This document shows positions 1 through 64,000 of a stretch of 64,000 nucleotides of DNA, piece by piece; the first letter of the stretch is position 1, and each line of letters starts with the position of its first letter. The position numbers and the translations under genes were made by a program. The stretch covers positions 19,443,422-19,507,421 of the forward strand of contig OZ022591.1 of the NCBI GenBank assembly GCA_963669155.1, read 5' to 3'. The notes under the pieces are model-generated. The model was not told the DNA's origin and ran no database searches. It was given only the letters and a program-made list of their open reading frames with translations. Origin of the DNA: Arbacia lixula. Taxonomy: Eukaryota > Echinodermata > Echinoidea > Arbacioida > Arbaciidae.

Positions 1-210
1 CCAAAAGTGAAAATCTCATTAAATATTCCAAAGATTATTTCAAGAGTGATAATTGATGAAATAATTATCATGAAACCTGCTTCTATTTTTTTTATATCCT
101 TTGACATTATGATGTGTTGCTGTCAGCTTGATTTGCATTCTTATTTATTTGTCATTATTTTTTAAATGTGTCAAAACTTTTTGAATCACCAATTATCATT
201 TGCTACACAG

Positions 211-382
211 GAGTGACCCACTCTAGTATTATCTGTGATGGGTGTGGTCAGGACCCAGTAGCTGGGATGCGCTGGAAATGTGCCAGTTGTGGTAACTACG
301 ATCTGTGCACAGTCTGCTACATGAATGACAAGCACGATCTGACACACATCTTTATCCGGTTTTCCTGCAGTTCAGAAACTGG
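211..382 (+). CDS. Exon: ZZ-type zinc finger of the mind bomb-like protein
   Basis: The reading begins GVTHSSIICDGC after a CAG acceptor at 208-210 and continues with three Cys-x2-Cys pairs (CDGC, CASC, CTVC) and a closing His pair in KHDLTH, the ligand pattern of a ZZ finger binding two zinc ions. GVxHxxIxCDGC followed by the sequence GMRWKC is typical of the ZZ in the MIB-ZZ-MIB (MZM) module of mind bomb proteins, which helps bind Notch-ligand tails. The donor is GG|GTAAAT at 383, leaving phase 2, which matches the next exon. The preceding intron starts before the window. Confidence 0.9.
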
Positions 383-3300
383 GTAAATTTCAGATTTCTG
401 CTAGAATTATTTTGTTTTTCCAATGATATTTATGTTTAATGAAAAAAATTATGTTTGGGGCCAGAAAATACTTTAGGATTGTGGTTTGTGCTTTTATTGT
501 CCATTACAGATAACAAATGGGAATTCTATCAATTCTTTAAAAATTTAGTATACCCTTTTTAGTTTTTTTATCATCTTTACTGCATTATAACTTTATAGCA
601 AATGAAAAGCTGAAAATAATTCCTAAAATTGTTCAAAAATGTAATTTTATTGATTTTCTTAAATGATAGAATACAAATCACTCCTCGATTTGGGGAGACC
701 AAGACACCTGCCAAGGGACTGTTTCCAGAGGCAACTGTTCAGCGAGCTGGAGATGGGCAAGAAAAGAAATCAAGTGGTATGGCTCGCCTTAATATCATCA
801 TCACCCTACCCCTTTTCCTCCTGCACTTTCTCTCTGTCTTCATCTGTTTCCCCCTCATTTTTATTCTCTTATTTGTTACAATTTATGTTTTGTTTTCTTT
901 GTCACGTTCTCCCCTTCTTCTCCATCTTAATTCTTCTCATCCTTCTGCATGATGCTTTGTCTCCTCCTCCTTCTCTATCTTTTGTGTTGGTCTTCTCCTA
1001 ATTTTGTAATCTTTCTTGCCTCTCTAGGTCTCGGGTCCCCCTGCTATTCCTCTTATCCTTCTCCTTGTCAAGGTTTCCTTTTCTTTTTATCTTTAATCCT
1101 TCTTCTATTGTTTTGGTCCCCTCTTTTATCTATGTCTCATCTTTGTAATCACCATTACAACCATTTCTTCTTCTTTCCTTCCTTTTTCTTCTTCTTTGTC
1201 CTTGTTTCTTTCCTTATTGATATCATCTTCATTTGGGTTGGTGCTTTTGAACACTTTTGCTGCAGTGCAAATGAAGTAAACGCATCTATCAATTTCAGAG
1301 TCATCATCAATGTTGAATTCTGCATGTTGTTATCAGTGATATAATATGTGTATGTAAGAATAACCATTAAGATAGTAACAGCAATAATGACACTCCTGTT
1401 TGTTGATTCTTAACCCTTTGTGTGCTTGACGAAGTACTGCTCTATGGGATATGTGTGCATTATTTGTGCAAAAATGCACACGTGACGTGTCAAGGGTCAA
1501 TCATTACAATTATTTCTAATTTTTCAGAAAAAAGTTTTAGCAAATTAATATGTACTACTATACATGTTTCACATTTCTTTGATGGAAAATATTGATTTGG
1601 TACTATTGTTCTTTCTAATGGTCAGGTGTTGAGGGTCAAGTGCTCAAAGTCAAGCCATGGGAGGGAAGGCAGCGGTCTGCAGTGACCGTGCAGTGGTCAG
1701 AGGGGGATGCAAGTGACCATAAGGTTGGATATGATGGTCAGGTGGAGCTGAAGTACATCAAGCCCACTACGGGCATCGCATACTACTCCCAGCACCTCCC
1801 CCTACTAGGTGAGCTGAAAATTAGTAAAATCAATGTTGCAATAAAGGGAAATATTATGATTCTCTTTATGTTTATTATCATGATGTTGATGAATATAAGA
1901 CCTGAATCTGAATCATCTTTTCTTCTTCAGATATTTTGCGATCAATACAAAGTCTTTTACTTGTATGCATATGCCTACTGACTTTCTTTTTTTCCTAATA
2001 TTCCACATAAGGGTTTCATTCTTTCTACTTACATGAAATCTTATATCATATATCTTAATATCTTTAATATTACATATCAGTATGAATATATATGTGTGCG
2101 TTTGTGTTTGTGTGTGTGTGTGTGTGTCGTGTGTTCATGTTTGTTAAAAATACAAATCCTTTTATTTTATTTATTATATTGATACATTTGTTAAAATCTA
2201 TGGCTTGTATTTTGTGTGAACCATTGAAAAGGTGATCAATTTACCTAATTTTAATAAAACCATGTACGTTTAGATATGTTCCCAATTTTTTTTGTTCATG
2301 CATTTATTTGATATGACTATGTGTGCTTCCATGTCAGGTAAGCCTCTAGGTTTGCAGACGGGCGATAATGTGGCCATGACACTCGATGCAGAAACTCTTC
2401 AGGCCATGCAAGCAACCGGTGGCCTGGAATGGCAGTCGGGGATGAGAGATGTACGTATCTTTCTTCTTCATGTTTCCTTCTTCTTTTCCTATCTCCCTCT
2501 TTCCATTTCCCTTCTTTTTGTTCATGTTCCTCCCTCTTCCTCTTTCCTGCTTCCTGTTTCTCATCTTATTCTTCATCTTTTCTATCATCTTCTTCCTATT
2601 CACATTATTCATTTTTGTCTCGCCCACCGGAGGTGAAGGCGAGACTAAGGGATCCAAATGGCGTCCGTCCGTCGTCCGTCCGTCGTCCGTCCGTCGTCCG
2701 TCCGTCGTCCGTCGTCCGTCGTCCGTCGTCCGTCGTCCGTCACAAATGTTAAAGTTTACCTGCAAGACTCTCTTATGATCCATAACTTCACATGGGTTGC
2801 TTGGATTACAACCTAACTTGGGTCATAGATGCACTGGGGGTACCTTCATGTTATGGTGGCGTTGGAGGTCACAGGATAAGGTCAAAGGTCATTTGAGGTT
2901 ATACGTTAAAGTTTACCTGCAAGACTCTCTTTTGACAAATAACTTCACATAGGTTGCTTGGATTACAACCTAACTTGGGTCATAGATGCACTGGGGGTAC
3001 CTTCATGTTATGGTGCTGTTGGAGGTCACAGGATAAGGTCAAAGGTCATTTGAGGTCATTGCAAGACTCTCTTTTGACAAATAACTTCACATAGGTTGCT
3101 TGGATTACAACCTAACTTGGGTCATAGATGCACTGGGGGTACCTTCATGTTATGGTGGCGTTGGAGGTCACAGGATAAGGTCAAAGGTCATTTGAGGTCA
3201 TACGTTAAAGTTTACCTGCAAGACTCTTTTGACAAATAACTTCACATAGGTTGCTTGGATTACAACCTAACTTGGGTCATAGATGCACTGGGGGTACCTT

Positions 3301-5674
3301 CATGTTATGGTGGCGTTGGAGGTCACAGGATAAGGTCAAAGGTCATTTGAGGTCATACGTTAAAGTTTACCTTCAAGACTCTCTTTTGACAAATAACTTC
3401 ACATGGGTTGCTTGGATTACAACCTAACTTGGGTCATAGATGCACTGGGGGTACCTTCATGTTATGGTACCGTTGGAGGTCACAGGATAAGGTCAAAGGT
3501 CATTTGAGGTCATACGTTAAAGTTTACCTGCAAGACTCTCTTTTGACAAATAACTTCACATGGGTTGCTTGGATTACAACCTAACTTGGGTCATAGATGC
3601 ACTGGGGGTACCTTCATGTTATGGTGCTGTTGGAGGTCACAGGATAAGGTCAAAGGTCATTTGAGGTCATACGTTAAAGTTTACCTGCAAGACTCTCTTT
3701 TGACAAATAACTTCACATGGGTTGCTTGGATTACAACCTAACTTGGGTCATAGATGCACTGGGGGTACCTACATGTTATGGTGCTGTTGGAGGTCACAGG
3801 ATAAGGTCAAAGGTCATTTGAGGTCATACGTTAAAGTTTACCTGCAAGACTCTCTTTTGACAAATAACTTCACATAGGTTGCTTGGATTACGACCTAACT
3901 TGGGTCATAGATGCACTGGGGGTACCTTCATGTTATGGTGGCGTTGGAGGTCACAGGATAAGGTCAAAGGTCATTTGAGGTCATACGTTAAAGTTTACTT
4001 GCAAGACTCTCTTATCACACATAACTCATCACATGTTGCTACAATGACAATCAAACTTGGATGATGGATGCACTGGGGGCACCTGCATGTTATTGTGCTG
4101 TAAGAGGTCACATGATAAGGTCAAAGGTCATTTGAGGTCATACATTAAAGTTTACTTGCAAGACTCTTGGTGAAGGCTTCCTAACTTGTGCACAGAATTG
4201 TGTGAGCATGTGTGAGCATTACTGATGTAGATTTAGGCAAACATTACTCGGACATGCACATTTATTCAAATTTATTCAAAGTCACTATTTTGCACCTGAT
4301 TTTGATGTTGTCTGTTTAAAGTTGCTTATTAGTTTGTTTCAGTTTTCTTTTGCGTAGCAACGGAGATCGCGATATTTCTGGTTATTTTCGCAAGTGGGCG
4401 AGACACAATATTGCTAATGCCTTGTTTCTTCTTATTCTTCTTCCCTCTCTTAAAATTCCTGTTCTCCATCTTGCTCCTTACCGTTTCTTCTCGATCCTCT
4501 TTACATTATTCTTCTTCCTCTTACCCCCTTTCTCCTTCTTCTTCCCCTTCTCCAAATGTCCCCTCTTCTTCCTCTTCTTCTTCTTGTCCCTCTTCTTGTC
4601 CCTCTTCTTTTTCTTCTTCCTTTCTTCCTCTTCATCTTTCTCCAATTCTTCTTCCTCTTCCATTTGATCTTCTTCTTCCTTTTCCTTTTCTTCTTCATGT
4701 TCTTGTTCTTCCTCTTTCCAATGTACTGTATGAGATTCTAAAAGACACCATTTTACCTCAGTGTTTATGATTATCATGGAAGGTAACATTGTAAAGTAAA
4801 ACACATCTAATGGAAAACTGTCCCCATCAGCTATTGGATCTAGGCCTCTAGTTTGGAATGCCACTGTCATAACTAGACCATGCAGGTCATAAGTGCGTTT
4901 GGTAACACCAAACTCAATTACCCAACAAGCAGCTCCTCATTCTCTGTATTTCCTTTGTTTGACCAGTGATGGATTGTATGTTGTGTCCACAATATATTCA
5001 ATAGAATCAAATGAAATGGCTAGTATTGAAAACAATTCTTCATCTTCTGTAACAAAATAAGAACCAATACAATGTATGACAAATATTATTTGAATAAAAT
5101 ATAACATGACATTGAATATTACAATTCATTTCCTTCAATAAACTTTTTTGACGTCTCAGTTTCCTGCCATTCATTTTCTCCTTCTTTTTATTGTCTTTTG
5201 TCCTTTGTTGAATGTAGATGTTTGCCAAGGTAGGGAAGGTCAGTGCAGTGACCAGCAGAGGAAATGTCCAAGTCACTTACAAAGACGGCAAAAGCTTCAC
5301 ATTGCATCCAGACGCATTGTGCAAGGTAGGCATGACATAGAAGGCACTGGAGGTTGCTCTTCAGTTTCTGCTTCAAATGCCTCGTGATCTATACAATGAG
5401 TAAAATGCATCCAATTCCACTGAGTAATTTTGCAAATTCACATAGTCATATATATGAATGACGTACCTCAAAAAAATAATGCAATTGAAGTCACCTCATG
5501 CGGATAGATTTCACTGGCTGCTCTCGATGCAGCATATATAATGTATACTATTGTCCTGGCCCTCCATATATTGCAAGGAAAATTATTTTGCCAATATAGT
5601 TGCATTAAGGACATTAGTGCAGTTAAAATGTGTACTATTATTATTATTACTATTATTCTTATTATTTTTTATTA

Positions 5675-5756
<82 letters not shown>

Positions 5757-6192
5757 ATTGCCATATAAATGATCAGGTAACAAGACTGAGGAAAATGGAT
5801 TCTTTTTTTATCATACAAAGTAACTGTAATTTCTGTAATATGTACATCTTTTTTATTTCAAAGTTGTTGATAAGTTTGTACTGATCATTTATCACCAGGT
5901 ACCAAGACTCGGGAAAGGAAATCGAGTCCCTCAAAAAAATAATACAATTGAAGTCACCTCATGCAGATAGATTTCACTGGCTGCTCTCGATGCAGCATAT
6001 ATAATGTACTGATCATTTATCACCAGGTACCAAGACTTGGGAAAGGGGATCGAGTGAGGATCACTGGGGATTTGATGCTCGCCATAAGTCTACAGGAAAA
6101 CAGCCGCAATGGATGGGTGGAAGGGATGGACAAGGTATGTGATGAAGGGATGAGTGGGAGATGGAGAGAGGGAGCACATATAGATGGGGAGG

Positions 6193-6231
<39 letters not shown>

Positions 6232-6522
6232 TGTGAGGGGGTAGTTAGAGGGGAGAAAAAGAGGAGTCTGATGCAGGGCCGTCACCAGCTTTTTTCTAGG
6301 GGGGGGGGGTGCTTTTTATGAAAAAAAACACAAAAACACAAAAAACAAAAAGAGCCCTCAAGTATCCCTACCCTCCCCCCCCCCTCCGGTTTTGTTTTGT
6401 TTTGTTTTTTATTTTGTTTTTTATTTTGTTTTTTTATTATTATTATTATTGGCGACGGCCCTGTGATGGAGGGATAGAGATTGAGACAGAGAGGGGGAAG
6501 AGAGAGAGAGGGAGGGGCAAGT

Positions 6523-6555
<33 letters not shown>

Positions 6556-9500
6556 GGGGGGAAGAGAGAGAGAGAGAGAGAGAGAGAAATAGAAGAAATC
6601 AAGACTGACAGCTAGGCTAAAGAGGAAGAAGGAGAGTTGGTGTGAGAAAGGCAGAAAGATAGATGGGTGGCCAGAAGGATGAGCTTAGGAAGAGAAAGAT
6701 AGAGGGGAAAAGAGAGAGAGCGAGAAAAGTGGGAGAAACATATAAGAATTTCTTTATTTTCATGTCTGCCTTTTGCTGTTGTAGTGCCTAGGTATGGAAG
6801 GGGATGTTACCAATGTGGACACGCATTTTGACGCCAGAGTCAAATTGGTGGGGTTCAGCAAGGCGTGGTCATGGCATCCATGCACCCTTACTCTCATCAA
6901 GAAAAATTCACCAGATGATGACCCCTTGATTGAAACAGGTAACTAGTATACATCTTATGCTGCATTCCTTGTTTCCTCCTCTTCTCTTCTGCCCCTTAAT
7001 TACCTTTTATTTTTCTTTATCCTTCTCTATTTTTTTTTTGGTAACTTGTTGCATGGTGATTTTATTGAAAAAAAAACCTTTTTGTTATTGCCCATTTTAT
7101 AAATGAGTGTTCTATAAGGATATAGGATTATGTGCACGCGATAACTTTGGCATGGTCAAAAATACACTCAGCTGCGCCTCGTGTGTATAAACCATGCAAA
7201 GTGACCTTGTGCACACAATTCATACCAGCCACTCAGACCTGTGCTTTGTAGCTACTGCTACGACTACAATTCCTGCTGATCTGTAATGACAGTAGAATGA
7301 CTATACTTGTCTTTTCCTGCTACTTCATGGACAATTGCCTGTTTGCAGACAATGATAGCAGTGATTTGCTCATGAAGGCCCTGATGGCTGCGCTAAAGAC
7401 AGGAGAGGATAGCGGTACTGGTTCTGAAGATGAGCTAGGAATGGCTGCCAAGCTGGGCAACCTGACCCGTGTGATGGAGATCATATCTGTGACACCAGAA
7501 GAAGTGAGTTCTATGGGGCTTAATCAACAAAGGGTGGGATGAAGTGCTGTAAATGTCCTCACATTTTCCAAACCCCCGGCCTTGAAAGTTTGAAGCAAGA
7601 TAACAAGATCAGTGCTAGCAATATATGCATGATTTTCTTAAACAATGCATGACTCTTGTCCTCAATTGTGCTCAACTGTCACTTCTGTTTTATTAACGAA
7701 CCTTTTCAATTCTCTCTTGCAGCCAAACAAGGTGCATGATTTGATTTAGCTCTAATTGTATCTTGTCCTCAAGTGTCCTCTTTTATTCTTCAAACCCTCT
7801 TGAATCACTGTTTCAGGCCAACAAGAAGCATGGCGAGACTAAGAAATCAGCTCTGCACAGGGCTGCGGCTCAGGGCCACCTTGAGATTGTGCAAGCACTC
7901 ATTGGGGCAGGAGCTGAAATTGAAATTCAGGACAAAACTGGGAATACTCCTCTCCACTATGCTGTTGAAGGGTATGTCTACATCTCCATGGTGGTGGTGG
8001 TGGTGGTGGTGGTGGAGAGGGTAGGGAGGGTGCATTAGTGGGGAGAGACACCAAGGTAAGGGGGCATTAAAGATCTGGAACAGTTGGTAACTGGAAATAT
8101 ATGGTAGCTGGTTGGTCTTTATCTCTGTAGTCTGTAGTGGTGGTGGTGGTGATGGGGTGAGGGGGGGGGGGGAGGAGGGAGGCATTAGTGGGGAGAGACG
8201 CCAAGATAAGGGGGCATTTATATATCTGGAACAATTGGTAACTGGAAATATATGGTAACTCCTTTTCCAACTGGAACTATAGATGAGTTCAACTATCCTA
8301 TTTAATGAAATCAATTAGCCAACCAGTGATTCAATCATCATCATTGAATGAAAGAGCTGGGTATATCTTCTATCACCATGCTATAACCACATGTTTTGTT
8401 CTAGTGGTGAACCAGCGATAGCAAAATACTGAATTGGGGAAGGAGCCAATATGTTGATTCAATCATTATCATTAAATCCAAGAGCTGGGTATAACTTAAT
8501 TGTATTACCATTTTTATACTAATTTTTTTTCTAGTGATGAACCAGCGATAGCAAAATACCTGATTGAAAAAGGAGCCAATGTGAACCGGGCAAACAACAA
8601 TGGTCGGAGGGCTATTCACTTCGCTGCTTACAAGGGCCACGTGGACTGCGCTAGAATCCTCATCAAACAGGATTGCGATGTCAACTTTAAGGTACTCACA
8701 TATAGGGCACAGTACAGGGGCTTGTGACATGAAAGTACCGGTAGTAGCGGGATTGAGTTTCTAAATCATGTCCCCTTCTCACTTTTGTCTACAAAATTGT
8801 GAAAAGGTGTCTCTGTTTTGTCTCCTTCTCTTCAAGGACAAATGAGGAACGAAAGGAAAACAAAATGAAGAATTTGAAAAAAGAAAATATATCAATATTA
8901 TTTATTAAGAACACATGAGAGAAAGCAGCCTTCCTGTTACATGCAATAAGAGGTTTAGCAACTATAGTGTATTTTATTCAAGCACAAATAAGGAGAGAAA
9001 GGAAAACAAGATGAAGACGAAGTTGAAGAAAGAAAATGAATCATTATTATTCTTTATGTTCACGTTGGTCAAGACATGAAAATACTTTTACTAGTGTTGC
9101 ATCATTAAAGTATTAAAGTAAAATGAAGGATCAAATCTGCATTTCATCATTGTTTATGTACCTTTTATTTTTGATGATCGATATATTTCAGGACAATGAT
9201 GGGGATACTCCCATACATGACGCCATAATCAAAGATAGAGAGGATGTTATTGAACTTTTACTTGAAGTCCCCAACATCGACTTGACTCTGCGCAACAAGA
9301 GAGAACTGACGGCACTTGAATTGACGGCCTATTGTGACAGACCAGAGTAAGCCATCAGCAAGATTGCTGTAACTTTCATTTGTCGAAGCTCAAAAGATTG
9401 TTTCTGTGTCCATCTTTCAACTATTCTGTGTCAGACAGTCTGCTACTCTTCTGGCTTTGTAAGCCCTGTTCTAGTTTGGATTTTAAAATTTGCCATGCAC

Positions 9501-12500
9501 TGCACTGCAGTGCAGTGCAGTGCAGTGCTGTGGCTGCATTTTGTCCCAGGTATTTGAAAGACTCAGCCTTCAGTCTTCTATTGTCTGAACAGCAGAATGT
9601 ATGGTACTGTAGTCATGCTGCGTAATATCACAGGAAAAAAAGCTGGCCAGCATATATATGCAGGCTTAGCAAAGAACAGGTTAAGATCTGTCTAAAAACA
9701 AGCAGCCAAGGGGAGATGAAGATGAGATGAAGGAGCTAAAGAGGAAGAAATGAAACAAGGAATTTGAGAAGAGGCTGAATAAAACTCATAAGAGGTAAAG
9801 AAATAAGAATAAAGAGAACAGCTAGAATAAGGCTAGGAAAAGAAATTATACAATGGGGAAGAGGAGGGAGAAAATGGAAGAGATGAATAGCAGAGAAAAA
9901 GATCAAGGTAAGTCATACAAATATGTTAATTTTTCATTTCAATCATTAATAACTTTATCACGATCTACTTCTTTCTTGTTCACCTTTAGCGTCATCAATG
10001 TATGTGCATTTTCTAAATCCAAAGAGAAATATTATTGTCATCATCTGCAGAGCTGCCCGGCTGATTGTCATCGCCAACCAAAAGGCAATTTTAGTCCCAC
10101 GCGCAGACGGACACACTGTCCTACACATTGCTGCCGTCAATAACCACATCAAAACAATGAGAGCTATTCTGAGCTGCAAGGTGAATACATCATGAAATAC
10201 TCTTTATGCCACTGTCATAGTTTGGGACGATAAAGCAATACAAACAAATGGTGTGAAGAAGCATTGTATTTGGCACACAAAGGTTTCAACATGCATTTCA
10301 CATGCAGTGTCTATCAACAACTCCTTTTTCTCTCCCAGCAGCCTCCTTCATTGTTATCTTGCTTACGAGGCAATGGAAGAAGGTCCAATGATTACCCCTA
10401 TGACCCCAATGACAAAGAGATCAGCTTAGCTTAATTAAGTCCCTAGTAGTTTTTTGTGTTGCAAATTTTTTTTCTGTTTTTCCCTATTTTGTTGAAATTC
10501 AGACTGTTTAAAAAATGGGGAAAAAAGAGTTTGTGCTTGAAAATAGGAGAAAAAATAGAACAATTTTTTCCCCTATTGTCTAATACACCTATTCAAACTA
10601 TTTTTTCTCTTTTTTCACCTCTTCATGTATTTCTTTCTGATTTTTTTCCTATTTCCTATAAGAAAATAGGAAAACAATAGTTCAATTCTTTCCTTATTTT
10701 CAGGCACAAACTCTTTTCCCCCATTTTTTCACTCTCAACTTTTTTGGACTATTTTATCTCCTTTTTTCACCCTTCAACCTTTTTCAGATGATTTTTTTGC
10801 TATTTTCTCCAAGAAAATATGATAAATCTTTACTCTATTTTTGACTTCATAACTATTTTCCCCTCCTTTTTTTGTCTTTTTCAGACTTCTTTTTACATAT
10901 TTGCAAGTACTATTTTTCTCTATTTTCCCACTATTTTTTTCTATTTCTTCACTATTTAATTATTGTTTCCCCACTATTTCTCCCCAAATTCATTACTATT
11001 TTTCACTCTCCACTATTTTCCCCCTATTTTTTACTATTTTTCCTATTTTTCCCTATTTTCAGGCCTGAAAAATAAGAAAAAATATAAAAAAAATTTTTAA
11101 CCCTATTTTTTCCCTATTTCCAAAAAAATATTCCTGTTTCTTTTTCCTTTTATAAAATAGGGGAAAATATCTTAAGGACTGTTTTCCCTATATTTCCCTT
11201 TTTTCCCTATTTTTTTTTTTTTGGCTGGAGGTGTGTCGTACTCTTTAAAAACAGGGCAGCCCTTTTGCAGGTCAATAAAATAGAATATATTGTAAAACCA
11301 CACAAACATGGAAGAAAATGTTGTACTTCCCTCCCAATTATAGAACTCGAAGCCAACTCTAAGCAGAACTATAGCGATCGCTAGATTTTGGACGAGTTGT
11401 TGCAAACTTATAGCCTGGGTACCGGAGACTCAATATGCTGTCGTGCAAATGCACCACGGCTCTTCGCACCACGCAGTGATGAATTATTGACCTGTATACG
11501 CTCATAGTTGCAAATACTGTATGTCCAGGTACGGCTATTTGAAATGCAAACAAGGAGAGTTTTTCACTTTTAGTAATATGGCTCGTGAAGCTATATTTCT
11601 GTGAGATTATTTACACATTATTGTTAAGGTATAAACTGCAAATGGGCTACCTTGTCTTCACGTCATTGGAATTGTAATTCCATAAAATGGAAATTCATTT
11701 TTCTTCTTTCTACTGCGTACATTGCGTGAGCAGGTTGGGTCTTACTTTAAATACTCTAATACTACATTACTTGTTTCACTTAAATTCCATCCCCTTTGCT
11801 ATAGGAACATGCTGGACTTGACCTGAATGCGAAAAATGAAATTGGACTGACCGCACTGCATCTGGCAGCCACCAAAGGCCAGACTGACTGCATTGAGTAT
11901 CTCTTGGCCCAAGGTGCGGACATCAACTTACAGAACCATGATGGTCACAGCGCCCTCCATCTTGCGGCAAGTGCCAGGGCAAAGGATGAGGACAAGTTTA
12001 AGGACACGCCCACCTTACAAAAGGTTACCTCTTCTTTTGGTGCATTTGTCGACATCATACAACATTTATTAGACTGCATGAACAAAGTTCATGTAATATA
12101 TCACCCTTAATTCAATTTGTTTTAACCATCAACAAAAGTATGCTTGCTTTTTCCACAATATCAGGGCCGTCGCTGGGGGGTGTGGAGGGTGCGAACGCAC
12201 CCCCCTTCAGAACCAAAAAAAAAAACAACAACAACAACTAAAAAAAATTGGAGGGGGGGGGGGTGGGGGGTAGGGATCCGGCGGGCTATATAAGTGCATG
12301 AAATTGAGTTAATCATGGGCGGAAATCCCGGGGGGACGGGGGGGGGGGGGGGACACAATATCAAATGTCCCCCCCCCCCCCCCCCCCCACTATTTTCGTT
12401 CGTGTACAAAAATTGTTAGAAAAACGTCATAACACCCCCCCACTGAGAGCATTTTCAGAAACTGGGCGGGATAAAAAAAATGAAGGAAGAAAAAACACCT

Positions 12501-14697
12501 CCCAAAAATCCCATCACTACCCCCCCCCCCCCCCCCCCCCCACTCACTTACTTCTTGAGGAAAAACATGTCCCCTCCACCTTCGGGGGAGCGATTTCCGC
12601 CCATGGAGTTAATACATTGTTTTTTGCGTTTTTGTGGGGTTTTTTCATAAAAAGCACCCCCCCTAGAAAAAAGCTGGTACCGGCCCTGCAATATCCTAAT
12701 CCTTGTAAGTCGTAATTACTGAAGGTATGCTTTGATATTAAGAATTACTCTCCACTGAAACAAACAAAGAGAGGATCTAGGAAATGTGGTTACAGTTCAA
12801 TATTCTGAAGGTTCGTTTATTCCAAAGGTTCGTTATTCCGAAGGTTCGTAATTCTGAAACAGGTAAATTGCCTATAACTCGATGCTTGTTAGTCCGAAAA
12901 TGAAAAAGGGCTCGTTAATCCGAGCATTTGTAGTGTAACGTTCGAAATAATGAACCTTCTGAATAATCGAGTGCTTCCCGGAAATTTCATGAATTTGTAG
13001 TGATCAACCACTATTTGGCATGGTGTGTTTTTTTTACCACTGCTGTTCAAAATATAATTGCAGTATCTGCAATTTTACCACTCCTATCAGATCGTAGTTC
13101 TGCATGGCCGGGAAACCAAATAGAGCTTGATTTTGATTAGCCAATGTTAACTCACACCAGTCAAACATGCAAACAATTCATTCATTTAAAGGTGCATTTC
13201 TTCTTCTGGCTCAGAATGCACTGTGTTTAATACCTTGAAAGGGATATCACATGTAATTGATCTCAAATATAGGTACAAACAGTGGGTAGCTGATTATTAC
13301 ATTCAGATGAAATCCAGGACTTATTTAATTATAACACGAAGTGCACTGCAGCAAAAGAAAAAAAACATAACTGCCATTTTGTCTTCTTCTGCTGCTATGC
13401 CAGACACGCAATATACCTGACTGCAACACGTCAGCCTGATTGCTGTAACAATACTCTCTAATTACCTTCATACCCAGATTCGCAAGCGCTACAATGGGGA
13501 GGGTGGTGTGACTGATGTGGGTGCGGCATTGTTGTGCTTCATGGTCACGAACGGCGCACCTATAGACGTGGAGAACAAGCAATGTCGAACGCCGCTGTCC
13601 TACGTCAAGGACACAGTGCTCAAGAGAACACTGAAAAACCTTTCCCGCAAACAAAGGTAATGGGGTACTAAAGCAGATACTTGCTTCTTGATTACTATTA
13701 TAGCAAGCATGTGCTTCATAGGGGGGATTTAATGATATTGGTCTATGCACACCAACTCCTTGTATTATCTTTTTGATCCATGCTTTACCTGTGGGTTGTT
13801 CAAACTATCGTAACTTGCAATTAGCTACCACAGGACTAGCTTGTCAGTATTCACCTTGTAGCATTTAAAGCTGTATGGCTCTGGACTTCAACAAGGGCAC
13901 ATAAGGGCTCTAGTAAGGTTAGGTCAGGTAAAAAATAGCCTCATGACACTGCAAAGCTTATATGATTTCCTCAACAAACTTGAAAATTAGAAATAAGATA
14001 AATGGGAATAGCAATGCAAGATCCTCCCATTTAAACAACCCTGCTTGTATCACCCAACAGTGTCTTTAAACAAGGTTAATGTTGTACATAGCTTTACAAA
14101 TTGTGATTTCCAGTCAACTAGATGTATTATGAGATTAGCTAATGACCAATGAGTATTGAAGCTGTTAATTGTCATGGTAGTTACAACCACGGTTGCACAA
14201 TCCAGGGTTGATGAGACATCATCATGGGAAGATCTAGCAAATGACGAGGACGTCAGGGCTGGACAGCTCAGTGGCAAGAAGGACAACCATGAGGACACTG
14301 ACAACTTAATGGACAACAATTGCAGTGCTGACCCAGGAACACGCGAGGCATCCACTCCGGTGAAGTCCAAGATTGAAGGTAATTGCCTGCCAGTATCAGC
14401 CGTGACACTGGTGCTCTCATCATACAATCTGCGATTCTGTTAATTTCTCATAATATTTGTGTCATCATGAAGAGATAAATTATATGAAGGCCTGATATTG
14501 ATTAAAAACATGTCAGAGAAATTCATTGGAAAACTTTTGAGTATTTTACCATCCACATCCATACTAAATGATGATAATGATAAAAAGGATGGTGATCAAG
14601 TCGTTGTCACCATGTATGATGCTAGAATAAGATGTAATCATAAAAGAAGGAGTAATTATAGAAAAAGAAAGAAATTGTAGAAAATGTAGAAGTAGTA

Positions 14698-14759
<62 letters not shown>

Positions 14760-17700
14760 TGTTGTTGTAGAAGTAGCAGCAGAAGAAGTAGTAGTAGAGA
14801 GTATTAGCCAAGGTATTTGGTATGTTAGAAGAAGAAGTTGTAGTAGTAATCATGATGAGGTGTTATGAAATATCCAAAAAGGAAGTAGCTGGGTAGAATT
14901 TTAGAAGCACGTGCATGGTAGCAGTTGTTATAGTTATTGGACTAGCAGTAGGAAAAATCCTTCATCATCAATATTGTAAGTATAATCGTAATTTCTTTTA
15001 TTAAGACTATTTTGGCTTGTATTTTTGTCATCATTTTTATTTATTTCATTTTTTGAATATTGCTATTGTAGACAGTGTCTGTTTTTCCTTCTCCATTTAG
15101 TTTTTGACCTCGTGCACAAGATTGATGTTAAGGATTTGGATCTGGGGCCGGTCATTGGCAGCGGTCAGTTTGGCATTGTCCACCGGGCAGCATGGAGGGG
15201 AACCCCAGTGGCCGTGAAGAAGATATGCATCACTGGCAGCAAGAAGGATGAGGTGGAGAAAGAGGTCTCAATACACAGGTATTTGAAAGGAGAGTATCCT
15301 TTTAAGAATATTGATAGTTTAAAAAATTTAGTACACAATATATGGGTGACCATCTCACATGTGACATCGCAAACAATAAAACGATCATAACATTCTTATC
15401 CTTTGACGTATATTCTTCAAACCTTCACTGCTACCTTTCTTTTATGTTTCTGCTTTAATCAAAACAAACTTAAATTCAAGATGGACTTTTCCTTAAACTC
15501 TAAATGGCATTTTTATTGTAGTATGAGAGAATAACACCTCAAGGTCCACACTGTCCTCCTCACAGGCAAGCGTCTCACCCAAACATCGTTCAGATGATGG
15601 CCCTTGGTTACAAGGATCAAGATGCCTTCCTTGTCATGCAGCTGATTGAGGGAAGCAGTCTCAGTAACATCATCTTCCCTGAAACAGATGCCAAGGTACT
15701 ATCTGTTTGTCTGTCTATCTGTTCATCTATCATACTACATATATCCATCTCTATATACATCTTTACATCAATATGTATGTCTAACTTTATCTGTCTATCT
15801 TTATTGATCTATCATTTATCTGCTAATCTGTTCATCCATTTTAAGTGTATATTTGTATGTTGTATATATACACTACAGCTCAAAGGAATTGGCATAGGGA
15901 AAGGGAAAGAGAAGAAAGGGAAGGAGCCGCAGTTTTAAACCACGGTATATTGCCTAAAAAGCATCATGTTTCATGTTGAACTGGACAAAATATACCATGG
16001 TTTAAAACTGCGGCTCCTTCCCTTTCCCTTTTCCTATGCCAATTCCTTTGAGCTGGAGTGTATATATATGTCTGTTTCAATATTTATTTATATACCCTAC
16101 ATGTAATTTTCTATATCTATGTATGTCTACTTGTGTTTTTCCATCTGTCTGTCTAGCTATCTGCTATCTATCTGTCCTGCTATGAGCGTAGGGTTCCTTG
16201 TTTCCATTTGACTATATCCAATGCTGATCTTGTCCATGAAATGATGCCCATGCAGCTATTCCTGACTGATCCACGCATCTCATGTCTGCCGTTTCTTCTG
16301 CTGCATATACGCAGTGGCCCAAATTCACAAGGAAGTTTTTGATTAAGTTCACTGTTAATGCAAATTTCATGCTGTATAAGCAAATAAGTAGGCTTGATCA
16401 AGCGCATATACACTTACAGAAGGTCTAATAATGAACGCACGTGTTCCACGTATGGTACTAATATAACGCTACTTGCTATTTTTTAGATCATGTGTAGACC
16501 ATGGCTTAACCAAATTAATTAAAACAAACCATCTTCTAAACCATAGGAGCTAGCATGAATTAAGCACTCTACGTAAACCGGAGCGTTCACTATTGGAAGT
16601 TTTTTAAAGTGTACGCGCCAGACAAATAACCATACTTTGTTATTTGTTTATATGCCACAAAATTTGCTTAAATCATGGACTAAATTTAAACCTTGCTTGT
16701 GAATTCAAGCCTAGGTGTCCAGGCAACTAATTTTCATTCATATTTCCATAAGCAATTGCAGCTCGATATGTTTGATGTGTATGACTGATATGAACACCCA
16801 TAGTGCATATTGGGTTAAAAGGATAGTTCACCCTAAAGTTAAAGGGATAGTTCACCCTGAAATTCAATAAAGGCAGAAATATAAAAGCAATATATTGTTG
16901 AAGGTTTGATGAAAATCTGTTAAAAGATAAGAAGGTTATGATCTTTTGAAGTTTTGATTGTGTGGTGTTATGTACGAGGTGCTCTCCTAAATGAGTAAAT
17001 AATTTACATTTGATACAACATTAAAAAAAATTTTCACACAGATACCACTATGAAGGAAAAAAATCCTTCATCAAAAACAGAAAATGTATTGGGATTTTAC
17101 AGCACACAACATATGGGAGAGCACCCCGCATGTGACATCAAAAAATTGAAATTTCAAAAGATCATAAATTTCATATCCTTTGATGGATTTTCATCAAACC
17201 TTTACTTGTATATTTTTGCTTTTATTGCAACCAACTTAACTTAAGGGTGAACTATCCCTTTAAGTTGGCTTCATTAAAAGCAGACATGAAAAAAATCATA
17301 ATTAGTAAAAGGTTGACAAAAATCCATCCAAGGATAAGAAAGTTATGATCTTTTGAAAGATCAATTTTATTACTATAATCTGCACCGTGAGATTTGCGTT
17401 AATGATTTGCCCTCTGACCTTGTCCTTGACCATCTAGGTGACTCTGAGCAGACTTCAGAAGCTACAGGTGGCCAGGGAAATACTCCAAGCAGTCACCTTC
17501 ATGCACGCATGCAACATCCTACATCTGGATATCAAGCCAGCAAATATTCTGGTGAGCATGCAGATCCAATACTTGTGGAATTTGGGGCATATATCAAGTT
17601 GGCTGGATGGGTATGGCATTTTCCTAGTTGTCCTCATTGATGAAGTCTCTTTGAAACTAGCTAACGGCTTGTATCAATAGTTCTTTTTTTTACCCATTCT

Positions 17701-18308
17701 TTCTCAGGAGTTTGGCTAGGAGTGTACATTGACCACCAAATCAAATTTGTGCTTCTATCAGCAAAACTGTTGGGTTGTTTTTTTCTTCCTCTTTTCTTTT
17801 AACTACCTATAGATAAAGACATAACGACTGTATTGTATTTGTATGTTTTTTTTCATCAAATTAAGCTTGCTGTTGCGTCTTGCTCTTTTCTTGTCACTAG
17901 GTGGAGACATTAACCACCAGGCCGTACCTGTGTGACCTGGGCTTGGCACACATCAAGAACCGCAACCTCATGTCGCAGTCCTCCATGAACATGCGGGGCA
18001 CGCCCTGCTACATGCCCCCTGAAGCCCTGGGCCCGCCGGACCAGGGCAAGCGCCACACTCCCAAGCATGACGTCTGGTCTGTGGCAGGCACACTCACCGA
18101 GCTCTTTGCCATGCAGCGGCTGTGGGGGGACTCCATGCACCCGTTTGCCCTCCTGGCCCTGATGATGACGGGCAAGATGGGTAAGCCTATGGCACTGACC
18201 AACGTTGAGGCTGGTGTGAGGCAAATTCTCCAGCCCTGCTTCGAAGCTGAACCAGTCAATAGGCCGTCGGCCCATCAGCTTCTCGACCGATTCAACAAGC
18301 TAACCTAA
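211..18308 (+). CDS. Mind bomb-like scaffold protein with C-terminal kinase domain (5' partial, 19 exons)
   Basis: Exons I place: 211-382, 670-776, 1626-1808, 2338-2450, 5218-5325, 6027-6134, 6785-6938, 7349-7503, 7817-7971, 8535-8691, 9192-9346, 10051-10180, 11805-12023, 13478-13656, 14206-14378, 15101-15278, 15566-15695, 17438-17551, 17901-18308. All are bounded by AG/GT, and the phases chain without a break to a TAA at 18306-18308, about 1031 residues in the window. Domain order is ZZ, MIB/HERC2, two mind-bomb SH3-like repeats, ankyrin repeats, acidic linker, kinase. Known mind bomb proteins start with another MIB/HERC2 domain before the ZZ, so the 5' exons should lie upstream of base 1. 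They end in RING fingers, which mediate ubiquitin transfer to Notch-ligand tails; no RING cysteine pattern follows the ankyrins here. Exon calls are by eye, without transcripts. The gene model is strong; the function of the kinase fusion is unknown. Confidence 0.88.
670..1808 (+). CDS. Two exons: MIB/HERC2 domain
   Basis: Exon 670-776 encodes a basic stretch ending in a turn rich in KKSS, preceded by FPEATVQRAGDG, matching the start of a MIB/HERC2 domain. Exon 1626-1808 continues EGQVLKVKPW, then TVQWSEGD, then VELKYIK and HLPLLG, the core and closing strands of the domain. In mind bomb proteins this is the second MIB/HERC2 copy, directly after ZZ. The phase-1 junction between the exons is consistent. 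The 850-bp intron between them is pyrimidine-rich (800-1220, CTT/TCC runs) with no other coding signal. Confidence 0.87.
2338..5325 (+). CDS. Two exons: first mind-bomb SH3-like repeat
   Basis: Exon 2338-2450 encodes GLQTGDNVAMTLDAE then LQAMQATGGLEW, and exon 5218-5325 encodes FAKVGKVSAVTSRGN, VQVTYKDGKSFTLHP and ALCK. This is the fold of the mind-bomb SH3 repeat: a GD-V start, an LQ..HGGW-like helix, a GxVxxV strand, then W/F-x-x-x-P. The pair makes the first half of the REP region that binds a second site in Notch-ligand tails in known mind bomb proteins. The 2.77-kb intron between the exons carries the 157-bp satellite array (2740-4170) and a pyrimidine tract. Confidence 0.85.
2632..2739 (+). 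repeat. Hairpin plus CGTC/GTC simple repeat heading the 157-bp array
   Basis: GTCTCGCC at 2620-2627 is mirrored by GGCGAGAC at 2638-2645, then the sequence becomes an irregular run of CGTC and CGTCGTC units to about 2739, where the 157-bp satellite begins with no gap. The three parts look like one composite repeat inserted in the intron. Confidence 0.8.
2740..4170 (+). repeat. 157-bp tandem satellite, about nine units, with nuclear-receptor-like half-sites
   Basis: The marker GCAAGACTCT recurs at about 2762, 2919, 3061, 3218, 3372 (as TCAAGACTCT), 3530, 3687, 3844, 4001 and 4158. The spacing is about 157 bp throughout except one 142-bp step where the segment around ACGTTAAAGTTTAC is missing. 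Units are nearly identical in the middle and more divergent at the right end (4001-4170), as expected when unequal exchange homogenises the core. Each unit holds AGGTCACAGGATA, AGGTCAAAGGTCA (a perfect DR1) and AGGTCATTTGAGGTCA (a perfect DR4; the first unit has AGGTTA). The array lies wholly in the intron between exons 4 and 5 of the kinase gene. Confidence 0.95.
4430..4730. repeat. Pyrimidine-rich low-complexity tract (CTT/TCC)
   Basis: About 300 bp of almost pure C/T on the + strand in the intron before exon 5. It makes long spurious open frames on both strands (Ser/Leu/Phe-rich or Lys/Glu-rich). Confidence 0.85.
5466..6008 (+). repeat. Tandem duplication copying the 5' edge of exon 6
   Basis: An 80-bp intron block at 5466-5545 recurs at 5928-6008 with a few changes. 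The block CTGATCATTTATCACCAG plus the first ~27 coding bases of exon 6 occurs at 5881-5927 and again at 6009-6053, where the real exon begins at 6027. The false exon copy (from 5899) reads VPRLGKGNRV and then enters intron sequence, reaching a stop at an in-frame TAG near 5967. Confidence 0.9.
5636..5756. repeat. ATT trinucleotide microsatellite
   Basis: About 120 bp of ATT/ATC units inside the intron before exon 6, with scattered C interruptions on the left. It produces meaningless poly-Ile/Tyr/Leu frames. Confidence 0.95.
6027..6938 (+). CDS. Two exons: second mind-bomb SH3-like repeat
   Basis: Exon 6027-6134 gives VPRLGKGDRVRITGD, then ISLQENSRNGWVEGM; exon 6785-6938 gives CLGMEGDVTNVDTHF, VKLVGFSKAWSWHPC and TLTLIKK. 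The layout repeats that of the first SH3-like module (GDxV, W-x-x-x-M, G-V strand, W-x-x-x-P), as expected for the second unit of a mind bomb REP region. A damaged copy of the first exon's 5' edge lies just upstream at 5881-5927. The intron at 6135-6784 holds a GT microsatellite, a small MITE (6274-6463) and a long GA-rich tract. Confidence 0.85.
6190..6600. repeat. GT microsatellite, then GA-rich tract, flanking a small MITE
   Basis: (GT)n at about 6197-6236 and GAGA-rich sequence from 6473 to 6595 flank the inverted-repeat element at 6274-6463. All lie in the intron between exons 6 and 7. Confidence 0.85.
6274..6463. mobile_element. MITE with CAGGGCCGTC terminal repeats
   Basis: Starts CAGGGCCGTCACCAGC and ends GGCGACGGCCCTG, near-perfect inverted ends. 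TGATG precedes the left end and follows the right end, a possible target duplication. The left end including CTTTTTTCTAGGGGG matches, reversed, the right end of the element at 12162-12688, so both are one family. The ends resemble hAT elements, but the 5-bp flanking match is shorter than the 8 bp usual there, so the class is tentative. Confidence 0.75.
7349..13656 (+). CDS. Seven exons: ankyrin repeat block
   Basis: Exons 7349-7503, 7817-7971, 8535-8691, 9192-9346, 10051-10180, 11805-12023 and 13478-13656. After an acidic cap (TGEDSGTGSEDEL) they encode eight clear ankyrin repeats plus a partial one; landmark starts are SALHRAAAQGHLEIV, TPLHYAVEGDEPAIA, RAIHFAAYKGHVDCA, TPIHDAIIKDREDVI, TALELTAYCDRPE, TVLHIAAVNNHIK, TALHLAATKGQTDCI and SALHLAA. 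The eighth is stretched by a charged insert (RAKDEDKFKDTP) that runs across the last intron, much as the last mind-bomb repeats are. This is the usual number of repeats for the family. The donor at 12024 (GTTACC) is weak but keeps frame. The ankyrin block normally positions the catalytic C-terminus; here that is a kinase. Confidence 0.88.
7653..7735 (+). pseudogene. Decayed tandem copy of the 3' splice region and first codons of ankyrin exon 9
   Basis: TCTTGTCCTCAA begins at 7653 and again at 7761. The first copy runs through a pyrimidine tract to TTGCAG (to 7722) followed by CCAAACAAGGTGCATG, which parallels the real exon start GCCAACAAGAAGCATG at 7817. In frame the copy reads PNKVHDLI then a stop TAG. 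It has a usable-looking acceptor but would terminate the protein if spliced in. Confidence 0.7.
7985..8265. repeat. Intronic tandem duplication with GGT microsatellites
   Basis: A block (GTGGTGG run, then GCATTAGTGGGGAGAGAC, TAAGGGGGCATT, ATCTGGAACA and GTAACTGGAAATATATGGTA) occurs at about 7988-8108 and again at 8134-8262, about 150 bp apart. Confidence 0.85.
8326..8452 (+). pseudogene. Tandem copy of the 5' edge of ankyrin exon 10, with stop
   Basis: GATTCAATCATCATCATTGA at 8326 recurs as a close copy at 8456. The first copy carries a TTCTAG acceptor and about 50 bases of exon sequence (GGTGAACCAGCGATAGC...), ending in GGAGCCAAT; the second leads to the true exon at 8535. In the copy a one-base loss turns AAATACCTG into AAATACTG, so the frame reads GEPAIAKY then TGA. 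No good donor follows. Confidence 0.85.
8835..9065. repeat. Intronic direct duplication of a purine-rich block
   Basis: GAAAGGAAAACAAAATGAAG at about 8853 and GAAAGGAAAACAAGATGAAG at about 8999 start two related purine-rich blocks about 146 bp apart in the intron between exons 10 and 11. Confidence 0.65.
9505..9530 (+). repeat. Short GCAGT tandem run
   Basis: About five units of GCAGT/GCACT (CACTGCACTGCAGTGCAGTG region) in the intron between exons 11 and 12. Nothing else is recognised between 9347 and 10050, apart from a purine-rich stretch at 9700-9905. Confidence 0.7.
10441..11225 (+). repeat. Degenerate CTATTTT(C) pyrimidine tract
   Basis: Nearly 800 bp dominated by loosely repeated CTATTTTTCCC-like words on the + strand, with matching AAAATAGG words that allow local hairpins (for example around 10520-10560, 10660-10690 and 11060-11170). 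It fills much of the intron between exons 12 and 13. No open frame with a recognisable product. Confidence 0.8.
12162..12688. mobile_element. Outer MITE with CAGGGCCG ends, interrupted by a second element
   Basis: Begins CAGGGCCGTCGCTGGGGG and ends TACCGGCCCTG. CAATAT is found immediately outside both ends (12156-12161 and 12689-12694). It is the same family as 6274-6463. Inside sits the nested element 12314-12605. Long G and C homopolymers occur, so assembly length here may be unreliable. Confidence 0.8.
12314..12605. mobile_element. Nested MITE with exact 8-bp target duplication
   Basis: Starts CATGGGCGGAAATC and ends GATTTCCGCCCATG, perfect 14-bp inverted ends. GAGTTAAT flanks it exactly on both sides (12306-12313 and 12606-12613). 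The 8-bp duplication fits the hAT superfamily. About 290 bp, no coding capacity, contains poly-G and poly-C runs. It inserted into the outer MITE, giving a clear relative age. Confidence 0.88.
12795..12975. repeat. Short degenerate repeat of GAAGGTTCGTTATTCC
   Basis: GAAGGTTCGTTTATTCC, AAAGGTTCGTTATTCC and GAAGGTTCGTAATTC lie head to tail with a ~17-bp period at 12805-12857. Related words follow in both orientations (GCTCGTTAATCCGAGC, GTTCGAAATAATGAACCTTC), so the whole can fold back on itself. In the intron before exon 14. Confidence 0.7.
14206..14378 (+). CDS. Exon: acidic, serine/threonine-rich linker
   Basis: The exon follows a TCCAG acceptor at 14201-14205 and a GTAATT donor at 14379. 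It encodes a low-complexity hydrophilic stretch (SSWEDLANDEDVRAGQ, then DNHEDTDNLMDNN, then STPVKSKIEG). No domain is recognised. Phases fit both neighbours (2 in, 1 out), which is the main reason to accept it. It sits between the ankyrins and the kinase and probably acts as a flexible tether. A mind bomb protein would carry its RING fingers from about here on. Confidence 0.7.
14690..14845. repeat. AGT/TAG trinucleotide microsatellite
   Basis: (AGT)n at about 14692-14758, then GTT/AGA-type units with impure extension, in the intron before the first kinase exon. Confidence 0.95.
15101..18308 (+). CDS. Four exons: C-terminal protein kinase domain (TKL-like, non-RD)
   Basis: Exons 15101-15278, 15566-15695, 17438-17551 and 17901-18308. 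Visible kinase landmarks in order: glycine loop GSGQFGIV, lysine in VAVKK, helix-C glutamate in VEKEVSIHR, catalytic loop HLDIKPANIL, metal-binding Asp in CDLGLA (DLG instead of DFG), activation segment RGTPCYMPPEA (PPE for APE), DVWS, and the subdomain XI arginine in NRPSAHQLL. All residues needed for phosphotransfer are present, so an active enzyme is plausible. The residue before the catalytic Asp is Leu, not Arg, so it is a non-RD kinase. Overall it looks TKL/RIPK-like, although the HLD-KPAN form also occurs in Mos-type kinases; the family is uncertain. The stop TAA follows directly after the domain. Confidence 0.9.
15360..15480. mobile_element. Fragment of the TTAA MITE family
   Basis: ATAACATTCTTATCCTTTGA, followed by TTCTTCAAACCTTCA and an ACTTAA-like end, parallels the right half of the complete element at 16843-17259. 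Old and truncated. Confidence 0.55.
15871..16060. mobile_element. Palindromic MITE, CACTACAGCTCAAAGG ends, TA target (mariner-like)
   Basis: Left end CACTACAGCTCAAAGGAATT, right end AATTCCTTTGAGCTGGAGTG, with TA on both outer sides. The arms extend through GGCATAGGGAAAGGG and GCAGTTTTAAACCA, making almost the whole element a hairpin. A second copy lies at 41907-42134. TA duplication fits the Tc1/mariner superfamily. No transposase is encoded. Confidence 0.85.
16843..17259. mobile_element. TTAA-flanked MITE with AGGGATAGTTCACCCT ends
   Basis: AGGGATAGTTCACCCT and its reverse complement AGGGTGAACTATCCCT bound a 417-bp element, with TTAA on both sides (16839-16842 and 17260-17263), the target site of piggyBac-type transposons. 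The interior arms also pair (GGTTTGATGAAAATCTGTTA against the right half). An extra copy of the left end occurs just outside at 16814-16834. Relatives are at 15360-15480, 17284-17375, 35680-36090 and 54845-54998. Confidence 0.85.
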
Positions 18309-18795
18309 ATTGCAATATTTTTCATCTTTAGTTGACAAACAACAATTCAATGTGATTGTCTATGCTGTACTTCCCATCATATATATGTATATATCATGCA
18401 AACAAAACTTATAGAATACTACGTGAAGTGCATAAGTACAGGTCCAAATTGTTTTAAAACATGGCTGATGAAGAAGATTATCTTTGGCATAGTGGAGATC
18501 TTGCTCGACTTGCTGGTTGTCTAATCCACTGGACCATAGCAAATGCAAATGCATGTATCAAAGCAATATGGTCGAGTTATGAGTTCAACATATGCCATGG
18601 AACTGCAGTAACCAAAGGGCTGTGGCTTAATGATAGTGTCCTTTGAGGTATTTGAAATTTATTCATAGCCTGCTATCTATTGTTTGAACAGCAGGTTATA
18701 TATAGGAATCATGCTCCTTAGTAACCAAGTGGAAAATAGCCAGCCTGCATATATGCGGCCTCAAAAAATGGGTGAGAGGTCAAGAAGTCAAATTT
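18309..18795 (+). other. 3' flank of the kinase gene, no clear polyadenylation signal
   Basis: No AATAAA was seen within 400 bp of the stop codon. The first good candidates on this strand are AATAAA-like words near 20071 and 20363. Otherwise unremarkable AT-rich sequence. I cannot place the transcript end. Confidence 0.4.
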
Positions 18796-19300
18796 GTCAA
18801 TGAACAACTTTATTTTTCATGATGAGAAGCTCCCTCTTTCTCTCAAGAAACAGACTTTCAACCAGTGCATTACCTGTGATCTCTTATGGAGCAGGAACAT
18901 GGACCACAACTAAGAGGCTGGAGAGAAAACTTAGAGTAACCTAAAGGGATATGGAACGAATTATGATTGGCATTACAAAGAGAGACAAAGCTAATAACCA
19001 GGATTTGAGAAGGCAAACCAAAGTGCAGCACATAGAAACAGGAAATTAAATGGAAGAAATGGAATGGGCTGGTCATCTGGCCAGAAGGAAAGACAACCGA
19101 TGGACACACCAATTAGCTGTCTGGACCCCCAGAGCTAACACCAGAGGAAGAGGCAGGCAAAGTATAGGAGGTTGATGGATGATATCAGAGAATATGGCAG
19201 CGTGACATGGAAATGAATGGCACAAGATAGATTGAAATGGAAAAATAATGTGGAGGCTCTCCTTCAGCAGTGGAGAGAAATAGGCTAGATAGATCCATGA
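18795..19300 (+). mobile_element. Degraded LINE 3' fragment (reverse transcriptase C-terminus)
   Basis: With frameshifts and stops the + strand reads VISYGAGTWTTTKRLERKLR, RDMERIMIGITKRDK, KWKWAGHLARRKDNRW and RGRGRQS, the region behind the reverse transcriptase domain in many LINE ORF2 proteins. It ends in CAGTGGAGAGAAATAGGCTA, which recurs at 41380-41401. Non-functional. Confidence 0.8.
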
Positions 19301-19444
19301 ATACAACATGATGAGGAGAGTTTATTCATCACCTGTATGCCATTAACTTTGTTTTCCTTTGACCATGATTTAAGATAAACATTAAAACAGTAGTTAGTTT
19401 CCAACTTTAAGTGTTCTTTCTTTTAATCTTAATCATAACTTCTG

Positions 19445-19570
19445 CGTTGATATTATCCCGTCATAACGAGCACAGGTATAGTGAGAACCCGCTTATTACG
19501 AGGGTCCCAATTTTTCTTCCATTGACCTCCGTGTATTCTGCTTCTCTTATAACGAGATTGGGTATATACA
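19445..19570 (+). repeat. TAACGAG-type dispersed repeat
   Basis: Contains CGTCATAACGAGCACAGGTA, GCTTATTACGAGGG and CTTATAACGAGATT. A related stretch lies at 36901-37022 (CTGTTATAACGAGCGCAGG, CCTGCTTATTACAAGGAC), just after the second F-box exon. Confidence 0.65.
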
Positions 19571-19599
19571 AGCTAGTTTACACATGGTCATGCCAGCAG

Positions 19600-20290
19600 G
19601 CGAGGGGAACTGAGCCTCCCCGCTGCTTTCATTTGCTGCGGATCCACAGCAAACTTTTAGTCCGCGCGGCAGAGAGGTTACCGTATGTGGCGCAACCTTG
19701 CTGCGGACCAGGTTGCAACAGGAGCAGGTTGCTGCGGATCTGCCACAGACAAGCTTCAGTCTCAATTTGTACAAGAGGTTGCCACAAGGTTGTCACATAT
19801 TTTTCAGCTTAATCTTAGTTGAGTCAAAGGTTTCTACAAGGTTGCCACGGACTAATGTCCCATCTAATTTGCATGCAGGTTGTCACAAGGTTGTCACACA
19901 TTTGTATATATTTAATAAGGTTGTGGCAAGCTTGCCAGGGGGGGGGGGGGGGGGGTGTCTGAACTGATGGCTACTGAGGTTGGACTGTAAATATATTTTT
20001 TCTTTCATTTTCTATGTTTGTACACATGCCTATATTTTTAGTCTTTATCAATGTTTATTGTGCTGATTTCCAATAAAAAAAAATTGCAATGGTATACATG
20101 CATAAACTGAATGTGATGCCCTTGATTGTAGGATTAGGATGTTTTGAGTGAATTTCTGTGCATTTATCAGCTTTCGTTAACCTTGTGGTAAACTTGTTGC
20201 GGATCCGCGGCAACCTCACTTTGGCCATTCTGGTCACATGAATATATCCAGAGAAAAGGTTGCTGCGGATCCCTGGCAATTAACCTCCTG
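19600..20290. repeat. Region of repeated GGTTGCnGCGGATCC / GGTTGTCACAAGG words
   Basis: TTGCTGCGGATCCACAGC, CCTTGCTGCGGACCAGG, GTTGCTGCGGATCTGCC, GTTGCGGATCCGCGGC and GTTGCTGCGGATCCCTGGC recur, interspersed with GGTTGCCACAAGGTTGTCAC. A poly-G run is at 19938-19957. The origin of the repeat is not recognised. Confidence 0.6.
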
Positions 20291-20299
20291 TAGATTTAC

Positions 20300-22690
20300 T
20301 AGTTCCATGAATGAAGCTCATATCTTTGCTATGTGTAGCATGCCGTGCCGCGCACAATTGAGTGTTGCAATAAAATGTGCAAGTACAGTTTGTTTTCTCC
20401 CAATTGGGTGTGCATGTATATCATAGCGGGCCTGGGAGCAGTGCATGCATTTGATAGCGCTGGGTGTCATACACAAAAATGCCTGCAACCCCTTCATTTG
20501 TGAAAATATATGTATGCAAAAATAGTACTATATACATACACTGTATTATATACAGTATGAAACATTTTTAAATTATATGTGCAGTGTATATATATATCCA
20601 GCTCTTTATATTTCATTCAATCAAATCAAGCTCAATTCCATTTTACTTTATAATAGTCGATTTTTAGTGTGCAGCTGTCATTCACTTCAAATATAAGATG
20701 GTCATGATGAAGGGACGTACCCATCATCGGGAAATTAAGAACCGTTCTGCCGTGATCACGAATCCTGTTCACACATGGATCATGTGAAGCAATTGTCTCA
20801 AAATGATAGTCTGAAATTAACTGAGGACAAGCTACCTGACGATAGGTCCACACAATGCTAGCTCATAAAGTAATTAGGCATAGGGTTCCAGATGGTTGGT
20901 TCATGTTTTTTGTTTTGTGTGTGTTTGCTTGTATTGTTTTTTCTGTGATGTATTTTTAAAGTACGCATTTGTATGTAATTTGTGTACTTTGGTTTATCTT
21001 ACTGTATGTCATTTAAATAATGGACTATATATTCAATGTGAATTGAACCACATTATCACACCTCACAAGCCATCGGCTTTCTGGTGATGCCTTATATCCA
21101 TTGTTCATGAAAGTTGTTTATTTTTGTTTGTTAAATTAATAATGAATTGAATTGTAATGATAATGTTCATAATATGCATTTTTTTTTAACTTGATGTGAA
21201 ATTCCCTCCATTATGTTGACTGTAGTTTCCACTTTTTCATAAATGTTCTTAGTTTTGGTTTATTAGTCGACACGAACCCAATATTTTTGTGTGTATTTTG
21301 TTTCTGTTGTATTATTCATATCATTTGAGTGTTTATTCAGATATGAATATTATGTCATCATAATCGTGTACTATAATGTTGGTTGCCTTGTTTGTAGATT
21401 GATTATATAGATTCTAGTAATTAGGATGTTCGAATATAATGAATTATAGACAATGAATTTATCAGCTTGGTCCTTGTTGTTTATTCTCGGTTCATGATTG
21501 GGATTACACTGTTTGTCACACAACTCTAAATGGCGCTATAAACTGATAATTGACTGCTACACTACATGTACAAAAAGAGTTTCCATTTAGTGGATGTTGA
21601 AGAAAGGGGGAGGAGGGGTGACCAATGTAACAAATAATTTAATATACCATGTTTTTGCAGGAAGTTTTTCATAAAAATTGTATGAATTAATGATTTGTTT
21701 TCCTGAGAAAGAACTATTTTCTTGTAAATATTTGATTTATCACTGTACCAAGAGCTGTAAATATATGAGAGTGATTTTATACATGCACCTTGTAGCTCGC
21801 ATATTCTTTTGATATCAGAGATGTTAAGTAGACTTCTGTCTTGTATTTTGATTGGGACTGTATTATATTTCATATTAAATGCTTGAATTAGGGGATATTG
21901 TGATTTGTTGCAGATGCTAAGTGTACAAATAAATCATACATATCATGAAACATGAAAGGTGTTAAAACAGCTCTTGACACTTCCTTGTAATAATCCTGTA
22001 AATATGTAATTATATTTTCACTGTTCCCTGCATGGGTATAATAATATACCCGGTTTCTGTAGTCGATTTCTTATGGCTCTACACCTAGTACCATTCATGG
22101 AGGAGACAATATTTGTCTCTGTCTTCCATTTGAGTGGAACATTGCAGTGAAAAATATAATTTGTTTCTGCATTCCCATAATAAACCTATGAAGAGAATTA
22201 CACGATGTGCGCAAAATATACACCCATGGGGTTTAAACCTGAGACCTTGTGCTTTTATATTATGTTATGCACAATTTCTAACAACTAGCGCTGCACTGTG
22301 TACCCACTTTCACCAAATAAATATTGCTGCATAATAAAAAGCAATTAATGTTTTCCTTCGATAAACGGAACTCTCCACACTTTAGCAGCAATCAAATATG
22401 ATATACACAGTATTCCTTATGCATTGAATTTTACTACATGAATTTACATCTGCTAGAAATCAAATGCTGTGTTATTACATAACAGATCAGAGTAGCAGCC
22501 AAAACGTCGCCGTATTTTATACATCGCCTATCGTGAGTCATCGAATAACATAAGTGTAAACAGTATAAGACCTGATAAACTGTTCAGCTTTCACCTCATT
22601 GTCAGTAATTTACTTAAATGATTTGTCATATCATTGTTTTGAAAGCCACGGAATTCTGAGGAATATGGCCATTTTCGATTTAGATTTTGT
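20300..22690. other. No recognisable gene
   Basis: AT-rich, without exon-like frames or an inverted-repeat element I can support. A few AATAAA words (20363, 21928) could serve long 3' UTRs. Confidence 0.5.
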
Positions 22691-25600
22691 AGATTTTATT
22701 CAACTCTGTCGACCCCCTTTCGGGGTATAAGAGTACATCACAAGATAGTCAACATAAATACAGTACAAGTAAAAAAAAAAAAACACATCGTAATGAATAT
22801 ATAACATAAAAACACGATATAGAACATGTTTAACTGGCGTCCGTGTCCAGTCTATAACCTTATGATATACATGTCCATACATACAATAGGTCATATTCTA
22901 GGTAATGTATTAGGATATAAAAAGGATCTAACACTAAGGTCTAGTACACAACAGTTATAAGTCAAGCTTAATAGGTTGCCTGATTGTTCTACCTACTAAG
23001 ACTGGTACGGGTAACTAAACTTGTGTTTACATGCCATGCAACTAATATCCACAATCTTTGGCATATTAACATTGTTATTATAGCGAAATGCTTCATGATG
23101 ATGTCAGCAAATTTGGCATTTTTTTTTTTTTAGCTGGTAAGCATCTCCGGTGCGAAACAAATTTGACATATGGTAGGCATAATTAGGGTATTTTTCTAAA
23201 AGACGGCGACGTAAATATAATTTCCTTTCCTGACTAGAAATTAGACAAAGAAATAAAAAGTGGAATTCATCCCCTACAACTGACATTCTGCAATAAGGAC
23301 ACTCTAATTCCTTAATGGTACACTCTCTGAATGTACCATTGATAACTGGCAAACGGTGTGATCTACATCTAAAACGAGACAGAGATATTACATCTTTAGG
23401 ATTCAATTGTACTAAATACTCTTCAAAGAAATTGTCCTCTTGAATATCCTGTAATTTAGGCATACACTATTCGACCACGTTTTAGCTTAATTTCCATTCC
23501 TGTTTGTACATACCGTTAAGTCTTAATTTAAGGGCATTAAGAGTCCAGGGGGTGTTTCACCAAGCTGTTCGTAAGTTACGAACGACTTTGCGAACGACTG
23601 GTGATCCCTCCTTGTGCTAAATCACATTCTCAATGAACATATTGTGGTATCGCATATAGCACAAGAAGGGATCACCAGTCGTTCGTAAAGTCGTTCGTAA
23701 GTAATACTGAAACCAATGCCTTGATGACACGTTACCCAATCCAGTACTATTCATAATACCTTTGATGCACGTAAGCCATTTCTGGTCTTCACCATGTACG
23801 TCTTTGAATATATATAGCAAAAATGCGTATTTTGCGGATTATTTTGCGGATTATTCTTCACAAGCCTAAGCCAAAAGCCTACCATTCTACATTTAATCTT
23901 GTTTATTTTTGCAAGAATACCACGTCCTGTTTCTCTGTTATATCACACAATCAGGGGTAAATTTATTTACATGTAATATTTACTTCAGAAACTTTCTGTG
24001 AAATATTTCTATTTGATTCAAATCTTCATAACACCATACCTCACAGCCATACAAGAATTGGCAAAACTAAGTGATCGAATAACTCACATTGGATATCTAA
24101 CGGCAAATTAAGCTTCTTCGCTTTAACCTTCATGCTAAATAAAGCTTTCCTTGCTTGGGAGACTTGCTTGGATATTCACTTCTTGAAACTTCCATTAAAA
24201 TTGAACTTACACCGAGGTACACAAAGTCACAACGTCAACAGTTTCATTGCCAATGTGAAATATTGGAAATTTGCTTACTTTTCCCCTGGAGAATATCATT
24301 ACTTTAGATTTACTTGCATTAACACTCAATTTCCATTCATGACAGTATTGCCCGCACAAATTAAGGGCTGACGGGAGTTCCTCTGGGGTTTCAGCTAGGA
24401 CTGTTGCATCATCAGCATTCAATAGAGTATATAAAGGTGGAGGAACAGATCCAAATTTCCACTGGCATCTAGTGTTCTTTGTTACACTTTTCCTTCGCTA
24501 AATATTCCAGGCCATTGTAGTGCATACTAATGTATGCCTCCATAATATTGCGAAGAGCAAAGGAGAGAGATTTTCACCCTGTCTGACTCCAATGTTACAC
24601 TGTTCAAAATGCATCAGATGATTTACCATCAACAAAAAAGAAGACTTTGCACACTTATACATATTCTTCATAACTTGAAAAACCTTTCCATTGACTCCAG
24701 ACTTCAATAACTTAATTATACCACAAGGATGTCATGTCAACTAAATCAAAGGCCTTCCTGTAGCCAATGAAGGCACAGTTTATTCGTTTTTCCTATATTC
24801 GTTTTTCCTAAACATATATTACCGTGCTTATAATGCGAATCATATGTGGTCAGTGGTTAAGTAACCATGCTAACCATCACGAAAGCCTGCTTGTTCTTCC
24901 CCAAGCTTTGCTTTGTTCGTGAAGTTATTCTACCATTCAAAGCTGAAGTGAATAACTTTCCTAAACAACTCAAAAGGGTTAATTTTATTCCTCTGTAATT
25001 TTCTGGATCCGTATCTTTACCTTTATCCTTTAAGATAGTGATAATCATTCCAAGAGATCATCTTTTCGAACAATACCACTTTCTAATACAATATTTAAAA
25101 ACGCAGTGATCACTTCTAAAACTTTTGTAGAGCAATTCTTGAAAAAGTCATTCCTCATCATATCAACACCACAAGCCTTATTGTTCTTCAATTTCTTAAC
25201 AGTCATGATATAAAAACTCACTAACAGTGATATGAGAGTTCAATTCATCATTTATAGGATTTAAGATGTCATGATCTTCAAACGATGTTCACAAATGGTC
25301 TCTGATTCATCACCATGGAGACGAAGAAAATGGTCAAAAAGTGTTTAAGTAGAACTTTAGAGGCACTTGAATCTATTCTTTGCAGATGGATTACCATTCA
25401 AACTTTTCCAGTATTCCCTTGGGTCTTGTGCCTTTATTGTACAAAGATGAGCATTAAAAGATTGATTATATTTTCTTAGTTTTCCTCTTAATAATCTCTT
25501 ATACCTTTTGGAAGCATAACCATTTGTGTCTTAGAGGTTGTCCCCTCATATCTTGTTTACTTTTCTGCATATTTTCAACTGGAAGTATTTCAATCTTGCT

Positions 25601-25850
25601 TCTTTACACTTAGTGTCATACCAATTAAGGTTTATTTTTTACAATTTTTATTCTCTTTGTGGTGCTTGGGACGGATAGTTTTATTTTCATAAATGCCAAC
25701 ATCCTGAGCAATATCTAGAAAAGTATCACATAAATAAGTGCATGCAGAAATTAGCAATACCATTTAGTGTGAGGTTCGTACCATCCAAGCTCATGCAACA
25801 ATTTATCTACGGATTCATCTTTATAACGCTTGCACACCAGACCATTTGAA
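22690..25850 (-). mobile_element. Degraded LINE on the minus strand
   Basis: In minus-strand order: about 25048-24857 encodes KDKGKDTDPENYRGI, the start of a reverse transcriptase; 24707-24498 encodes GVRQGENLSPLLFA; 24422-24207 begins NADDATVLAETPEELP, a decayed YADD catalytic box; 23463-23104 encodes the C-terminal cysteine region with ECPYCRMSVVGDEFHFLFLC. Frameshifts separate all parts. The left limit near 22690 and right limit near 25850 are guesses. A hairpin MITE at 23551-23740 interrupts it. Confidence 0.82.
23551..23740. mobile_element. Hairpin MITE (GTTCGTAAGTTACGAACGAC arms) inside the LINE
   Basis: GCGAACGACTGGTGATCCCT at about 23591 is mirrored by GGGATCACCAGTCGTTCGTA at 23669. 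The arms also share the TTGTGCTA/TAGCACAA pair. The left outer end is GGTGTTTCACCAAGCTG; the right outer end is more eroded. Confidence 0.75.
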
Positions 25851-25854
25851 GATC

Positions 25855-25886
25855 ATTAGGTGGTCTGTCGCCAACGACAGATCACC
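25855..25886. repeat. Short perfect hairpin beside the TTC microsatellite
   Basis: GGTGGTCTGTCG, a short CCAA loop, then CGACAGATCACC. It marks the left edge of a repeat that continues through the TTC run to about 27320. Confidence 0.7.
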
Positions 25887-25910
25887 TCTTAATTTCGTTA
25901 GAATTTTCTT

Positions 25911-26098
25911 TATCTTCTTCTTCTTCTTCTTCTTCTTCTTCTTCTTCTTCTTCTTCTTCTTCTTCTTCTTCTTCTTCTTCTTCTTCTTCTTCTTCTTCTT
26001 CTTCTTCTTCTTCTTCTTCTTCTTCTTCTTCTTCTTCTTCTTCTTCTTCTTCTTCTTCTTCTTCTTCTTCTTCTTCTTCTTCTTCTTCTTCTTCTTTA
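25911..26098. repeat. Long TTC (GAA) microsatellite
   Basis: About 60 uninterrupted TTC units on the + strand. GAA/TTC runs of this length can form triplex DNA, and the exact length is likely to vary between individuals and assemblies. Confidence 0.98.
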
Positions 26099-26339
26099 TT
26101 TTTATTCCTTCACCCCCACTTTTTTGTGCCGCGCATAACTCCTAATTACCCGCGTTATTTTTATTGAAACTTTTATCACTTCTTGGTATTAATGTAATCT
26201 TTTAGGAATAAGCTTTTCAAGGTCATCACCTCATCGTGACGTCATCAACGAGCAACTTAATGAAAAGCTATTACTTCATCCTACTCTAGAATGGCTAATT
26301 GGATCAAAATGAAATTTGACATGAATAGATTTAACATGT

Positions 26340-27320
26340 AGACAAAAAAAAAAAAAAAAAAAAAACGCGCGCGTACGCGTACGCGTTAATGCATTTACAA
26401 GCGTGCAAAATTCAAAATTGCTCCAAATCAGCTTGAACTTTTTTTGCATAAGTTCCAGGCCATTTCGAGCATTTCAAAAATTTCCGCACGTGCGCGCGCG
26501 TTCGCGCGTTTTTCCATGCGTAACGCAAACGCAGCGTCAAAATTCCGTTTTTTTTTTACTAGTTTCATGTTTCTGACACTCCATAGATCACATCCTGCAA
26601 TTTTTAGCCATTTCCATGCAAGAACAAGGTCGTGCGGGTGCGTCAAAGTTGAAAGTCTGCGCGCGTGCGTCAATACGTTTTTGTGTGCAAATATAGTAAA
26701 AAAAACATGACTACCTTTAATCGGCCATAGCTCTACAGAATGGCTGGTGACCCACAATTTTTTTTCAATATCCCAAAAGAGTGGGAAATGTAGATGTGAT
26801 TTCATGTCCAATCTAGCCTTTAAATTTAGTTTAACGTAATTATATTGCCATATGAATCGAAAAAATGATTTTCCATGTATGACGTCATGAACTTTTTTAA
26901 CCGCTTCTCAGTAATCCATGGTCAATTTTCTCCCAAATTTCAGTATGTTGTAGCTGAGACCTTGCTCTATGGTGAAAGTTGCCTTCATTTTTCATTTTGA
27001 TCACGTCTTCACGGTGTAAATTTCATTAAACGCATGAATGTCAAAATCGGACGCACGTTTAATGTCAATGGAAGCCGGGGTATTTATGAAATGACATGAC
27101 GAGCTTCTAGGGGCTGTATCTCACTAATATGTGAAGCTTTCACTCTGAAATTTCAGTATGTTGTAGCTGAGTCTAGTAGCTTTCGGAATGGTTGTCTTTT
27201 TTTTTTATTCAGATGTCGGGATCATGCCGAAAATGGCATTGAAATTTGAAATTGTGGTATCAAAATCGAAATGAGATAAACACGTAAGCTTTCGTATAAT
27301 AAGCCATCTACAGTTTAAAG
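26340..27320. repeat. Dispersed repeat with CG-rich purine/pyrimidine alternation
   Basis: Poly-A at 26345-26364 precedes CGCGCGCGTACGCGTACGCG, and CGCGCG-rich words recur at 26485-26510 and 26655-26670. The phrase AAATTTCAGTATGTTGTAGC occurs twice (26936 and 27151), and GGGGCTGTATCTCACTAATA at 27111 resembles 33236-33290, so this is a family present more than once in the window. No coding signal. Confidence 0.6.
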
Positions 27321-27324
27321 CATT

Positions 27325-30300
27325 AAGGCGGATTCACACTGCATCCGACATCCGACATTCCGACACACGATACGACTTTCGACACGACATTTCAGTTCAC
27401 ACTGACAACGACTTTTCAAAATGTCGTGCAAAAAGTCGGATGGCACGACATGTGCTGTCGGTCAATCAATTATCAAGTTTTTTATGCAATATCCAAGCAT
27501 AAACACAAGAAAAATATTGATCTGAGAAGGACGAGAAGTAGGGGTGAAGAAGGAAGAATGAGAAAGGAAAGAACTTACGGCCAAAGCGGGAGAAAAGGGA
27601 GGATTATTAGAGCGGTAGAAGACAGGAGCAAGAAAGAAAGAAGGAAGAGATAGAAAAAAAAATGGAAAGGAATATAAAACGAGGGGGAAAGGGAAGGAAA
27701 CGCGAGGAAGGGAACAAGGGAGGGGGAGAAGAGGGTGAATTGATGGTGAGGAATAGAGGAGAAGAGGAGGAGGAGCAGTACGGCAAGGAAGGAAGGATGA
27801 AAGGGGGGGAGTAGGGAAAATAATCAAGTGAGAATGACTAGAAGAAGGAAGGGTGAATGAGGAGGAGAAACAAAAGACGAAGGACACAAAGATAATCATC
27901 GTCTTCCTCCTTCTCCACCATCTCCCTCCTCTTCCACGCATTCGCTTCCCTCTCTTTCTTCTCCTTCCCTCTACTCTTACGTCTCCTTATTCATTCTTAT
28001 GCTCTTGCCTCAATACTAGATCAAGTTACAGATACGTACTTATCCAAAATAAAGGAAAACCAGCATCAATATTTCGTGTGGGGAAGTTGGCATAATCACA
28101 CTCACCCTATCCTTCTTTACAATGGTGAAGAGAGAGAATTTACGTTATTACATCAATCATAACAATAGTCCATTATAAGATGGGTAGGTTATGTCTTTAT
28201 CTACTTCATTCGCTATGCCTACGTTAAGGCATGTTTGGGATTTTTTTATACATGTACTAGACATATGCAGTATAAATCATATCAACAACATGACATTGTA
28301 TGCATGTACAATATAGATTGCAGGTATCACGATTCCTCAAATAGAAATATCAAATTATTGAGTTTGTACCATTCAGTGATTTGAGTGTCCGGTTCAAACT
28401 AAATCTATCTGCTAGATTCTGCTTTGACAAATCTGCATCAACACAACATAATTACCCCCGGTCCACTTCTCTCATTAATGAACACAGAATAGGCATATCC
28501 TCCCTCGGCACCAAACTCCTCTAATCTAGGGCTACATCTGTACATATATTTGTTTCAGCCTCAAACCCCCTTCTTAATTTTCCTTTCACAGATTCGATCA
28601 TTTATGTTATGTATAGACTGTTGAAATACACGATGAGAACTTTCTTAAAGATCAAGAAACAATATCCTACGAAACTACATCGGAAGGGGGGGGGAGCACC
28701 CCCCCCCCCCCACTCATCTTCTCAGACATCCTTCTCCCGCACCCTCGAAATGGCATCTCCCCCACCCCCCCCCCCACCCCCCCCCAAAAAAAAAACAAAA
28801 AAAAAACACCCAAACAAACAAACAAACACAAAAACAAAACAAAACAACAAACAAAAAACTTTACATGTTTACGTCAGTGTGCGTGATGCAAGAAAAGTAT
28901 CCAATAAAACATTGTGAACAGTTGAACAGGCCTACTCTTGATATTAAATTTATTTAAATTTATGCAAAGAAATTTTGAATATTGGTATTCTTTTTAGGAA
29001 CATCCCGCATATCTACAGCCATTCTACATGTAATCATTTAACTAACGAACTAAATCATTCCACCAACAGTGACTTTGCCAGAAAAATAGTTACACTTCTT
29101 ATTTTTTTTAGTCTACAAACTAACGTTAAGAAGTTTTACGTTAAAGAAAGCTGTCACCATTCCCCTACGAACATAAATGAATCTACATTAGCTCCTCATG
29201 TAAACTTAGTTGAGAGTCTTTTAAACCCGAAAGAACAGTTACTTAAACCCATGAATACAGGCCAATTCATCTCTATTTTTGGTTAGTCAGATCTCACTAC
29301 AATTAAGGTTTGGTTATGTTGGTAGAATTTAGACGAGCAGATAACTTGCTGTGATTGAAGTAGACTCTACTTGATGATATTGATAGACTGCTGACTAGTA
29401 CGAATTGTAACTAAACCAGTAAATCTGAGTGTAGCAAATTATCTATTCTAGTTCTAGAGGTAGACTGCATACATTTATAGTGCGAACCAACGTCAGATAT
29501 ATGTAACAGTCAATTAATTTCTCTACTAAAACTAGTAGATCTAATACGAGTATGCACTCCGTGGACCTAGATCTATTCGCATGAGCACGCCCGGCCGGTC
29601 GGCCGGCTGGCTAGATTTATCATAACAACAGGATAGACCTGCTGGCTACCCATGACTACAGGTCTAGGTACGGTCGAGTCCAGATCTAAAAGAAGACGTG
29701 AGTAGTAGACTAGCTGCTAAAGAAATTTGTTTTGGATCTGGGAAATCTACACTCTAATTAATAGACTAGACCTACACCCTAGATAGATATCTGTGTTGTT
29801 ATGGGTGAGCGGGCTGGTACTAGTCACGACTAGACTAGTGGTAGCAGTAAGTGATCAATGATACGTTTGTCGTGTTAGGTTAGATCTCACTTCGATCTCA
29901 GGACATTTTAACTGCCTTTAACAGCCATGTTGACCTCGAGGCTGTAGTGTAGACCTATAATTTAACTTTAGATCGACCGTTTTATTCATAAATGAAATCT
30001 AGATCTATCTATTAAAACTGACATTCGAACAGAGTAAACGAACACACTACAATTAACTGCACTACCGTTTAGACTAGTAGAGTACGCGTAAACAGGAATG
30101 TTTATGTTGAACTGTTGGATATGCAACAGCTTTCTAGTACTAGTAGATCTAAACGAGCCTAATCCGAGTATAAACATAAACCGGTTATACTCTTCTGAAT
30201 CTTCTTCTGAAGTATAGTCGACAGGGCGGCATCCACCGCATATCGCCAACTTTTGATGTAAACATCGTGTGTGCTACTGCTGGGACGCTGCGAGCGCACA

Positions 30301-31535
30301 TTTAAAGCTGTCTACGGTGGTTGCCTCGACTATTTCCTCCCGTAATCTATTCCAGTCCCTTGGTGTTCTTACAAAAAATGAGTTCCTATATGTATCTGTT
30401 CTTGCAAATGGGATAATGATTTGTGCTTGATTATTTTTTCTTGTTCTGCTTTCAGGTGAATATGTGATGTACTCATCTGCACTGATGTCTACTTTGCCCT
30501 TTTGTATCTTGTACAGCATGGTTAGTCTGTTTCTTCTTCTTCTCGTTTCAAGTTGTTCCCACTTTAATCCTGTTAGCATCTGGGTGACACTGCTCTCCCA
30601 GATGCTAACAGGATTAAAGTGGGAACAACTTGAAACGAGAAGAAGAAGAAACAGACTAACCATGCTGTACAAGATACAAAAGGGCAAAGTAGACATCAGT
30701 GCAGATGAGTACATACTCAATTCGTAACGTTTTATACCCGTCCAGACCTCTAAAACTAGATATATTTATGTTGCATGTACATGTCGGGGCCTTTCAAAGT
30801 TAAAGTGCGATTTAGATCTCACAAGACTTTCAAGTTAGAATGGTGACATTTATGCAGGTAGATAACAGTTGTATACACCATCAATCATCGTTGACTTTTT
30901 ACATGTAGACCCTTGGCCTTGGGTCTGTATAATTTTTAGCGTTTACTCATACGCGACTACGTAGACCTACTCCGAGTCCTCGAACGTAAACATTAGAATT
31001 GTCTTGAATCGAGGCCTTTAAAACTCAATTACCACTGATTACCGAGATTAACTCGCTATTAGCTGACATTAATGGACATTGATTAACTTACCATCAATAA
31101 GGAATCACATTCTTGTCCACCTTTCTTTACAAACGATGGCAAAATGCTTCACCAAAACATGATAAAGATATGATGCGTAGGGAAACATTGTCCAACACAC
31201 ATTTTAGTAGATGGGACTGAAGTGGGACCATCGCAGAGATTTTCTGCGAAGCAAAAGTCTTTTGACAAGCCAAACTTATGAAGTGACGTCATAGGAATCC
31301 GCCGTTGTGATTGGTCTTCGGCTAAATGTCGGATTGTCGTGCTTGAAAAATCGCTACATGATCCGATTTTTTAATACGACAAAATGTGTCGGACACGACT
31401 TTTTTTGTCGTGTTGCCTCAGTGTGAATGGACACATTGGATTTGCACTGTTTCGATTTTTATTTTGTCGGATCAAATGTCGGAAAGTCGTATGTCGTGTC
31501 GTATGTCGGAATGTCGGATGCAGTGTGAATCCGCC
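27325..31535. mobile_element. 4.2-kb element with long imperfect terminal inverted repeats
   Basis: Left end AAGGCGGATTCACACTGCAT at 27325; right end ATGCAGTGTGAATCCGCCTT at 31519-31538. The arms continue about 150 bp through runs of CCGACA/ACGACA and TGTCGGA/TGTCGT words. TTA lies outside both ends, which would fit PIF/Harbinger elements, but this is weak evidence. No transposase frame was recognised inside. The cargo includes a purine-rich stretch (27530-27850), poly-C/A runs (28685-28860), a CTAG-rich block (29380-30150) and a LINE fragment with a hairpin (30270-30714). Confidence 0.72.
30270..30714 (-). mobile_element. LINE 3' fragment with a perfect 118-bp inverted duplication
   Basis: On the minus strand 30600-30277 encodes the end of a LINE ORF2: QMLTGLKWEQLETRRR, LTMLYKIQKGKVDISA, FARTDTYRNSFFVRTPRDWN, VEATTVDSFKCAL, then a stop. 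The segment 30467-30584 is repeated as an exact reverse complement at 30597-30714, with a 12-bp spacer. The clade is uncertain (CR1/L2-like). Confidence 0.85.
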
Positions 31536-31539
31536 TTTA

Positions 31540-34340
31540 TAGTTAATAATAAAAACGCTGACAGAATCTATAATGAAAAATTCACAGTATCTTTGTTTCA
31601 TAGACTTGTACAAAATGATTTAATTTTAACGTGAACAGTCAGTCGTGACGTCATCTAGGTGGTATTTTTTTTTTACCATGAAAAGATGTTATCAACGATG
31701 GTGCAAATCATTTTCATGGTATTTTCTGGAGTGGGTAGGGTCATTACTTCATTTCTTTTGCAATGTGATTTTTGCCTCCCTCTCGTATTATTAACCTTGC
31801 TGTGTCCTTCTCTCATATTTTCTTTACCATTTTTTTCTCTCGTCCCTTTAAATGATTATTATCTACATTTTGTGAGCACTTAGCTACCTGATGACCATAT
31901 CACGCAAGTCCCTGAAATATTAGAATGTTGTAGATACGCTATGAACTTTCGTGAGAATGTGAGAATCCGCTGATTTATAATGAATACGTGGTGTCACCAT
32001 AGCACATACCTGTGACCCACCAGATAAGTTTCTGAAATGTTAGTACAGGTGTATGTTGTAGGTGCGTTATGAGCTTTCTTGAGCGTTGCTTCCGGCTTTT
32101 AATTTGTATTTCTCCCGGTTATATTTTTTTTTCTTACACCATCATGTTTGATTAACAATTTTAATTTCATTATATTATAATCTTCAATTGTTAATTGTTT
32201 CTCCTATTTCTAAAGTGAGGTATATTAACTCTTTATGCGACATTGAGGCATTTTGCACTGAAAAAAAACACATCATTCCCATTGGGCAGGATGGAGGCTG
32301 GCAGAGAAGGAGTTAAATAGACTTTGAAGTAGGTAGTTCAGTGATGTCATGTCCAACACACAAATGAACACACACACACGCACACACACACCTACAACAC
32401 ACTCACGTACATCACACTTTTTTTTACATGTCTCGGCCCTGTTTGTTGCACATACACAGTAAATAGTCTACTATTACACCACGGAGTGCGATCGACACAA
32501 CCTATTTGGTTAATAACTATTATATATTGTAACAAATTCCAGTCTGTTACCACCCTTTGATACCACGAAAATATATCATGCCTCGATCAACACATACCAC
32601 ACCGACCATCACCTCAGCCTACTCATCATCACACATGGGTAGCGCATATATAGCATGATAACACACGACTTCACAAACGCACACTTTTGATCATCACAAG
32701 AATGAATTAAACTTTAAAGATTTGTCAAAATAATTACTGTTCATGGACACTTTAATGATGACTTGAACTACCAAATCATACACTTCAATCACCGGTGTTG
32801 CTTTCTTTTATCTTGTGTTGCACTATGTGCATGCACTACTCTGACTCTATGTGTTGCACTATCTGCACTACTCTCAAACTTTTCTTCTGAACCATTCTGC
32901 TCTGCTCTGAACTACATTTTGCTTCTCAACTATATCCTCAAAAACTCACTTTCTTTGTCTACCACGTACCCGTCTTATATACCCCCAAGTCACCACCCCA
33001 CGAGCAGTGTCAGTCAAACTGGGAACCTGTACACACACGGCATTATGCAATAGCCTACATACAAATTACATTGTACCCTATACACATGTACCTACACACT
33101 GGCACAACCCTTTTGTGAACATTGACTGCCTGCCCACTACCGTGAGATGAATAGACGAAATGGAAGATAACAGGAAATGGGACACAGGGAGAAAAGAGAG
33201 GGAGAGTAAACCATGACGAACTCCTATTTTTTATAGGAGCAGTATCTCACTTATGTTTGAAGCTTTTACTTTGAAATTTGAGTAACTAGCTGAGGCTACA
33301 TATACTAGCTTTCCGCGACGTCGTCTCCACTTCTTGATCACATATCAATCGGCTTAAATATCAATTTCTAAAACATTAATTCTATCACCTGCTGTGCACT
33401 TATAAGTGTTAAATATATGGACAATTAGTGGATAAATTGGTTAAGATGCTGACTTAATTAAAACGCACGACCCTAGTTCAATTCCTGACGGGGTGAAATC
33501 ATTATAAACTCCATTCTTTTGGTAAAGTGGTTTTTGCCTCCTTCTCCTATTCTTTACCTTACTTTGTCCTTCGATCTCTTTAATAGTCTCTTCACCATTT
33601 TTTTTTCTGACGAACTTTTTTTTTTTTTTTTTTATATAATTGACTATTATTTACATGTTGTTAGCACATTATAAACGTGACCATTTCAGATAAATCTCTG
33701 TTATATGTTGCAGGTGCGCTTTGACCTTTCTTCATCGTTGCCCCTGAATTTTAATGGATAGATAATAACACTATGCATCTGTCAGAACTAGCATGAATTT
33801 GCATTGCCGACCACCTCATACTTTGTACACAAGTATTTCTCGTAATATAATTGTTTTCCTCAGATGATCGATCCAGCACTCACAGTCATAGGATATGTTC
33901 TACCTTCTGCCCGGAGCATGCATGGTAAAGAGTTGTTTCCTAACAGCAAATTAATTGGACAACACATCGGATGCACCATTTATCAATTCGAAGGACGTAC
34001 GTACAAGCATGTCCTGTGTATTCCGTGCGTAAATTACCACTATGAAGGTATTACATTTGGAACGGTAAGACCCGCATGAGCAAAATGTTCCGGCCCGTGA
34101 TTCAAATTTATTTATTATTTATTCATTTATTTATTTAGATTTATTCAAATTCATTTTAAAAAATATCGTTTTTGACACATTACCCCAGGTCCACCCTATA
34201 GTAAATTAAAGATACTCGACCCCCCCCAAAAAAAAAAAAGAAAAAAAAAGAAAAAAGAAAAAAAGAAAAATCTCACAGAGATCGTGATTGTTATTGTTGC
34301 TGTTACCCTTGACATTCATTCGGACACTCCCTCCTCATTT
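31540..34340. other. No supported gene; dispersed repeats and simple sequence
   Basis: 31730-31880 and 33495-33665 are diverged copies of one repeat (TTTTTGCCTCC, TTTACC, TTTTTTTCT and GATTATTAT/GACTATTAT words in the same order). An AC microsatellite is at about 32367-32390. The open stretch 33864-34079 has a plausible acceptor but no recognisable product. Confidence 0.5.
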
Positions 34341-34393
34341 GCGTATTCATAATATTGGTCGCCAGTTTCATCAAGGAGCGTACTCGACAGGCA
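34340..34393 (+). promoter_or_regulatory. Probable promoter and 5' UTR of the F-box gene
   Basis: A reverse CCAAT box (ATTGG at 34353-34357) lies about 40 bp before the start codon, without an obvious TATA box. The position just upstream of the first coding exon is the main argument. The true transcription start is unknown. Confidence 0.35.
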
Positions 34394-34432
34394 ATGGGGA
34401 AATCCGCGTCGAAACGGAAGTCCGGTCTAAAA
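34394..34432 (+). CDS. First coding exon with possible N-myristoylation signal
   Basis: Encodes MGKSASKRKSGLK before a strong GTAAGT donor at 34433. Gly2 with Ser6 followed by basic residues is the classical N-myristoylation and membrane-anchoring pattern. Phase 0 matches exon 2 (start 36439, reading ERLSHHSTG). A later in-frame ATG in exon 2 (36508) could serve as an alternative start and would remove the signal. Confidence 0.7.
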
Positions 34433-37400
34433 GTAAGTACTATGAGTTATGACCTTGAATTAGTGTAAAAATAGACCTAAAGTAAAGTAAAGTTGACTAC
34501 TACGATAACTAACAGATAGTTGGAGTGACGATTTTAAAGTTGTCTAGAAAAATTCTAGAAAATGGTTCCAACTTACTCGTAGCAGAAGCAGTAGTGTACC
34601 CACGTATTTTCATTTGCGTTTGCCAAAACAAGCCGAGTGACGTGCCACAGCTTGCTTGTGCACTGTCTGTGTAGACAGCTGTTTTTGATTTATCTATCTG
34701 ATCGATGGTTATGTGCCTTACCATACCTGCCATATTATGATGGATCATAACGTAAAACTTATCTGCTAGAGACATAAACAAAAATAAACGCTAAATGTCA
34801 ATCTGAAGATGGGAAGTTACGAATGAAATTGCTGAATCAAAATGAGTCATTTTGAGATTGACATTGATTGAGATTGGCATTGCTAAGCCATTGCACAATA
34901 CTATGCAGCAGGAATTGAAGGTTTCATCATGACGGGTTAGTGCTGCAACAAAAGCAATACCAGTGGAACTACATGGAGTTCCATTACTTCAGTGTATTGA
35001 CAGCAGCAGCCAATAGTGAGATACTAAAAAGAAAAGAAAAGATAACCAGTCCTCATGAATGAGGGTCCTGCAATACAATTAACAATCTTGGCCTTCTGGA
35101 ATTTAGGAATAATGTCTTTTCAAATTCCAGGACATTTAAGGGTTAATTTAAAGACAGTTTACTTGCAGACAAGGTTGAGTCTAAGGGTAATTTACCGACC
35201 TACGTCCCACCTCTAGCAACAAGGTCGAGAAGGTACCTGACATCATTTATATCATTCCCTGATGTGAACTCATTTCAGGGAATGGATCCCTATAATTAAG
35301 TTTGAGGTCGAGATAAGATATTTGCCACAGGTTTCCACAGCAACTCACTAGTTTCACTAGTGTATTGGGTGACGATATTAATCTGCTGAAACACTAGTTT
35401 CAAGATTCTAATTTTAAAGCTGTCCTAAATACCTCAAAATTAGGCTAAGGATAGCAGTTTATAGATCTTAAGTTTAGGCTTAAGGATATGTCTAGGCGTA
35501 GTGTTTTTAAGGTCAAGCCAACAATTATTGAATTGTAAATCCATTTTTCACACATCTATGTAGTCCAATCAATTATCCAATTCATTATCTCCTCGTCTCC
35601 GGTTAAAACAACATAAAGCAAAATCATCCCACAAGTTCCTCAAACATAGTCCTCTGCGATATGTGAATAAAGGATCGAGATGTGAAAGAGACATATTTAT
35701 GAAGGTTTGATGACAATCTGTCAAAGGATAAGAAAGTTATGATCTTTTAAAGTTTTTATTTTGTGACGTCATGTGGGAGGTGCCCTCCTATATGTTGTGT
35801 ACAATTTTCTTTTAAAAAAGGCATTCTTTTAACCTGCATGTGCATTTGATACATCATTAGAAATACTTTTTTACACACATACCTGAAGGAATAAAAATAA
35901 CTCCATTGTCAAAAACAGAAAAAGCAATTCATGGAATTGTACACAACATTTGGGAGAACACTTCGCATGTGACGTCATAAAAAAGACATTTCAAAAGATC
36001 ATAACTTCCTTATCATTTAACAGATTCTCGTCAAACCTTCACAAATATGTTTCTTTCACCTATTTATATTCAGAGTGAACAATCCCATTAACCTACTTGC
36101 TAAGTTAAGTCAGTAAAGTGCATAATACCCAAGTCTAGTCCTTTGAATGGTCAAAAAATATACAATTTTGTACAAAAACAACAACACTCAAAATAATTTG
36201 AAAATGCACTTCCCTACCATAGAACTTGAAACTGTCTTTGAGAGGAATTGGTTGCCACCTTTGAGTAGGAAATGGCTGCTAGACTTCGAGTAGGTTTTGG
36301 ACAGTCCGTCAAAAAACTGTAACCCATTTTGTTACAATATACCATATTAGAAGCTGAGATGAAATTTGATTCGTTAAGTAATATGTTTACCAGTATGTTG
36401 ATTGATGCCTTGTTCCGTATAAATTTTTTATTCCTCAGGAAAGGTTATCGCACCATTCAACAGGGAGTGCAGAGCCTGTTAAGAAGCATTCTGATGAGCC
36501 AGAAATAATGGCCTGTGAACTGACTAACAAGGTAGAGCACCACATCAGCGATTCCGAAACACACAGTATTGAGAACTTGCCCTTGGAGGTGGTTCACTAT
36601 GTTCTCTTATTTGTACGCGATCGTGATCTGAAGGAATGCTCATGTGTGTCAACTGTTTGGTGTTCTGCTGTCACTGCTCAATCATTTTGGAAACTTAAAT
36701 GTATGAGAGCAGGATCATACATCGAGAAATACATGGCGCCCTATTGCCCATCGGACTGGAGGGAGTTCTACTTCAAGTCGCCATTTTCTAGAAATCTCGT
36801 GAAGAATTGTAGTGGACAAGGTGAATCTAGTAAACTGAAATATTTCAAAGAGCATAATTGAAATCTAGGAAGACTTCTACAAAGTACATAATACAGGCAA
36901 ACCCTGTTATAACGAGCGCAGGCGTATCGAGCAATTGTCTATAGCGAGGAAAAAATGTGGGTCTCGACATCTTCGTTATAACGTGCACGAGTATAGCAAG
37001 AACCTGCTTATTACAAGGACATTTCTCGGCAAATACTAGACATTGAATGGTTGAAGTTCACATAGGAATTCAGTTGTACATTGCCTTCCAAACATACATT
37101 TCTGAGAAGATCATCAATGTCAACCACATGAATGTAACCGAAGGAGCAGAGGCATATTTATCGACTGCGTGGCAATCACATTGCTCTGCGGTAGTTTGAT
37201 CATGTACTGATGTAGCCAGCAAGATGTGGCTTGCGATTTCCTTGTTGTAACTGGGTTTGCCTGTACACTTTAAGTTACTCCTAGAAGTGTTCTGGTTTAT
37301 TGATGCATTGCATTGTCATTTTGGCATAGATTGTTTTAAATGCAAATGAACTCTCACCACAGGGTACCCATTATGTTGATTTAAGTTTAAATGCAATAAC

Positions 37401-40400
37401 TTGTGGCTGTATGGAAAATTTGATTGAAAGGGGGCTCGAAACAAGGGTCATACTCCCAAAGATTCTCCAAATTGAACATAATTTCTGTAGTAATTGCTTT
37501 CTTGTGAGTGGTATTCCGCAATGGTCCCTTCAGTTCTTACCAAGTCACTTTCAAGCTTTCGTTCTTTTCAATCAGCAAAATAAAGTACATCAGTAGCAGT
37601 GTCATAAGTAATATTGTATCTGTGTTCTCAATCAAGTGGACTTAACCGGCATGAAATCTGCAAAAATTGTAGTCTAAAATATCTAAACCATCTTCGTAAA
37701 TTCTGGCCATTCCCTTCCCTGCTTTGTTCAGACAGCAAAGGGGAGAGAGATCTGCCAGGCTGGAAGATCTTGCAGAACAGAGGAGACCGATGGAGAGTAG
37801 AGACCAAATGCCCTGGCTCTGCCTCTCTCCCTCAGGCATTGGTCAAGCTGGGTGAGGGCAAGCTACGCAGCTTTGCCACATCGTTCGGCTGGTGTGAGAG
37901 GGAGCAGGTGATTGACCTTCTGGCTGAGGGGTTCACGGAGGCCATGCTAGACGAATTGAGACCCACCATCTTGATCTCTGAGTGGTAATAATACTTCTTT
38001 TAGGGAAGGAAGTGTGAAGGAAGCAAGTCATTGACCTTGATTTTGAGGGGTTAAAGGGAGTATACTGTACTGGGAAGGCAAAAAGCCACCAACGTGATCG
38101 TGAACAATCTTCTTACCAATGGTCTTACATTCATGTATTGTCCATTTTAGAAACTTGCTGAAAGTTATTTGCCCTCAAATGATCCACATTTGGAGTAATT
38201 AGTGATTAAATCACGAATCCACAAACTGTTCAGGCCGAACAGTTTGAGGATTTCACTAGTAATCATTAATTACTCCAAATGTGGATCATTTGAGGGCAAA
38301 TAACTTTCAGCAAGTTTCTAAAATGGACAATACATGAATGTAAGACCATTGGTAAGAAGATTGCTCACGATCACTCTTTTGGAGGCTTTTTGCCTTCCCA
38401 GTACACTATACTCTCTTTAATGGAGGATATACTAAACTAACTAGACCCACCATCTTGATCTCTGAGTGGTAATAATACTTCTTAGTGGGAGGGTAGAAGG
38501 GTGGTGTGAAAGGAGCAGGTCATTGACTTTGTAGCTGATGGGCTTACTTTGAATAACACTCCACTCCAGCACATCAAAATAATACTGATATTGATTTCTT
38601 TCCCAGGTATGCTGCTCGATTTGACTGTGGGAATACATACGAGTTCGGTGCGCAGCTTTTGAGAAAACCGACCACTGATCAGGAGGAGGATGAAGATGCT
38701 GTGCTTGAACAATTCACATTTGGGCCGGTTGTGACGCCTCAGTGGGCGGAGAATCATTGGAAGAAGGTACAAGTGCAGTGCTGACAATAGAGCACTAAGT
38801 CGTGTTGGCACATTGATTGATCTGCATGTTTGTGGTTTTAAGCAGCACCAGTCCAGTGAGGGATTTACGTGTCAGAAATTGTCTTGCGCAGCTAAGATCT
38901 GGCACTCCTAAAGTCCCCACTGTGATAACTGATGTTTGCTCTACTCACAGAGTTTAGAATCAGTTGTCTTGGCAACATGATCAATGTCACACTTCGTGTC
39001 TCTGAAGTGTTAATTTCCTTGTATTCAAAGGGGTATTTTGGTCCCCAAACCAAATATGTTTCAGTAGAAAATTTGAAAGCCAGAGTACATATGGTTAGGA
39101 TGAAAGTCTGATAATTGATGAGATAACTTGCCGAATAAACAGAATTTTGAATTAAAATACCCTTGTTAAAAACAAAACAAAACAGGATGCATTCATTGAT
39201 TTCAAGAATCTTCAATGAATGAAAGTTTTGAAAAGTAGATAATAGAGTACCGGTAGCCTACCCTCTACCGGACATTAGTTAGGAAAGTTAGTAACAAGGG
39301 CGGGGTATCACTTTTTGATGAGGTTAGTATGGTCCAATTTTCAAAATAGACGCAGAAAAAGTTAAAGCCTAGAACTTACTTCTTTCCTCCTTAAAACATT
39401 CCAGCCAGATTGTGATTTCATTGGTGTGTACATGCTCATATGAATGTTATTAATGTGTCAGTGTGAATATGTCTCGTGATATTGTTGGTAGCCATTCACC
39501 ATATCACAGGAGTGATTTACTTATATTCCAAACCCAAATGATAGGCAGGTCCCTCAAAGTAACTTGATGACTGTAAAAGTGGAAATTTTCGTGCGATTTA
39601 TTTTTCGCGCTCAGCAGAGTAAAATGAATTTCGTGTGTTTTTAATTTGGCATGTTGTCCAGCCCTTTGGACGATCAATTCCCTCAGCTTATCACTGCCAC
39701 GCCAGTGCTGGCCGGGTAGCGGCAATAGCATGATGATATTGTTGAAGCGCTGACCACGACTAAACCATAAACATAGGCCTACGTACATGATGCGTGATGC
39801 ATCAAAGCAAGCGCGCAGAATGAACTTTGTGAACTTCGTTTAGGGGCAAATATATTCTCGCGTTTTTATTTTAGCGCCAAATACACGCCGCACGAAATGC
39901 GGGAAAATTTCCACTTTTTACGGTACTAAACATAGAGATAAGTGTAGGTAGCAATTGCCATTGCAGTGGACAAAGAGGTATTTATTGTAGGAGGATTGGG
40001 TACCTGCTTAGTTTATTTGACATGAAGATTAACTGGGGAAACCCAGTCATTTTATAAATATAGATTACAAAGATGAAAGAACTGTGTCAGGATACAGGGC
40101 TGATTTTACCACAATAGTTTATGTAACCATTTATATTTTCCTAGACAAGGAATTACTTCAAGAGTTACTTAATTAGAAAAATATGTTCCCACTAATCTAT
40201 GTTAAGTTATCCGCTAAAAACGAATTTCACATTTTTTTGCTGCAATAAAGTCTCATTTTGATGAAAATTTGAAAAAACGCGCGCCTCCATCAGTGACATC
40301 AGAAAAGTCAAAATGCCATAGATTGTACGAAGTCAACAATGGACCATTTTCGTAATGTATAACTGTGTAGTACTGTAACGTGTTCACCTGTATCTTGTCA

Positions 40401-41704
40401 CTCAGATTCAATGGATGAAATCTATTAGTTGTTGCTTCTCGGACAAGCTTTGGGGTTCCCATGGGTAACGTATTGTTTGAACGGCGGGAATAAAATATTT
40501 TATTCACGCCGTTGGCATTTATGGCATTTTGACTTCTCTGATGTCACAGGAGGCGTGCATATTTTCAAATTTTTGTCAAAATGAGACTTTATTGCGGCAA
40601 ACGAATGTGACATTTGTTTTTAGTGGATAATTTTACATTGATTTGTGGGAACTTATTTTTCTAATTTAGTAACCCTTTAAGTTGTATGATGCTGGCCTGC
40701 TCTATGATTGACCAGAATTGTATCCTTTACAATCACTTCAAAGGTAATCAATAGTTTAGCTGTATGTAAGTAAGCCCAAATTCTGAGCAGAGCTTAGAAG
40801 ACGAAGCATATGTTCTTCCATATACCTTGGTTTTAAGTAACATAATACTTGACCTGCAAAGGTGACGCACTCCCTTTGAATTTCAAGACAAATATCTGTG
40901 TGGACTCAGTACAAGTCTTGTAGATAGTAACTAAATGGTCGTGTTGAGTGAATTAAATCATATTGCCTTGTCTATCCAGACCTCTAATTATACCTCCTCA
41001 AGATATATTGTACCAGCTTATTGGAATTCTCAACCACCTTTTATTCAAATTATGTATTTCTGTAATACTTTTGAAATTAGCCGTTTAGATTAAAGTTCAT
41101 TACACCAGTTAGCTCATAGTTATATGTACTGTATATGTCTTAAAGACACCGCCATGTTTATAGTGAGATGCACCTACTCTGACAAGCTTTTACGGCTTTT
41201 ACATGCATCCCTTTTTCTTCAAATATTACTTTTCATGTATTTCAAATTTCAATTGTTTTCACATGCCCAACATTGCTTGTTGTCATTTCAAACACAAAAA
41301 ATAGGGGGTGTTTAATGGTTGATACAAGCATAAGAAAGAATAAATTGCAATGGTGATGACGAGACCTTCCTTCTGCAGTGGAGAAACATAGGCTAGATAG
41401 ACAGAAATATAGGACGACTTTTAACTGTATTTTCATGTTGGTATTACATTTTAATGTGTATGTAAATATGTTGTTTTGTTGATGGAATTAAATGAAGCTG
41501 ATTCATTCACTCATTCAATCCTATTCTGTGCAGGCTACCCACTACTTCGTGGACTATGCACCAGGGTTGCGCTTCATCCGATTCTGGGATAAGAGTAAAG
41601 ACACCCAATTCTGGGCTGGCCACTACGGGGGCAAGATGGCAGGAGCAGAGGTGCGTTTCGTCTTCGTCCAGCCCACCTCGGATCGGGAACCTGAAGCCTC
41701 GTGA
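34394..41704 (+). CDS. F-box/FBA-domain protein (SCF glycoprotein-recognition type), complete, five exons
   Basis: Coding exons 34394-34432, 36439-36820, 37732-37984, 38607-38766 and 41534-41704 total 1005 bases, 334 residues plus TGA; all phases agree. Residues ~52-95 form an F-box (IENLPLEVVHYVLLFV, then CSCVSTVWCSAV, then FWKLKCMRAG), which binds Skp1. A link DWREFYFKSPFSRNL leads to an FBA domain with GDRWRVE, FATSFGWCEREQVIDLLAEG, RPTILISEWYAARFDCG, GLRFIRFWDKSKD and FWAGHYGGKM. This is the FBXO2/6/27/44 family, which recognises N-glycans on misfolded or exposed glycoproteins for ubiquitination; usual length is about 290 residues. The glycan-contact Trp is retained in FWAGHYG. For exon 3 I chose the TTCAG acceptor at 37727-37731 over a CAG four bases later, because only it keeps frame. 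Confidence 0.9.
35680..36090. mobile_element. Old copy of the TTAA MITE family in F-box intron 1
   Basis: GAAGGTTTGATGACAATCTG at about 35701, TAAGAAAGTTATGATCTTTT, GTGACGTCATGTGGGAGGTG and a reversed second half with GATCATAACTTCCTTATC to about 36090 mirror the element at 16843-17259. The ends are eroded (GAGTGAACAATCCCATTAA). Confidence 0.7.
36895..37030 (+). repeat. TAACGAG-type dispersed repeat, second copy
   Basis: CTGTTATAACGAGCGCAGG, TCGTTATAACGTGCACGAGT and GAACCTGCTTATTACAAGG match the stretch at 19445-19570. In F-box intron 2. Confidence 0.65.
37885..38560 (+). repeat. Repeated copies of the exon 3 end of the F-box gene, split by a MITE
   Basis: The 3' end of exon 3 with its donor (GACCCACCATCTTGATCTCT then GAGTGGTAATAATACTTCTT, from about 37960) recurs at 38443-38483. 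The upstream exon words GTGTGAGAGGGAGCAGGTGA and TTGACCTTCTGGCTGAGGGG recur in altered form at about 38011-38050 and 38511-38550. The simplest reading is two extra tandem copies of a roughly 120-bp exon/intron segment, the middle one later split by the TTAA element at 38055-38416. Confidence 0.8.
38055..38416. mobile_element. Palindromic MITE with TTAA flanks
   Basis: AGGGAGTATACTGTACTGGG at the left, CCCAGTACACTATACTCTCT at the right, TTAA outside both (38051-38054 and 38417-38420). The arms pair along nearly the whole 362 bp (for example CCCTCAAATGATCCACATTT and its reverse complement). The TTAA site suggests piggyBac-type mobilisation, with ends different from the 16843-17259 family. Confidence 0.88.
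39574..39920. mobile_element. MITE with TAAAAGTGGAAATTTTCG ends
   Basis: Left TAAAAGTGGAAATTTTCGTG, right GGGAAAATTTCCACTTTTTA; the inner arms share GCGC/CGCG-containing words (TTTTTCGCGCTC against CGCGTTTTTATTTTAGCGC). In F-box intron 4. The class is unclear; the TA ends could be a mariner-like duplication. Confidence 0.7.
40157..40676. mobile_element. MITE of about 520 bp with AGGGTTACTAAATTAGAAAA-type ends
   Basis: Left AGAGTTACTTAATTAGAAAA with ATGTTCCCAC, right GTGGGAACTTATTTTTCTAA then TTTAGTAACCCTTTAA. The arms extend about 170 bp, sharing AATAAAGTCTCATTTTGA and its complement, and the GACATCAG/CTGATGTC pair. In F-box intron 4. Confidence 0.78.
41340..41410 (+). mobile_element. Short LINE 3' end fragment
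   Basis: TTCTGCAGTGGAGAAACATA then GGCTAGATAGA matches the end of the LINE fragment at 18795-19300. Only the last ~60 bp remain. Confidence 0.6.
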
Positions 41705-41906
41705 TGAGAGTCTCCCCGTATCTCTTTGAGTGTTTGTGTATAAAAGTAAATTATTCAAACAATGCCTTTTGATGAAAGAACATCAGCAGATTGGTCACAA
41801 GGCTGTGATATAATAGCCTCACTTTCCTTGTGTTGTTTTATATATCTTTATAGAGTATATACTTTCCCTTTTCCCATGCGTAAGAAACAAATTTCCTCTA
41901 TATCTA

Positions 41907-42134
41907 CACTACAGCTCAAAGGAATTGGCATAGGGAAAGGGAAAGGGAAAGGGAAGGAGCTGCAGTTTCAAACTGCGGTATATTTTGTCCAGTTCAGCAT
42001 GAAACATGATGCTTTTTAAGCTACTGCATTTTGCTTCATGCTGAACTGGACAAAATATACCGCGGTTTAAAACTGTGGCTCCTTCCCTTCCTTCCCTTTC
42101 CCTTTCCCTATGCCAATTCCTTTGAGCTGTAGTG
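41907..42134. mobile_element. Second copy of the CACTACAGCTCAAAGG palindromic MITE
   Basis: The same ends as 15871-16060, with TA outside both. It is 38 bp longer, mainly in the centre (CATGATGCTTTTTAAGC region) and in the GGGAAA run. Inserted in the 3' UTR or 3' flank of the F-box gene, about 200 bp after the stop. Confidence 0.87.
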
Positions 42135-42212
42135 TATATCTTGCTCAGTTTGTATTGACAGTTTTTGCATGCATGCACTATTACAGAATAAGTTTTGATG
42201 TTCCAAAAATAT

Positions 42213-42218
42213 AATAAA
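42213..42218 (+). terminator. Candidate polyadenylation signal of the F-box gene
   Basis: AATAAA about 510 bp after the stop codon and after the MITE, on the coding strand. It is the first AATAAA I noticed downstream. Confidence 0.4.
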
Positions 42219-42468
42219 AGGGTACTTTGGGGGCAAATTAGCTACAAGTTTAACCCTGATCCCCCCCTGTCAAATTTTTGTCCTTCCGAACACCGCAATA
42301 TTTCGGAACAAAATTCCATGACTTTTTTCTCTGATCCTTCCCGCACATTTTGATACCAAATTTATTGCGATCGGACCTACCGTACGGGTGTCTGATTACA
42401 TTTACCGAACACATGTCACTGAAATTTCGCTATTTCTCTATCTTGGCTTGGCTTCGCGGACAAAGATT

Positions 42469-44169
42469 TTAAGGGCATTGACCACGTCTAGTGCAGGCTC
42501 GCTGGTGGCTGACAAGGCCGATTCGTGACAGGCACACTCGGCCACAGCGGCTGCAGGGGAATGATGAATCCAGGGTTTGTGCTTTGGCAACACGGTTCTT
42601 CCTCCTACTGCGCTTCTCCTCGAGGGTAGCCCTACGGTTGCTCTCAAAGGAGGAGACTGACTGGTGAACGGCGTGTCGCCATGCCCCTCGGTCAGCGGCA
42701 AGGGCTGTCCACTGTCGATGGTCGATGTGGCAGGCAGACAGGGATTTTTTCAGAGAGTCTTTGTATCTCTTCTTTGGTGCTCCTCTGTCACGGTGCCCGG
42801 TGGAGAGTTCACCATAGAGGACGATCTTGGTTAGGCAGTGATCCTCCATTCTGGAGACATGCCCTGCCCAGCGCAGCTGCGTTTTCATCAGCATGGCCTC
42901 GACACTTGGAATCCCCGCTTGTTGAAGCACTTCAACGTTAGTGATGTAGTCGCTCCAGTGGATGTTGAGGATGGAGCGGAGACACCGTTGGTGGAAACGT
43001 TCCAGGAGTCTTAGGTGGTGTCTGTAAGTGACCCATGACTCGGAACCATACAGGAGGGTGGTTAGTACCACAGCTCTGTACACACTGATCTTTGAGGCTT
43101 TCTTCAGGTGCTTGTTGTTCCAGACACGACTGTGGAGTCTGCCAAAAGCACTGCTTGCCTTTGCCAGTCTGTTGTCCACCTCTTTGTTGATTCTTGCATC
43201 AGAGGAGATGGTGCATCCCAGGTAGGTGAACTGTTGGACTGCCTTCAGTCCCGTCTCACCAATTGCGATGTGGGGTGGGCAGTACGCTTCCTGGGGGGCG
43301 GGCTGGTGGAGAACCTCTGTCTTCTTCAGGCTGACTTCGAGACCAAAGAGTTGGGAAGCCTCTGCGAAGCAGGATGTTACCCTTTGCAGGGCGGTCTCAG
43401 TGGGAGTTATGAGGGCGGCATCGTCAACAAAGAGTAACTCCCGAATCAGTTGCTCTTGGGTCTTGGTGTGGGCCTGTAGGCGTCGTAAGTTGAACAGGTT
43501 ACCATCAGTGCGGTATCGAAGGTAGATGCCATCTTCGTCACCGAGGTCTTCCGTGGCCCGTTGAAGCATCATGCTGAAGAAGATAGTGAAGAGAGTTGGT
43601 GCGAGGACGCAGCCTTGCTTCACCCCGTTGATGATCGGAAAAGGTTCCGAGAGGTCGTTGCTGTTTCTGACCTGACCACGTTGATCTTCATGCAGCTGCA
43701 TGAGCATGCTGAGGAACTTTGGAGGACAGCCAAGACGCCCCAGGATTTGCCACAGGCCTTTTCTGCTCACAATATCGAAGGCCTTCGTCAGGTCTACAAA
43801 GGTGACGTATAGACCCTTGTTTTGTTCGCGGCATTTTTCTTGGAGCTGCCTGAGCACGAAGACCATGTCGGTGGTACCTCTGTTCGATCTAAAGCCGCAC
43901 TGGCTCTCTGGGAGGTGGAGTTCTGCCACAGCAGGCACCAGTCTGTTGAGAAGAACTCTTGCTAGGATTTTGCCTGCAACGGAGAGGAGAGTTATCCCCC
44001 GGTAGTTTGAACAGTCAGACTTTTCACCTTTGTTCTTGTACAGGGTGATGATAACAGCGTCTCGGAGGTCTTGCGGTAGCTTTCCCTGTTCCCAGCAGCA
44101 TAGGAAGAGGTCGTGAAGTTTGGAGTGCAATGCTGCTCCTCCGTGCTTCCAAATTTCTGGCCTTGCCAC
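42469..44169 (-). CDS. LINE ORF2, C-terminal part: reverse transcriptase and zinc finger
   Basis: Begins in frame at PEIWKHGGAALHSKL and carries reverse transcriptase landmarks YKNKGEKSDCSNYRGI, TDMVFVLRQLQEKCRE, FVDLTKAFDIVSR, INGVKQGCVLAPTLF and the catalytic box LLFVDDAALI (FVDD variant). It is followed by LYGSESWVTYRHHLRLLE, LRWAGHVSRMED and a terminal C2HC-like finger CSRCGRVCLSRIGLVSHQ. No internal stops across 566 residues. A family close to common invertebrate endonuclease-reverse transcriptases; the clade is not certain. Confidence 0.92.
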   Translation of the reverse strand: MARPEIWKHGGAALHSKLHDLFLCCWEQGKLPQDLRDAVIITLYKNKGEKSDCSNYRGITLLSVAGKILARVLLNRLVPAVAELHLPESQCGFRSNRGTTDMVFVLRQLQEKCREQNKGLYVTFVDLTKAFDIVSRKGLWQILGRLGCPPKFLSMLMQLHEDQRGQVRNSNDLSEPFPIINGVKQGCVLAPTLFTIFFSMMLQRATEDLGDEDGIYLRYRTDGNLFNLRRLQAHTKTQEQLIRELLFVDDAALITPTETALQRVTSCFAEASQLFGLEVSLKKTEVLHQPAPQEAYCPPHIAIGETGLKAVQQFTYLGCTISSDARINKEVDNRLAKASSAFGRLHSRVWNNKHLKKASKISVYRAVVLTTLLYGSESWVTYRHHLRLLERFHQRCLRSILNIHWSDYITNVEVLQQAGIPSVEAMLMKTQLRWAGHVSRMEDHCLTKIVLYGELSTGHRDRGAPKKRYKDSLKKSLSACHIDHRQWTALAADRGAWRHAVHQSVSSFESNRRATLEEKRSRRKNRVAKAQTLDSSFPCSRCGRVCLSRIGLVSHQRACTRRGQCP

Positions 44170-45619
44170 ACTTCAGCTGGTTTGTGGCTTTGATGACCTC
44201 TTCAAGGGTCGGCGCTTCGTCCAGCTCTTCTTTCACAGGCTGCTGAGGGATCTGCTGGATCGCAGGTTTGTCTACAGAGCGATCGGCACTGAAGAGGGTC
44301 TGGAAATGTTCTGCCCAGCGGTTCAGGATGGAGGCCTTATCAGTGAGGAGTGCCTGGCCGTCTGTACTGCGCAGGGGGCTAACCACTTGGTGCGAGGGGC
44401 CGTAGACTGCCTTTAAAGCTTCGTAGAAGCCCCTGTAGTCACCAGTGTCGGCGCAAAGCTGCGTTTTCTTGGCGAGGTTGGTCCACCACTCATTCTGGAT
44501 GATCCGCAGCTTGCGCTGGAGGTTGCTGCATTCAAAACGGAAGGCAGATTTCTTCACAGGACATGATGGTTGTGCAAGGTGGGCCTGGTGGGCAGATCTC
44601 TTCTTCGCCAGCAGTTGTTGGATTTCTTTGTCGTTTTCGTCAAACCAGTCTTTGTTCTTCTTTGTCGAGAGTCCTAAGACTTCTTTAGAGGACTTTAGGA
44701 TGGCGGTTTTCAGGGTGGCCCAAAGCGTCTCAGGACAGGGGTCCGTGATAGAGTCTGAATCTTCCAACTTCGACTGAAGATTGGATTGGAAGTTGGCTTT
44801 CACTTCAGCTGACTTCAGGCTGCCGACCTGGAGTTTCCTCCTGGGGGGACCTCCTCCTTTTGGCTTGGGCTTGAAGTGAAGGTTCAGCTTGCATCGCACA
44901 AGTCGGTGGTCTGTGTGACATTCTGCGCTGGGCAGCACTCTGGTGTGCAAAACATCTCTGAGGTTACGTTGGCGCACTAGGACATAGTCTAAGAGGTGCC
45001 AATGTTTGGATCGAGGATGCATCCAGGTTGTCTTGAGACTGTCTTTCTGCTGGAAAGTGGTGTTGGTGACTGTAAACTGCAGGTCTGCGCAGAATTCTAG
45101 CAAGAGATGCCCGTTGTCGTTGCAGTTCTCAACGCCATGTTTCCCAAGAACTCCTTTCCAGGCTTCTGAATCCTGGCCCACTCTGGCATTGAAGTCGCCA
45201 AGGATAGCAACTTTGTCATCTGCAGGGGTGTTCCGTACTAGATTGCGCAGGTCTGTGTAGAATTTGTCCGCAGGGTCCGCTTGAAGGGTCGTAGCATACA
45301 CACTGAAGAGAGTAACAAACTGCTTCTTTCTCAGTGGTAGGCGCATGGAGATGATGCGGTCGGAGTGAGCTGATGGTAAGTTCTCCAACTTTGAGACTAT
45401 GGTGTTCTTGATCATGAAGCCCACCCCTGAAAGACGTCGTTCTCCCCGGGGCTTGCCTGACCAGTAGAGGGTGTAGCCTGCGCCTTGCTCTTTGAGGCTG
45501 CCTGTGTCTGGAAAGCGGATTTCGCTGAGGGCAGCGATGTCGATGTTCAGGCGGGAGAGTTCATGCACAACTAAGGCTGAGCGTCTTTGAGGACGGTTAC
45601 TCTCCGCTGTATTTAGCAT
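44024..45619 (-). CDS. LINE ORF2, N-terminal part: APE-type endonuclease
   Basis: Shows the endonuclease landmarks LSEIRFPDTG, FSVYATT, ILGDFNARVG and ECHTDHRLVRCK, then a lysine-rich spacer with KKNKDWFDENDKEI, and the approach to the reverse transcriptase (EEVIKATNQLKCGKA). The frame is lost right after KCGKA at about 44150, where related proteins continue into a GPDG-type motif; a short deletion there put the rest in another frame. The last ~40 residues of this frame are therefore out-of-frame noise. The Met at 45619 is internal to the domain, so the true start lies upstream. Confidence 0.9.
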   Translation of the reverse strand: MLNTAESNRPQRRSALVVHELSRLNIDIAALSEIRFPDTGSLKEQGAGYTLYWSGKPRGERRLSGVGFMIKNTIVSKLENLPSAHSDRIISMRLPLRKKQFVTLFSVYATTLQADPADKFYTDLRNLVRNTPADDKVAILGDFNARVGQDSEAWKGVLGKHGVENCNDNGHLLLEFCADLQFTVTNTTFQQKDSLKTTWMHPRSKHWHLLDYVLVRQRNLRDVLHTRVLPSAECHTDHRLVRCKLNLHFKPKPKGGGPPRRKLQVGSLKSAEVKANFQSNLQSKLEDSDSITDPCPETLWATLKTAILKSSKEVLGLSTKKNKDWFDENDKEIQQLLAKKRSAHQAHLAQPSCPVKKSAFRFECSNLQRKLRIIQNEWWTNLAKKTQLCADTGDYRGFYEALKAVYGPSHQVVSPLRSTDGQALLTDKASILNRWAEHFQTLFSADRSVDKPAIQQIPQQPVKEELDEAPTLEEVIKATNQLKCGKARNLEARRSSIALQTSRPLPMLLGTGKATARPPRRCYHHPVQEQR

Positions 45620-45839
45620 GGTCCTGATGTTCCAGCATGCCAGATTGAGTCTAGTTGCACCTTTAGGGGCAGGTGCGGAGCCACTACACTTTGAAGTTGT
45701 TCGACCGCTTGGAAGATGCCCGTTGACTGTGTATAACCCTATGGACTTTCCATTTTATGTAAATACTTTTCTACTAAGTATCATTGTTTCAATTAGTGTT
45801 ATTAATTACCACACCCAAATAGCAAACAACGTTTGACGA

Positions 45840-46960
45840 AAAACAAAGAAATACATAAGAAAATTTTTCTTTCAGGAATTAATAAGGGAGTTATTGATGG
45901 AGACATTTGTACCAAAAATTGCTATTCCTGAGGCTTTATTTAGTGAGAAATACCAAAATCTATGATTTCTCTCATAAATTACCATAAATTAATTAATTTA
46001 AAAAAATGAAAGGGTTTTTCGTTTATTTAGCTTTTCTTGACGCTTGTGCAAAATTTTAAGGCAATCGGGCGACCAGTGGTCGAGATCTCGGGGGGGGGGG
46101 GGGGGCCATAATGGCCCAATAATCACCCAATAATTACAAGTACAACTCATGACATATTTTTTGAAGAAACACCTGGATGAAGATGTGATATTATAACTTC
46201 ACTTTTCTTGTGGTGTTTTCATTATTTTGGTATCCTGAATTTCCTTTTCTTCTCAAAGAGTTCGTTACCAGTAAGATGAAACATGGTGGAAAATGTTTTT
46301 AGTCTGAGCATTCCATCTGTCCCCCATCTCTAATCCATCGCCAAAATAGCATAACATCATGCTGTACATTGTCATTTCAACCCGCTTACTACAGGAACCG
46401 GGTACACCTGGGTTCCAGAAACGTATCAGCCTAAGCTTGTGTTTTAAGTCTATTTTAAATACTTTTCCATTATATATGAATGTTGTTGGTATGTGCAATC
46501 AGTATATGTACTTCAATTGTTAAGCTATAGTTTATGATCATACTTGTTGAACTTAATTGTAGAAAATTTGTTGAAGAAGGATTTTGATAAGCATTGTATA
46601 TATGTATATCTATCTCTGAAAGAAGTCTTCATATCACAGTACATATCTTGGCTTCTTGCATGCACTAGGGGCATTTTAGTAACAATGCAAAATATCCAGT
46701 GGACACAATGGCAGCACTCGTGAACAAACAATTATGATCAATGTTCACCCTTTGTTTATGAATAATGTGCTAATGTGGCTTGGTAGTCCCAAATAATCTT
46801 GTTTCTGGCTGTGAGTGCTGGTCTAACATTTTTTAGTATAGGCTAGGCTAACTTATCGGCTGGGCCTATGGGCTGCGGTTGCACTGGACCTGTTCTTAGG
46901 TATTCACTGACTGGATCCCACATTTTGTGCTGCACAATCCAATCAGAATCCATAAAAATC
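45840..46960. other. No recognisable gene
   Basis: AT-rich, with a poly-G run at 46091-46105. No exon-like frame. Confidence 0.5.
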
Positions 46961-46963
46961 CAA

Positions 46964-47213
46964 CTTTCTCCTTTGTCATCCAAGAAAATAAGTTGTTTCA
47001 GGCAACTCTCTGAACAAATCAAATCCACGTTTCCTAAATTTGTTATGTTTGTGGGTTTACTTCAGCCGAATGATGACAAATAAAATCTTACTTTCTCCTT
47101 TGTCATCCAAGAAAATAAGTTGTTTCAGGCAACTCTCTGAACAAATCAAATCCACGTTTCCTAAATTTGTTATGTTTGTGGGTTTACTTCAGCCGAATGA
47201 TGACAAATAAAAT
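46964..47213 (+). repeat. Exact 123-bp tandem duplication
   Basis: 46964-47086 and 47091-47213 are identical as far as I can check by eye, separated by CTTA. Begins CTTTCTCCTTTGTCATCC and ends ATGATGACAAATAAAAT. Identity suggests a very recent event or an assembly artefact. Confidence 0.9.
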
Positions 47214-47723
47214 GTAAGAGTATGTCAGTGTTTACTTCTTTATCAATTACGTTGCAGTCCCTGATCAATGTATGTGAACAATGCAAATGGAGATGGTTGT
47301 GTAATCTTTAGTCGGTGATTTCAGACCTTAATTGTGATAGTCCACATTTCATACTCCCTATATAACAAGTGATGAATCCTGTTTTCTGATTGGGTGACAG
47401 TTATTGGAGAGATGCCACATGTCACATAATTCTTGAGAAACGTGCTCACGCTGTCCATGTTACTTAAAAGCAGCACTGTCAGTGAAAGGAGAGTAAGAGT
47501 TTTGCTTTGGAAAGAAACATGCTCGGTTGAAATATCGAAATATTTCAATTATTTATAATTACAGGTAATAGTATGTGATATCAATGTTAATATATGTATA
47601 AAACAATTCTGGAAATAAGTCATCTTTAGCCAGCAGTAATCTGGAAACAATGCTCTGACCCTCCGGTTGTGCCTCAGACCATCTTCTATTGCCCAATGCC
47701 GTGCATGATTTGCTGGTCACTGT

Positions 47724-47927
47724 CATCGTGTGATCGATCAAGTAGTCTCAGACGTCACATGTTGGAAATTACCGTGCCAAAAAGGGGTCGTCGTCCCCTT
47801 AACTTACATTGATGTGATTGCTCGAGACATCCAGCAGGATCCATCTGACATCCCCAACTTTATAAACACAAACAGGGACATTTGGCGCTACATGGTGAAC
47901 AGGATCTCGGCTGCAGCCGTTAAATAG
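47724..47927 (+). CDS. Unrecognised coding-like stretch
   Basis: An open frame with balanced composition ending in TAG: segments VTCWKLPCQKGVVVPLTYID, VIARDIQQDPSDIPN and NRDIWRYMVNRISAAAVK. It does not look like shadow or low-complexity sequence. I do not recognise the family. It could be the last exon of a transposon protein or a host exon. No convincing acceptor was fixed (a CAAG precedes TAGTCTCAG at about 47740). Confidence 0.3.
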   Translation, partial: HRVIDQVVSDVTCWKLPCQKGVVVPLTYIDVIARDIQQDPSDIPNFINTNRDIWRYMVNRISAAAVK

Positions 47928-48509
47928 ATAGTGCCTCAGGATCATAGCATGGTTGTGAGAGCACCTTGTGTTTACAGTTTGATCTATATAATTCACAGCA
48001 ATTTATATTTGCATACAATTATACACAGCTTACAGTGTTTGAATCCTTGGTAGAGATGGATGTAGTTCTTGTCATTTTACATGTGATGGATATATATCTT
48101 AATTATCACAATCACAGGATTAGTCCCACCGAAGGCTTCAAGAGTCAAAAGCTTCAAATGAAAAGAGAGGAAGCCAAGAGTTAGGTTGATCTCGCAGATT
48201 AAACAATAAGGAGTGTTACATAGCACAACTGTCAGTGGTTTTACATAAAGGCGGAAGAAGGTGAAATATGCAGCCTCATAAACATTTTATATCAAATACA
48301 CTTATTTTTATCTTAAGAGTTATCCTCGACTATGTTCTTAATAAATCATTTTATCCATCAAACAAAATGTGTGTAGAGCCTCATGTGTAAAGCTGCATAC
48401 TGTGTTGTTCTATAACTAAACTGTAACTCACCAGATTTGAAAATGAGAACTACCATAACAAACCGAAATGTTCTCTGCTTTAACTGCCCTAATTGACTTG
48501 ATAGTAAAC

Positions 48510-48674
48510 AAATAATCAACGTTGGTGAAGGTGATGGGATGAACTATCACTTCCGAGGCGATCTGGATGTAGCTATCTTTCCGAAGCGCAGCTGAGGAAA
48601 GATAGCGTATACATGCAGATCGCCGAGGAAGTGATAGTTCCGTCTCATTGCCTGAAACCAAAAGTTGATTATTT
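48510..48674. repeat. Long hairpin with GAAGCGCAGCTGA centre
   Basis: The arms AAATAATCAACGTT... and ...AAAAGTTGATTATTT pair through GGTGAAGGTGATGGGA, GAACTATCACTTCC, GGCGATCTG and GATAGC/GCTATC words. Likely a non-autonomous element. Confidence 0.75.
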
Positions 48675-48779
48675 GATTTATATTCCACATCTGAAACCAA
48701 CTATCTATACCAAAAATGACAATTTGACGTACAAAAGTAATGTTTACTTCTCTACCTAACCCCGAGCCGCTGCCATGGG

Positions 48780-48865
48780 GAACACGCGTTAGGATGCGCG
48801 TTAATTAGGACGCGCATTATGACGCGCGTTTAATTAGGACGCGCATTATGACGCACGTTTGGACG
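48780..48865 (+). repeat. 29-bp tandem repeat rich in GACGCGC words
   Basis: AATTAGGACGCGCATTATGA then CGCGCGTTT repeats twice, preceded by a partial unit (GATGCGCGTTAATTAGG). Confidence 0.8.
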
Positions 48866-48869
48866 GGTA

Positions 48870-50860
48870 AATGGGAGCTGATAGTCCGAGTGTAACGCAC
48901 TTTTATTTCGCGCGTACTCAAAATATCAATCACGCATTAGGACTGTGAGGAGTGAAGAGATCAGCGAAACCAAAAAGTACTATCACCTAGAGTGTAACGA
49001 ACTTTTCTTCTCTGATCTGATAGGAAAAACTACGCCTCATCACGTGATCAACTCATGACCAATCATATAGCAACATTCTTAGTATGTGGAATATAACATG
49101 ACATATATCACCCTTTCATCTGCATATGATATTCATAAGCATTTACCAACTATTTGTAATGAAACTTATCCCCTTTTTGACAATCTTCAAAACTATAAAT
49201 TGAAATCTACTGATGCCAATATACTCCTGACAAGTTATCCAGTCAGCCTTTCATGATTCAAATCTACAGGGAATCCTGAAAGTGCCTTGACATTAATAAA
49301 ATTTGATCCAAATTGCATCCATCTAATACAAAACAATACACTATGATTCGTTATTCAATCACAAATCTCTAAATGATCTTATGATTCAAATTTTTCCACT
49401 GCCTCAAGTAGACACACCTTTTGCACAAGTCTCATTAATATTGCTCTGTCGAAGCAGCAGCAGATGGGTTGGTGCCAGTGGCTCTGAATCTCTCGAGTCA
49501 TCGGAAGTCGATTGGCAAACAGTAATAATGTGTTTATACTGGACAGAGCCAGGTCGTCGACCCACAGGCTTACGGGCCTTAATATTGAGTTCAATAAACT
49601 GCAAACAAGGGATGGGAGACAAGAAGACTAAAGAAGAAAATCTTCCGGTCATTTAAAAGGTTTCCACATCAGAGAGGACCTAACATAATGTGGTCAGTAG
49701 AAATTGACATAACAGGTGCCTTTTCTGACACATGTGGCAAAGATTTGTCAAACTCAGGACCTTAAATCTGAGCGAGACAGAGGTCACCTCGCTTGGCTTC
49801 CTGCAAGTAGGAAGACGTCACCGACTGAAGTGGAAGAAGTCACTGACGGAAGTGCGTAGGTGTTAACTTTAATCCAATCAAGAAGAGTTCAGAAACAAGT
49901 GCAGGAACCAATTGACACATTCTTAATGTGTCTTTTATCCGTCAGCCCCCAATGAAATGTATTGAGAATTGTCTGATTGGCCCTATATTGAGTTATATAG
50001 TAAAAGTGATTCCCCATATAAGTGTGTACAAATGTCAGTTTCCCATAGACTCGTGTCTTAATGAGCCGAATAAAACCAAGCTGCAGGAGCAAAATTAAGT
50101 CAGACCGGAGACAAATAGATATAACAATCAAGAGAGGAAACATGCTGTGTGCAGGGGTGCAACTAAGAGTTGTCAAGCGGTCTACCCCTTCGACTGATTG
50201 CAGTGGAACTTCAGTTTCTTAAACTGTGCAAACTGTCTTTGGAAACACCAACAAAGTTAGTGTTTAATTTGGGACTTACGTTCAACTTTCGAACGAGAAG
50301 ACGCTGGAGCTAGGCCTGGAGGGGCAGTAACTATCAGCGAGGACTTCACAAGTACATGTATCCATAAACCACCAAGGAAGCGATTCAACTAACGCCGATG
50401 ATATACTAAAAAACTGTACATATTGTACTTGTTATAGCCAGGTTAACGCTAACCATTGTATTGGGGTCAGAGTAGATTGTAGTGTCATTATCCATTGTCT
50501 TGTCGAAGAAGTCTGATCCCTCACAGGGTAGCGATTTGAACCCGCCCTGTGACACGTGGTTTCCAAGAAAGATTTTGATTGATAGTTACTCCAAGAAATT
50601 GTGTACATGATGTGTGTTGAATAGTGATGTTGTCAGGGAGGGACTCAATTGCATTGCTGAATAGCAAAAGTATAATTAGTTTTGTGAAGGTTTATTGAGA
50701 GCATGTTGGCATTAATCCATGTCGTTATGTATTGTATGGTTTACAGTTTCGATATATCTGGTTTGTGATGTGAGAGAAAAAAATTTGAGTCATCGAGTAT
50801 TTTGTGATGAATTGTATCGAAGGCTTTCGAAAAATTCAAAAAGATACCTACAGTGTGTAA
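48870..50860. other. No recognisable gene
   Basis: Mixed AT-rich sequence with no conserved-looking frame, splice pairs or terminal repeats that I can support. Confidence 0.45.
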
Positions 50861-50899
50861 GTTAGAGTCCAGCAACTTTGCTATTAAGATTTATATCCC

Positions 50900-51625
50900 T
50901 TCTATGAACATTCATGAGTATTCTAGGAACGTGATTGGTCAATTGATGCTCGAAGAGCTCCGGATAGTTTTCACTATTTTTTCCTGGGGAGGACTGCGCA
51001 TGCTCTATTTACTATTTTCTTCCTTGGGACTACTGCGCATGCTCTACCCGAGCGGGCGTAAATTAGTGCGCAGTGAATGCAGTGCGTGGCGCATTTACCT
51101 GGGATGAACCGATATCGAGACAGAGAAAAAAAAGGCGACTATTTTTGTTCTGTTATTGTTTTACAAAAGGAATATAAAACAAATATACCAAGCATTGAGT
51201 TCGAAAGTATAGTGAAAATTATCCATCTTCGGAGGGACTGGCATAAGTTACTATTTTTCCTTGGGGGCTTCGCCCCTCGGAAAAAAAAGTTCTATGCCAC
51301 TTCCTCCTCAGATGGATAATTTCCACTATACAATCTCACAGCTTGGTATATTTGTATACTATATTTAGATTTATATCCCTCATTAATATGTTCCAGTTCG
51401 TTGATTGGTTGAAAGGGTGTCACATGACCACAAATAGGTGAACTATTTGAAGAAAGAGAGCTTAGAGGGAAGAAAAGTACTATTTCATGACGTCAGAGGG
51501 AAAAAAGTACAATTTCGTGACGTCATGTCAAAAATAGTCTTTTCTTTACCTCTGGACTATCGATATCCGGGCTATCGGTGATCGATACAATTTTCATCAA
51601 TTCATCCCAGGTAAATGCGCGACAC
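50900..51625. repeat. Nested inverted-repeat element with CTTCGCC hairpin core
   Basis: GCGCATTTACCTGGGATGAA at 51090 is mirrored by TTCATCCCAGGTAAATGCGC at 51600. Between them a second hairpin spans about 51205-51335 (AGTGAAAATTATCCATCT against AGATGGATAATTTCCACT), with the centre GGGGGCTTCGCCCC. GCGCATGCTCTA occurs twice (50995 and 51035). Confidence 0.75.
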
Positions 51626-51864
51626 GCACAATCTACGCGATTCATTTCTTTCCAGCTGCTTTTTGGCAATTTAGCGGAAAATCATTTGCGCGCTGCCGGA
51701 ACTCCCGCGGTGTTGCGGCCGAGGTGCTACTTTAATTTCTGTTGGTTTGCTCTAGCCGCAGGAAATAACAAAACATCTGAATCGGGCTTCTGCGTTCAGA
51801 GCTTAGAGCATGGGCTCTATATTACAAGGTCCATGGTAAGGATTAAATTGATGAGCAAAGAATA

Positions 51865-52065
51865 TATTAATGAAGGATATAAAAAAAAATATTTCATGAT
51901 CTTTATTCGGGATTTTTGTGGAATCTATTGGTCCCCTATTGGAGGGCGTGCGGTACCATTTTCCCCCGACCTGCGGTCTCGGGAAATTAGTAACGCACGC
52001 CCTCCACTTAACCTCGGTGCAAATAGATTCCACAAGATCCCTCATGGTCATGAAATATTTGTATA
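51865..52065. repeat. Long hairpin with TCCCGAGACCGC/GCGGTCTCGGGA type centre
   Basis: TATTTCATGATCTTTATTCG and TGTGGAATCTATTGG on the left pair with CCTCATGGTCATGAAATATT and CAAATAGATTCCACA on the right; GGAGGGCGTGCG pairs with CGCACGCCCTCC. It falls inside a long but meaningless + strand open frame. Confidence 0.75.
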
Positions 52066-52179
52066 CTATAGCCGTATTGTGATTCACTTAGCATGTTGCA
52101 GAGAGTGCCCTGGGCCTATATTCTTATACCTTTTCACATTTCTTGATGTAATGGTTGTTATCTATGTATTCTGGACCCC

Positions 52180-52960
52180 CCCCCCCCCCCCCCCCCCCCC
52201 ACCCACCCATCCACCTACCCCGGGGGAAAAGCTGTGTCACGTGGGCACGACTGAGTGGGGCTCTCCGACCGTGTATTCATTCCTTTTGGCCAACATGCTT
52301 TCACGGTTGGTGCTCCCGCTCTTTGGACCAATCTTCCCACACACATCCGTCACGCCACTTCTCTTGACTACTTCAAATCTCTTCAAAGCCCATCTGTTTA
52401 ATTCCTACTTTCCAGCTCTGCGTGGCTCCATATTTGTCTTTTTTATAATCTATATTTCTTTCTAGTATTTCGGTTTCTTTATAGTTTGTGCCTGTACAGT
52501 CCTTTGAAACGTTCGTTTAAGCGCTACATTATACTTATTTTAACAAATATTTACATTAATGTGTTGTTCTTCTTCCATCGGAAATTCACCTTCTTACTCT
52601 CTTTCTTTCGCATTCTCTCTCTCTCTCTCTCTCCCTCTCTCTCTCTCTCATTCTCTTCTCTCTTCTAGACCTCTCTCCACCTCTTTAAACTTTCTTAGAG
52701 CCCCTTGTGGCCATCACTTTCACTTTCTCACGCTCTTCTTTCAATTGAACAGAGTTTAGAGATCGTGGCAACTTATTAATGTTCGCTTGCAGCTCGATAA
52801 TCTGTACATGTGAAACTGATGTGGCCTGGAATTCGTATGTCTGTCAGGTTACAGCTTGTCGCACTTTAAAAGAAAATCGCACCTTACCAAATAGAATGAT
52901 GTACTGATGAACAGTAACATCATGATATCCCCAGGTTCCCAGCCCCTCCACGCGTAAGAC
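52180..52960. other. Poly-C run, CT-rich microsatellite, no recognised gene
   Basis: Poly-C at 52179-52200; (CT)n at about 52613-52650 followed by further TCTC-rich sequence to 52690. Long open frames here are compositional. Confidence 0.6.
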
Positions 52961-54235
52961 AAAGTTGCAATTTTATCATTGTAAATCATCAACTATATTG
53001 TGTTACTCAGTGCTATTAAAGCGACATAGCCCTAATGAAGAAAAAAAAACACACCAACACATGTGTATCAGATGCAAAGAAGATAATGTTTAATATTTAA
53101 AAGATCGAAAGAGTGCAAACTAGTTTCACATAATTGAGAAGGAGAATCAAGCATTGGCCCCGATTAAGGAAAACATACTAGTCGTTACTATTTGGGAGAA
53201 AGATGTCATGAACATGATAACAGCTCGTAAGCAGACCAACATGAAAGCAAGCCAGAGTGAAGGCTGTATTTCTAATGGATTAACCGTCTAATTTAATAAG
53301 TGCTGTAATTTGGCACTCAGATCATGATGACATTAAAATAATGATAATTTACTATTCTTTTGTTGTACTTTCTAATCATGTATTTCTTAGTAACATGTGG
53401 TAACGATTTGTTGATACCCTTTAACACTGGAATCATCTGTGTGATGGTACAGAATATGCTCGGAAGGACAGATTCTGGAACGGGATTAGATGCATTAAGA
53501 AAAGGCTGGAAAGTAATCACAGGAATAACATACTTCAATTCAAGTAAGACCTACTTTAAATGAACAAAACCATACCCATCAAAAGATTCAATTGTTCATG
53601 GTTACAATGCAACCACGAGTTGAGACAACTTAACAGTTCAGAAAAACAAAGTTCATTACTTACTACATCTTACAGATAAATACTATTATTAGATAGATAT
53701 ATTATTAGACGAATATATATGAAGAGTTTGTCCAAAAGGGTAATCCGTGGTTGGTCAGTAACTTTTTTTCAAGCAATATGAATACACATGGTTACAACAG
53801 TAGTACCTCATTTCAGCACAACGAATTATGAACAGTGTTAATAGGCCAAATAGGACAACAATGGATCAGTAAAATTAGGTCTGAACTATTCAATAATCTG
53901 CAGATTGAAATTGATCATGTGAACGCAAGATGTGGGGTCTGTTGAAAGTGAATATTTACTGGTTTAACCATTTGTGTGCCAGACAATTGCTGCTGTATGC
54001 ATTTCGTTTGTATTGCTTGTGCGAGAATAAATCCGGTTCCAATTCAAGACCTGAACATTGTATGTATTGCCCTATCGGTATTCACTCTCTAAGAGCCAAT
54101 CAAGCATCTTTACACTAGTAATACGCATTCATATAGAGCAGTATGCATGGAGTCTGGTCGAGAAGGAGTTACATACATCATTTTTCTGAGTGGTAATGGG
54201 AGGGTTGCAACCATTGTATGTAATTGTTGAAGTTA
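52960..54235. other. 3' flank of the lectin gene, no recognised feature
   Basis: Lies downstream of the minus-strand stop at 54236. I did not identify a confident minus-strand polyadenylation signal (TTTATT on the + strand). Confidence 0.4.
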
Positions 54236-54672
54236 CTATGGTATCGGAGCAATTTCGCAGATGCCTGGATAGGCGTTGTCACATTCCTGGTCGTTCCATC
54301 CCATCATGGAGGTGGTTGCGCAATCCTCTGTGTTCAGTGGGTAACGGTTGGGTGCGTCCGGGCACCACAGCGTCACCGGTGGAGGGTTGCCGGTACTGTC
54401 CAGGTAGACGGTTTCTGTTTGATCTTCTGTGGATATCCACGCCGTCAACGAGGCCAGATCGTTAGATGATAGGTACGCCACCAGCGTTTGGTGCTCGAGG
54501 TATGATTCCATGTCAGCCAGGTGCCCGCCCGTTTCAGCGCATTTGTTCTTCATGTGCGGCTGGGTTTGGGCGTCCATCTCGAAACGGTAGCAAAACACCT
54601 GATTTTCATAAAGGCTTGTCACAACGGTATAGCCTGCAGGGCAGTTCGCATCGTAGTCCGTGGGTGCCGCCA
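54236..54672 (-). CDS. Terminal exon: C-type lectin domain with altered sugar motif
   Basis: Acceptor AATTCCAG. Reads CPAGYTVVTSLYENQ, VFCYRFEMDAQTQPH, KCAETGGHLADMESYL, EHQTLVAYLSS, AWISTEDQTETVYLD, LWCPDAPNRYPLNTEDC, WNDQECDNAYPGICE and a stop TAG shortly after. It has the canonical cysteines and the WND calcium motif. At the position of EPN/QPD it shows APN within CPDAPN, so the usual acidic residue is missing and sugar specificity cannot be assigned. Complete domain, no transmembrane segment afterwards, so the product is probably secreted. Confidence 0.92.
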
Positions 54673-57600
54673 CTGGAATTCACATACAAAAGTTGTTAAG
54701 CAAAGAACCTTTGCCTATACTTCTAGCAACAAAATCGTAAGGTCAAATGGAATGCCCTTCTATTGTGCATACAAACTAAAATTATGTATATCATTGCACT
54801 AACCGCAAGAACAACGTATAGCTGTATTGATGTAATGAACTTTAAAGAGGTCTACCCCGAAGAGCACCTCGTACTGACGACACACAATCAAAACTTTCTT
54901 ATCCTTTGACGGATTTTCATCAAGCCCAGATATAGTTCGTTATTTTTTTTTTCCTTTTATTGCAACCAATTTCAGTTTGGGGTATCCCTTTAAAGGTAGT
55001 ATATGATTCGAATCGCTCAAGTAATGTGTTTGTAAACAAAACAAGCCCAACAAAACACTATTTAGTAGTAATTTTATTATGAGGGAAATAACAACATTTC
55101 TGTATTATATACCTCATACATAGATTCCTCTCATCTGATTGGTTAAAAGTAGAGTCATCGAAATAGCTGTGCCCCCGTTTTTAACAAGATGACGTCAAAA
55201 TTAACTGTGCCCGGGGCATGGCAATCGACTGTGCCCGGAAAATAATAAGACAACCTCAACACCGCGCGATATCGCTCGTGTGTGCGCAATCCCTGTACGC
55301 GCAATGAGTGTTGATTTACATGCCTATTACATGCTATCTTGTAGGCCTTGTCAGTTCAGGAAATCTTTTAACCAATCGATGAGAAGAATCTATACATTCG
55401 GTTTATAAAACAAATATTGACTGCTTAATATTCGGGGCACAGTTAAAATCATAGGCCCTCGGTGATGTCAAAACCATGACTATGCCCTCAGCTTCGCTTC
55501 GGGCATAGTCATGGTTTTGACATCATCTTGGGCTTATAATTTTAACTGTGCCCCTCATAGCAGTCAATATTTGTATACTGTACTACAATCTGAAACATTG
55601 TATTTCTTTAAAAACGTATTGGCCCTAGAGCTGTAGAGGGAACATGTTTTAGCACACATAAATGAGGAGTAAAAAAAAAAGAGCGCCATTCACATCAGCA
55701 TATTTTTGTTTGTTATGTTATTTTTCTCTCTTAAAAATATACCACAGCACTACAGGAACTCGATTGTACTCTTGTACTCTTATATCTGTTTTTCTTGCAG
55801 TCAGACACATACAGTGGTTAACGTGGTGTTACCAAGCATATGAAGGTAGATGCGCTGTAAGTGAAGTAAACCCTTTAAGTGTACTGCAAAGTATACGACG
55901 TGAATGACAAGGTGTACTACGGTTGTGACCGTTAACCTCGAATGGATTTGAATCCAAATGATATGAGTTCAACTGTTTTGACAACAAAATATGCCAATAC
56001 CACCCCCCCCCCCCCCACACACACACACACACACCTCTTTCATATATTGTTTTCATGTTATATGTTATATGTTATATGCTCACCACATGTGCCTGGAGGT
56101 GTGGGGTTCCATGCGACAATATTGGGGTCGTCTGCGGCTTCAGTGCACACCACCTCCTGGTTACCTGACATGACGAAGCCCTCATTACAGGTCAGAGTTA
56201 GCCTCACCGAGCTCACCAATAGGTTGCCCGTGTTGGCCAGCTTGTCCTCGTACCAAGCAATTTTGCCATTTTCCGGAACCGGGTCTTCGCATTCGGGGTA
56301 TGTCCATTCTATGAAGGCAATCCATAGAAATGAATGAACAGATACTACCAATCTGTGTATAAGCCTGAGAGTATTACTCCTCTCAGCATCATGGGTGCAC
56401 AAAATGTGTTAGAAGTCGATGTGCATGTTGTAGTTTGTACTGAGAGAGTTAACAATCCACCCTTATACTGCCTCACGCATAAGTAATTATGTGTGTCATT
56501 CCTCAAGCTCTGGCTATCAAATGCAGTTGTTATACACTACGTTAGTTGTCCATTCAAAGTAGATCTATACTAGGTCCATGGTTAAAGCAAATTAGGTTTC
56601 ATTGCTCGTTCCTCATAAGGAATTATGATTGTATTAATGCTAGTTGTCCGTTCACACTCAATCTTTACGAGGTCCATGGTCAAATTAAGTTAGATTCCAT
56701 TGCCCTATACATGATAAGTGACTATGCCAAAATCAAAAGTGGTTGTCCGTTCACGGTCAATCTTTACGAGGTCCATGGTCGAGGAAAGTTTGGTTTCATT
56801 GCCATGTACCTGATAAGTGACTAGGCTTATATCAATGCTAGTTGTCCGTCCGCATGTAAAGAGTAAGGTGGTCTTACGTGTGATGGTGAGGGTAAACTCG
56901 GACGTCTGTGTATTTCCACACACATCCGTACACTGGCAGGGTATGATACATGTGCCCACTCCGAACAATCCATCCAATGGGTAGTCACATGTCGCACTCT
57001 CTGAGATGAAGTAGTTGTCTTCGCATGTAGGAGGTGGTATATCAAGGGTTGCATATGGCTTTTTCGGATCAGTGGTTTCGGTCATGTCGGCCAGACCGAT
57101 GAAGGAGGGCTTCTCTTCATCTGGGGTGTACAAAAAGAGTGCAATGGCGAACATAAGCAAATAAGGGATTTGAAAGGGCAAAAATACAAGGTGAGTGGGA
57201 TCAGTATTTCTACGGCCAATAGTTAGTGTAAAATGAAGTATTATAAAATAAACATTTTCAGGCGTATTCTTTCAAGTTTGCTCTATCTCAGATTCTTGAT
57301 GTTTTTTTTTAATTTTCTGATTTATGAGAAAAATAGCATTGCATTTTGAATTCCTTTTGTATATTAGTAGTAGCACCTCAGACTTGATAAAGAATATACT
57401 CTCGAATAACATTGGCAATGAAGCTTACTTTTTACTAATCATAGCTGTTCTTCCTTTCTCAATTAAAAAGCAATCTTCAAGAGAATAGCTGAGCATCTAC
57501 ATAGCTAGGCTTCACTTTGTTCTATTCATAATTCTTGGAATGGATTTATTCCTCTGTCTCCCTAATTTGTTATCTCTATTGTAGGCATCATTTGTATGTG

Positions 57601-60243
57601 TTGAATGGATTACCTTAATTACAACAACACAATGTTTGTCATAGTTCCAATATATTTCAGTGATTTCCTTCAGTTTGAGAAACATGTTTATCAAAATTGT
57701 TGTTACATAACAAATTGTCAGAACTACCACAAATAGTAAAGTCCCTCCTAATATTTTTACCACATGTTTTGATACGAAGATAAGATGTGGAGCATAATTC
57801 AACTATTTAAAAAGAATTATCGGAAACACACAATAAATTATGCAGAAATCATTCTTTCAATCCCGAAGGAAAACTAGGTCAGATGTTGTGTAATTTTGAC
57901 TACATAATCAGACTATTGCAACAACTATACACCAGTTCTTCCTCTGGGAATAAAATGACATAAGCCACTAACTGAATGGTGAAACTACCTTCTTGCAATC
58001 CTGATTGCTCACAAAGAAAACACACCACGCAAAGCAGTGGGCATCATTATTTAAATGTAGTATGCCTCTGACGGTTTTTGTTCAAGCCTACTGTCTCTAC
58101 ATTTTGTAACTGAACATCATTGAAGAAGATTCAGCATTATAATGACCTCAACTAAAGATATCGGACAAAAACAACCTTTGATTTGTATATAGTAAATCCA
58201 TCATTTATTTTCTCGGCGACTTGGCCATACGTCAATTTTATCGAATAATCAATCTTGTTCAGAAATGTATTTAGTGTACGAGAGCTAAACGTTGAATTTG
58301 GATGGGTCTTACCCCAAGTCTAGTCAGTCATCAACAGTTATTGAACCCAAAGCGGTACAAATGAAAACGTTTAAAACATTTCCAGGTCTTCTTTGAAAAA
58401 CAGTTCTCGAGACTGAATGAACCATCCTCATTAAATAAAACGTGAAATAAAATAAATAAAGTTATTTGTTGTTCTCAAGATGAATAAAAAAGAATTTATA
58501 TCACGTTGGTTGTTCTTTCGAATATTTTCTATCTACTCGGATCAGTCTGTTTCAATAAAGCAATAAACCAATTACAATATGAGGAACAAAGAGTGCAGTT
58601 AAAAATACTTTTTACTATACTGCTTTAAACATAGATTTCCCATCTTTCATCACAAAGCTGGTCAAATACTTTGTACACCAAAAACCATTAAAAAGTAATT
58701 CTATCCATCTGTTCTTCAGCTATCAAGTATTAATGCAAAAAAAATTAACAATAATCATTGACCTTTGACCGTCCATAAATATGACCACAAACTATAATGA
58801 GTTGGTGTGTTTGTAGGTATATACGGTACGTACCATGTTTGAATTGAACTTCTCTAAATACATTGCGTGGTCTAACAGCTTTCCAAAAAGATTTTGATAT
58901 TTGTGTAACGTTTTATAAATTATTCCTTAGTAAGATTAGCTTCTAAATGCACCAAATAATGTAATTATCTCACGAGCACTTTGTTTATTTGCTTGAACAT
59001 GACTTCTAAAATGATGATACACAGATTTATTGCACCACTAAGAGAGCTGATCAATATTCAAGGACTTTAAGATAGATGTATCTTTTATGGGATTCCATAT
59101 TGGTATGGATTGGCGTGGACTGACGTCATTTGCGATGGATCTCACCGTTTGTGCCCCAGACAAAACGCTTGCTCTATAGGAGTTATGTGTATCGACGTTG
59201 ACATGAGTCATATGCGGTATGTTAAGGGTTAAGAATGTGCGCGCCTTTACCTTGCACAGTCAAAGGAATGTCCATTTGGCACGTGTTGCCGGCTTGGTCA
59301 CTTGCTGTGCATGTTATTGTTTTTTCCACTGCGCACTGAGGGTTCTCAGGGTCCGACGGGAGAGTGACTATGGCCGATCCCAGCTCCGTGCCATCGAGCG
59401 TGCAAACGGGAACGATGCCCTCTTCGAAGTTGTCACTAACACTTGGCAAGTCAAAATTGTCACCAAGAGTCACAGTAGCGAAAGGCTGTCCAGCGTCCGT
59501 TGCAAGATTGAGTTGAGGTTGGGGACCAGTGAAACTACAATCGTCGCAATCTGTGCCAGAAAAAAAAATGATTACAATATTTCTTTCCGATTTCTGGCGT
59601 TTTCATGCATACTACCAACAATTATGCCATTCACGATGCCAATAATTTCATGCACTTTGAATATGCTCATAACTTTGGTATTCACACGTTATTTTAAAAG
59701 GGCCTACAATATTCCGTAACTATCAGCAGTCCAAATAGTTTCAGATCTTGCAGTCCCACAGATCACCACACCGCAAATAACGCAGCCTTTTACCAGATCG
59801 TCGCAGTAGAAAAGACCTTTAGGCCTTTATGTCTGATCGATTTGTTACTATTCTTTTATTTTCATTCTTTTTCATTTTTAATTCAACTTATTTTGTTCTT
59901 GTTTGTAGTGCTATATCGATCTGAAATACCATGAACAAAATGTATCAATATGATAGGCACATTTCCAAAATCATACTATCATGCGAGCACATACCTTTGA
60001 TGATGATCGTGTAGTCGTATGTTGCAGTATTGTTAGATTGGTCAATGCACGTTGCAACGATATCACATTCACCAATTCCAAAGTAGGAATTGTCACTGTA
60101 CGAAAAGGTTAAAATCACATTATCCCCATCGACATTATCCGAGCAGGTAGGACCAGGTATGTTTGATATATGACGATAGTTCTTCCCCGGGTCGTTGCAG
60201 AATTCCGGATTGGTGATATCTTCGAAGGTAGGTATGACATTAT
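54236..60243 (-). CDS. HYR-HYR-HYR-sushi-C-type lectin protein, C-terminal part, five exons
   Basis: Minus-strand exons in order: 60243-59995, 59550-59251, 57120-56878, 56308-56084, 54672-54236. All internal exons are multiples of three and every joint is phase 1, so each exon is one module. They encode three HYR domains, a CCP/sushi domain and a terminal C-type lectin domain, then TAG. Mosaics of HYR, sushi and lectin modules are extracellular: adhesion, matrix or immune recognition proteins. The N-terminus, with any signal peptide, must lie before 60243 on this strand; no further exon was found up to 61400, and beyond that is transposon sequence, so the gene probably continues outside the window. 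Confidence 0.87.
54845..54998. mobile_element. Fragment of the TTAA MITE family
   Basis: AACTTTCTTATCCTTTGACG, TTTTCATCAAGCCC, TTTTATTGCAACCAATTT and GGGGTATCCCTTTAA match the right half of the element at 16843-17259. Lies just upstream (minus sense) of the lectin exon. Confidence 0.7.
55120..55580. repeat. Nested palindromes with GCTTCGCTTCGG centre
   Basis: An outer pair: CATAGATTCCTCTCATCTG then GATTGGTTAAAAG at 55120-55152, against TTTTAACCAATCGATGAGAA then GAATCTATAC at about 55367-55396. A second strong hairpin spans 55436-55557: GGGCACAGTTAAAATCATA and TGTCAAAACCATGACTATGC against their reverse complements, with the centre CCTCAGCTTCGCTTCGGGC. In the lectin gene's last intron. Confidence 0.8.
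56084..56308 (-). CDS. CCP/sushi domain exon
   Basis: Reads ECEDPVPENGKIAWYEDK, VRLTLTCNEGFVMSGNQE, VVCTEAADDPNIVAWN and PTPPGTCG. The four cysteines, GFxMxG and W-x-P-x-PP-x-C follow the sushi consensus. Seventy-five residues, phase 1 on both sides. Confidence 0.9.
56542..56850. repeat. 99-bp intronic tandem repeat, three copies
   Basis: GGTCCATGG recurs at 56573, 56671 and 56770, with ATTGC, TGATAAGTGACTA and GTTGTCCGTTCAC words at matching spacing. It lies in the intron between the last HYR exon and the sushi exon. The third copy ends about 28 bp before the HYR donor. Confidence 0.85.
56878..57120 (-). CDS. HYR domain exon 3
   Basis: Acceptor ACCCCAG, donor GTAAGA. Reads EEKPSFIGLADMTETTD, PPPTCEDNYFISESATC, then GVGTCIIPCQCTDVCGNTQ and FTLTIT. 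GVGTC-x-x-x-C-x-C-x-D-x-C-GN is an HYR variant with extra cysteines. Eighty-one residues. Confidence 0.85.
57130..59240. other. Intron of the lectin gene, nothing further recognised
   Basis: Two kilobases of AT-rich sequence between HYR exons 2 and 3, with no additional HYR-like frame that I could find. Confidence 0.5.
59251..59550 (-). CDS. HYR domain exon 2
   Basis: Acceptor TGGCACAG, donor GTAAAG. It starts DCDDCSFTGPQPQLNLA, continues LGDNFDLPSVSDNFEEG and ends TITCTASDQAGNTCQMDI, the hallmark TCTAxDxAGNxxxC of HYR domains. One hundred residues, the longest of the three. Confidence 0.88.
59995..60243 (-). CDS. HYR domain exon 1
   Basis: Acceptor CTTTCAG, donor GTATGT. It reads NVIPTFEDITNPEFCNDPG, then ISNIPGPTCSDNVDGDNV, then ECDIVATCIDQSNN and a closing strand YDYTIIIK. 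Eighty-three residues with the HYR pattern of paired cysteines and a G-x-C-x-V-x-x-x-C strand. Confidence 0.8.
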
Positions 60244-60249
60244 CTGAAA

Positions 60250-61430
60250 GAACACAAAGACGAACAGTTCAATCAATCTCATGCTGAACATCATACCAAT
60301 CTCCCAATACTATATTGGTACATGGTACTTCATGCTACAAAACAAACAATTATACAAGCACATGCATGAATATATTTTTCAACTTGAAATCACGTTCTCT
60401 TCTCTTTCTAAACACGGTTAATATATTTCATTAATGTACGATTATATACAAAGTATGGAAAATACGACAGCATAAGAGAACATGCCTAAGTCTCCATAAC
60501 AATACATGTATTTCAATTGAACCGAACTGAACTGAATACAGAGACACAAACTACAAGTGTCATTTGTGTCGTCACATGTATTTGTTAGCATTATTATGCG
60601 AGATCATAGCCCGCTCAATACCATACTGATCCTAATACCACAGCCTGATGTGATGTAAAAGTTTATTGGGACAAGACCGGGAGAAAGATGTAGAAAAGGA
60701 AGAAGAAAGTCAAACACATGGGGCATAGGTCAAGGTTGAATTTCACCGTTTAAAATTTGTTTGGAATTTCAAACAAATTTGTTGATCACAATGACCTAGT
60801 AAAATCTAAGAATGTGTCAAGGAACATCCCTCATCCGCAAATAAATGTTTGATGTTCTATGTGTACATTTCAGGTGGATGAAACAGTGTCTAAACACACA
60901 AAACAGCAAGTACCCCCCCCCCCCCCTCTCAAGCAAAAAACAAATCTTTTTATTGAAGAAGTTTTAATCATAACTTTGGAGGATTTCTTCTTCACTTATT
61001 GACTAACTTCAATGTGAAAATCAAATTAATCTAATCAGCCACGCATGAGTGAACACACATTAAAAGCAAAATTGTCACTTTTCAAAAGTCACAAGAGTCA
61101 GTTTTAGCGATCTGTGAAACATAATTTGGACGAATTTTGTTTCTGGTGCATGTTTAAGTGTTGATGTTGTTGTTTAATCATCCATTGTTTGACCCTTTCA
61201 CACCTATTCTGGTACATTTTATTATCTTCACAGTTGACTGAGCACAACTTTAAAGGGAAAATCCCTATGTTGAACCCTTCTGTATTACATCACAAATTTC
61301 CATTATTGAATGAATTTACATCATAATTGTTGACAAAATATATCACCACAAGCTGTGTGAACAAAAGAGGAAGTCATCGATCGTGTCATGATTGAGTGGA
61401 CAGACTTTAAAGATTAAAAACAAACACAAA
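60250..61430. other. Upstream of the last recognised HYR exon, no exon found
   Basis: AT-rich, with a poly-C run at 60914-60926. No HYR, sushi or EGF-like frame on the minus strand that I can see. Confidence 0.45.
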
Positions 61431-61437
61431 TTTTCGA

Positions 61438-61915
61438 TAAAAATAATGTTTAATTGGCATATATAGATGTATCCGTTTATTTAGCAATAATTTGTTAATT
61501 TAGCATTGTATGTGTATCATCATAAAGGCGATTCCGTGATTTCTTACGTTTCACTTTCTGGTTCATTTCCCAATAAATTTGGGTGCTATAGGAAGATGCA
61601 TTGATATTGACTTTTGAATTCTGTCGATACCTCAAGGTCAGGTCAGTCCTGCCACTGGTCATCGTGTAACCCTAAAAAATTTGATGTTTAATTGGCATAT
61701 ATACTGTAGATGTATCCGTTTATTTAGCAATAATTTGTTAATTTAGCATTGTATGTGTATGATCATATAGGCGATTCCGTGATTTACTACGTTTCACTTT
61801 CTGGTTCATTTCCCAATAAATTAGGAAGATGCATTGATATTAACTTTTGAATTATGTCGATACCTCAAGGTCAGGTCAGGCCTGCCACGGTGACCACATC
61901 GTGTAACCCAGTGCT
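61438..61915 (+). repeat. Tandem duplication of about 240 bp
   Basis: ATGTTTAATTGGCATATATA, GATGTATCCGTTTATTTAGC, AGGCGATTCCGTGATTT and CGATACCTCAAGGTCAGGTC occur in the same order at about 61446-61675 and 61684-61913. The copies differ by small indels (for example CTGTA at about 61705). Confidence 0.85.
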
Positions 61916-62868
61916 ACCTGTTACATGGTCGAGTGCTCGGCGACTGATCCGGGCAACCCACGCTGGTGCATCAGCTCCAGTGTCAGGAGGGGTGCCGGAC
62001 CCCCTGTCAGACTTGAAAACCAGATCTGACTGAAGGGTTCCTTAACATCCGGGTGGAGTCCAAGGATCTTATTCAACCTCTACCAATCCACCATGTCAGT
62101 GCGGTAGAATATTGCACCCACCCTTCATCATTCATGGTTTTGAGAATAAAGAGAGGGTGGTAACGCCCATCGCCAGAATGGGCCCAGCTCTACAAATAGA
62201 GCTAGCAAATCGGTGACTGCTGATACTTCTGATGTCAAGCCAAAGTATGACGAGTTGGGTTTACAACCGCGGGGAGGATCAAAATCTGATGGAAGAATCA
62301 TCGCGCGCCATACAGATTTATTTATTTGTATGTATACTGTAAGGATATTAAGAACAGAAGAAGACCTTCATGCTCTACAAAAATTGCAATTGAGTTGGGT
62401 TTCTTTTGAATAAAGAGGTTGAGGAAAATATCATGGAATGTAAAGAAGTATCAGAAACGAAAGCTTTTCATAATTAAAAAAAAAAGAAACAGACAAACCA
62501 AAAACCACTGGACATGGGAAAGCCCAAATGCAGCAAACTTGAGAGATTACATCGTTTGCGATCATCGTAGAATCTTGATTGATGTGGGAACAGTACCAAA
62601 GGTGGATACAGGCAGTGACCACCGACTTGTTAGAGCTAAATTGACGATTAACAAGAAAGTGGAAAGAGTGAGAAGAGTAAGAAAGCCAAGGAGGATACAT
62701 ATTTATTTAGACATGTTAGATCTGCTTTGAAGTAGGCAGCAGCAGTTCCAGCTTGAGGTACTTATAGGTTTGAAGCGCTGGCAGCTTCAATGGAGGACCA
62801 ACCACTAGACACTCTCTCTGAGCAAATAACCAGGAGACTTATGAATGAAGCGGAAAAGCTAGCTAAGG
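61915..62868 (+). mobile_element. RTE-like LINE, 5' region and endonuclease fragment
   Basis: 62480-62660 reads NHWTWESPNAANLRDYIVCD, HRRILIDVGTVPK, DTGSDHRLVRAKLTI, the end of an RTE-type endonuclease. 62770-62860 reads FEALAASMEDQPLD, EQITRRLMNEAEKLA, the spacer that follows it. The sequence 61920-62300 (with GTGCATCAGCTCCAGTGTCA) resembles a LINE 5' region. Internal deletions and frameshifts are clear. It stops abruptly at a poly-G run against the DIRS-like element. Confidence 0.75.
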
Positions 62869-64000
62869 GGGGGGGGGATGGTGGGCAACAACACACTTCT
62901 AGATAGGATGATTGGTTCTCCTAGCATGATATTCTTTAGAAGAGGAAACCAAGCTTGTGTTGGCCAATTAGGTACGACAACCCCACAAGCATCATTCAGA
63001 ATTTTTTGTAGACGCCTAGCCACAAGGTAGAATGGAGGAAAAGCATACAAGTTGAACTGTTTCCAATCTACTGAGAAAGCATTAATTGACTCTGCCTTGG
63101 GATCAGGCAGCCAAGATGTGTATCTTGATTGTTGTGCATTTAGCCTTGAGGCAAACAGATCTATTTCAGGGATGCCAAAATGCTGGGCTATTTTCTGAAA
63201 ACTTGTCCTACTCAGCATCCATTCTAGTCTGTCATTAAACGTTCGTGACATACGATCTGCTTCAACATTAAGTCTGCCTGGGAGGTAGGCAGCTGAAACC
63301 CAAACATGCCAAATGTTACGTTGTGTACACCATTCCCAGATTTGGTGTGCCATGTCATTACATAGGGGTGCTTTCATAACCCCATGTTATTCAGATATGT
63401 GTACATTCCTCATATATTTACAATAGGCCTGGAGGGCCAAGAAAGCTGCTCTGATTTCTAAGAAGTTAATGCCAGCAAGTTTTGCTTTCGCTAATTCCTC
63501 GTTATTTCATCTTCCACCTGTGCTAATATGCAAAAAAGTGGCTCCCCGACTATTATCACTGGCATCTGATCGAATTTCTACAGTGATCTTGTTTCTCATG
63601 ATAGGCAGGAAACTTGTCTGAATATTGAAAATCCACCAGTGCAAATCTAGTCTTGCACCTATAGTTTCATTCTTCTATCATAATGGCCCCTGTTGAACTT
63701 CTGAGCTTTAATTTTGTCATTCCCAATGCATCGATAATGGAAGGGCCCATATTGTACTGCCGGGAAAGGAGCTACAATTTTCCCAATGACCCTGCCTACT
63801 TTTCTTATAGATGGGGAAGTTTCTGCCAGGAGGGCAGTGCATATCCTGAAAATCTTCTTGCTTCTCTTTTGGCAGGGTGATTCTCATGTTAACCGGATCA
63901 AGTGAAACCCCAGAAATTGTAGTTCCTTGACTAGTTTTAACTCCAATTTTCAGGGTGAAACAGAAACCCCATTTTTCTAGCAACAAAGTTACAGCATTTA
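62859..64000 (-). mobile_element. DIRS1-like retrotransposon, truncated by the window edge
   Basis: Minus strand. 63986-63717 reads LLEKWGFCFTLKIGVKTSQG and ITLPKEKQEDF, the connection after the reverse transcriptase palm. 63690-63390 holds a broken RNase H stretch (KITVEIRSDASDNSRGA, LEIRAAFLALQAY). 63377-62859 reads WVSAAYLPGRLNVEADRMSR, FGIPEIDLFASRLNAQQ, SRYTSWLPDPKAES and AFSVDWKQFNLYAFPPF, the typical DIRS1-type RNase H tail. Frameshifts separate the pieces. No tyrosine recombinase is seen within the window; it should lie beyond the RNase H tail (towards lower coordinates), where the element ends at the poly-G run. Confidence 0.85.

Follow-up and report, generated by a model that had tools for sequence, protein, structure and literature searches.

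Can the scaffold of a mind bomb ubiquitin ligase carry a different enzyme at its C-terminal end? The question is raised by a gene of the sea urchin Arbacia lixula (hereafter A), located in a 64-kb stretch of contig C16 that was analyzed as a whole and is referred to here as the window. In this gene, the modules of a mind bomb protein are predicted to lead in a single frame into a protein kinase instead of RING fingers. In mind bomb itself, Jagged1 and Delta are bound at their N-box and C-box by the MZM and REP modules (PMC11887331). The reading that we favor, and consider probable, is that A is one gene for a kinase-bearing mind bomb scaffold, in which a linker and a four-exon kinase have taken the place of the RING exons, and whose product would recruit a partner and phosphorylate it. 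All searches covered the genome to which the window belongs (G000; 607 Mb in 590 contigs), and statements about the distribution of genes apply to this genome.

Results

Within the window, A comprises 19 exons on the forward strand (Table 1) that encode 1,031 residues. The original prediction had placed the gene at 211-18308, and these coordinates proved right: exon AG/GT borders were placed by eye and their phases then checked, the phases match at 18/18 junctions, and the frame closes with a TAA stop codon at 18306-18308. The 5' end is located beyond the window, where a first coding exon, about 1.5 kb to the left, provides the ATG (MAKVSVGQ...) and a first MIB_HERC2 domain scoring 69 bits, over the cut-off; the complete protein has 1,113 residues from 20 exons. 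With the A protein as its own query, our home-made spliced aligner recovered 20/20 exons from 20.5 kb, which constitutes a consistency check and not an independent proof.

Pfam and the phased model agree on the unbroken series that had been read from the letters, namely ZZ, MIB/HERC2, two SH3-like repeats, ankyrins, kinase and stop. The domain search on the predicted protein returned ZZ (2.2e-12), SH3_15 (7.3e-21, two stretches), Ank_2 (1.9e-48, four stretches) and a complete Pkinase domain (3.2e-42), together with a weak second MIB_HERC2 (7.4e-6; 26.2 bits, where the cut-off is 33.5, and 30.1 bits in the genome search). Two MIB_HERC2 domains, the first clear and the second weak, thus surround a clear ZZ as in mind bombs, followed by the REP module of SH3_15 repeats and by ankyrins, in an order identical to that of MIB1 and MIB2. 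The 377 N-terminal residues align to human MIB1 (4xi6, residues 5-381, E 9.3e-66). Unlike MIB1 and MIB2, A has no RING that we could find, and a kinase domain and stop stand in its place.

Table 1. Exons of gene A and other features discussed here. Positions refer to the window unless a contig is given.
Feature	Position	Strand	Content
Upstream first exon	G000:C16:19441665-19441874		ATG and first MIB_HERC2; outside the window, left
E1	211..382	+	ZZ zinc finger exon
E2	670..776	+	second MIB_HERC2, N-terminal part; hallmark RGxDWxW motif degenerate; SWRWARKEIKW in another frame
E3	1626..1808	+	second MIB_HERC2, C-terminal part
E4	2338..2450	+	mind bomb repeat 1 (SH3_15), first half
Tandem array	2748-4167		157-base unit, 9.2 copies, in the E4-E5 intron
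E5	5218..5325	+	mind bomb repeat 1, second half
E6	6027..6134	+	mind bomb repeat 2 (SH3_15), first half
E7	6785..6938	+	mind bomb repeat 2, second half
E8	7349..7503	+	start of ankyrin region
E9	7817..7971	+	ankyrin exon
E10	8535..8691	+	ankyrin exon
E11	9192..9346	+	ankyrin exon
E12	10051..10180	+	ankyrin exon
E13	11805..12023	+	ankyrin exon
E14	13478..13656	+	last ankyrin exon; phase 2 end; border identical in 3/3 kinase paralogues
E15	14206..14378	+	acidic linker between ankyrins and kinase; weakest exon of the model
E16 (K1)	15101..15278	+	kinase glycine loop, VAVK lysine, helix-C glutamate; no methionine ahead of glycine loop
E17 (K2)	15566..15695	+	kinase exon
E18 (K3)	17438..17551	+	catalytic loop HLDIKPAN
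E19 (K4)	17901..18308	+	DLG motif, PPE, C-lobe, stop codon
F-box gene	36406-37985	+	F-box and F-box-associated (FBA) exons
Non-LTR retrotransposon	42472-45754	-	endonuclease and reverse transcriptase frames
Lectin/sushi exons	54239-60268	-	C-type lectin and sushi exons, perhaps one gene
Mib1 locus span	G000:C11:10.396-10.628 Mb	-	MIB_HERC2 exons of G and three PF13920 matches
C18 cluster	G000:C18:19.868-20.047 Mb		seven MIB_HERC2 and six SH3_15 matches
Related kinase	C21:789156-791905		four kinase-exon matches in order

The remainder of the window contains three further features (Table 1). The F-box gene is presumably FBXO2/FBXO6-like. Frames beside the lectin and sushi exons have a HYR-like appearance; of these, two were run against Pfam and gave no match.

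A profile search of the genome returned 22 MIB_HERC2 exon matches, with two at each of seven loci, seven singles on C18 and one on C7. Six of the seven loci are on C16: A, B at 12.97M (-), C at 12.75M (+), D at 0.21M (+), E at 14.14M (+) and F at 20.26M (-). The seventh, G, is on C11 at 10.62M (-) and is named Mib1 here because it pairs with human MIB1 with full tree support. When the last kinase exon of A was used as a query (15/15 candidates scored), six matches were obtained, its own and five others. The three best of these (94-108 bits, 42-45% identity) are on C16, each on the same strand as and ~20-26 kb downstream of the first MIB_HERC2 exon of C, E or F; the two weaker ones are on C21 and C12. 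At C, E and F, tblastn with the A protein recovered ZZ, MIB and ankyrins followed by the four kinase exons, in order. No kinase exon was detected by tblastn in 30 kb at B (including 5,000 masked bases) or D, nor at either by the genome-wide search, nor by tblastn within the first 30 kb of G.

Spliced models of C, E and F reproduce the order MIB-ZZ-MIB-REP-ankyrin-kinase. Pfam finds MIB_HERC2, SH3_15, ankyrins and Pkinase in all three and ZZ in C and E, with ZZ absent from the F listing at E 0.001. The models are free of internal stops, a result obtained with queries and profiles derived from A and with an aligner that sets a penalty on stops and accepts borders of GT/AG (or GC) alone, so that similar borders and open frames are favored. 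The scaffold halves of the four kinase genes are 33-40% identical across loci up to megabases apart on C16. Since three further genes of the same build exist in this genome, the swap looks old and real, and its presence at four loci is more than chance. Proteins with MIB_HERC2, ankyrins and a kinase but no RING, for which the original prediction had suggested a search, are thus predicted for three paralogues in A's own genome.

The cluster on C18 reads as a further divergent mind bomb expansion. We considered its matches as candidates for further kinase fusions; a 20-kb stretch that spans one copy has MIB, ZZ and ankyrin pieces, no kinase match and, by eye, a CGH...CPFC stretch that resembles a RING remnant.

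That A lacks RING cysteines was borne out by two approaches. A six-frame scan for RING spacing, with CxHx2-3C allowed, found no pattern on either strand of the 64-kb window and none on either strand of 30-40 kb at each of the four kinase loci (A, C, E and F). The same scan detected three MIB-type RINGs as positive controls, two in B and one in D. With PF13920, at least 98 matches were found genome-wide, a lower bound since 150/164 candidates were scored. The profile is present in B and D; among the matches listed, A, C, E and F have none, and the nearest to A is ~0.37 Mb past its end on the opposite strand. At G, no RING pattern was seen within the 40 kb scanned, and three consecutive PF13920 matches on the minus strand of C11, ~220-230 kb downstream of the MIB exons of G and on the same strand, are taken for Mib1's RINGs by position. 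If these RINGs and the MIB_HERC2 exons belong together, Mib1 is a very long gene (Table 1). B and D have a scaffold as in A with MIB-type RINGs of their own; Mib1, by position, has RINGs too, and a kinase of A's type was found in none of the three. Because no C-terminal RING is predicted in it, A by this measure falls outside the mind bomb E3 ligases, although its scaffold is that of one. Fusion and RING loss, two parts of the original prediction, are both well supported by three diverged paralogues of equal exon plan and by the RING-bearing controls.

We compared introns among these genes, counting as shared those at an aligned place within 2 columns and in equal phase; B was represented by its first 6 exons and D by 15, and Mib1 was left out. 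A's 19 introns are shared by C in 16 cases and by E and F in 15 each, and A has 12 of the 14 introns compared in common with the RING-bearing D and 4/6 with B. Most mismatches either keep the phase with an offset of a few columns or are located in the linker; the phase also differs in F in the repeat region and in E at exon E8. In G, the second MIB_HERC2 is split at another place than in A. The exon plan of A follows that of the non-Mib1 RING-bearing genes and not that of Mib1, which leaves room for partners other than DSL ligands. B and D are putative MIB2 orthologues. The kinase-bearing genes and D have a common plan through the last ankyrin exon and diverge past it, which would fit a 3' exchange by recombination in the intron that follows. 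In a tree of eight rows (linkers and kinases cut, G cut after the first ankyrins and a badly modeled stretch of B removed), a weakly supported branch (69/82) separates A, C, E and F from B, D, G and human MIB1. A single fusion would be the simplest reading, and this tree is too weak to prove it.

Several observations at the border between ankyrins and kinase bear on whether A is one gene or two. In A, C, E and F alike, the last ankyrin exon ends at a phase-2 donor, and an acceptor precedes the first kinase exon. Read-through past the last ankyrin exon stops just after the donor at 4/4 loci, as it would in a gene that ends there, but a phase-2 GTAA donor alone produces this stop. In A, C and F, the part of the first kinase exon ahead of the glycine loop is free of methionine; E has one five residues before the first glycine of the loop, from which an intact domain could no longer start. 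Conservation is lacking in the linker exon, which is doubtful in C, where its complexity is low, and in E, where its acceptor is weak. A and F have an in-frame ATG ahead of the linker exon with no intervening stop, and a separate kinase-only transcript is possible at these two loci. In C and E, the 150 bases upstream of the modeled linker contain no usable in-frame ATG. The number of AATAAA signals between the last ankyrin exon and the kinase, relative to expectation, is 0/1.7 in A, 1/1.0 in E, 3/3.1 in F and 2/0.4 in C. Order, strand, spacing and border phases are kept at all four loci on C16. By these signals, A is far more likely to be one gene than two.

The binding modules were compared with human MIB1 by counting retained residues. 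At the 188 MZM positions common to human MIB1 and G, A keeps 79, C 90, E 96 and F 87, and the RING-bearing B and D keep 98 and 86; A has the lowest count of these six non-Mib1 genes. The corresponding figures for REP (of 117) are 42 in A, 42 in C, 58 in E, 33 in F, 42 in B, whose model is cut short, and 38 in D. By these counts, the kinase-bearing set and the RING-bearing B and D are at similar distances from Mib1. Core positions kept in A (62/98 in MZM and 27/42 in REP) are a measure of overall conservation only. The RGxDWxWxDQDGG block of the second MIB_HERC2 is lost in A alone among the four kinase genes; it is mostly kept in C and E, kept in part in F and degenerate in the RING-bearing D. 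With this hallmark lost in A, common Notch-ligand partners remain a guess. In another frame of E2, a W-x-W motif can be read as if it were present out of frame (Table 1), either through an old frameshift or a sequence error.

The kinases of A, C, E and F are 44-52% identical to one another, and the loop glycines, the VA(V/I)K lysine, the helix-C glutamate, HLDIKPxN, D(L/M)G and PPE are present in 4/4, as are the C-lobe aspartate and arginine; the catalytic residues are invariant. The residue preceding the catalytic aspartate is leucine instead of arginine, and we take these to be so-called non-RD kinases; RIPK4 also has HLD. The nearest solved kinases, by a ranking on PDB entries that is coarse, are CTR1 and NEK7 on top and also RAF and TAK1 (best E 1.4e-29 with one sequence and 1.5e-38 with a profile), which suggests a TKL/MAP3K-like kinase. 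The domain and its motifs are alike in these relatives, whereas the catalytic loop is HLD in the A type and HRD in theirs. We know of no mind bomb-like N-terminal scaffold in CTR1, RAF, TAK1 or NEK7. Codon differences rank third > first > second position in both halves of the genes and in 6/6 pairs, as expected under purifying selection, and both halves appear to be under constraint.

Four matches to the kinase exons are also present in order on C21, with 33-56% identity per match and a K3 exon that ends at the same KPxNIL site. The kinase on C21 and the relative on C12 were rejected as further fusions, as neither contig has a MIB_HERC2 match; the C21 gene is possibly a relative of the kinase donor.

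Discussion

Ankyrins and a TKL-type kinase on one chain, as in A, are also present in TNNI3K and ILK, where the ankyrins come first, and in RIPK4/ANKK1, where the kinase does. A has ankyrins first and a C-terminal kinase, the reverse of the RIPK4/ANKK1 order, and does not belong to that type. To our knowledge, none of these ankyrin kinases has MIB_HERC2, ZZ or mind bomb repeats. No description of a MIB_HERC2-ankyrin-kinase protein was found in the open-licence literature among the matches listed, and publication elsewhere is possible.

We propose that a MIB_HERC2-ZZ-MIB_HERC2-REP-ankyrin scaffold had its C-terminal RING exons swapped for the linker and the four kinase exons. This exchange was probably a single recombination event in a non-Mib1, MIB2-like gene, in the intron that follows its last ankyrin exon, after which the fused product was duplicated along one chromosome. 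Most likely, the MZM, REP and ankyrin part would recruit a partner, such as the tails of membrane receptors or signaling adaptors, which the TKL/MAP3K-like kinase, complete in its catalytic residues, would phosphorylate, with kinase output replacing E3-ligase output. A likely acts as a scaffold kinase.

What such a scaffold kinase would act on can be read in more than one way. A possible, if tentative, alternative is a kinase of innate-immune or NF-kB-type signaling on a MIB2-like scaffold, with no link to Notch ligands. The exon plan, which is that of the RING-bearing D at 12/14 introns and differs from the split of the second MIB_HERC2 in Mib1, is in line with this idea, as are the expansion of the family and a set of solved relatives that includes TAK1 and RAF below CTR1 and NEK7. 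In addition, the title of a work cited in PMC5978004 credits MIB2 with the control of BCL10-dependent NF-kB activation. Against it, the kinase ranking is coarse and the MIB2 orthology of B and D is putative. It is unlikely, in our view, that the four RING-less scaffold kinases act as phosphorylating mind bombs, which would use MZM and REP to bind the tails of Notch ligands and would then phosphorylate these tails. If they did, the kinase branch would compete with, or license, the ubiquitin-driven endocytosis carried out by Mib1 and the RING-bearing genes.

Comparably doubtful is a role of the fusion product as a decoy or scaffold without RING, in competition with Mib1 and the RING-bearing genes, with the kinase as a binding or regulatory module. 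No RING was found and MZM and REP are kept overall, and a Drosophila Mib1 without MZM appeared to be dominant negative (PMC11887331). However, four kinases of such low mutual identity all keep the glycine loop, lysine, glutamate, HLD, N and DxG unchanged, which speaks against a dead module, as it would have no need for these residues; the scaffold has also diverged far from Mib1. Poorest of all are the prospects of an adjacent pair, in which a MIB-ankyrin gene without RING and a separate kinase gene behind it were duplicated together: the link into a single transcript in A is predicted from genomic sequence, and the read-through stops and the ATGs ahead of the linker in A and F would suit it, but the arrangement has stayed constant at four loci despite the low identity of their scaffolds, the donor itself explains the stop, and a usable start is wanting before the glycine loop in all four genes and within 150 bases before the modeled linker in C and E.

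A kinase-bearing mind bomb scaffold, the reading that we prefer, would mean that an E3 ligase with a central role in Notch signaling has a substrate-recruiting half that is reusable with another enzyme at its end, and that the outcome was kept and multiplied. With RING-bearing and kinase-bearing genes on one chromosome of one genome, the role of the scaffold in the choice of partner and that of the C-terminal enzyme in attaching ubiquitin or phosphate would be directly testable against each other.
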